Assembly (NCBI GenBank): GCA_947175535.1 | Contig: CAMWNF010000015.1 | Coordinates: forward strand, 1-32,714 | Length of the DNA: 32,714 nucleotides | Source of the DNA: an uncultured Bacteroidales bacterium | GTDB lineage: Bacteria; Bacteroidota; Bacteroidia; Bacteroidales; Muribaculaceae | Direction: 5' to 3' | In this document: in pieces, positions 1 through 32,714 of the stretch | Layout of the letters: each line of letters starts with the position of its first letter | Position numbering within the stretch: position 1 is the stretch's first letter | Made by a program: the position numbers and the translations under genes | Notes under the pieces: model-generated | What the model saw: the letters and a program-made list of their open reading frames with translations, nothing else | What the model was told of the DNA's origin: nothing | The model's database searches: none

Positions 1-19
1 GACTCGTCCTCAGACAACA

Positions 20-688
20 TCAATGTGTCCGCCTTATTCGAAACTCACTCTTCCCCGAGTAGACGAATTCGATTATGCCCATTGAGGCGAGCCTTACTAT
101 CAGCTCGTCGGCTGACTCCCCGGTAATGTGCAGCGTAAGCGCGATGTCCCGCGGTGTCACCGGTGACTCGCACGCGTCGAGATAGCCCAGCAGACGGCTC
201 TCCACGCTGCTGAGACTGAACAGCGACGCTTCACCTGCCTCGGCTTCTCGAAGCTGCCACGCCTTCACCATCAATGGGTGTGCGACAATGTTTTCGTCAG
301 CGACGCGGTAGTAGACTTTCCAACGACGGTCCGTATCCATCGCGAACACCGGGCGGCTCGTAGCTGCCGCGATGGCTGCCCGGATGATAAGAGTGCCACC
401 CCCGACATTGAACGCCGTGAACTCGACGTGCTGCGCCGGTCGGCAGTAGCTTGCCGCTGCCTGTTCGACGACATAGATGTCCTCTTCGTTGCGCACCCCG
501 GCGAGCGTGCCGTTGTCTTTGACGCCTATCAGGAGCCTGCCACCGCCGCGGTTGGCGAATGCCGAGATTGAGCGTGCGATTTTGCGGGCATCGGAAATCA
601 TGAATTTGAAATCCTGCTGCTCATGCTCCCCCTGCGCGACAAGGTCTTCGATGTAATAACGTCCCTTCTGAGCGGTGAGGTCCTTCAT
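20..688 (-). CDS. AlbA_2 (Schlafen-like) domain protein with C-terminal winged-helix-like region
   Basis: 222 aa. Residues about 20-110 match the AlbA_2 / AAA_4 'putative DNA-binding' fold: an acidic-QxDFKF start (about 22-29), then the diagnostic SAFANRGGGRLLIGVKDNG at 42-60, followed by 'AGV'. Residues about 160-218 look like a small helix-turn-helix (a helical stretch around 'SPVTPRDIALTLHI', then 'LASMGIIEF'). The family is usually annotated as ATP-binding or transcriptional-regulator-like; the actual role is unknown. The start codon shares one base with the stop of the upstream nucleosidase gene (TGATG), so the two are translationally coupled and probably form one transcript. No signal peptide or membrane segment, so a cytoplasmic protein is expected. 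Domain call is good; function is not established. Confidence 0.85.
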   Translation of the reverse strand: MKDLTAQKGRYYIEDLVAQGEHEQQDFKFMISDARKIARSISAFANRGGGRLLIGVKDNGTLAGVRNEEDIYVVEQAAASYCRPAQHVEFTAFNVGGGTLIIRAAIAAATSRPVFAMDTDRRWKVYYRVADENIVAHPLMVKAWQLREAEAGEASLFSLSSVESRLLGYLDACESPVTPRDIALTLHITGESADELIVRLASMGIIEFVYSGKSEFRIRRTH

Positions 689-1350
689 CAGAGTCGTTCG
701 AGTATGGCTGTGAGAGTCGCGAAGGTGTGTTCTGGTGCGTCAGTCCAGAAGTTTTCATACTGGGCGATATTGTCGGCGCTCCCCGGAGTGTCGCTGATGA
801 CGCGGATACACACGAAAGGCACATTCTTGAGATGGCACACATGGGCGATGGCTGCCGACTCCATGTCGACGGCGACCGCGTCTGGAAAGATTGATTTGAT
901 GTGGCTGACCTCTTCCGCACGGCTAACGAAGATGTCGCCCGACGCGATGAGACCACGCTTCACGTCCAGACCTTCGAAGAAATCCGACGGCAACGGACAC
1001 GTGAAGACCTCCGGACAGCCTGCTGCCTGACCCGCCTTTGTGCCGGGACCGCACCACACGTCATGATAGGCGATACCGTCGGCAACGACGACGTCGAGTA
1101 TCGACGCTCCCGCGCCGCCCGCGACCCCCGTGTTAATCACCATCTCGGGATGAAAGCAGTCGATGAGTGTCAGTGTGCCGATGGCGGCGTTGACCTTCCC
1201 GATGCCGCATTCGCTGGCGATAATCTCGTGACGACCGATGCGCCCTGTGTGAAATGTCATGCCGTTGGCTCTGACAGTCGAGCGGTCTTCTATCATGGGC
1301 AGCAGCAACGCGAGTTCTTTCGACATTGCCGCGATAATTCCGATTTTCAT
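688..1350 (-). CDS. mtnN: 5'-methylthioadenosine/S-adenosylhomocysteine nucleosidase
   Basis: 220 aa, close to the usual length of MTAN. It hydrolyses 5'-methylthioadenosine and S-adenosylhomocysteine to adenine plus the thioribose or ribosyl-homocysteine product (methyl-cycle salvage, cytoplasm). Visible family features: MKIGIIAAMSKE with the conserved Glu12, the GIGKVNA segment at 49-55, NTGVAGG at 73-79, the VDMESAAIAHVC segment with Glu164, and SDTPGSAD with the catalytic Asp187. The ATG is 28 bases downstream of a TAACTTTG promoter element. The stop overlaps the start of the AlbA_2 gene, suggesting a two-gene operon. Confidence 0.95.
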   Translation of the reverse strand: MKIGIIAAMSKELALLLPMIEDRSTVRANGMTFHTGRIGRHEIIASECGIGKVNAAIGTLTLIDCFHPEMVINTGVAGGAGASILDVVVADGIAYHDVWCGPGTKAGQAAGCPEVFTCPLPSDFFEGLDVKRGLIASGDIFVSRAEEVSHIKSIFPDAVAVDMESAAIAHVCHLKNVPFVCIRVISDTPGSADNIAQYENFWTDAPEHTFATLTAILERL

Positions 1351-1378
1351 TTTTGTTCGCTGTGATTGGTTTCCGGTG

Positions 1379-1386
1379 CAAAGTTA
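1379..1386 (-). promoter_or_regulatory. Bacteroidetes -7 element for the mtnN operon
   Basis: Minus-strand TAACTTTG matches the Bacteroidetes TAnnTTTG -7 consensus. It lies 28 bases before the mtnN ATG, in the 54-base gap behind the preceding gene. I see no clear -33 element, so the call rests on the -7 match and position. Confidence 0.55.
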
Positions 1387-1404
1387 CAAAAAAACGCCGT
1401 AAAA

Positions 1405-1887
1405 TCAGCGTCGGCGCAACCCCGCGACGAGAACTATGCTCACTCTGTAAGGTGTGGCATGCGACGACCTCGGCATCGGCGAAAGATGATAGTAGAACAC
1501 GTTCTGGCGGTCCCACGACCTGATGTCGGCGCGCCGGGTCTCTCCCGCAGGCACTTCGAGGTCGATGCCGACCTGACGCCTGTCGAGCACACGTCCCTTC
1601 ATGTCCTTATATGTAATCGCCACTTCGAGACGGTCGACCGTGCTGTCCGACCGGTTTGTGACGAAAAAAGTCTCTTTCGCCGACCGCAACGTCTTCTCGT
1701 AGCCTGAAAACGTGAACAGCAGTGAGTCAGCCGCTGTGGCGACAGTGTCGAAGTCGGCTTTGGCGGTGACCGTTTCAGATTGAGGTGCGCTTTTGAGCCG
1801 TGAACGCGTGGTGCGCTGCCCCGACACAGTCAAGGATGTGAATGCCGCCGTTGCAAACACTATGCATAATAAGACGCCGCCTTTCAT
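1405..1887 (-). CDS. Exported protein of unknown function, probable small beta-sandwich domain
   Basis: 160 aa. An N-terminal hydrophobic signal segment (MKGGVLLCIVFATAAFTSLTVSG) is followed by a Ser/Thr/Lys-rich linker. From about residue 58 to 150 there is a beta-rich domain with alternating strands ('TFFVTNRSDSTVDRLEVAIT', 'GRVLDRRQVGIDLEVPAGETR'). This resembles FxLYD/CARDB-like periplasmic domains in general pattern, but I do not recognise a specific family. The start overlaps the stop of the upstream gene by four bases (ATGA), so the two are translationally coupled. It closes the phoH-purC-ubiE run. Function unknown. Confidence 0.75.
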   Translation of the reverse strand: MKGGVLLCIVFATAAFTSLTVSGQRTTRSRLKSAPQSETVTAKADFDTVATAADSLLFTFSGYEKTLRSAKETFFVTNRSDSTVDRLEVAITYKDMKGRVLDRRQVGIDLEVPAGETRRADIRSWDRQNVFYYHLSPMPRSSHATPYRVSIVLVAGLRRR

Positions 1888-2429
1888 AACAATGTCGGTC
1901 CGGAATAATTGCCCCGCGGATAGACACGGATTGCTCCGTCGACCGATGTCGGGCGGGTGTTGTAGTCGGAGACCGATACGCGGTAGAGATAAGGCAGCCA
2001 GCGACCGAGCGAAATCTTTTTACCTTTCTTATATGACCTGAAATTCAGATTTCCGTCAGCCGACAGAGTGATGATGAACCGCTGACGTTTGGCAGTCAGC
2101 TTTCCTGCTCCGGCAAACTCGGCGTCGTAGGTTCCGTTGACCCCGGTCGACACCGCACTGCCGATTTTACCCCCGGGAATGACCGACATGTCGGGCGAGT
2201 CGAGGAGATAGATTTCGAAACGACCCTGCGAAGCTGCCACAGGCAGGATGGCGATAGTGGCTCCGTCGGGTCCCATCCGCCAGATGCCCCCGAGTGGGTC
2301 GGCTCCCCTCGAATCGATGATTTCACGGGCTGCTCTCTGCGTCATCGGCTCGGCACCGCGGATATCCGCCGCCGACAGCATCACGAAAGCGAAAATCAGA
2401 GCGCTTTTCGATATCCTCACCCGCAGCAT
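1884..2429 (-). CDS. Exported protein of unknown function
   Basis: 181 aa. A basic N-terminus and hydrophobic stretch (about 8-25) ending in an A-x-x-RGA region suggest a signal peptide. The mature part is beta-rich: 'DPLGGIWRMGPDGATIAILP', then 'GRFEIYLLDSP', 'NGTYDAEFAG' and 'LSADGNLNFRSYKKGKKISLGRWLPYLYRV' fragments. This pattern resembles small Bacteroidetes proteins that measure an extracytoplasmic ligand or act as lipocalin-like barrels, but I cannot assign a family. It lies 3 bases after the DUF3078 stop and overlaps the next gene by four bases, so it is likely co-transcribed with both. Function unknown. Confidence 0.75.
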   Translation of the reverse strand: MLRVRISKSALIFAFVMLSAADIRGAEPMTQRAAREIIDSRGADPLGGIWRMGPDGATIAILPVAASQGRFEIYLLDSPDMSVIPGGKIGSAVSTGVNGTYDAEFAGAGKLTAKRQRFIITLSADGNLNFRSYKKGKKISLGRWLPYLYRVSVSDYNTRPTSVDGAIRVYPRGNYSGPTLL

Positions 2430-2432
2430 CCC

Positions 2433-3827
2433 TTACAGTGAACTGAACTTATATGCAAAGCCGATTGACAGGATTTCCTTGAGCTGGAGTTTTTTCCAAT
2501 TTGAATTTTCGGCTCTCACACCCTGACTGTCATAGCGGAGATGAGCATAAATCTGGGTGGTCAGGAAGCGGTTGATTTCAAACTGAATTGTGTTCTCCCA
2601 GTCAGCCTGCAGCACACTGTAGTCAGAGAAAGTGAAGAAGCGCGAACGCAGTGAAATGTTCGATGCCATCTGCCAGAACAGCTTCAGCTCGGCTGACGAA
2701 CCGTATTTGCTTATCGTCTTGTTGCCTTCATGAATGCCGTAGGCTGTTTCGTCGAGCTTGCTGTTTATACAAATCTTCAGGTTGTAAGACACGGGAGCCA
2801 GCGAGGCGTCGAATGTGAATGTTTTCTTTGTGTTAGCGTAGTTGTAGGTCATACCGACACCGGCGGTGAGTTCACCCGGCGACAGAAGAGCCGAACGCAG
2901 ATTGCGGGTGTTGCTCGTGTAAGAGTTGAGCAGCTGGGTCTTGAACTGACCGGTGAAAGAGTAGTACCATCGTTTGGCTGCCTTCAGACCGAGGGTTGTG
3001 TTGAGCTGCAGGAGGTCATCTGAGATACTGTAGTTGCGCAGTGAGTCGTCGGGCGCGGAGTTCATGCCGAGTTTATATTGTGCGGTGAAGTCGAAGAGAA
3101 GTTTGGGATGATACTCCTGATTGAGTTTCACATTATAATATAGCTGACCGAGCACGTTGAGGTTGTTGTTACCGCCCTGATACCAGTTGGGAGACACATA
3201 AGCCTGGGAGAACTGAAGCGATGCGGTGAAATTTCTTATCCAGTGACGTTTCTTCACCTCTTCGGCAACGAGAGTAGTCTGATCGGTCGGACCTGTTATG
3301 ATTTCCTTAATCTGGATGGTATGGTCGACAGGATTGATTTCGGTCTGATAGAATTTCGGTGCCTGCGGAAGCATGGCGACGTTATATCTGACGAGCTGAG
3401 GGTTTTCGAAAAAGAAGCTGTATTTCATCTGCTCCATGCGACGGTCGGTGGCGCGCTTTTCTTCAATCCAGCGAAGGTCGGAACGCCCGGAGAACATGGG
3501 CTCGTTGAAGCGCAGGGTGTCGATAGAGACGAAGTGGTCGTAGACTGCCGGCATGAAGAAGTAGGGCGGCAGCTCGGGAAGCTCCACAATCGTATCGAGC
3601 GCGAAACCGACTGCTTCATGTGCGGGAATCTCATCCCACCGACGTCCGTCAGGCGCGAAAATCGTGCTGTCGTTGAGGTTCTCTTCAAATTCTTCGAAAA
3701 AAGATTCAACGACGTCTGTTTCGTCGGGCGTAGTTGCCGAACTGCGGAAGCGGGCCTGAGCATTGGAGTCGGGTGCTGAGATAAAAGATAGACCCAGGAT
3801 GATGGCGGCGATAAATTTTGGATACAT
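2433..3827 (-). CDS. DUF3078 domain outer-membrane-type protein
   Basis: 464 aa. Signal peptide at about 1-23 (ends SNAQA). An acidic linker with Asp/Glu runs (about 35-55) is followed by a C-terminal half made of amphipathic beta-strands typical of an outer-membrane barrel. The signature 'YVSPNWYQGGNNNLNVLGQL' is characteristic of Bacteroidetes DUF3078 proteins. The last strand ends in the aromatic 'IGFAYKFSSL', as expected for barrel insertion. It lies 39 bases downstream of ubiE and 3 bases before the next gene, so it probably belongs to the same transcript. The family has no established function. Confidence 0.9.
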   Translation of the reverse strand: MYPKFIAAIILGLSFISAPDSNAQARFRSSATTPDETDVVESFFEEFEENLNDSTIFAPDGRRWDEIPAHEAVGFALDTIVELPELPPYFFMPAVYDHFVSIDTLRFNEPMFSGRSDLRWIEEKRATDRRMEQMKYSFFFENPQLVRYNVAMLPQAPKFYQTEINPVDHTIQIKEIITGPTDQTTLVAEEVKKRHWIRNFTASLQFSQAYVSPNWYQGGNNNLNVLGQLYYNVKLNQEYHPKLLFDFTAQYKLGMNSAPDDSLRNYSISDDLLQLNTTLGLKAAKRWYYSFTGQFKTQLLNSYTSNTRNLRSALLSPGELTAGVGMTYNYANTKKTFTFDASLAPVSYNLKICINSKLDETAYGIHEGNKTISKYGSSAELKLFWQMASNISLRSRFFTFSDYSVLQADWENTIQFEINRFLTTQIYAHLRYDSQGVRAENSNWKKLQLKEILSIGFAYKFSSL

Positions 3828-3866
3828 GAGATTGATTTGTTGAAACGTGTTTTGTTATCGGTGCCG

Positions 3867-4610
3867 TCAGCTCGGGCGTCGGGCGGTGTATATGGTGCAG
3901 ACGCCGAAGGTCAGCCTGCGGAATGATGCGTCGGTGAACCCCGCGTCGCTTATGAGACGCAGCATGTCGTCGCCCTGCGGAACGGCTGCAATGCTTTCGG
4001 GAAGATAGGAGTATGCGCGGCTGTCTTTCGACACCATCCGTCCCACCACGGGGATGATTCCTTTGGTGTAAAGTTGATAGAACGGTTTGACGAGCGGATT
4101 GACGGGTGTCGACAGCTCGACGACGCACAGCAGCCCCCCCGGTCGAAGCACACGCAGCATTTCGGAATAACCGCGGTCAAGATGCTCGAAGTTGCGGACG
4201 CCGTAAGCGACAGTGATTGCATCGGCTGACCCCTCCTCAAACGGCATCGCGAGACAATCGCCCGTTGTCAGGCTGACGCTCTCCGAGAGACCTGCTTCAG
4301 CCACTTTGCGTCTGCCGATTTCGACCATGCCTTCCGAGAGGTCAATACCGGTTATCTCGGCGGCGGCCATCTTGCGGGCCATGGCGATGGCAAGGTCACC
4401 GGTTCCGGTGGCGATGTCGATGATGCGCGAGGGTTTGTCTTTGCTGACTATGTTGACCGCCCGGCGTCTCCAGAGTTTGTCGACACCGAAGGTCATCGCA
4501 CGGTTCATCCAGTCGTAGGCGGGTGCGATAGAGTCGAACATCTCGCGCACCTGCTCGGTTTTTGCGCGCTGCTCGTCATAAGGTTTGATATGTTCAGCCT
4601 TTACCTCCAA
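3867..4610 (-). CDS. ubiE: Demethylmenaquinone methyltransferase
   Basis: 247 aa. It methylates demethylmenaquinone to menaquinone using S-adenosylmethionine (last step of menaquinone synthesis; named menG in menaquinone-only organisms). The UbiE signature 'YDWMNRAMTFGVDKLWR' is at 32-48, SAM-binding motif I 'IDIATGTGDLAIAMA' at about 64-78, the acidic residue of motif II at 'GIDLSEGM', and 'VAYGVRNFE' plus 'RVLRPGGLL' further on, all in family order. It starts 2 bases after the purC stop, so the two are co-transcribed. Confidence 0.95.
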   Translation of the reverse strand: MEVKAEHIKPYDEQRAKTEQVREMFDSIAPAYDWMNRAMTFGVDKLWRRRAVNIVSKDKPSRIIDIATGTGDLAIAMARKMAAAEITGIDLSEGMVEIGRRKVAEAGLSESVSLTTGDCLAMPFEEGSADAITVAYGVRNFEHLDRGYSEMLRVLRPGGLLCVVELSTPVNPLVKPFYQLYTKGIIPVVGRMVSKDSRAYSYLPESIAAVPQGDDMLRLISDAGFTDASFRRLTFGVCTIYTARRPS

Positions 4611-4612
4611 GT

Positions 4613-5566
4613 TTATCCGTTAAGGCGGTCGAGACAGTCGAGAACATTGCGGGCGATGCGGTCGGCGAGATGTTCTTCGGGAGCTTTGACGAATGTTTTG
4701 CCTGTGATGTGCTCGTAGAGCTCGATATAGCGGTCGGAGATTTTTTCGCAGACTTCGGGAGTCATTTCAGGCACCTTCTGACCGGGTTTGCCCATGAAAC
4801 CGTTGTCCATAAGCCACTGACGCACGAATTCTTTGGACAGCTGACGCTGAGGTTCGCCGGCTTCGAAACGCTCCTGATAGCCGTCGGCGTAGAAGTAGCG
4901 CGATGAGTCGGGTGTGTGGATTTCGTCAATCAGGATGACTTTGTCGGCGAGTTTGCCGAACTCATATTTGGTGTCGACGAGAATCAGTCCTTTTTCAGCA
5001 GCCATGCGTGTGCCGATAGCGAAAAGTTCGCGGGTATATTTCTCCATCTGCTCGTAATCTTCCTTGCTGACGATGCCCTGTGCGATGATTTCTTCTTTCG
5101 AAATGTTTTCATCATGACCGGCTTCAGCTTTGGTGGTCGGAGTGATGATGGGTTCGGGGAAACGTTCGTTCTCACGCATGCCTTCGGGCAGTTTCACACC
5201 GCAGATTTCGCGTGCGCCGGCTGCATATTCGCGCCATGCGCTGCCGGTGAGGTAACCGCGGATAATCATTTCGACACGGAAACCTTCACATTTATAACCT
5301 ACCGTCACCATGGGGTCGGGCACCGCGATTTTCCAGTTGGGAACGACATCTGCCGTTGCGTCGAGGAATTGTGCGGCAATCTGATTGAGCATCTGTCCTT
5401 TGTAGGGGATGCCTTCGGGAAGGATGACGTCGAATGCGGAGATGCGGTCAGTGGCGACCATCACCATTATAGAGTCGTTGATAGTGTAGACATCGCGTAC
5501 TTTACCGTGATACACCGAGGTCTGACCGGGAAAATTGAAGTCTGTGCGGGTTAATGTGTTAGCCAT
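4613..5566 (-). CDS. purC: SAICAR synthase (phosphoribosylaminoimidazole-succinocarboxamide synthase)
   Basis: 317 aa, the longer PurC form common in Bacteroidetes. It joins aspartate to CAIR using ATP in purine biosynthesis. Visible features: GKVRDVY at 21-27, [20 protein letters not shown] at 37-56, the SAICAR signature '[16 protein letters not shown]' at 99-114, and LVDTKYEFG around 195-203, with '[13 protein letters not shown]' following. It begins about 45 bases after phoH. No TAnnTTTG element is visible in that gap, suggesting read-through from phoH. Confidence 0.96.
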
Positions 5567-5610
5567 TGCTTATGTAATGTTTTTTGTTATGTCGTTATTA
5601 TGAATGGTTT

Positions 5611-6600
5611 TTAATCCTGTTCGTTCGGCTGTTCGGGCTCGTGACTGTGAGCTGCATTTTTCTGCTCTTCGTCGTATTGCTCGTAAGCCTCGACGATGCG
5701 TTGCACCAGTTGATGTCGGATGATGTCTTTCTTGGTGAATTCCACGCGACCGATGCCCTTGACATTGCGGAGAACTTTCATCGCCTGAATTAGACCCGAC
5801 GACGTCGAGCGCGGCAGGTCAATCTGTGTGGCGTCCCCCGTGATAATCATCTTTGCGTTCATGCCCAGACGAGTAAGGAACATCTTAATCTGGTGAGGAG
5901 TTGTATTCTGGGCTTCATCGAGCACAATCACAGCGTCGTTGAGCGTCCTGCCTCGCATGAAGGCGAGAGGAGCTATCTGGATGACCTTGGTCTCCATATA
6001 TTCCTTTAGCTTCATCGGAGGTATCATATCCTCGAGGGCGTCGTAGAGGGGCTGCAGATACGGGTCGATTTTATCTTTCATGTCGCCGGGAAGGAAACCG
6101 AGTTTTTCGCCTGCCTCGACTGCCGGACGCGAGAGAATGATTTTACGCGCCTCGCGATTTTTCAAAGCCCTTACGGCAAGCGCGATGGCGACATAAGTTT
6201 TACCGGTGCCCGCAGGACCGAGCGCGAAAGTCAGGTCGTTATGGGTGAATTCCTCGACGAGTTTCTGCTGATTGGGAGTGCGTCCCGATATAGGTTTGCC
6301 GTTCAGACCGTAGATGATGACATCGTCGCGTTTCAACTCTTTAGGTCCGTTACCCTTTATGATGTCGATGATGGTCTCGTCGTTGAGCGAGTTGTATTTC
6401 TCCACGTAGTCTTCGATACGTTTTATCGCACGTTCGAATTCGGCAGTCTCGCTGTCCTCGCCGATGACCTTTATCACATTGCCGCGCGCCGCGATACGCA
6501 GTTTCGGAAAGAGATTGCGTATCAACTGCATATTGCTGTTATTGACTCCGTAAAAAGTCACGGGGTCTACGTTGTCGATGATTACAATGCGTTCAATCAT
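5611..6600 (-). CDS. phoH: PhoH family ATPase (PhoH-like)
   Basis: 329 aa from the ATG at 6600. The frame stays open to 6723, but the upstream part overlaps the promoter and does not look like a PhoH N-terminus. The protein starts MIERIVIIDN and has a short KH-like region, then Walker A GPAGTGKTYVA at about 128-138, Walker B VIVLDEAQNTT at about 224-234, and 'MIITGDATQIDLP' downstream, all typical of PhoH/YbeZ. The C-terminus is charged and Gln/Glu rich. Members act as nucleotide-hydrolysing proteins linked to RNA metabolism; the exact role here is not shown. It is the first gene of the minus-strand run to 1405. Confidence 0.93.
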   Translation of the reverse strand: MIERIVIIDNVDPVTFYGVNNSNMQLIRNLFPKLRIAARGNVIKVIGEDSETAEFERAIKRIEDYVEKYNSLNDETIIDIIKGNGPKELKRDDVIIYGLNGKPISGRTPNQQKLVEEFTHNDLTFALGPAGTGKTYVAIALAVRALKNREARKIILSRPAVEAGEKLGFLPGDMKDKIDPYLQPLYDALEDMIPPMKLKEYMETKVIQIAPLAFMRGRTLNDAVIVLDEAQNTTPHQIKMFLTRLGMNAKMIITGDATQIDLPRSTSSGLIQAMKVLRNVKGIGRVEFTKKDIIRHQLVQRIVEAYEQYDEEQKNAAHSHEPEQPNEQD

Positions 6601-6623
6601 ATTTTGTGCGGTTGTAGATTGTG

Positions 6624-6631
6624 CAAAGTTA
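6624..6631 (-). promoter_or_regulatory. -7 promoter element for the phoH-purC-ubiE run
   Basis: Minus-strand TAACTTTG matches TAnnTTTG and sits 23 bases before the chosen phoH ATG. It would place the start of transcription inside the longer open frame and so supports the 6600 start. The -33 element is weak. Confidence 0.6.
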
Positions 6632-6805
6632 ATTAAAATATGCCGAAAGACAGGAGAATCCCGCCTTAAAAAACGAAGATTTTCGTATTTTAACCTCACA
6701 GGAATTATAAAACGGAACAACATGACGGCATGGTGACGCGATTTGTCCCGAACAATAGTCCGACGACAAGCGTTTTTGAATCAGAAACAACAAATTTGAA
6801 CGATT

Positions 6806-7312
6806 ATGAAAACTATAGGAATTTTTTACGGTTCGGAAACAGGAACAACGGCTGATGTCGCCCATCGCATAGCAAAAGAACTTGGCGTTGCAGACGCTGA
6901 TGTTCATGACGTGGCAAAAGTATCTCCGATAACTCTCGGCAATTACGACGTGCTGCTTCTCGGCTCAAGCACATGGGGCGCCGGCGACCTTGCCAATGAC
7001 TGGTATGATTTTATAGCAGGAGCGCAGTCTCTCGACCTCGCCGGAAAGAAAATAGCGGTTTTCGGCTGTGGTGACGAGTCGATGAGCGAAACGTTCTGCG
7101 ATGCCGTAGGCGAAATCTATGACACGATGAAGGAGACCGGAGCGGAGATGATTGGTCATTTCAATGGCGACGGCTATGATTACTCTTCATCAAAGGCAGA
7201 ACGCGACGGTGAGTTTGTCGGTCTCGTCCTCGACGAAGTCAATCATTCCGAACTCTCCGATGCAAGAATTAAGGCTTGGACAGATAAAATTAAGAGTGAG
7301 ATTGCCGACTGA
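6806..7312 (+). CDS. fldA: Flavodoxin
   Basis: 168 aa, usual for a long-chain flavodoxin. It is an FMN-bound one-electron carrier in the cytoplasm. The phosphate-binding loop FYGSETGTT is at 7-15, the FMN-stacking region 'SSTWGAGDLANDW' around 54-66, and 'FGCGDESMSETFCDAVGE' around 85-102, with an acidic surface overall. It is divergent from phoH with about 205 bases between the start codons. I could not find a perfect TAnnTTTG promoter in front of it; CAAATTTG just before the ATG differs at the first base. Confidence 0.96.
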   Translation: MKTIGIFYGSETGTTADVAHRIAKELGVADADVHDVAKVSPITLGNYDVLLLGSSTWGAGDLANDWYDFIAGAQSLDLAGKKIAVFGCGDESMSETFCDAVGEIYDTMKETGAEMIGHFNGDGYDYSSSKAERDGEFVGLVLDEVNHSELSDARIKAWTDKIKSEIAD

Positions 7313-7360
7313 TTGCGGTTGACTTCATAAATAATTATAAAATTTTCACAAAGCGGTGTC

Positions 7361-7398
7361 TATCTTTGCTGAAAAAACCGAATATCATGCTATCTTTG
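7361..7398 (+). promoter_or_regulatory. Two tandem -7 elements ahead of the DHH phosphoesterase operon
   Basis: TATCTTTG occurs at 7361-7368 and again at 7391-7398; both match TAnnTTTG. The TTTG of the first copy lies 22 bases before the second and could act as its -33 element. The second copy ends 18 bases before the ATG at 7417. Confidence 0.6.
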
Positions 7399-7416
7399 CA
7401 TGAAATTCAATAGGCA

Positions 7417-8457
7417 ATGATATCACGCGTCTTGGACGAAAAGAAAATAAAACGGCTCGCGCACCTTATCGAGGGCGCGCGACGCATTGCTATAACGACC
7501 CATCTGTCGCCCGACGGTGATGCGATGGGTTCGTCTCTTGCATTATCAAGGGTGCTGTCAGCTATAGGAAAGGATGTCGCTGTCATAGTGCCGGATCAAC
7601 CTCTCGAACAACTGAGATTCCTTCCCGGAGCGAAAGATGTGATAGTAGGTTCGCGCTATCCCGATTTTGCAAAATCGCTTTTTGCAAAGGCTGACCTTAT
7701 AATCTGCCTTGATTTTAACGAACTAAAACGTATCGACCGTCTGGCTCCGTTTGTCGAGGCGTCAAAAGCCGCTAAAGTGATGATTGACCATCACCTTGCC
7801 CCCGGCGATTTCGCAGACCCTGTAATTTCGCATCCGGAAATGTCATCGACCTGCATGTTGCTGTTCCGTGTGCTTTGCCGTCTTGAGCTATTTAATGTCA
7901 TCGACAAGAAAGCGGCTACATGTCTGCTTGCGGGCATGATGACCGATACGGGCAATTTCGCTTATAACGCGAACGACCCTGACGCTTATATAATTGAAGC
8001 GGAATTGGTCAGAAAGGGAGCCGATAAGGTTGAGTTATACAATCGTCTGCTTAACCGCGTCAGCGAGAGCTGCCTCAGACTGACGAGCTATGCGCTTCTT
8101 GAAAAAATGGAGATTTTCCATGATTTTGGTGCCGCACTTATTTGTCTGACACGCGAGGAACTCAATCGTTTCCATTACGTCAAAGGCGATACCGAAGGGC
8201 TTGTCAACAAACCTCTCGCGGTTCCGGGCATAGTCTACTCTGCCTTTTTGCGCGAGGAAGACGGCTACGTCAAGGTCTCGATGCGAAGCAAAGGTAAGTT
8301 CCCTGTAAATGTACTGTGTAACGAATATTTCGGTGGAGGAGGACATCTCAATGCCGCCGGCGGGGAATTTCAGGGTACGCTCGACGAATGTGCGGAACTA
8401 TTCCGTTCGCTTCTTAAACAGAATAAAGAGAAATATATAGACCACTCAAAGAACTAA
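7417..8457 (+). CDS. nrnA: DHH/DHHA1 phosphoesterase, NrnA-type nanoRNase / pAp phosphatase
   Basis: 346 aa. Family members degrade 2-5 nt RNA fragments and may dephosphorylate 3'-phosphoadenosine 5'-phosphate. The metal-binding DHH subdomain shows 'HLSPDGDAMGSS' (DGDAMGS 33-39), 'LICLDFNE' around 95-102 and 'MIDHHLAPG' (DHH 124-126), plus 'GMMTDTGNF' around 173-181. The DHHA1 substrate-binding motif 'FGGGGHLNAAGGE' is at about 305-317. Length and motif order fit NrnA. It begins a plus-strand run whose next gene is only about 21 bases away. The exact substrate is inferred. Confidence 0.9.
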   Translation: MISRVLDEKKIKRLAHLIEGARRIAITTHLSPDGDAMGSSLALSRVLSAIGKDVAVIVPDQPLEQLRFLPGAKDVIVGSRYPDFAKSLFAKADLIICLDFNELKRIDRLAPFVEASKAAKVMIDHHLAPGDFADPVISHPEMSSTCMLLFRVLCRLELFNVIDKKAATCLLAGMMTDTGNFAYNANDPDAYIIEAELVRKGADKVELYNRLLNRVSESCLRLTSYALLEKMEIFHDFGAALICLTREELNRFHYVKGDTEGLVNKPLAVPGIVYSAFLREEDGYVKVSMRSKGKFPVNVLCNEYFGGGGHLNAAGGEFQGTLDECAELFRSLLKQNKEKYIDHSKN

Positions 8458-8478
8458 TCATTATTATTCAACATAGAT

Positions 8479-9051
8479 ATGAAGATATACAACATAATTT
8501 CATCCGCGATTGCCGTTGTCATAGCGATATGCATGTCGTCGTGCAATGACGGTAAGACCTATGCCGAACTTCTCGAAAGCGAAGACCACTATGTCAATAA
8601 TTTTCTTGCTGATAATATCGTATTCAATGATATACCTGCCGACACAGTGTTTGTTTGCGGAAAGGACGCTCCTTATTACCGACTTGACGAAGAAGGCGAG
8701 CTCTACATGCAGGTGATTGACCCCGGCACGCCCGGTAACCGCGTTAAAAACGATGACCTCATCTATTTCCGTTATACCCGCTACAACCTCGCATTTTATA
8801 AAGACGGCGAATTCCAGTATGGCGGCGGGAATGAAGATGATATGAGTTTGCGAAACACATCGTTCCGCTATAACAATTACTCATTGGAGAGTTCGTTGCA
8901 GTGGGGTTCGGGGATTCAGCGTCCGCTTGCATTTCTCCCTGTCGATTGTCAGGTGAACATCGTCGTGAAATCGCAGTACGGTTTCACATCAGAAATGGCT
9001 GAGGTAGTGCCATATCTTTTCAAAATACGATATTACCGCCCGCAGATTTAA
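8479..9051 (+). CDS. DUF4827 lipoprotein
   Basis: 190 aa. A signal peptide ends in the lipobox MSSC, with lipidated Cys22. The mature part (about 24-188) resembles the Bacteroidetes DUF4827 family, which has an FKBP-like fold: 'YYRLDEEGELYMQVIDPG', 'RVKNDDLIYFRYTRYNL', then an aromatic/Gly-rich strand 'FQYGGGNEDDMS' and a final 'VPYLFKIRYYRP'. Peptidyl-prolyl isomerase activity should not be assumed. It lies between nrnA and the phosphohexomutase gene with small gaps. Confidence 0.88.
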   Translation: MKIYNIISSAIAVVIAICMSSCNDGKTYAELLESEDHYVNNFLADNIVFNDIPADTVFVCGKDAPYYRLDEEGELYMQVIDPGTPGNRVKNDDLIYFRYTRYNLAFYKDGEFQYGGGNEDDMSLRNTSFRYNNYSLESSLQWGSGIQRPLAFLPVDCQVNIVVKSQYGFTSEMAEVVPYLFKIRYYRPQI

Positions 9052-9093
9052 GGCTAAACATCCAACCATCATAAAAGTCATCACATAAGAATT

Positions 9094-10482
9094 ATGACAC
9101 TGATTAAATCGATTTCCGGTATACGTGGAACCATAGGTTCCCATCCTGGAGAGGCTCTTACGCCCATCGATATTGTGAAGTTTACAGCAGCGTTCGCTGC
9201 ATTCATAGAGAAAACCACAACCCGTAAAAACCGTCTGATGGTCGTCGGTCGCGATGCCCGTATTTCCGGCGGTATGGTATGCGACATAGTAGTGGGAACT
9301 CTAATGGCAATGGGTTTTGACGTTGTCAATATCGGATTGGCTTCTACCCCGACAACCGAAATGGCTGTAATCGGAGAGGAAGCATGCGGAGGTCTTATAC
9401 TTACTGCATCCCACAATCCCGCTCAGTGGAACGCTCTGAAAATGCTCAATGAGCACGGTGAGTTCCTCAATGCCGAAGAAGGCGCGCAGGTGCTTGCGAT
9501 AGCGGAAAGCCGCTCCTATACATTCGCTCCAGTCGATAAACTCGGACGTGAATTCATCAACACGACTTATAACCGCCGTCATATCGAACAGGTGCTCGCG
9601 CTCGACCTTGTCGACGTTGAAGCTATCCGCAAAGCCAACTTCAAGGTTGCTGTCGATGCTGTCAACTCAGTAGGTGGCGTCGTAATTCCTGAATTACTTA
9701 TAGCGCTTGGCGTTACCAATATTATCGAACTTAACTGTGTGCCGACCGGTCGTTTTGCCCATCTGCCCGAGCCAATTCCTGAAAATCTGACTGATATTTC
9801 TCGTCTTGTGCGTGATTCAGACGCAGATTTAGGCTTTGTTGTCGACCCCGATGTCGACCGTCTTGCGATAATAATGGAGGACGGACGTATGTTCGGCGAA
9901 GAAAACACACTCGTTTCAGTTGCAGATTATGTGCTTTCTCACACCCCCGGTCCGACTGTGAGCAACTTGAGTTCGAGCCGTGCACTACATGATATAACAC
10001 TCGAACACGGTTGCACATATACGGCTTCTGCTGTCGGCGAAGTCAATGTCACCACAGAAATGAAGCGCACAGGTGCGGTCATCGGCGGTGAAGGCAACGG
10101 CGGTGTGATTTATCCTCCGCTTCATTATGGTCGTGATGCTCTCGTTGGCGTGGCATTGTTCCTCACCATGCTTGCCAAGTCAGACCGCAAGGTGAGTGAG
10201 CTCCGTCGCAAATATCCTTATTATTCAATCTACAAGACTAAGGTCGAACTGTCACCATCGCTCAATGTCGATGCACTCATGGAGACGGTCAAAGAACGTT
10301 TCAAAGACGAAAAAATCACCGATATCGACGGAGTCAAGATTGATTTTGCGGATTCGTGGGTACACCTCCGTAAATCAAATACCGAACCGATTATCCGCGT
10401 CTACGCAGAAGCGCACACTGACTTTGAAGCGAAGAAACTCGGAGACTCAGTCAAGAATATTATTCTCGAAATGGTTAAATAA
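9094..10482 (+). CDS. glmM: Phosphoglucosamine mutase (GlmM-type phosphohexomutase)
   Basis: 462 aa. The alpha-D-phosphohexomutase family interconverts glucosamine-6-P and glucosamine-1-P (peptidoglycan and lipopolysaccharide precursors). The phospho-serine loop LTASHNPAQWNALK contains Ser106, the metal-binding loop 'VVDPDVDRLAI' is around 249-259, the sugar loop 'GGEGNGGVIY' around 331-340, and the phosphate loop 'RKSNTEPIIRVY' near the C-terminus. The order and the 'GxGNGGV' sugar loop favour GlmM over phosphomannomutase, but specificity cannot be settled by sequence alone. Confidence 0.88.
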   Translation: MTLIKSISGIRGTIGSHPGEALTPIDIVKFTAAFAAFIEKTTTRKNRLMVVGRDARISGGMVCDIVVGTLMAMGFDVVNIGLASTPTTEMAVIGEEACGGLILTASHNPAQWNALKMLNEHGEFLNAEEGAQVLAIAESRSYTFAPVDKLGREFINTTYNRRHIEQVLALDLVDVEAIRKANFKVAVDAVNSVGGVVIPELLIALGVTNIIELNCVPTGRFAHLPEPIPENLTDISRLVRDSDADLGFVVDPDVDRLAIIMEDGRMFGEENTLVSVADYVLSHTPGPTVSNLSSSRALHDITLEHGCTYTASAVGEVNVTTEMKRTGAVIGGEGNGGVIYPPLHYGRDALVGVALFLTMLAKSDRKVSELRRKYPYYSIYKTKVELSPSLNVDALMETVKERFKDEKITDIDGVKIDFADSWVHLRKSNTEPIIRVYAEAHTDFEAKKLGDSVKNIILEMVK

Positions 10483-10516
10483 TAATCGTTTCCCAGCGAA
10501 GAAACTTATCAATCAA

Positions 10517-10550
10517 AATGATGGCACTCCATTGCGGGGTGCCATCCATT
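10517..10550. terminator. Strong hairpin in the glmM-M13 intergenic gap
   Basis: GATGGCACTCC pairs with GGGGTGCCATC around a 5-base loop (ATTGC; 11 pairs, one U.G), at 10520-10546. An outer AATG/CATT extension with one bulged C is also possible. No T-run follows; the sequence after it is CATTCAATT. It could end glmM transcription, or act as an RNA structure in the leader of the M13 peptidase gene, 22 bases before its ATG. Confidence 0.5.
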
Positions 10551-10571
10551 CAATTAAATCATTATATAATA

Positions 10572-12611
10572 ATGAAAGCAAAATATCTTTTTATCGGTGT
10601 CCTTGCAGCTGTTGCCTTTACAGCCAGCGCGGAGGAACATCTCAAAAGCCTCAACCCGGCTTACTTCGACCCAGCCACACCCGCATCGGAAGATTTCTAT
10701 CTTCATGTCAACAAAGGCTGGATGGAAGCTAACCCCCTGACAGCCGAACATGCACGTTACGGTCAGTTTAACATCCTCAACGATTCGAGTGAAAACCGTG
10801 TCCGTGACATCGTGACAAATCTTGCCGCTTCCAATCCTCAGCCCGGAACAGTCGCATTCATGGTTTCGACCATCTATAATCAGGCACTCGACTCTGTACG
10901 CCGCAACCGCGAAGGTGCGAAACCCATTCTTGCCGACCTGAAGAAAATTGAAACCACTCCTCACGACGGCATGTATGACCTGCTGCTGTGGATGCATAAG
11001 AACTACAGTAACCCCTTCTTCAGCGCCGGTCCTTCGCCCGATCTCGCCAACAGCAATGAATACGCCATGTATCTCGGCGGTGCCGGTCTCGGCATGGGTG
11101 ACCGTGACTACTATCTGCTCAACGACAAGGAGAACAAGAAAGTGCGCGACGCTTATCAGAAACTTATCGTTAAGCAGATGATGAACGCAGGCTACTCTAA
11201 GAAAGACGCAAACCGCATATGCAAGAACGTCATGAAGATAGAGACCGCTATAGCAGATTCGACATGGACACGCGAGGAGAGCCGCAACATCCCGGCAATG
11301 TACAATCCCCGCACTATCGCTCAACTCAAAGAAGCATATCCCGCAACCGACTGGGATACTTACTTTGTCAAGACGATGGATATTGAGACTCCCGAATCTG
11401 TTATCGTGATGACTCCCAACACCGTTAAGCAGGGTATCGACCTGATGGCTTCACTCACCGACCGTGAAATCAAGGACTACTATCTATGGAAATATGTGTC
11501 ACAGGCTGCTGGCAAGCTCAGTGATGATTTCACTGACGCAAACTTCGAATTCAGCAAAGTTGTCAGCGGTGTTCAGCAGCAGCGTCCTCGTTGGAAACGT
11601 GCGCTCGGTGCTACAGAAGGTGCGCTTGGCGAAGCAATCGGTCAGCTTTATGTTGAAAAATATTTCCCCGAATCTTCGAAGGAATATATGCTTGGTCTCG
11701 TCGAAAATCTCCGTCGTGCTCTCGGCAAGCACATCATCAATCTCGAATGGATGAGCGACGACACCAAACTCAACGCTATCAAGAAACTCAATGCCTTCAC
11801 TGTAAAAATCGGCTATCCCGACAAATGGGAAGATTATTCGACTATGGTAATTGACCCCGAACTGTCTTATTACGAAAACATGCACAACGTCAGCATGTGG
11901 CATCAGGCTAAGGAACTCGCCAAATGGGGTAAGCCTGTCGACAAAACAGAATGGGGCATGACACCTCAGACAATCAACGCCTACTACAACCCGATGGCAA
12001 ACGAAATCGTGTTCCCCGCAGGTATTCTTCAGGCTCCGTTCTTTGACCCCGAAGCAAGCGACGCTGAAAATTACGGCGGTATCGGCGTAGTTATCGGTCA
12101 CGAAATGACTCACGGGTTCGATGACCAGGGCCGCAACTTCGACGCTGACGGTAACATGATTAATTGGTGGACAGCAGAAGACGCCGAGGCGTTCGCAAAG
12201 ATGACACAAGGTCTTATCGAGCAGTTCAATGCTGTCGAAGTGCTTCCCGGTCTCAACGCCAACGGTCAGTACACACTTGGCGAAAATATCGCTGACCAGG
12301 GAGGTCTCCGCATCGCCATGACCGCATTCCTTGACGCTCAGAAGCAGAAAGGCGTAGACATCACATCAGAAGAAGCCAAGATTGACGGTTATAATCCCTT
12401 GCAGGTGTTCTATATGAACTACGCCAACCTCTGGGCTAACAATATCCGTCCCGAAGAAATGCGTTCGCTCACTACAGGCGACGTTCACTCGCTCGGCAAA
12501 AACCGTGTGAATGTAACCCTGCGCAACATCGCTCCCTTCTTCAAGGCGTTCAATATCAAGGATGGTGACAAGATGTTCCGTCCGGAAGCAGAACGCGTCG
12601 TTATCTGGTAA
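10572..12611 (+). CDS. pepO: M13 family zinc metallopeptidase (PepO/neprilysin-like)
   Basis: 679 aa from the ATG at 10572 (MKAKYLFIGV), which gives a clean signal peptide ending around ASAEE (about 18-22). The open frame upstream to 10518 overlaps the intergenic hairpin. The zinc site HEMTH is at 510-514 (H510, E511, H514) followed by GFDDQGRNFD. The third zinc ligand is in GENIADQGG (E571 with D575). The NAYY substrate-binding motif (N469) precedes it, and the C-terminal 'NRVNVTLRN' and 'FRPEAERVVIW' ends are typical of M13. It is expected in the periplasm or at the surface, cleaving oligopeptides. It ends before a clear hairpin at 12635. Confidence 0.95.
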   Translation: MKAKYLFIGVLAAVAFTASAEEHLKSLNPAYFDPATPASEDFYLHVNKGWMEANPLTAEHARYGQFNILNDSSENRVRDIVTNLAASNPQPGTVAFMVSTIYNQALDSVRRNREGAKPILADLKKIETTPHDGMYDLLLWMHKNYSNPFFSAGPSPDLANSNEYAMYLGGAGLGMGDRDYYLLNDKENKKVRDAYQKLIVKQMMNAGYSKKDANRICKNVMKIETAIADSTWTREESRNIPAMYNPRTIAQLKEAYPATDWDTYFVKTMDIETPESVIVMTPNTVKQGIDLMASLTDREIKDYYLWKYVSQAAGKLSDDFTDANFEFSKVVSGVQQQRPRWKRALGATEGALGEAIGQLYVEKYFPESSKEYMLGLVENLRRALGKHIINLEWMSDDTKLNAIKKLNAFTVKIGYPDKWEDYSTMVIDPELSYYENMHNVSMWHQAKELAKWGKPVDKTEWGMTPQTINAYYNPMANEIVFPAGILQAPFFDPEASDAENYGGIGVVIGHEMTHGFDDQGRNFDADGNMINWWTAEDAEAFAKMTQGLIEQFNAVEVLPGLNANGQYTLGENIADQGGLRIAMTAFLDAQKQKGVDITSEEAKIDGYNPLQVFYMNYANLWANNIRPEEMRSLTTGDVHSLGKNRVNVTLRNIAPFFKAFNIKDGDKMFRPEAERVVIW

Positions 12612-12634
12612 AACTCTTTCGCCAATAATGCGGC

Positions 12635-12669
12635 AAAATCGGTTGTGCAAAAAATGCACAGCCGATTTT
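12635..12669. terminator. Hairpin terminator after the M13 peptidase gene
   Basis: AAAATCGGTTGTGCA pairs with TGCACAGCCGATTTT around a 5-base A loop (15 pairs, one G.U). Its downstream arm ends in TTTT and TG TTATATAA follows. It lies 24 bases after the M13 stop. This is a good candidate transcript end, and the A-rich upstream arm allows termination on the other strand too. Confidence 0.75.
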
Positions 12670-12706
12670 GTTATATAATAAGGTGTGATTTCAAGGAAAA
12701 AAGCGG

Positions 12707-12745
12707 CAACTTGCAAAAAAGTTGGGATTTTGAACTTAATTGAAC
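12707..12745 (+). promoter_or_regulatory. Inverted repeat and TTGAAC direct repeats upstream of the accessory operon
   Basis: CAACTT (12707-12712) faces AAGTTG (12719-12724), a 6-base inverted repeat. TTGAAC occurs at 12730-12735 and again at 12740-12745, 10 bases apart (about one helical turn). They lie upstream of the presumed promoter of the operon beginning at 12810, where an activator or repressor could bind. Short repeats in AT-rich DNA can be chance. Confidence 0.3.
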
Positions 12746-12778
12746 CAAGAAATTTTTTTATCACCAAAAGTTTTTGTA

Positions 12779-12786
12779 TACTTTTG
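12779..12786 (+). promoter_or_regulatory. -7 promoter element for the accessory operon
   Basis: TACTTTTG matches TAnnTTTG. The upstream -33 region is only a T-run (12753-12759). It sits 24 bases before the GTG at 12810, so it lies inside the longer open frame that starts at a TTG at 12774. This supports the GTG as the real start. Confidence 0.6.
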
Positions 12787-12809
12787 TGGCAAATCATAAA
12801 TTTAATTCT

Positions 12810-13727
12810 GTGAAGCCTTTTTTAGTTTTATCATTTGTATTTTGCTATTCAGCCTTTTTAGCCGGATGTTCTCAGGGTACCGTCGAGCCTGACGGACCTG
12901 ATGAACCAATGCCTAAACCTCCGGTAGTGCAACCTAAAGAAATTAAAATCAATCCCTCTGTCAGCGAATCGCGTGCCACCGATTACGGCTTTGAAACGGG
13001 TGATTGCATAGGTCTGTTCGTAGTGAATTATTCTGGAACAACACCCGGCAGCCTTGTTACGGCAGGTAATCATGTCGACAATATGCGTTTCACATATTCA
13101 GGAGAATGGACGCCGGATAAGCCTGTTTATTGGGAAGATAATACCACCAATGCCGACTTCTATCTTTATTATCCTTACGCTAACGTGCAGTCTGTAACTG
13201 CTTATCCCTTTGCGGTTAAAGCTAACCAGTCAACCGAAGCCGCTTATAAAGCATCGGATATGATGGTCGGCAAGTCAGTTAATGTGTCGCCGACCGAAAC
13301 CGCTGTCGTTATTCCCGCCAGTCATGTAATGAGCCGCGCGATTATCACTCTTGAAGCCGGTAACGGTTTCACAAAGGAATCATTGGCTAAATCTGCAATT
13401 TCAGTGAAGATAAACGGCGTGAAGTGTAATTCGACAGTCAATCTGTCAACAGGAGCGGTTACACCTACCGGAGAAGCTACGTCAGTGCTGCCTCTGTTTG
13501 CCGATGATTCTTATAAGGCTCTTATTGTGCCGCAAACTGTTGCGGATGGAAATCTAATTACAGTGACTGTTGACGGAGTCGACTTCAATCTTAATAAGAG
13601 TTTCACATTTGAGAGCGCGAAGAGTCATAAATTTACAATTGTGTTAAGCAAGACGTCGAGTGGAGTCAACGTCACCATAACACCTTGGTATGATGATGGC
13701 GTCGATTATGGCGGTACAGCCGAATAA
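12810..13727 (+). CDS. Fimbrillin family lipoprotein (Mfa-like)
   Basis: 305 aa from a GTG. No ATG precedes the lipobox; the frame is open from a TTG at 12774, but the -7 promoter lies there. The signal peptide ends FLAGC (Cys20) and a Pro-rich linker follows. The rest shows the fimbrillin pattern: 'SRATDYGFETGDCIGLFVVN', 'YWEDNTTNADFYLYYPY', a 'KASDMMVG' segment, 'IPASHVMSRAIITLE', 'ALIVPQTV' and a final 'ITPW'. It is a close relative of the N-terminus of the next protein and of the fimbrillin at 17268. It probably ends up on the outer membrane as a pilin-like or anchored subunit. First gene of an eight-gene operon. Confidence 0.85.
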   Translation: MKPFLVLSFVFCYSAFLAGCSQGTVEPDGPDEPMPKPPVVQPKEIKINPSVSESRATDYGFETGDCIGLFVVNYSGTTPGSLVTAGNHVDNMRFTYSGEWTPDKPVYWEDNTTNADFYLYYPYANVQSVTAYPFAVKANQSTEAAYKASDMMVGKSVNVSPTETAVVIPASHVMSRAIITLEAGNGFTKESLAKSAISVKINGVKCNSTVNLSTGAVTPTGEATSVLPLFADDSYKALIVPQTVADGNLITVTVDGVDFNLNKSFTFESAKSHKFTIVLSKTSSGVNVTITPWYDDGVDYGGTAE

Positions 13728-13767
13728 TATCAGTCTTTAAACCTTTTCACCATATATAATAATCAAT

Positions 13768-16700
13768 ATGAAATATTTCGTTTCGGTCGCTATCCTTTCA
13801 TCGCTATTGTTTTCCTCGTGTTCGGAGGAGGCTTTCGACGCCCCCGTTCAGGAGCCCGATGCTTCGGATGTGATTAATATTGAGGGACAGATTGTTCAGG
13901 AAGCTGTCACGCGAGCAAATGACGACGGTTTTGCCGACGGCGATAAAATCGGCATATATATCGTCGATTATGAGGGTACTCAGCCGGGGACACTTAAGAA
14001 TCAGGGAAACCGCGCTGACAACGTGCACCACACGTTTGATGAAACGACTTCTCGCTGGACACCCGCTTATAATATCTATTGGAAAGACAGGCATACACGG
14101 ATAGATGTTTTCGGTTATTATCCTATCGGCTCGCCTTCTGATGTAAACAACTATAAATTCACGGTTCTGACTAATCAGGCGCGAACTTATGACGACGGCA
14201 CGATGGGCGATTATGAGGCTTCGGACTTCTTATGGGGTAAGGTTGCAGGTGTCGAACCGACGCCGAATGCCATCAGAATTCCTTTTGCACACCGAATGGC
14301 TAATGCGCGAGTTACCCTCGTCGAAGGCTCGGGTTTCGACCCCGGAGAATGGAATGAGCTTGAAAAACAGGTATTGGTTACCAACACAATTCAAAATGCA
14401 GTTATCGACCTCGCTACAGGCTCTGTTACACCTGAAGGCGATGTCAGTACCAATTCTATTATCCCGACGAAGCGCGGAGATGAATGGCGAGCAATCGTTG
14501 TGCCGCAGACCGTCCCGTCGGGAACGACCATGTTCAATATCACTCTTGACGGCGTGTCCTACAAATTTTCAAAGAATGAAGAATGTAGCTATGTGTCCGG
14601 CAAGATGAACAATTTCTGCATCAAGATTGACCAGAAAGTGCAGAAAGGTGATTATACTTTGACTCTTATAAGTGAAAGCATTACGCCTTGGGAAAATGAC
14701 CTCGTAAGTCATGATGCTGTGTCTAAGGAATATATTGTCGTTAATTCCACTCCCGGAACACTCAAAGATGCCATTACCGCAGCCGGCAAAGACTATAAAA
14801 GTTTGAAAAATCTCAAAGTCACCGGCGAGATAGATGTACGAGATTTCTATTTTATGCGAGATGAGATGACACATTTGCAGGCCCTCAATCTGAAGGAGGT
14901 GAAAGTAAAAGCATACACTGATAATATTTATTTTCGTTATGAAGGTAAAGAAGACGAGATTCCCGTTGCGGCTTTTTTAGACAAACGCACTTTAACACGT
15001 TTCGTTTTTCCGGATAAACTACGGTCAATCGCATGCAGGGCGTTCGAAAACAGCAATATTTCTGGTTCGTTGGTTATACCTGAAGGCGTTATAGACATCC
15101 AATGGGCGGCATTTAAGAACTGTACTTCTCTAACCGGAACACTATCTCTTCCATCGACGCTAAAATATATTGCAAATTATAGTGATTTGGAAAGTTTTGA
15201 TGAGGAATTAGTTGGAAATGGAGAGACTTTTATGAATTGCGGATTCATAAGTGAAATCATCATTCCGGAAGGTGTAAGATACATTGGTTCAGCAGCTTTT
15301 TTAGGTTGCTCCGGAATATATGGTAATCTGGTTTTACCATCATCGCTAAAAACTCTTGGGGATAGGGCATTCAGTGGTTGTAAGAATCTAAACGGTTCAT
15401 TGAAAATCCCTCAAGGTGTATCTGTCCTTAGAACATTAGCTTTCAACGGTTGTGGTTTTAATGGTAACCTTACTCTACACGATGGAATATCTGAAATAGA
15501 AGCACACGCTTTTGGTTATTGTAAATTCAAAGGAGAACTTATACTTCCGAAAAATCTTGAGGTAATCCATGAAGGGGCATTTTATTATAATGACTTTTCG
15601 GGGGACTTAAAATTGCCGGAAACATTAATTTCAATAGGTGCGGGCGCATTTGGTCTTAATGGCAGATTGTCAGGAACTCTTAAGTTCGGCAATAATTTAT
15701 CGTCTATTGGTTCAGATGCTTTTAATAATTGTAGCAGTATTCAGAAACTTATTTTCTCGGAAAATATAGAAACTATCGGACAAAATGCATTTCAGAATTG
15801 TTTCGGAGTAGGAGCAATCATCTGCGAGAGTGAAATGCCACCTTATCTCTTACCCGGCGTGTTTGATGGCGTGGCTAAAGATAATTTTACTCTCGAAGTT
15901 CCGGAAACTGCGGTTGCTCAATATCAGACTGCTCCGGGTTGGAGCGATTTCAAACGCATTGCCGCTCATCATGAACTGGTATGCCGCCCGTCGGTTGCTT
16001 GTGCCCTTAGTACTGAACATAAGCAAACTCTCGTCATCGATGCAGAAGGCGAGTGGGAAGTAGCATCGATTCCTGATTGGTGTGAGCTGTCACAGACTTC
16101 AGGCAACAAGAAAACAGAAATCACTCTGACTATTAAAGCCGGTTCGACGACCGAGTCGCGCGAAGGTGATGTGGTTTTCCAACTAAAAGACAAAGATTAT
16201 ACTCACTCTTGCCATGTTTCTCAATACGGTTACCAATATGGCGAGGACGAGTTCCTTGCTTTGCAGACCGCGACAAAAGGCTCGCGTGGTGGTATTAACA
16301 TCGTTATCATGGGCGACGGTTATGATGCAAAACAGATTGCCGATGGCAGTTATCTCTCTGATATGAAGAAAGAGATGGAGTACTTCTTCGGGATAGAGCC
16401 ATACACGACCTATCGAGACTACTTCAATGTCTATACAGCCTTTCCAATCTCAACCGAGACCGGTGTAGGGACGGTTAATACCATTCGCTACAACAAGTTT
16501 AATACAATTTATGTAGGTGGGGTAGGTTTGAAATGTGATTATGATGAGGTGTTCAGCTATGCACTCGGAGCACCGACTGTTAACAGTTATAATCTCAATC
16601 AGACGCTTATAATTATAGTTCCGAATAGTACTGATTATGGAGGTATAACCCAGATGTGGGAAGACGGTTCGGCAATCGCTTTCTGTCCAAAGAGCGATTA

Positions 16701-17265
16701 TGGTTATCCTCTTGATTCAAGAGGTTTGATACAACATGAAGCAGGAGGTCACGGCTTCGGCAAACTTGCTGATGAATATATCTATCACAACGCCTTTATT
16801 GATTTCTGTGATTGTTCTGACGGCTGCGGTCATGCTGATGCTATAAATATCGGTAAATCATGGGGTTGGTATGATAATATTGAACTGACAGGCAAGATGC
16901 ATGAAGTCGGTTGGAGTCATCTTATATTCGATTCCCGATATAGCGATTTGGTCGATATATATGAAGGTGGATTTATGCATTCCCGCGGTGTTTTCCGCTC
17001 GGAACAAAACAGCTGTATGAACAACAATATACCTTATTTCAGCACTATAAGTCGTGAAAGTATAGTAAAACGTATAAAGCGATACGCTGGAGAAGATTTT
17101 GATTTCGAGGAGTTTGTGTCGCTTGATAAACGCACGGCGGATGTTGTTTCGCGAGCTCAGGATTGGTCTGCCGGCTGTGTGTCGTCGCGCTCTTTGCCTC
17201 CAGTCGTTCATAAAGGCAGTCCGCTTAAGTCAATTAAAAATCGTTCCAAAAAACTGGATAAATAA
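13768..17265 (+). CDS. Lipoprotein: fimbrillin-like + BspA-type LRR + BACON + M64 metallopeptidase
   Basis: 1165 aa. Signal peptide with lipobox FSSC (Cys18). About 35-315 is a fimbrillin-like domain with the same landmarks as its neighbours ('TRANDDGFADGDKIGIYIVD', 'YWKDRHTRIDVFGYYPIG', 'YEASDFLWGK', 'IVVPQTV', 'ITPW'). About 320-380 is the LKVTGEIDVRDFYFMRD lead-in typical of BspA proteins, then tandem roughly 23-residue LRR_5 repeats (about 400-730; 'LVIPEGV', 'AAFKNCTSLTG', 'LILPKNLEVIHEGAF'). About 740-822 resembles a BACON domain. About 825-1120 is an M64 (IgA peptidase-like) catalytic domain: 'INIVIMGDGYDAKQI', then HEAGGHGFGKLADEY (990-1004) and 'FRSEQNSCMNN' near 1076-1086. The zinc motif reads HExxxH, one residue longer than HExxH. 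A surface-exposed protease with an adhesive N-terminus is inferred. Confidence 0.88.
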   Translation: MKYFVSVAILSSLLFSSCSEEAFDAPVQEPDASDVINIEGQIVQEAVTRANDDGFADGDKIGIYIVDYEGTQPGTLKNQGNRADNVHHTFDETTSRWTPAYNIYWKDRHTRIDVFGYYPIGSPSDVNNYKFTVLTNQARTYDDGTMGDYEASDFLWGKVAGVEPTPNAIRIPFAHRMANARVTLVEGSGFDPGEWNELEKQVLVTNTIQNAVIDLATGSVTPEGDVSTNSIIPTKRGDEWRAIVVPQTVPSGTTMFNITLDGVSYKFSKNEECSYVSGKMNNFCIKIDQKVQKGDYTLTLISESITPWENDLVSHDAVSKEYIVVNSTPGTLKDAITAAGKDYKSLKNLKVTGEIDVRDFYFMRDEMTHLQALNLKEVKVKAYTDNIYFRYEGKEDEIPVAAFLDKRTLTRFVFPDKLRSIACRAFENSNISGSLVIPEGVIDIQWAAFKNCTSLTGTLSLPSTLKYIANYSDLESFDEELVGNGETFMNCGFISEIIIPEGVRYIGSAAFLGCSGIYGNLVLPSSLKTLGDRAFSGCKNLNGSLKIPQGVSVLRTLAFNGCGFNGNLTLHDGISEIEAHAFGYCKFKGELILPKNLEVIHEGAFYYNDFSGDLKLPETLISIGAGAFGLNGRLSGTLKFGNNLSSIGSDAFNNCSSIQKLIFSENIETIGQNAFQNCFGVGAIICESEMPPYLLPGVFDGVAKDNFTLEVPETAVAQYQTAPGWSDFKRIAAHHELVCRPSVACALSTEHKQTLVIDAEGEWEVASIPDWCELSQTSGNKKTEITLTIKAGSTTESREGDVVFQLKDKDYTHSCHVSQYGYQYGEDEFLALQTATKGSRGGINIVIMGDGYDAKQIADGSYLSDMKKEMEYFFGIEPYTTYRDYFNVYTAFPISTETGVGTVNTIRYNKFNTIYVGGVGLKCDYDEVFSYALGAPTVNSYNLNQTLIIIVPNSTDYGGITQMWEDGSAIAFCPKSDYGYPLDSRGLIQHEAGGHGFGKLADEYIYHNAFIDFCDCSDGCGHADAINIGKSWGWYDNIELTGKMHEVGWSHLIFDSRYSDLVDIYEGGFMHSRGVFRSEQNSCMNNNIPYFSTISRESIVKRIKRYAGEDFDFEEFVSLDKRTADVVSRAQDWSAGCVSSRSLPPVVHKGSPLKSIKNRSKKLDK

Positions 17266-17267
17266 AT

Positions 17268-18167
17268 ATGCAAGCAACGATGAAACACAATATTATATCT
17301 TTAATCGGCATCGTTATTTTAGCAGTCGGCTTAAATTCATGTTCTGAGGATGTTACCGCTCCTAACAACGAGAATTCCGAAGGTAAATTGGCAATGGAAT
17401 TCACGTTCAGCCATCCGTCTCAGTCACGAGCGACAGAGACAGCCTTTGAAAGCGGTGATATTGTGGGGCTTTTTGTCTCGGACGCCGAGACCCCGCTCGA
17501 AATATCCGGTAATACTGTGAATAACGAAAAAATAACATTCAACGGCTCGGCATGGAAAGCGTCAAGAACTTTGTATTGGAATGAAGGGCGGTATAACGTC
17601 TATGCTTACTACCCCCATCTTTCCGATATAACTTCAATCACTGATTTGCCATTTGAAATAAAGACCGACCAACGAGATAATGCGGAGGGAATGAGCGGTT
17701 ATGAAGCATCTGATTTTCTTTTTGCATCAGCAAAAAATGTTTCAGCTTCGGCAAGTCCCGTGGATCTTCAGTTCAGTCATATAATGAGTAAAATTACAGT
17801 CCGTCTCATTAAAGGCGAGGATTTCGAAGGTGAAATTCCAAATGACGCAACAGTTTATATTCATAATACTGTTACAGAATCGAGTATTGATTTGGCAGCC
17901 GGCGTTGTGACTAAAACACTGCACGGCACACGCAACACGGTTGTTGCGCGTCAGGTCAGTCCGACAAGTTATTCTGCCATTATTGTACCGCAGAGACTTG
18001 AAAATCGAGTCCCGTTTGTCGAAGTTGTCATGAACGGAGTTTCTTTTTTGTATGATAGTAAATTTCTGTTCAAGCCGGGTATCCATCATATAGTTAACTT
18101 TGTCATTGATAAGAATCCTGACCAGATTAAGATTGAAGTCGGAGGAGAAATCAAAGACTGGAATTAG
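17268..18167 (+). CDS. Fimbrillin family lipoprotein (Mfa-like)
   Basis: 299 aa from the ATG at 17268; the ATG at 17280 gives a more usual signal-peptide start (MKHNIISLIG). Lipobox LNSC precedes the Cys. Landmarks shared with the fimbrillin at 12810 and the N-terminus of the M64 protein: 'SRATETAFESGDIVGLFVS', 'LYWNEGRYNVYAYYPH', 'YEASDFLFA', 'LQFSHIMSKITVRL' and 'SAIIVPQRL'. It ends 'EIKDWN', unlike the 'ITPW' ending of the other two. It begins three bases after the M64 stop, so it is co-transcribed. Likely an outer-membrane-anchored fimbrial or adhesin subunit (inference). Confidence 0.83.
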   Translation: MQATMKHNIISLIGIVILAVGLNSCSEDVTAPNNENSEGKLAMEFTFSHPSQSRATETAFESGDIVGLFVSDAETPLEISGNTVNNEKITFNGSAWKASRTLYWNEGRYNVYAYYPHLSDITSITDLPFEIKTDQRDNAEGMSGYEASDFLFASAKNVSASASPVDLQFSHIMSKITVRLIKGEDFEGEIPNDATVYIHNTVTESSIDLAAGVVTKTLHGTRNTVVARQVSPTSYSAIIVPQRLENRVPFVEVVMNGVSFLYDSKFLFKPGIHHIVNFVIDKNPDQIKIEVGGEIKDWN

Positions 18168-18183
18168 TAATATGTTTATATAG

Positions 18184-19035
18184 ATGTTATTAAGGAGAAA
18201 ACGACTTAACATATCACTCATATTTCTTGCTCTGATACTTGGAGGGCTGGCGGTCTGGATTCACAGGCTGCCGCCTGTCGTTTTTGTGCCTGAGATGACT
18301 GACACTGTCGTGGAAAAGTCATCTGCTGACACCCTTGAGCTACCGGAGAACGTCCAGAACGCACCGGTTGCCACTGAGGATACGCTGCACGATGACTCCT
18401 TACATAAAAACGTGTCGTCAGATGAACAGACCGAACCTAAGGTAAGAAGCACTCGCTTTAAGGATATCGACATGCGGACTATCGCGACTGATAATCCGTT
18501 CAGAGCGGAAGCAATCAAGGTTATGAAGGGGCATCTTGAAGAGACGGATTCCGTGAGCCGTCACCGGATATTGAGCTATTGCGAACATTTGCGTACCTCT
18601 TATACCACCCGGGATATTGATTTTATCCGTCAGGTATTTAGTGAAAATGCCTTGATAATCGTCGGTCATGTGGTTAAATCCGGCTCAAATTCGCCTTCAA
18701 CCCTGAGTTATAGTCCGAAGGTTACATACAGTATCAGGTCAAAACAGGAATATCTCTCGAAACTTGCTAAAATATTCGCTTCAAATAAGAAGTTGGATGT
18801 CAAGTTTTCAGATTTTAAGATTTTGCGGCATCCGACTGTGCCGGGCATTTATGGTGTGACTCTGAGACAGAAATATGCGTGCGATACTTACAGCGACGAC
18901 GGTTATTTGTTCCTGCTGTGGGACTTCAGAGACCCGTCGATGCCTCTTATCCATGTCCGCACATGGCAGCCGTCGCAGTCAATCGAAATCGGAGGTGACG
19001 AGGTAATCGACATGAGTGATTTTAATTTCGAATAA
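18184..19035 (+). CDS. Membrane-anchored NTF2-like protein
   Basis: 283 aa. One N-terminal membrane segment (about 9-26, 'ISLIFLALILGGLAVWI') after a basic start, a Ser/Asp/Glu/Pro-rich linker to about 90, then a domain at about 105-280. Landmarks are 'RILSYCEHLRTSYTTRDIDF', 'VFSENALIIVG', 'SKQEYLSKLAKIF', 'YGVTLRQKYACDTYSDDGYL' and 'LWDFRDPSMPLIHVRTWQPS', which I recognise as the Bacteroidetes NTF2/SnoaL-like family. No enzymatic residues are claimed. It follows the fimbrillin by 16 bases and precedes an exported barrel-like protein by 7; its products would sit in the periplasm facing outward. Confidence 0.8.
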   Translation: MLLRRKRLNISLIFLALILGGLAVWIHRLPPVVFVPEMTDTVVEKSSADTLELPENVQNAPVATEDTLHDDSLHKNVSSDEQTEPKVRSTRFKDIDMRTIATDNPFRAEAIKVMKGHLEETDSVSRHRILSYCEHLRTSYTTRDIDFIRQVFSENALIIVGHVVKSGSNSPSTLSYSPKVTYSIRSKQEYLSKLAKIFASNKKLDVKFSDFKILRHPTVPGIYGVTLRQKYACDTYSDDGYLFLLWDFRDPSMPLIHVRTWQPSQSIEIGGDEVIDMSDFNFE

Positions 19036-19042
19036 TAAGCGG

Positions 19043-20026
19043 ATGATGGCAAAACGTAGTGTAGCATATTTCGTTTTTATGGCGGTGATGTTTTTTACCG
19101 CCATGCCGGACGCTTGCGCGCAACGATTTTCAGTAGCATCATTCCGCCCGTTGCCGAATGATGTTTCGGCATTCATAAATCCGGTCCGTGACCTCAACGA
19201 CGAGGATTGCGGTCTGATAAAGGTGATTGCGTCTGATGATTTTGTGTTTTCAACACCGTTAGGCATCGCCAAGCGGGACGATAAGGTCGGGGAAATATGG
19301 CTTTATTTGCCGAAAGGCTCTAAGAAAATGACTATAAAGCATTCCGAGTGGGGCGTGCTACGCGACTATGTGTTTCCGACTCGCATCGACAGTCATATGA
19401 CTTACGAATTGAGGATTGATGAACCTGACAGACCGCTCCAATCTCCGTCAGCTCAACCTATAATAACCACAGTCGTAGACACATTGGTTTTGACGCGTGT
19501 CGATACACTTATTGTAAAACCGGAGAAGCAGCCTGTTCCGTTTAACGCGGATATCGCCGCAACACTGAATTTCGGAGGAAAATCAAGCGTGGTTTCGGGA
19601 GGATTGTTATTAGTGGCTAATAAGCGTCACGGAGGTTTCGTACATATCATGACTGATTTCGGACGTATAGGTTCAACTATCGGGGAGTGTGGTAAACACG
19701 GAGAGATTAACGGTGCTGTCCCATATTACACTGGGCGTACACGACGTAGCTTTTTTATGGCTAACATAGGCTTATCCCATAGGTTAAGCCGTTTGCTGAC
19801 AATATTCGAGGGCGCAGGTTACTCCGGCACTTCGGTCGCATGGGAATTGGCGCACTCTGAAGGCGGCGGATATGTCAGGAACTCATATTATTGTAACAAA
19901 GGCGTTTCATTTGAAGCCGGAGCAATGTTGACGTTCAATAGGATTGTCGTTACGGCTGCTGTTATGACGCTTAAAGGGTCGGAATGGTTCGGCTCTGTAG
20001 GTATAGGTATAAGATTGGGAAAATAA
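19043..20026 (+). CDS. Exported protein with N-terminal PEGA-like region and barrel-like C-terminus
   Basis: 327 aa from the ATG at 19043. Earlier in-frame codons overlap the previous gene. The signal peptide ends DACAQ. About 30-130 resembles N-terminal regions of Bacteroidetes proteins with PEGA-like domains ('RDLNDEDCGLIKVIASDDFV' followed by 'GEIWLYLPKGSKKMTIKHSE'). A Thr/Pro/Asp-rich linker (about 140-165) leads to a Gly-rich, amphipathic C-terminus ('GGLLLVANKRHGG', 'FFMANIGLSHRLSRLLTIFE', 'GSVGIGIRLGK') that looks like an outer-membrane beta-barrel. It is 7 bases after the NTF2-like gene and 13 bases before the LRR gene. No function known. Confidence 0.72.
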   Translation: MMAKRSVAYFVFMAVMFFTAMPDACAQRFSVASFRPLPNDVSAFINPVRDLNDEDCGLIKVIASDDFVFSTPLGIAKRDDKVGEIWLYLPKGSKKMTIKHSEWGVLRDYVFPTRIDSHMTYELRIDEPDRPLQSPSAQPIITTVVDTLVLTRVDTLIVKPEKQPVPFNADIAATLNFGGKSSVVSGGLLLVANKRHGGFVHIMTDFGRIGSTIGECGKHGEINGAVPYYTGRTRRSFFMANIGLSHRLSRLLTIFEGAGYSGTSVAWELAHSEGGGYVRNSYYCNKGVSFEAGAMLTFNRIVVTAAVMTLKGSEWFGSVGIGIRLGK

Positions 20027-20039
20027 AAAACTATATAGT

Positions 20040-21689
20040 ATGTCAATCGACCGAATGTATTCCCATATTGTTACCATTATCTTTATAGCATCGCTGTGTT
20101 ATTTGGTCAGCTGTTCCGGTCCGGCTGAACCTGATAATTTCGAACCTATAATAGAACTCTTGCCTGCGACGGATATCACCCGGACGGAAGCTGTTATTTC
20201 AGTACGGGTTCTTACTCGCGGGTCCAATCTTACATATCTTTCATTTCACTATGGCGAAACAGAAAATACGGGTAAGACGATTCCGGTGGATGACCCCGAG
20301 ACTGAGTTTCAGACACTTCGTCTCGAAGGACTGAGACCCGGTGCTACATATTATTATTTTGTCGAAGGTGGCACGACAACCGCATCTTTGAGGTCGCAGA
20401 CCATGAGTTTTACTACATTCCCCAATGGGTTGCCTAAAGTTTCCGCTCTAATGCCATTGTCGACAGGACCTGTCGGAATTATCGTTTCATTTGATATAAC
20501 CGACGACGGAGGAGAGCAGCTATTGGATGGCGGTTGTGAAGTAAAGAATGCTGCGACCCTTGAGACCACTCGTATAAAACTTTCAGCCGAAGATCTCACA
20601 GTAGGTACGCACAGATTCCATATCGGAGGATTATCATTGCTTACAAGATATATCATTACACCTTTTGCCGCTAATTCGGCAGGTGAAACACAAGGCGAGC
20701 CTTTAGACTACACTACGCGTAATAGTGTTGTGCTTGATGAGGCGGGTAGTCTTGCTGAGCTTCTCGATTATGGAAAGGATTTGAAACTCGAACATCTGTC
20801 TGTGGCGGGTAATATGAATGGCGATGATTTCAGGTTTATAAGGCGGTTGCTGGGTGCACCGGCTCAGTCTGGCGAAGCAGCGATTGACAGTCGGGTTACA
20901 AGTGTGGATTTTTCCGATGTCAATATTGTAGAAGGCGGAGGCTCATACGACGGAAGCCGCTTTACAGTTGCTGACGAGCTGACAACCGGTATTTTTGCCG
21001 ATTGTAACAGGTTGCGCCATATTCAGTTGCCTATGACTGCAATAAAATTGGCTCGTGATGCTTTTGCAAATTGCTCATCATTAGTCAGATTAATCGTGCC
21101 TGCGGCGGTCAGAGAACTGTTGCCATCGGAAGGGTGTACGGCACTTGATGCGATAGAAGTTTCAGACGCCAATCCGAATTATACTTCTTTGGATGGAGTC
21201 CTGTTCAACAGTGAAGCGACTGAAATCTTATGGTTTCCTATTGCTAAGACAGGTGCATATTCACTTCCCGGAACAATTACATCAATAGGCGAAAATGCTT
21301 TCTACGGCACTAATATCTCAAGTCTTGACATACCCTCGTCGGTTACGTCTATAAGTCGTGGTGCTTTTGCCGGTTCGTCGCTCACGGAAATCTCGCTTCC
21401 CGATAATATTACGAATGTTTCAGAGGGTATGTTTCAGAACTGTAGCGCACTTTCTACGGTCCGACTGGGATATAATACTGAATATATAGGGAACTATGTA
21501 TTTGACGGAACGAGTATATGTAATCTGTATATCAGTGCACAGCTTCCTCCGTTTGCAGCAGAATCTGCGTTTGTAAATGGAACGGCTTCTATTACCGCGG
21601 ACTGCATTCTGTACGTGCCACGTGGTTGTAAGGCTGTATATCGTAATCATTCCAAGTGGGGACGCTTCGGTAAGATTGAAGAGTTCTAA
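20040..21689 (+). CDS. Lipoprotein with Fn3-like domains and BspA-type leucine-rich repeats
   Basis: 549 aa. Signal peptide with lipobox LVSC (Cys25); the ATG at 20055 is an alternative start. About 36-127 and 130-225 look like two Fn3-type domains ('TEAVISVRVLTRGSNLTYLS', 'LRPGATYYYFVEGG'). About 228-300 repeats the BspA-type lead-in ('LEHLSVAGNMNGDDFRFIRR'), which also occurs in the M64 protein at about 347-363. About 310-525 contains LRR_5 repeats ('AFANCSSLVRLIVPAAV', 'SLPGTITSIGENAFYGTNIS', 'SLDIPSSVTSISRGAFAGSS'). It ends in a BspA-like cap ('ILYVPRGCKAVYRNHSKWGR'). Probable surface-exposed adhesin or receptor; ligand unknown. Confidence 0.88.
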   Translation: MSIDRMYSHIVTIIFIASLCYLVSCSGPAEPDNFEPIIELLPATDITRTEAVISVRVLTRGSNLTYLSFHYGETENTGKTIPVDDPETEFQTLRLEGLRPGATYYYFVEGGTTTASLRSQTMSFTTFPNGLPKVSALMPLSTGPVGIIVSFDITDDGGEQLLDGGCEVKNAATLETTRIKLSAEDLTVGTHRFHIGGLSLLTRYIITPFAANSAGETQGEPLDYTTRNSVVLDEAGSLAELLDYGKDLKLEHLSVAGNMNGDDFRFIRRLLGAPAQSGEAAIDSRVTSVDFSDVNIVEGGGSYDGSRFTVADELTTGIFADCNRLRHIQLPMTAIKLARDAFANCSSLVRLIVPAAVRELLPSEGCTALDAIEVSDANPNYTSLDGVLFNSEATEILWFPIAKTGAYSLPGTITSIGENAFYGTNISSLDIPSSVTSISRGAFAGSSLTEISLPDNITNVSEGMFQNCSALSTVRLGYNTEYIGNYVFDGTSICNLYISAQLPPFAAESAFVNGTASITADCILYVPRGCKAVYRNHSKWGRFGKIEEF

Positions 21690-21703
21690 AAAATTATGTA
21701 TCC

Positions 21704-22633
21704 ATGAGTAAAACTCTTGAAGAAATAGATAATGACAATATGACCGAAGATATGTCCTCGGCATATCTCACAGAAGAAGACAAGGACGCACAGCTTGATT
21801 TCGGAGAATTGTTCACAAGCCGGTTTTCCAACATCAAGTTGATGTATAGCTCTCCGAGCGGACCGACGGAAATATATACGGCAACCCGCTATGGACGACG
21901 ATACATGCTCAAAGGTCTTAAAAAACAGTATCTCGATGACCCGATATACAATATGGGGCTGGTGAAGGAGTTTGAAATAGGCATATTGCTCGATCATCCG
22001 AATATAAGGCGGACGCTGAGTCTTGAAGTTGTGAGCGGTATCGGAAAAGTAATTGTTCTCGAGTATATAGACGGTAGCTCGCTGGAGTCTCTTATGAATG
22101 CAAGAGAGTTGTCATTATCTTCAGCAAGAACAATTGTCGGTCAGATAGCCGGTGCACTTTCCTACATTCATCGCAAGCAGATTTTTCACCGCGATATAAA
22201 ACCGTCAAATATTATAATCTCCCATCAGGGAAATGAGGTTAAGCTGATTGATTTTAATCTGTCAGACAGTGACGAGTTCATCATACTTAAAAATCCTGCC
22301 GGTTCGCGAAAATATATGGCACCCGAACAACTGACAGCATCCGCCCGACCCTCGGCTGCAACTGATATATACTCTCTGGGGGTATTGATGAACGAACTCG
22401 CATTGTTGACCGGGGATGAGCAGCTTGCACACTCTGCCATAAAATGCATGAACCATAATCCGTCCAAGCGTCCGGATGCAGTTTCAAAGATTAAATTTCC
22501 GGCAGCAAATCCGTCTTTTATGCAATCCCTCTCTGCTTTCATGGCTTCAAGGACGTTGACATACATAATGTTGGGCGTATGTCTGGTGTTGGCTGCCGTG
22601 ATAGTTGCGGGGCTTATTGATTATAACAGATAA
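21704..22633 (+). CDS. Tail-anchored Ser/Thr (Hanks-type) protein kinase
   Basis: 309 aa. No signal peptide; one membrane segment at about 285-304 leaves a 5-residue tail, so the kinase domain should be cytoplasmic. Kinase landmarks: Lys70 in 'RYMLKGLKK', acidic helix C 'VKEFEIGILLDHPNI' at about 87-101, catalytic loop HRDIKPSNI at 162-170 (Asp164), and 'YMAPEQL' at 204-210. The glycine-rich loop is degenerate ('SSPSGPTEIYTATRYG'). The DFG motif reads DFN (183-185). It is 14 bases after the LRR gene and 11 bases before the next gene. Phosphorylation of a partner in the same operon is inference. Confidence 0.9.
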   Translation: MSKTLEEIDNDNMTEDMSSAYLTEEDKDAQLDFGELFTSRFSNIKLMYSSPSGPTEIYTATRYGRRYMLKGLKKQYLDDPIYNMGLVKEFEIGILLDHPNIRRTLSLEVVSGIGKVIVLEYIDGSSLESLMNARELSLSSARTIVGQIAGALSYIHRKQIFHRDIKPSNIIISHQGNEVKLIDFNLSDSDEFIILKNPAGSRKYMAPEQLTASARPSAATDIYSLGVLMNELALLTGDEQLAHSAIKCMNHNPSKRPDAVSKIKFPAANPSFMQSLSAFMASRTLTYIMLGVCLVLAAVIVAGLIDYNR

Positions 22634-22644
22634 AAGAAAACCAT

Positions 22645-23220
22645 ATGGATAAGAATATAGCTTTGGAGACTCTCGTCGAAATCACCAATCAGAATCTCGG
22701 GTATGTGCCGACCACGCCTACTGAATTCCTCGATTTGACCGTAGAGATTGAAAGAAAGACAGGATATTCGATTAGTCTTTCGTCAATAAAACGAATCTGG
22801 GGTTATGTGAGATATGAAGGTTTTCCGTCGGTTACTACATTAAATAATCTGGCGCAATATAACGGTTTTAGAAATTGGGAGGCCTTTCTTAGTAGCAAGA
22901 CTTTTAACCGGCTCAGCGAAGATTCCGGTTTCTTTGAAGAATCTATTGTCAATCCCATTGATTTGAATCCCGGCGACCGTCTGATGCTTAGTTGGGGCAA
23001 AGACAAATCATGCGAGATTGAGTGTATCTTGCCTATGAGGTTTCGAGTAATAAGGGCTGAGAATATAAAACTGGAAGCCGGCGATATTTTCACACTGCAT
23101 ACGCTATGCCTGGGACATCCGATTTATATCAGTGATATCGTCCGCGGAGAAGTAAGACTACCTGCCTATATCGGTGCTAAAAAAGGCGGCCTAACATCAA
23201 TCACTCGTCGTCCTAATTAG
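22645..23220 (+). CDS. Unrecognised protein with helical N-terminus and beta-rich C-terminus
   Basis: 191 aa, no signal peptide or membrane segment. About 1-90 is helical with 'VEIERKTGYSISLSSIKRIW', 'YEGFPSVTTLNNLAQYNGF' and 'NWEAFL', a pattern I associate with Bacteroidetes HTH-like domains that accompany sensory or kinase genes. About 105-190 is beta-rich ('NPGDRLMLSWGKDKSCEIEC', 'KLEAGDIFTLHTLCLGHPIY'), possibly a small binding domain. It directly follows the kinase (11-base gap) and is the last gene of the operon, before the terminator. It could be a kinase substrate or a DNA-binding output; this is inference. Function unknown. Confidence 0.6.
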   Translation: MDKNIALETLVEITNQNLGYVPTTPTEFLDLTVEIERKTGYSISLSSIKRIWGYVRYEGFPSVTTLNNLAQYNGFRNWEAFLSSKTFNRLSEDSGFFEESIVNPIDLNPGDRLMLSWGKDKSCEIECILPMRFRVIRAENIKLEAGDIFTLHTLCLGHPIYISDIVRGEVRLPAYIGAKKGGLTSITRRPN

Positions 23221-23235
23221 CTAACCAATATCATG

Positions 23236-23278
23236 ATATAAAACAGGACTGAAGAATATCTTCAATCCTGTTTTATAT
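23236..23278. terminator. Shared terminator between converging operons
   Basis: ATATAAAACAGGACTGAAG pairs with CTTCAATCCTGTTTTATAT around loop AATAT (19 positions, one C.A mismatch). The T-run of the downstream arm and the A-run of the upstream arm suit both strands. It lies 15 bases after the stop at 23220 and 78 bases before the stop at 23357. This gap holds nothing else I can identify. Confidence 0.85.
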
Positions 23279-23356
23279 GTGGTTTTTCAGATTGGATTAA
23301 GCGCAACTAAAGGTTTATTGTTTTGAGTGGTATAATTGTGTGTAAGTATCGGATTT

Positions 23357-26074
23357 CTATTCTGAAGTCTCTCTTTCACGTACGGGACGCACGGCGTAAG
23401 CCCATGATTTACGCGCGCTTGAGATGGGGGTGATGGTTGAGTCATTGGCAAGGAGTATTTTCGCGTAGTTGCGTTCCTTTGAATGGTTCACCCCGGTACG
23501 ATAATAGACAGGACTACCGAGTGAAACTTTCCCGTCGTCAGGTCGGCGACCTCCGTTAGCTGGGAAAAAGATTGTCTCACCGCCTCTGTTAGCTTCGCAA
23601 TAGAATTCCCAACCGTTCTTATAGTCTCCTTTGACATTGAATTTGCTTCGGTTGGAGCTTGATGTGCCGGTGTCTGTAAAGCCGGTAAAGACATATTCGT
23701 CAGGCATGATGTAGCCCACCGGCGACGGGTCATAGATGGTCTTGGTTTCGGGATTCCAAAGATTGACATACATACCGTCCATAAATTCATTGAGACAGAA
23801 TGTCAGTGGATTGCGGATACAGGCGGCAATGCACTCAACGCCTTCATTATATTTTGATGCGGGCAAGTCGGTTGATACGAGCGCTCCGCTGTTTGCTTCC
23901 CACTGCTTATTGGAACTTACACCGATGCGTTCATAGGGCACCATCGGATCTTTGCGTCCGAACTGATACAATGGACAATTTCCGTCAATCGCTGAGGACG
24001 CACCATTCTGAGTTATGATAAATTCTTTTGACAGCCCGTCTTCGCCGTCCTGCGTGATTCTTACTTTGATGCGGCGCGACGAATATATAGCCGGATAGTG
24101 ACACCATCCGAGATTGTAGGGCATAAATGTTCGGTGTCTTCGTCCGAAGTTGCTGACGGCTTTGTCCCCGTTACCTGCGATATAGGGAGTTACCCATATA
24201 TGCCAGCTCCAAAGCACCACCTCTTTGCCGTCACGTGCGCCCAAAAGGGCAACGACTGCATTGCCCTGCTTGATATTTTCCGGTTTAACATTAAATGTTA
24301 ACCAACATGAATCGGTAGATACACGCGTTTCGGTGACGAGATAGTGACTGTCACGCCAGATAATTCTCGCACTTTTCGGTTTACAATCCTTATTCCGGTA
24401 GATAAAAGGATCTGTGATCGGATCACCTTGATGGTTGACAAACGTCGTAAGAATAGTATCGCCTTTTAGAGACGATTTGTATGCAGATGTATTCGTTAAT
24501 CCGTTTTTTATCGCATTGCCGTAGACGAGTGGAATGGTGTATGCTCCGGGAGCGTTGACGATATAACAGTTGGCGGTGTTGACTATGTCCGCAGCCCCTG
24601 TGGGATTTGAAAGGTTATATCGCGATGTATGGTTGAAATTGTTGTAGTTCGGTGTCGTTTTATTTATGACTGGAGTTGATTGGAGTGTTTCGTCAAAACT
24701 GAAGTCGAGAGTTTCATCTGCGACTTTGACAGAGCAATAGAATGTTTTCTGCTCCCCACCTGTGCCGGAGTCAGTGAATGAGCTTATCCAGTCAGGACGG
24801 GAGGGGAGAGGATTCCATTTCTTCGTTTTATCGTCATATTCCAGAAATTCTGCCTTCCACGAGTGAGGCAAGATTTTTGTTTCATCGCCTTCGCGAACAA
24901 CTGACGTGTAACTTGATACGGAGAAAGGTTTGCGGCCGCCGAGATGATCGAATTCGTCAGTGCCGTTCACGTCCAAAACACGATTAACACTTATCGACGA
25001 GGTGGAGATGCGATATTTTACAGTCGTGCCTCTCTGCCATACGCTTCCGCCAATATCGGCTTTGAGCACGCGGGGAGTTCCAGATATACTGTCGGTATAA
25101 TTGATTTCGAGTTGTGCGCCATCAGGCAGCGTCTGCGGGATCATGAAAAAAGTCTGGCTTGCCAGATTAATCATTTTTCCGGACGAGCCGTCGACCGGAC
25201 GATTGTAATTAAGAGAGAAATTTTTTATTTCGCTCGGAGTCCACGAGAGAGAAGACAGATTGCATTGTCCCTTACCGTAGACACCTCTTAGCGTGATCCT
25301 TGTAACGGTGCCGGGCAACATGTTGCTGCCTTGTACGATTTGAATGGCCGTCAGTCCATGCTGAAATTTCAATGTGGCTCCGTTAGCTCCACTACCGTCG
25401 ACCATCCCGCTGTAGCCTACATAAAGATCAGTTTGAGACGGGTTAGATGTCGGAATGGTGTAGGTGATATATGGTACGTCTTTTTTTGTTTTTGGCGACA
25501 TTTCGACTCCTGCCAGACCATGAGGGGCATAAGCGTAGAAGTGTATGCGAGTTCCTTCTCCGGGCCATGAATAGATTCGATCCGGAGTCCACACTCCGGT
25601 ATTGCCGTCAGGCTCGACGCGGGTATCATACATAGGCCAAGGCATGGAGTTTGCGACATTACCGTTCCCCGAAGCGTAAACATAGCTCGATACGCCAAAA
25701 GATTTGTGATCCTTGAGATTATGAACGAATGAACCTCTTGATGTCACAGACCTTTTATCGCCTGTAGAATCATTCCCAATAACCGGTAATACTTCAGTGT
25801 GGAGATATATCTGCATTTCTCCGTTATCAACTTTCATCGGACGTATACTTTCGGTCTGAATTATGGTGTCGCCAGATGATGAAAGCGATCTTCCGCCGCA
25901 GTCCGAGACCGACTCATTGCCGGTCTCTTTCCACATGCGGGCTGTAAAACAAATCGAATCACTTTTCGCCTGCAGCAGTCCGTCAGTCATCAGTCCGTCA
26001 TCGCAAGACGAAAAAATGACGAGAGACGCACTCACAGCGAGTGTGACAAAATATTTATTAAATTGAGTATGCAT
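23357..26074 (-). CDS. Large fimbrillin-like lipoprotein with FISUMP-like C-terminus
   Basis: 905 aa from the ATG at 26074; the open frame extends to a TTG at 26080, which I reject. Lipobox FSSC gives Cys24. The N-terminal half has fimbrillin landmarks ('RSVTSRGSF', 'VWTPDRIYSWPGEGTRIHFY', 'KFQHGLTAIQIV', 'FFMIPQTLPDGAQLEINYTD'). The middle is rich in beta-strand and Ser/Thr. The last roughly 150 residues ('GYIMPDEYVFTGFTDTGTSS', 'ETIFFPANGGRRPDDGKVSL', 'YYRTGVNHSKERNYAKILLA', 'AYAVRPVRE') resemble the FISUMP (Fibrobacter succinogenes major-protein) domain often at the C-terminus of Bacteroidetes surface proteins. It could be a tip subunit or adhesin of the fimbria. It follows the 26077 gene's stop by two bases. 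Confidence 0.82.
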   Translation of the reverse strand: MHTQFNKYFVTLAVSASLVIFSSCDDGLMTDGLLQAKSDSICFTARMWKETGNESVSDCGGRSLSSSGDTIIQTESIRPMKVDNGEMQIYLHTEVLPVIGNDSTGDKRSVTSRGSFVHNLKDHKSFGVSSYVYASGNGNVANSMPWPMYDTRVEPDGNTGVWTPDRIYSWPGEGTRIHFYAYAPHGLAGVEMSPKTKKDVPYITYTIPTSNPSQTDLYVGYSGMVDGSGANGATLKFQHGLTAIQIVQGSNMLPGTVTRITLRGVYGKGQCNLSSLSWTPSEIKNFSLNYNRPVDGSSGKMINLASQTFFMIPQTLPDGAQLEINYTDSISGTPRVLKADIGGSVWQRGTTVKYRISTSSISVNRVLDVNGTDEFDHLGGRKPFSVSSYTSVVREGDETKILPHSWKAEFLEYDDKTKKWNPLPSRPDWISSFTDSGTGGEQKTFYCSVKVADETLDFSFDETLQSTPVINKTTPNYNNFNHTSRYNLSNPTGAADIVNTANCYIVNAPGAYTIPLVYGNAIKNGLTNTSAYKSSLKGDTILTTFVNHQGDPITDPFIYRNKDCKPKSARIIWRDSHYLVTETRVSTDSCWLTFNVKPENIKQGNAVVALLGARDGKEVVLWSWHIWVTPYIAGNGDKAVSNFGRRHRTFMPYNLGWCHYPAIYSSRRIKVRITQDGEDGLSKEFIITQNGASSAIDGNCPLYQFGRKDPMVPYERIGVSSNKQWEANSGALVSTDLPASKYNEGVECIAACIRNPLTFCLNEFMDGMYVNLWNPETKTIYDPSPVGYIMPDEYVFTGFTDTGTSSSNRSKFNVKGDYKNGWEFYCEANRGGETIFFPANGGRRPDDGKVSLGSPVYYRTGVNHSKERNYAKILLANDSTITPISSARKSWAYAVRPVRERETSE

Positions 26075-26076
26075 TA

Positions 26077-27132
26077 TCAATTAGTCATATCCGGAGTCTC
26101 GGTGACCTCAGTCCAACCTTGAACGGTAACGGTAAATGTTATCGGGGAGCCGAAAACCGGTTCGCCGGGTTTAGGACCATCGGGGGTCGGTTCTTCTGGA
26201 TCGACAAGGCCGGCTCCGTCTGTAAAATCGAGATTGTAATTATAGATAGTGCCGATTTTCCATTCCGTATCAATAGGAACTGCGACCCAAGCATAATCAT
26301 TTTCTGTGCCGTTCTGAGGGAAAAGCACCTTGCCTGCGGCATTTGAAATATTGACCATGACAGCGAGGTAACTGCCGTCGTTCTCATTGGTGGGATCGGT
26401 GGAGGGATTCCATGCAGTCAGTTTATGAGGTATAACCTGTGGGCTGCCTGATTTACCGACTATACTTGTTTTCTGATCAGTTAACGTGATGGGCGAAGAT
26501 GTAAATTCGCTTTTGTAGCTCGCTTTTGTAGTTGACGGTGTCCATTGTTCAGTTTTGAAGTTGAAATCGCCGGACGCGGCTATGTTTCCGAGTTTTATGC
26601 CGGCTACTTTATAGACGTTTGCACCTGAATTTTTTGCGAATATGCATATACGCGATACTGCATGCTTAAAATTAAGCGCGACACCTGTTGTTTCGTTAGT
26701 GCTTTTCTTTCCTGTCGCTGAAGCATAGACGATGTCTTTGTGGTTGGCGATATTATCGTTCAGGGTGTAGTTGTTGATTTTTTGTTCGCTCGCGGTGAGA
26801 GTCACTGTACCCGAAAACGAGCCTTCAGCCGGAGCAAAAGCCACAAAAGAGAGTGTTGCATCATCACTCGGCCAATAATAGTTGGTTGACGAAGTGTAGA
26901 AGTTGGAATCTTCAGCTTTTGTAAACTCTACTTTATCAATATGAGTAGTGGTGCCATTGAAAGCAGATACTACGAATGATGTCAGCGAACCGGCTGTGAA
27001 AGCATTACCACGACTACCGGTTTCGGCGCGGAAATCGATAGGGTGTCCGTTACTTCGATCAACGACCTCATCTTCATTACAAGCTGTGCATATACTCGAT
27101 ATGATTACAGCCAAAATCATACATTTTTTCAT
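26077..27132 (-). CDS. Fimbrillin family lipoprotein (Mfa-like)
   Basis: 351 aa. Short signal peptide with lipobox ICTAC (Cys18). Fimbrillin landmarks: 'IDFRAETGSRGNAFTAGSLT', 'NYYWPSDDATLSFVAFAP', 'LNFKHAVSRICIFAKNSG', 'GDFNFKTEQWTP' and 'YLAVMVNIS'. A Pro/Gly linker (about 310-335) leads to a C-terminal 'ITFTVTVQGWTEVTE' strand. It sits between the DUF5119 gene and the large fimbrillin-like gene and is co-oriented with both. Probable structural or anchoring subunit of a fimbria (inference from family and context). Confidence 0.87.
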   Translation of the reverse strand: MKKCMILAVIISSICTACNEDEVVDRSNGHPIDFRAETGSRGNAFTAGSLTSFVVSAFNGTTTHIDKVEFTKAEDSNFYTSSTNYYWPSDDATLSFVAFAPAEGSFSGTVTLTASEQKINNYTLNDNIANHKDIVYASATGKKSTNETTGVALNFKHAVSRICIFAKNSGANVYKVAGIKLGNIAASGDFNFKTEQWTPSTTKASYKSEFTSSPITLTDQKTSIVGKSGSPQVIPHKLTAWNPSTDPTNENDGSYLAVMVNISNAAGKVLFPQNGTENDYAWVAVPIDTEWKIGTIYNYNLDFTDGAGLVDPEEPTPDGPKPGEPVFGSPITFTVTVQGWTEVTETPDMTN

Positions 27133-27176
27133 GTTACGAATGTTTTAAATTTTTAATGATTAGTTATTTAGTTGTG

Positions 27177-28145
27177 TTACATTGGAATATCTATCGGAAT
27201 TGTCTGCCAGTCGTCAATCGTGATGTTAAAACCGCCGGCGGCGGTGCTTGAGGCTTCCGGTAGATGAAGCCCTTCATCGACGGTTACAAGACTTTCGTTG
27301 TCAGGTAATTCATGCAGGCGCTCTGTTATATCGTAAGAGTGATACCATTGTGTACCGTCACGCAGAACAGCATAGACAGTCAGAAGATGGTGACCGCTTG
27401 TTTTTGGCTGTTCGCTGCGAGAACGAGAATGTCCGCAGTGACCGAATGAAATCCATTCACCTCTAAGCGTTGTTTTGTCAGAGGCCGTCATTTCGAAAGG
27501 GATGGTAACCATTTCGTCAGATACTGATCCGTCAGCGATAAACATCGAGCCGGTCATTCCTGAAATGGATGCGCTTAAGGATTGTACTCCGGAAAGGTTT
27601 TCGACGTTTCTGATTTCTGCCGAATAATGAAACACAGCTTCTGACATGGTCAAAGTGAGTGTCTGAGTAACAATGGAGGGTTTAACCTCGATACAGTCAA
27701 CTTTCGCACGCCAAATTGCGTCCGGAGAATTGACCATTCGTTCCGTTTCGGTGCCGGGAGCTCGTGGAAGTACATCAGATCTTACGTTAAGACCTTGTAT
27801 GTCATAAGCATCGGTCAACCGAAGTTCAAATGTTTCAAGAAAATCAGAATTATGCACTTTTGTCCCTTGCGTGTCAGAATTGATTGCAAGAGCGGTATAA
27901 CGACCGGGCGGAACCAATATGCGTCCACCATTCCGTCCTGAAAATTCATAGAGCGATGATACAGAACCATTGTCGGGAAAAAGGTACAGACTCATCGAGA
28001 TAGGATCGGCGTCAGGCACAAGTCCCCAATCGAATACAACATCAATCGGAATGCGATCATGTTGCTCGTGATTGAAACACAGTTCCTGCTGTCTCTCGCA
28101 TGCAGTCATAATCAAGAAAAGGAAAACAATTATAGTCGGTTTCAT
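27177..28145 (-). CDS. DUF5119 lipoprotein (fimbrial locus)
   Basis: 322 aa from the ATG at 28145. The frame is open to 28208, but the upstream part overlaps the DUF3575 gene and lacks a signal peptide. The ATGA at 28145-28142 joins start and stop of the two genes, indicating translational coupling. Signal peptide with lipobox MTAC (Cys16), then the DUF5119 pattern: 'IPIDVVFDWGLVPDADPISM', 'GRILVPPGRYTALAINSDTQ', and a Ser/Thr-rich beta domain. DUF5119 proteins are repeatedly found in Bacteroidales fimbrial loci; their role is not defined. Confidence 0.85.
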   Translation of the reverse strand: MKPTIIVFLFLIMTACERQQELCFNHEQHDRIPIDVVFDWGLVPDADPISMSLYLFPDNGSVSSLYEFSGRNGGRILVPPGRYTALAINSDTQGTKVHNSDFLETFELRLTDAYDIQGLNVRSDVLPRAPGTETERMVNSPDAIWRAKVDCIEVKPSIVTQTLTLTMSEAVFHYSAEIRNVENLSGVQSLSASISGMTGSMFIADGSVSDEMVTIPFEMTASDKTTLRGEWISFGHCGHSRSRSEQPKTSGHHLLTVYAVLRDGTQWYHSYDITERLHELPDNESLVTVDEGLHLPEASSTAAGGFNITIDDWQTIPIDIPM

Positions 28146-29401
28146 CGTCTTCCTCCTTTCGCAATAATCCAGACGAGAGAGATTGCAGCTTTGGTCGGGC
28201 CGAACCAATGACGTCGGCGGGTGGATTCCCAGACATTATGAGTGTCGACGGTTTTATATGTGAGATAATGACCGGCTAAATAACCTATGCCGAGAGAGAA
28301 ATCAAGACAAAACTTTTCGGAAAGCTTCAATGTGTAGCCTCCCTCAAAACCCGCCCCTAATGTGGGCCGGTTGAAAAAGCTTCCTCCCGAATTTCCACTA
28401 AGATAACCTTTCTTTCCCCAATGGATGTCGTATCTGAAAATATTCGCATAAACTCCTACATGCCAATTATTTGATGGGGCGTAATGATTGCCCATGTATC
28501 TTTTAATAATAATTTCACCTCCTTGAATACGCCATACTTTTGACAAATCGCCCTTGTTACACCATGCGTACATACCCCTAACTCCGATCGCCCAACCATT
28601 GGCGAATATTAATTCCGCTCCTAAATTGGGAACTGCTGCGAGATTATATAACATGTTGGAAGTTAGTAATATAGTAGATGGACGCTTTTCGTGTTTATAG
28701 ATAAGGTTATTTGGCTCAATGATTTCCTTTTGATCGAATGATGTGTACGATGTGAGTTCGTCAGTCGTCGATCTCCGGCGTAGTGGAGGGATTATACAGC
28801 GATCGCAGTGCGTAATGTAAATATGACTCACCCTGAGTTCAGGGAACACATATTGTGACATGTATTGCCAAGGACGATTGTCGCGAAGCAGTTTTAGTCT
28901 CAATTTTCGGCTGTCGACAACAACACTGTCATTCATAATCCATTCCGGAGTATTGCGGATCAGGGAATCAGCTTCGTCAGCATACTCCATATCAGACTCT
29001 GAGACCTTTGTCGCCAGTCCGATCCAGTCGGTTCCGATCGATTCGATGTTTTTTGAAGCGTATTCATAGCCTCTGATATTTTGAAGTAAACCGAGAGCAG
29101 TCATACTTCTTGCTTCCGAAAGACTCCGGTTTAACTCTGTATTTCCTTCAGGAGAAGCACTTGAAATCACGCAAATGTCAGTAATCAGTCTGTTATCGGT
29201 TGCCAAGATTAATTTTTCGAGGGCGTCAGCGTTACCGTTCAAGCTTGGATCATAATCCGAACAGCCTTGTTTGTAATATATACATATATGTAATATTGAA
29301 TCCCGCTTACATTCATTTATGCCCGCGACAGGCATTGTTGAAAACAGAGCGGTTATCAACAACAAAATTATTTTGGGTAATATTGAGAAGTAAGTGTTCA
29401 A
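28142..29401 (-). CDS. DUF3575 domain protein (fimbrial locus)
   Basis: 419 aa. Signal peptide at about 1-27. About 35-190 is a mixed region with 'SPEGNTELNRSLSEARSMTA', which resembles an OmpA-like peptidoglycan-binding fold in spacing. About 220-415 is a barrel-like C-terminus with 'LYNLAAVPNLGAELIFANGW', 'GVYANIFRYDIHWGKKGYL' and 'GAGFEGGYTLKLSEKFCLDF', matching DUF3575. First gene of the minus-strand fimbrial operon. DUF3575 proteins accompany fimbrillin genes in Bacteroidales and may anchor or assemble the fiber; not proven here. Confidence 0.85.
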   Translation of the reverse strand: MNTYFSILPKIILLLITALFSTMPVAGINECKRDSILHICIYYKQGCSDYDPSLNGNADALEKLILATDNRLITDICVISSASPEGNTELNRSLSEARSMTALGLLQNIRGYEYASKNIESIGTDWIGLATKVSESDMEYADEADSLIRNTPEWIMNDSVVVDSRKLRLKLLRDNRPWQYMSQYVFPELRVSHIYITHCDRCIIPPLRRRSTTDELTSYTSFDQKEIIEPNNLIYKHEKRPSTILLTSNMLYNLAAVPNLGAELIFANGWAIGVRGMYAWCNKGDLSKVWRIQGGEIIIKRYMGNHYAPSNNWHVGVYANIFRYDIHWGKKGYLSGNSGGSFFNRPTLGAGFEGGYTLKLSEKFCLDFSLGIGYLAGHYLTYKTVDTHNVWESTRRRHWFGPTKAAISLVWIIAKGGRR

Positions 29402-29439
29402 GGTTTTCGTATAAAAATCGCGTGGATTAAATTTCGTTG

Positions 29440-29447
29440 CAAAATTA
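29440..29447 (-). promoter_or_regulatory. -7 promoter element for the fimbrial operon
   Basis: Minus-strand TAATTTTG matches TAnnTTTG. A minus-strand TTGG at 29471-29468 is a plausible -33 element, with a 20-base spacer. The -7 ends 38 bases before the DUF3575 ATG at 29401, giving a normal leader. Confidence 0.65.
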
Positions 29448-29479
29448 TTGAGAGTGGATATGACCAGCCAAGTTAGGGC

Positions 29480-29543
29480 GGTCTACTTCGGGTCTACACA
29501 CGGCTAAAACACGTGTAGACCGACGATTTTGCCGTATGTAGAC
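29480..29543. promoter_or_regulatory. GTCTAC operator array between divergent promoters
   Basis: Four copies of GTCTAC or its complement GTAGAC: GGTCTAC 29480-29486, GGTCTACAC 29491-29499, GTGTAGACC 29513-29521, and GTAGAC at 29538-29543. The middle two form a perfect 9-base inverted repeat with a 13-base spacer. Spacings are 11 bases (first to second) and 23 bases (third to fourth), near one and two helical turns. The array lies between the -33 boxes of the fimbrial operon (29468-29471) and the regulator gene (29547-29550), where one protein could affect both. Confidence 0.7.
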
Positions 29544-29567
29544 GGGTTGGTTTTCGGTCATAAATAC

Positions 29568-29575
29568 TAATTTTG
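29568..29575 (+). promoter_or_regulatory. -7 promoter element for the TPR/HTH regulator
   Basis: TAATTTTG matches TAnnTTTG, with a possible -33 element TTGG at 29547-29550 (17-base spacer). It ends only four bases before the ATG at 29580, implying a very short or absent leader, unless a later start is used. Confidence 0.55.
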
Positions 29576-29579
29576 CGGC

Positions 29580-31286
29580 ATGAAACGACTGGTTATTTTT
29601 GCAATACTGTTAAGCGCTGCGACGATCTTCGGATGCCGGCGTGAAAGCGATCGGACTCTATCGCCTTATAAATGGGCGAGTATTGATCCGCATTCGGATT
29701 CTATTGTCTTGAAACTTGATAAAAATTGGGACGAAGGTCAGAGAGGAGATACGCTGGAGGCATTGATTAAAGAAATGGAAGCCTCTCTGTCAAATCTAAA
29801 AGACCGACGAAAAGCGGAGGCGGAGGCGCGATTGCGTTTTTTCAAGGCCATAAATTATAATTGGAACGGTGAAAGCGAAAATGCTGTCGCCGAGCTTGAC
29901 AGTGCTTGGGTAATGTGTGATTCAACGGCATATCCGTATACGGCTTTTCGTATCAGCTTGTTTAAACATTTTATAACCGATCCGGGATCGAGCGAGACAT
30001 TCAGACTTCTCCTTACCGCCTTGAAATATTATCAGGAGGTCGGTGATTTGCATCAGCAGGCTTTGACCGCACTTTATCTCTCGCAGAGCTTAAATCTTCC
30101 GGACGAACCAGGTCTGACGCTGCATTATTTCAAAATGGCAGACTCGATTTATGAATTATTGGGAAATGATAATTATCACACCAAGAACCGAATTAATGAA
30201 GCTTATCTGCTGTTCAATGCCGGCGAGACAGAGAATAGCCGCAAAATTTTCGATGAACTTATTGATAATCCTATAATCAATGACGATCCCATAGCTCTTG
30301 AAATGGTGTTGAGAAACCGAACGGTCTTTTTTAACGATACGGTCGCTCTGCGAAGAGGTTACAGAATAGTCAATCCTGAGGGAAATTCTGAGGCAGTTTA
30401 TGGTCAAAGTGTCCGTGCGCTTTATGAAGGTCTGTTGTGTGAGCATTTTATGGACACCGGAAGAGCCGATTCTGCGGCGTATTATGCGAAATTGTGTGCC
30501 GCACATATTGATGAACTTAAAATACCGAGATATGAATCTTTGGCTTCGAAAAAATTGTCTAATTATTATGAATCGGTCGGAGATGACGTAAATACATTAA
30601 AATGGATGAAGCGTTACTCTGATTTGACTGACCAAATTGTTTCTTCACAAGGTCCCGGACAGAAAATATATCTTGAGAATCTAAATACGTTACGACGTTT
30701 TGAATTTGAAACGGAGACGGCGAAACGAGAGTTGCGCCACAGACATTATATCATTATTGTTTCTCTGTGTATATTGTTTGTAGTGGTGTTGTTTTTATTC
30801 TTGTATCTGCGCCAGCGTCAGAAGTTAAAGACAATGAAAATAAGATATGAATGGGAGTGCAGTCAGAGGAAAATCATGGCTATGTCTTTGTCGCGTGATG
30901 AAGCGCATAAGGTAATTGATTACGTCAAACACGAGACTTCGCGTCTTAGTCAGGAAGAGAATGTGTCGGCGAATGATATTTCTAAAATAGAGCGTAACAT
31001 AAAAATGCATCAGGCGGCCAATGATGAAATGGGAGCGTTTGAATCGGCATTTGCCGGAATACATCCTGACTTTGCGAAACGGCTGAAAGATATCGCTCCG
31101 TCAGTATCGGAAAATAATATCCGCTTATGTTCATATATTGTTATCGGACTGTCGAATCGTCAGATTGCAGAGCTACTTAATGTGCGTCAAAGCAGCCTTA
31201 AACAGTCGCGTTGGCGTCTGAGGACAAAACTGAATGTGCCGCAGGACGAATCTCTCGAAGATTTTCTGCGACGCTTGGCCGAATGA
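29580..31286 (+). CDS. Membrane-anchored TPR protein with C-terminal LuxR-like HTH
   Basis: 568 aa. Signal-like N-terminus with lipobox IFGC (Cys19). About 40-370 is a helical TPR-like region ('ALTALYLSQSLNLPDEPGLT', 'YAKLCAAHIDELKIPRYESL'). One membrane segment at about 389-410 ('YIIIVSLCILFVVVLFLFLY') leads into a coiled stretch (about 415-500) and a C-terminal HTH at about 515-560 ('LCSYIVIGLSNRQIAELLNV', 'KQSRWRLRTKLNV'). This layout puts the TPR in the periplasm and the HTH in the cytoplasm, so it could sense an extracytoplasmic signal and regulate directly. It is divergent from the fimbrial operon and faces its control region. Confidence 0.87.
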   Translation: MKRLVIFAILLSAATIFGCRRESDRTLSPYKWASIDPHSDSIVLKLDKNWDEGQRGDTLEALIKEMEASLSNLKDRRKAEAEARLRFFKAINYNWNGESENAVAELDSAWVMCDSTAYPYTAFRISLFKHFITDPGSSETFRLLLTALKYYQEVGDLHQQALTALYLSQSLNLPDEPGLTLHYFKMADSIYELLGNDNYHTKNRINEAYLLFNAGETENSRKIFDELIDNPIINDDPIALEMVLRNRTVFFNDTVALRRGYRIVNPEGNSEAVYGQSVRALYEGLLCEHFMDTGRADSAAYYAKLCAAHIDELKIPRYESLASKKLSNYYESVGDDVNTLKWMKRYSDLTDQIVSSQGPGQKIYLENLNTLRRFEFETETAKRELRHRHYIIIVSLCILFVVVLFLFLYLRQRQKLKTMKIRYEWECSQRKIMAMSLSRDEAHKVIDYVKHETSRLSQEENVSANDISKIERNIKMHQAANDEMGAFESAFAGIHPDFAKRLKDIAPSVSENNIRLCSYIVIGLSNRQIAELLNVRQSSLKQSRWRLRTKLNVPQDESLEDFLRRLAE

Positions 31287-31290
31287 TTTG

Positions 31291-31842
31291 TCAGAATGTG
31301 ATGCCGAGTTTGATGGTGGCGGAGTGGACATCTTTCATCGGGAAGATTTCTTCTTCGCGCGTGACGATGTCGCGGTATTCTTTGTAAGAATATCCGATAA
31401 CAAGATGGGATGAGAATGATTTTCCTCTTGCGAGATTGATGCCGAGTCCGACGAAAGCATACGAGCCTGTCTGTTGATAGTCGTTGGGGAGATAATTGGC
31501 GGATATGCCGGCTCTCAAATCAAGAAATAGCAGAGTGGGGCGGTTGTGGAAATTAGTCTTGAAAGAAAGATAGACCGGAAATGACCTCGCAGAGTTGTTG
31601 AGCATGATATCGATTTCCGCCCCAAGCCCTAAGAAATTAATCCACCCTCGTTTGAAACCGAAGGATGCAGACAGGTCAGCCGACGACATGTCATTGCCAC
31701 TCAGGTCGATTGAACCTCCGGCATCGGCTCCCCAGGCGAATGATGTCTTGATTGGTTCGTCAGCTGCTACGCTTAATGATGAAAGACATAGTATTAATGC
31801 GGTAGCGGCTAATAATTTATTGATTTTATATCCGAGAGCCAT
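31291..31842 (-). CDS. Outer-membrane beta-barrel protein of unknown function
   Basis: 183 aa. Signal peptide at about 1-26 ('LLAATALILCLSSLSVAADE'). The mature part has alternating amphipathic strands ('SFAWGADAGGSIDL', 'LSASFGFKRGWINFLGLGAE', 'SYAFVGLGINLARGKSFSSH', 'SATIKLGITF') ending in an aromatic residue, as expected for a small eight-strand barrel of the OmpW/porin-like type. It starts 6 bases after the prmA stop and is co-transcribed with it. It ends 4 bases from the stop of the TPR/HTH gene, a tail-to-tail arrangement without a visible terminator. Function unknown. Confidence 0.78.
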   Translation of the reverse strand: MALGYKINKLLAATALILCLSSLSVAADEPIKTSFAWGADAGGSIDLSGNDMSSADLSASFGFKRGWINFLGLGAEIDIMLNNSARSFPVYLSFKTNFHNRPTLLFLDLRAGISANYLPNDYQQTGSYAFVGLGINLARGKSFSSHLVIGYSYKEYRDIVTREEEIFPMKDVHSATIKLGITF

Positions 31843-31848
31843 AACTTA

Positions 31849-32703
31849 TTATGCTTTGATGAGTTTCACGCACGCCCAACGGTTATCGGAAGTTGCTGAT
31901 GAAAATTCGAGTCCGTTTTTGCGTCCTTCTGAGATAATCATGGCGGCATCGTCACCTTCGTAAAAACCGCTGAGCAGCATCATGCCGCCGGATTTTAGTC
32001 TTGATGCATATGCCGCGATGTCGTTGAGAATAACATTGCGGTTGATATTAGCTATGAAAACGTCGGCAGCTTCAACATCTGAGAGAGCGGACGCATCGCC
32101 ATGAATGATTCTAATTTCGGCGTGACCATTCAAAGCTACATTTTCGACAGCATTTTCGTAGGCGAAGCCGTCGAGTTCTATACCTGTCACCGGTTTTGCT
32201 CCGCGCATGGCGGCAAGAATGGCAAGGATGCCTGTGCCTGTTCCCATGTCTATCACCGATTTTCCGACGAGTTCGGCATTGAGCAGAGCGGTCAGTATCT
32301 GTGAAGTCGTGGAGTGGTGTCCGGTGCCGAACGCCATCTTGGGGTCAATGACGATGTCGTATTGAGCGGCAGGTATGTCGGTGTGGAAAGAGCTGTGAAC
32401 CACTACTCGGTCGCCGATGACAATGGGCTGGAAATAATTTTTCTCCCATTCCGCATTCCAGTCGCGCCCTTCGATTAGTTCGCTTGCGACAGTGATTTTA
32501 CAATCAAAAGGGAAGTTGGCTAAAACCTCGTCGACAACATCGGATGAATAGTCTTCCTTTTTGACGTAAGCGGTCATGCCGTTTTCGTCGGGAACAAAAC
32601 TTTCGTAAGCGTTTTCAGCGAGCATGCCTGCAAGTAGGTCGCAAGCATCTTCGCAGCAGGGTTCGAGGTCAAACCTCACTTGATAGTAATCGTTCATCGT
32701 CAT
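31849..32703 (-). CDS. prmA: Ribosomal protein L11 methyltransferase
   Basis: 284 aa from the ATG at 32703; the ATG at 32697 is an alternative. The SAM-binding motif 'VIDMGTGTGILAILAAMRGA' lies in the middle, with 'VTGIELD' following and 'DVFIANINRNVI' as the NxxxN-like catalytic-side motif. The N-terminal third is the usual PrmA substrate-recognition domain with 'MAFGTGHHSTT' just before motif I. It trimethylates L11 in the cytoplasm. The upstream end of the gene lies 11 bases from the window edge, so the promoter is not visible. Confidence 0.93.
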   Translation of the reverse strand: MTMNDYYQVRFDLEPCCEDACDLLAGMLAENAYESFVPDENGMTAYVKKEDYSSDVVDEVLANFPFDCKITVASELIEGRDWNAEWEKNYFQPIVIGDRVVVHSSFHTDIPAAQYDIVIDPKMAFGTGHHSTTSQILTALLNAELVGKSVIDMGTGTGILAILAAMRGAKPVTGIELDGFAYENAVENVALNGHAEIRIIHGDASALSDVEAADVFIANINRNVILNDIAAYASRLKSGGMMLLSGFYEGDDAAMIISEGRKNGLEFSSATSDNRWACVKLIKA

Positions 32704-32714
32704 TAAATCTTTCC

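Follow-up and report, generated by a model that had tools for sequence, protein, structure and literature searches.

What would a Ser/Thr kinase do at the end of an operon of surface proteins, and what is the gene that follows it? The question is raised by eight genes in a 32,714-nucleotide stretch of DNA from an uncultured Bacteroidales bacterium of the family Muribaculaceae (the window), which the initial annotation described as a set of fimbrillin, LRR and M64 proteins joined to a tail-anchored kinase, with a last gene encoding an unknown protein.

Gene content of the operon

ORF calls and a Pfam scan confirmed eight forward-strand ORFs, g1–g8, at 12810-23220. The gaps between them, in order from g1 to g8, are 40, 2, 16, 7, 13, 14 and 11 bases, as in the one-directional array with gaps of roughly 2 to 40 bases reported initially, and Pfam domains are matched in g1–g3, g6 and g7, the NTF2-like match of g4 being weak (Cds6_C, E 1.7e-5, under the Pfam cut-off).

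12810-13727, + strand: g1, GTG start, fimbrillin-like lipoprotein (Mfa_like_1 E 1.9e-63; lipobox LAGC)
13768-17265, + strand: g2, Mfa_like_1 fimbrillin with LRR_5 (BspA-type), BACON and Peptidase_M64 (lipobox FSSC)
17268-18167, + strand: g3, fimbrillin-like (Mfa_like_1 E 5.2e-59)
18184-19035, + strand: g4, N-terminal membrane anchor and NTF2-like domain (hydrophobic segment from residue 8)
19043-20026, + strand: g5, exported protein, predicted outer-membrane barrel (AlphaFold2 model)
20040-21689, + strand: g6, lipoprotein with BspA-type LRR (LRR_5 E 3.5e-31; lipobox LVSC)
21704-22633, + strand: g7, Ser/Thr kinase with C-terminal membrane anchor, i.e. tail-anchored (Pkinase 1.9e-32)
22645-23220, + strand: g8, predicted DNA-binding regulator (AlphaFold2 model and operator association)
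23240..23278, + strand: hairpin 3' of g8, probable terminator (80-base fold, z -6.4)

Generic sigma70 promoter and terminator scans of the locus stayed at background level and lend no support to the promoter and strong hairpin claimed at its two ends, although the hairpin stands by its fold and the promoter by a Bacteroidales-type -7 box (below).

These genes probably form a pilus-like surface operon with a dedicated kinase and regulator module that switches it on. The products of g1–g6 would be envelope proteins, three of them fimbrillin-like, one of these tip-pilin-like (LRR, BACON, M64-like), together with an LRR lipoprotein, a predicted outer-membrane barrel and an inner-membrane NTF2-like protein. 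The g8 protein, in the cytoplasm, would bind a tandem TGAACY-N4-TGAACY repeat with a period of one helical turn, immediately ahead of the promoter of g1, which it most likely activates. It would be controlled by g7, anchored through its C-terminal membrane segment, most likely by phosphorylation of, or docking to, an S-x-F motif of the flexible linker in g8; a similar motif is present in the N-terminal tail of g7. The signal may be passed on by g4, g5 and g6.

A tandem-repeat operator upstream of g1

12731..12746, + strand: candidate operator, from sequence; direct repeat TGAACTTAATTGAACC, two half-sites with 10-bp period
12779..12786, + strand: -7 box TACTTTTG (TAnnTTTG), 32 bp after the operator

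The consensus of the Bacteroidales -7 box is given as TANNTTTGY in PMC12632263. An operator with the consensus TGAACY-N4-TGAACY and a period of 10 bp lies upstream of g1 in 31/33 loci and is well supported; the repeat is visible by eye in 12/12 upstream regions, and TGAACYNNNTTGAACY occurs once in the window's own genome (2.56 Mb, 91%-complete). Thirty-nine loci were examined, giving 31 positives and eight misses, of which six (L260, L263, L268, L276, L277, L278) were not counted; in these, g1 falls outside the contig or the fetched stretch, so that a different fimbrillin gave the only hit, a cross-match of 30–35%. The two misses that were counted, L269 and L280, have the operon and no operator, with a shortened g1 in both; L244 lay at the edge.

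Repeats of this kind go with g8. Across 84 g8-related loci (1012 kb), an exact 6-mer repeat with a 10-bp period was found 15–50 bp upstream of 60 TAnnTTTG boxes, compared to one box in 40 control loci (474 kb). No g8 was found in these control loci among ORFs of >= 60 aa, a repeat of an earlier check of the control-kinase loci that had covered ORFs of >= 200 aa only. A period scan of 78 loci also found period 12 above shuffles (18 vs 6.0 expected) and periods 8 and 9 slightly so (12 loci each vs 5.7 and 5.8); the period-12 repeats have no common spelling and were rejected as a shared element.

It is possible, but in our view unlikely, that some unlinked activator binds the repeat, and that g8 is a mere neighbour which together with the kinase controls, for example, surface assembly. 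Some g8 loci indeed show no recognisable repeat, no g8 gene accompanies several of the composite sites in the stretches that contain them (L229–L237, of which L236 has a kinase), and L274 keeps g1–g6 and the operator while the 4.9 kb after g6 contain neither kinase nor g8. However, repeats lie beside many kinds of g8 and are almost absent from the g8-free control loci, and g8 is encoded in 14/15 genomes bearing the composite site compared to 72/149 overall (p 1.7e-4), the site in the fifteenth genome, G160, being at a contig end. The spelling of the repeat and its distance from the -7 box also track g8 itself, as follows.

g8 as the predicted regulator

The AlphaFold2 model of g8 (pLDDT 90.7) comprises a helical domain (residues 1-91), a disordered linker and a beta domain. 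Two short features of the protein are relevant here.

22777..22797, + strand: predicted recognition helix of g8, residues 45-51 LSSIKRI (AlphaFold2 helix; residues 46/49 track half-site spelling)
22924..22935, + strand: g8 linker motif SGFF (S94, F96; pLDDT under 50 at 91-94)

S94 is conserved in 60/73 g8 proteins, while the linker around it is poorly conserved. The protein matches no family in Pfam, NCBIfam or PADLOC, and neither it nor 11 relatives matched HTH_3 or any other Pfam HTH family. Foldseek against the PDB gave no useful fold match (best E 0.09, TM 0.19), and hhalign with a 3-sequence profile, a rough comparison to helix-turn-helix proteins, found nothing (1.6%). With no HTH family and no useful fold or profile match, we rejected the identification of g8 as a plain XRE protein. 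The label 'unknown protein' missed that g8 behaves like a DNA-binding regulator; it is most likely that of this operon, acting through the operator before g1.

The distance from operator to -7 box depends on the type of g8: it is 32–33 bp in 18/18 loci with g8 type A and 22–23 bp in 10/10 loci with type B (Fisher 7.6e-8; L215, L253 and L274, with g8 outside the fetched stretch, and L269, with no operator, are omitted). L188, from the window's own family, provides a swap: by median identity all six of its surface genes are nearer to Muribaculaceae (although the median bit score of g4 and the best score of g1 point to Prevotella/Bacteroides), its g8 is of type B (median 55% vs 27%), and its spacing is 22.

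Other g8 paralogues go with 10-bp repeats of different spelling, which tracks two residues of one g8 helix. A GAAC repeat accompanies g8 with S46 and K/R49 in 19/33 cases (1/43 elsewhere), GGAC accompanies T46 with K49 in 6/14 (0/62 elsewhere), and AGAC accompanies E49 in 6/8 (0/68 elsewhere). Over 28 clusters 15/20 pairs agree, which 0 of 20,000 shuffles reach, although the rule had been taken from these data before being tested, and related loci are not independent. A strict caller assigned a half-site for only 28/76 g8 proteins, and none of the tested spellings occurs as a repeat in eight loci of the VNK class.

It could also be argued that g8 represses the operon and is released by signalling from the kinase, instead of activating it. 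The sign of regulation is not evident from sequence, and phosphorylation-released repressors are common. However, the whole repeat is upstream of the -7 box, 32–33 or 22–23 bp before it and at fixed helical phase. Activators typically bind at such positions and steric repressors seldom do, and we consider repression as improbable as the involvement of an unlinked activator.

The kinase and its link to g8

The Pkinase domain of g7 scores 113.1 bits against a curated cut-off of 31.7. Its catalytic loop HRDIKPSN is intact (HxDxKxxN), and its activation loop has DFN instead of the DFG triplet usual in most kinases. A hydrophobic segment starts at residue 287 of 309, just after which the protein ends; no PASTA repeats were matched in Pfam.

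21758..21769, + strand: N-terminal S-x-[FY]-hydrophobic motif of g7 (SAYL, S19), by motif comparison

This motif is present in the N-terminus of 41/56 kinases at g8 loci (3.9 on average and at most 11 in 1000 shuffles; one of 57 kinases was dropped for lack of the catalytic pattern), compared to 2/31 kinases without g8 (shuffle mean 1.8), which belong to a different subfamily with shorter N-terminal tails. S-x-[FY] is thus common to kinase N-termini and the g8 linker. Among 60 stretches, drawn mostly from the better-scoring g8 matches, a kinase lies within 700 bp of 43/61 g8 genes; the other 18 have none within that distance, including six with no kinase in the stretch searched. The kinase had been taken to be part of the unit, which our analysis bears out. 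Since g8 is most likely a DNA-binding regulator with an operator before g1, g7 is best viewed as its partner in a regulatory pair. Genomes of the window's genus contain many kinase-like genes, for which a literature search at record level found no named target.

More broadly, and with some caution, we incline to the view that g8 represents a new family of Bacteroidales activators acting on one-turn tandem repeats, in which residues 46 and 49 would set the spelling, g8 type would set the promoter distance, and each member would be paired via S-x-F with a Ser/Thr kinase anchored in the membrane. Such pairs would be the Ser/Thr equivalent of two-component systems. If so, kinase, regulator, operator and target genes could be predicted together from sequence, which would open a way to study how Ser/Thr kinases serve a commensal in deploying a surface structure. 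As the operator fits g8 consistently across gut bacteria, the control circuit is directly testable; the full gene set is present in B. acidifaciens DSM 15896 (L272), a gut commensal type strain in culture.

Surface proteins and doubtful proteolysis

Mfa_like_1 matches in g1, g2 and g3 reach 190–215 bits against a Pfam cut-off of 27. No lipobox pattern was matched in g3, though its N-terminus is hydrophobic. A Pfam scan of g5 returned no family; its AlphaFold2 model (pLDDT 77) has an N-terminal beta domain, a disordered linker and eight long C-terminal strands, from which an outer-membrane barrel is predicted. The layout of g2, with fimbrillin, LRR, BACON and M64-like domains, resembles that of a tip pilin. 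Its Peptidase_M64 domain (53.2 bits, Pfam cut-off 26) matches PDB 3p1v by sequence (E 5e-8), and alignment to that structure places HEAGGHGFGKLADEY in g2 against the zinc motif HEFGHSFGGLADEY of known M64 proteins, with one residue extra. HExxxH, never HExxH, is found in 17/17 distinct g2 orthologues compared, the window included (HEAGGH in 16, HEAAGH in one), and because of this additional residue the peptidase activity of g2 is doubtful.

The initial proposal was of a surface adhesion and proteolysis operon with its own kinase. On this reading the kinase would phosphorylate surface-assembly proteins. The fimbrillin, LRR and M64-like domains speak for it, while the altered zinc motif leaves the proteolytic component in doubt. 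Moreover, the kinase would face the cytoplasm if tail-anchored, g1–g6 look exported or membrane-anchored, and the motif common to kinase and g8 points, together with the operator, to control of transcription. We regard this proposal as less likely again than the two alternatives above, and favour a pilus-like operon switched on by its kinase and regulator.

Conservation and distribution

The co-inheritance of the gene set is well supported. Orthologues of g2 (71–100% identity) and full-length orthologues of g4 (48–100%), with the identity cut-offs chosen on inspection, where each list showed a gap, occur in the same 15/297 genomes of the family (hypergeometric 1.5e-25), and 16 loci, one of them the window, carry all eight genes with order and strand unchanged. 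The set is also present in Prevotella, Marseilla, Bacteroides and Butyricimonas. The neighbourhood map covers 28/64 loci, leaving out those already in the set, L279 (a short piece) and L282–L301 (partial weak matches). The genes therefore stay together in other genomes as a conserved unit, in line with the initial view. Given that the same set recurs in several Bacteroidales genera at ~27–68% identity to the window for most proteins, and that g2 and g4 have identical occurrence over 297 genomes, we dismiss as extremely improbable a random run of surface genes kept by recent common descent alone.

In the Bacteroides and Butyricimonas loci showing the kinase-g8 pair, both genes are encoded in the opposite orientation, downstream of g1–g6, as is the kinase in one Prevotella locus; a single transcript of eight genes is therefore not universal. 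A five-gene core g4–g8 with optional g1–g3 was also considered and rejected, as tblastn finds g3 in L034 and L038, where g1–g3 continue on other contigs and antisense ORFs at the contig ends had misled.

Comparison with known systems

The operon had been thought not to belong to any described system, and our literature searches, mostly at record level, likewise found no description of one of this kind. Among known Hanks-type Ser/Thr kinases with a partner transcription factor are AfsK-AfsR and PknH-EmbR, which resemble g7 and the predicted regulator g8 in that a membrane-associated kinase is encoded with or near a DNA-binding regulator. However, g8 has no known regulator domain, the DNA element is a 10-bp tandem repeat, and g7 is tail-anchored and lacks PASTA. 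As in two-component systems, a sensor-side kinase and a predicted DNA-binding regulator adjoin the target surface operon, but g7 is of the Ser/Thr type and Pfam identifies no histidine kinase or receiver domain in the eight proteins.

The operon shares fimbrillin-like lipoproteins with Type V pili of Bacteroidota (Mfa/Fim fimbriae). It differs in that its proteins fall under the NCBIfam cut-offs for FimD and Mfa1 (equivalog/subfamily models; g3 scores 33.7 and 24.4 bits against 170 and 130), in the LRR, BACON and M64-like domains added in g2, and in the extra genes g4–g8. With M64 (IgA peptidase-type) metallopeptidases (PDB 3p1v, 4df9, 9ekk) g2 shares the domain, its zinc motif being one residue longer. 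An anti-phage defence system (PD-T4-6 and the like) was rejected, as only the kinase matches among the six proteins scanned with PADLOC (g2 and g4–g8, not g1 or g3), g2, g4, g5, g6 and g8 giving no match. Finally, L210 and L211 contain related operons with three g2-like genes, alongside which lie regulator-like genes, named from N-terminal sequence only.

Conservation of the operon

The features of the window considered here are:

12731–12746: candidate operator, TGAACYNNNTTGAACY, the unique match in its own genome
12810–23220, + strand: eight ORFs (g1–g8), intergenic gaps of 2–40 bases
23357–31286, − strand: next block, another fimbrillin operon (Mfa_like_1 twice, DUF5119, DUF3575)

The window is a single contig (C15) of a 2.56 Mb draft genome that is 91% complete, and in the named collections it is related to assemblies from Muribaculaceae and from elsewhere in Bacteroidales. 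The initial annotation treated the eight genes as one set, and they are indeed kept together in other genomes: of 297 family genomes, 15 have g2 orthologues, and the same 15 have full-length orthologues of g4 (p = 1.5e-25); the complete set, with order and strand kept, is found in 16 loci (the window, L036, L037, L076, L185, L189, L190, L191, L245, L246, L249, L251, L252, L258, L267 and L271), the remaining Muribaculaceae sets being interrupted by the ends of contigs or stretches. We considered g1–g3 as an optional part of the set and rejected this, as tblastn recovered g3. In L076, a one-contig genome with the operon otherwise complete, an IS4/5-family transposase ORF (13126–13899) interrupts the kinase gene (g7), and is a natural kinase knock-out.

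When named genomes were surveyed with g5 as query, the operon turned up in assemblies of Prevotella, Paraprevotella and Butyricimonas, as well as in Marseilla massiliensis An819, Bacteroides acidifaciens DSM 15896, B. faecalis and B. bouchesdurhonensis. The putative regulator gene g8 precedes the kinase in seven loci from Prevotella, Paraprevotella and Marseilla (L259–L261, L263–L266; g8 located by tblastn in L259, L263 and L265), and also in L188, which belongs to the same family as the window. In nine Bacteroides/Butyricimonas loci (L268–L270, L272, L273, L275–L278) the kinase–g8 pair is encoded on the opposite strand, downstream of the surface genes, and the kinase of L280 (Prevotella) is placed likewise. 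In L274 (Candidatus Bacteroides merdavium) g1–g6 are present, and neither kinase nor g8 was found within 4.9 kb after g6.

Operon products

The domains assigned to the operon proteins in the initial annotation were borne out by a Pfam scan. Lipoprotein signals are present on g1, g2 and g6, and single hydrophobic segments lie at the N-terminus of g4 and the C-terminus of g7. No family match was found for g5 or g8 in Pfam or NCBIfam; the g5 model (pLDDT 77) starts with a beta domain, followed by a disordered linker and then eight long strands at the C-terminus, a layout as would be expected for an outer-membrane barrel. The fimbrillin part resembles a type V pilus whose tip subunit bears an additional C-terminal domain (PMC12632263). 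Proteolysis had also been proposed; the M64-like domain of g2 is present, but its activity is uncertain because it carries HExxxH in 17/17 distinct orthologues compared. Past the fimbrillin operon that follows on the − strand lies a 568-aa protein with a weak LuxR-type (GerE) match.

A candidate operator at fixed distances from the promoter

A direct repeat, TGAACY-N4-TGAACY, lies upstream of g1 in the 12/12 orthologues read first and in 31/33 loci overall (up to one mismatch was allowed, and the first and last base of a half-site could vary somewhat). It was not found in L269 or L280, both of which have a shortened g1; in L280 a 90-aa lipoprotein-like ORF with a g1-like end (2192–2464) takes the place of g1, with no operator before it. 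The distance from the repeat to TAnnTTTG, the −7 consensus in these bacteria (PMC12632263), is 32–33 or 22–23 bp, which places both arrangements on the same helix face. An exact −7 box occurs at these distances in 29/31 operator loci, L274 included, and one with a single mismatch in the other two (L037, L215). L187 has a tandem pair of operator copies upstream of g1 (6146–6183), the lower at the usual 32 bp, and genome G155 has a second TGAACC composite site (L230:9737) before a g2-like gene (34% identity), possibly a further target.

This distance tracks the g8 type. Type A proteins (42–100% identity to the window g8) go with 32–33 bp in 18/18 loci and type B proteins (50–100% identity to the B. 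acidifaciens g8) with 22–23 bp in 10/10 (Fisher 7.6e-8, although the loci include relatives and are not independent). L188 has a type B g8 and a spacing of 22; its g8 has a median identity of 55% to Prevotella/Bacteroides and 27% to Muribaculaceae, while its surface genes are closer to Muribaculaceae by median identity (6/6) and by median bit score (5/6, g4 being the exception), with L265 the top single score for g1. From these comparisons, promoter and regulator seem to have been exchanged as one.

The g8 family and its repeats

The association of repeat and g8 extends past this operon. Among 84 g8-related loci (1012 kb), 60 TAnnTTTG boxes have, 15–50 bp upstream, a 6-mer repeated exactly with a 10-bp period, compared to one such box in 40 g8-free control loci (474 kb of kinase, NTF2 and M64 loci). 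In the 300-bp regions ahead of 78 g8 genes, scanned against shuffles, period 10 ranked first (22 loci; shuffles averaged 5.8, maximum 13 of 40) and period 12 second (18 loci; mean 6.0, maximum 10) with no shared spelling among its repeats, and periods 8 and 9, at 12 loci each, were slightly over their shuffles. The composite site occurs in 15/149 genomes, 14 of which encode g8, compared to 72/149 overall; the exception is G160, where the site lies close to the end of a contig and neighbours a gene resembling the one next to L076.

Half-site spelling varies with the kind of g8, in particular with residues 46 and 49, within a stretch (45–51) that is helical in the model. GAAC accompanies S46 with K/R49 (19/33, elsewhere 1/43), GGAC T46 with K49 (6/14, elsewhere 0/62), AGAC E49 (6/8, elsewhere 0/68), AATGA M49 (3/6, elsewhere 2/70) and TGAC Q49 (2/3, elsewhere 2/73), P values for these pairings being descriptive since the rule was derived from the data first and counted after. 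After relatives were merged into 28 clusters at 50% identity, 15/20 class–spelling pairs agree, a number reached by 0 of 20,000 shuffles (largest 14). Eight loci with VNK-class g8 had no repeat in any tested spelling.

A structure search gave no known match for the g8 fold, and no HTH family was found. The g8 family is not limited to Muribaculaceae: it was detected in 59/247 genomes drawn from the order (E 0.001), many matches being just the N-terminal domain within longer proteins, two of them with weak AAA/NACHT matches; this is consistent with, though not proof of, a DNA-binding input domain. Fusions of 426–845 aa occur in other families of the order (L302, L303, L305, L306).

Kinase and proposed regulator

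For 61 g8 genes in 60 stretches, a kinase lies within 700 bp in 43 and at 1.1–5.2 kb in 12, and was not found within the examined stretch for six. The window's own genome has a second kinase–g8 pair on contig C34. At L039:10728–11315 the g8 gene beside the kinase is broken into two adjoining ORFs. A kinase-like protein of ~260 aa (RWTEIEHLPEWDEEFY and similar) lacking the HxDxKxxN pattern is present in 17/17 loci scanned from one genus (L016–L032).

The two proteins have a short motif in common. In an alignment of 73 g8 proteins S94 is conserved in 60 and F96 in 41, within an otherwise poorly conserved linker that is disordered in the model (pLDDT <50 at 91–94), and S-[SGE]-F is present in 26/26 g8 proteins of a wider set that includes the window. 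S-x-[FY]-hydrophobic precedes the kinase domain in 41/56 kinases from g8 loci (shuffle mean 3.9, maximum 11 of 1000) and in 2/31 from loci without g8 (shuffle mean 1.8), a contrast that is suggestive only, as the controls belong to another subfamily with short tails. In the wider set 15/26 kinases have it, the other 11 having SSI, SCI, SGI, SGL or SGYT in a similar place. We infer that the motif may be a phosphosite or docking site common to kinase and g8.

Kinase–regulator pairs exist in other systems. Here, the state of the envelope would be relayed to the kinase, perhaps via g4–g6, and the kinase would alter g8, which on the tandem repeat would recruit RNA polymerase at the g1 promoter; activation would yield more surface structure and, in Muribaculaceae, also more kinase and g8. 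We found no description of the g8 family, the operator or the apparent code in the literature searched (a limited collection, with limited terms).

Related operons

Related operons in L209–L212 encode three tandem g2-like proteins (HExxxH seen solely in the middle copy, by the pattern used), a g3-like fimbrillin and one more gene, and genes adjoining L210 and L211 resemble a two-component pair (N-terminal sequence, by eye). NTF2 domains like that of g4 occur in other operons (L192, L193, L203, L195, L197, L198), most with g5-like N-terminal domains; those in L192, L193 and L203 have kinases from another subfamily, and those in L195, L197 and L198 adjoin proteins that, by eye, read as tubulin-like.
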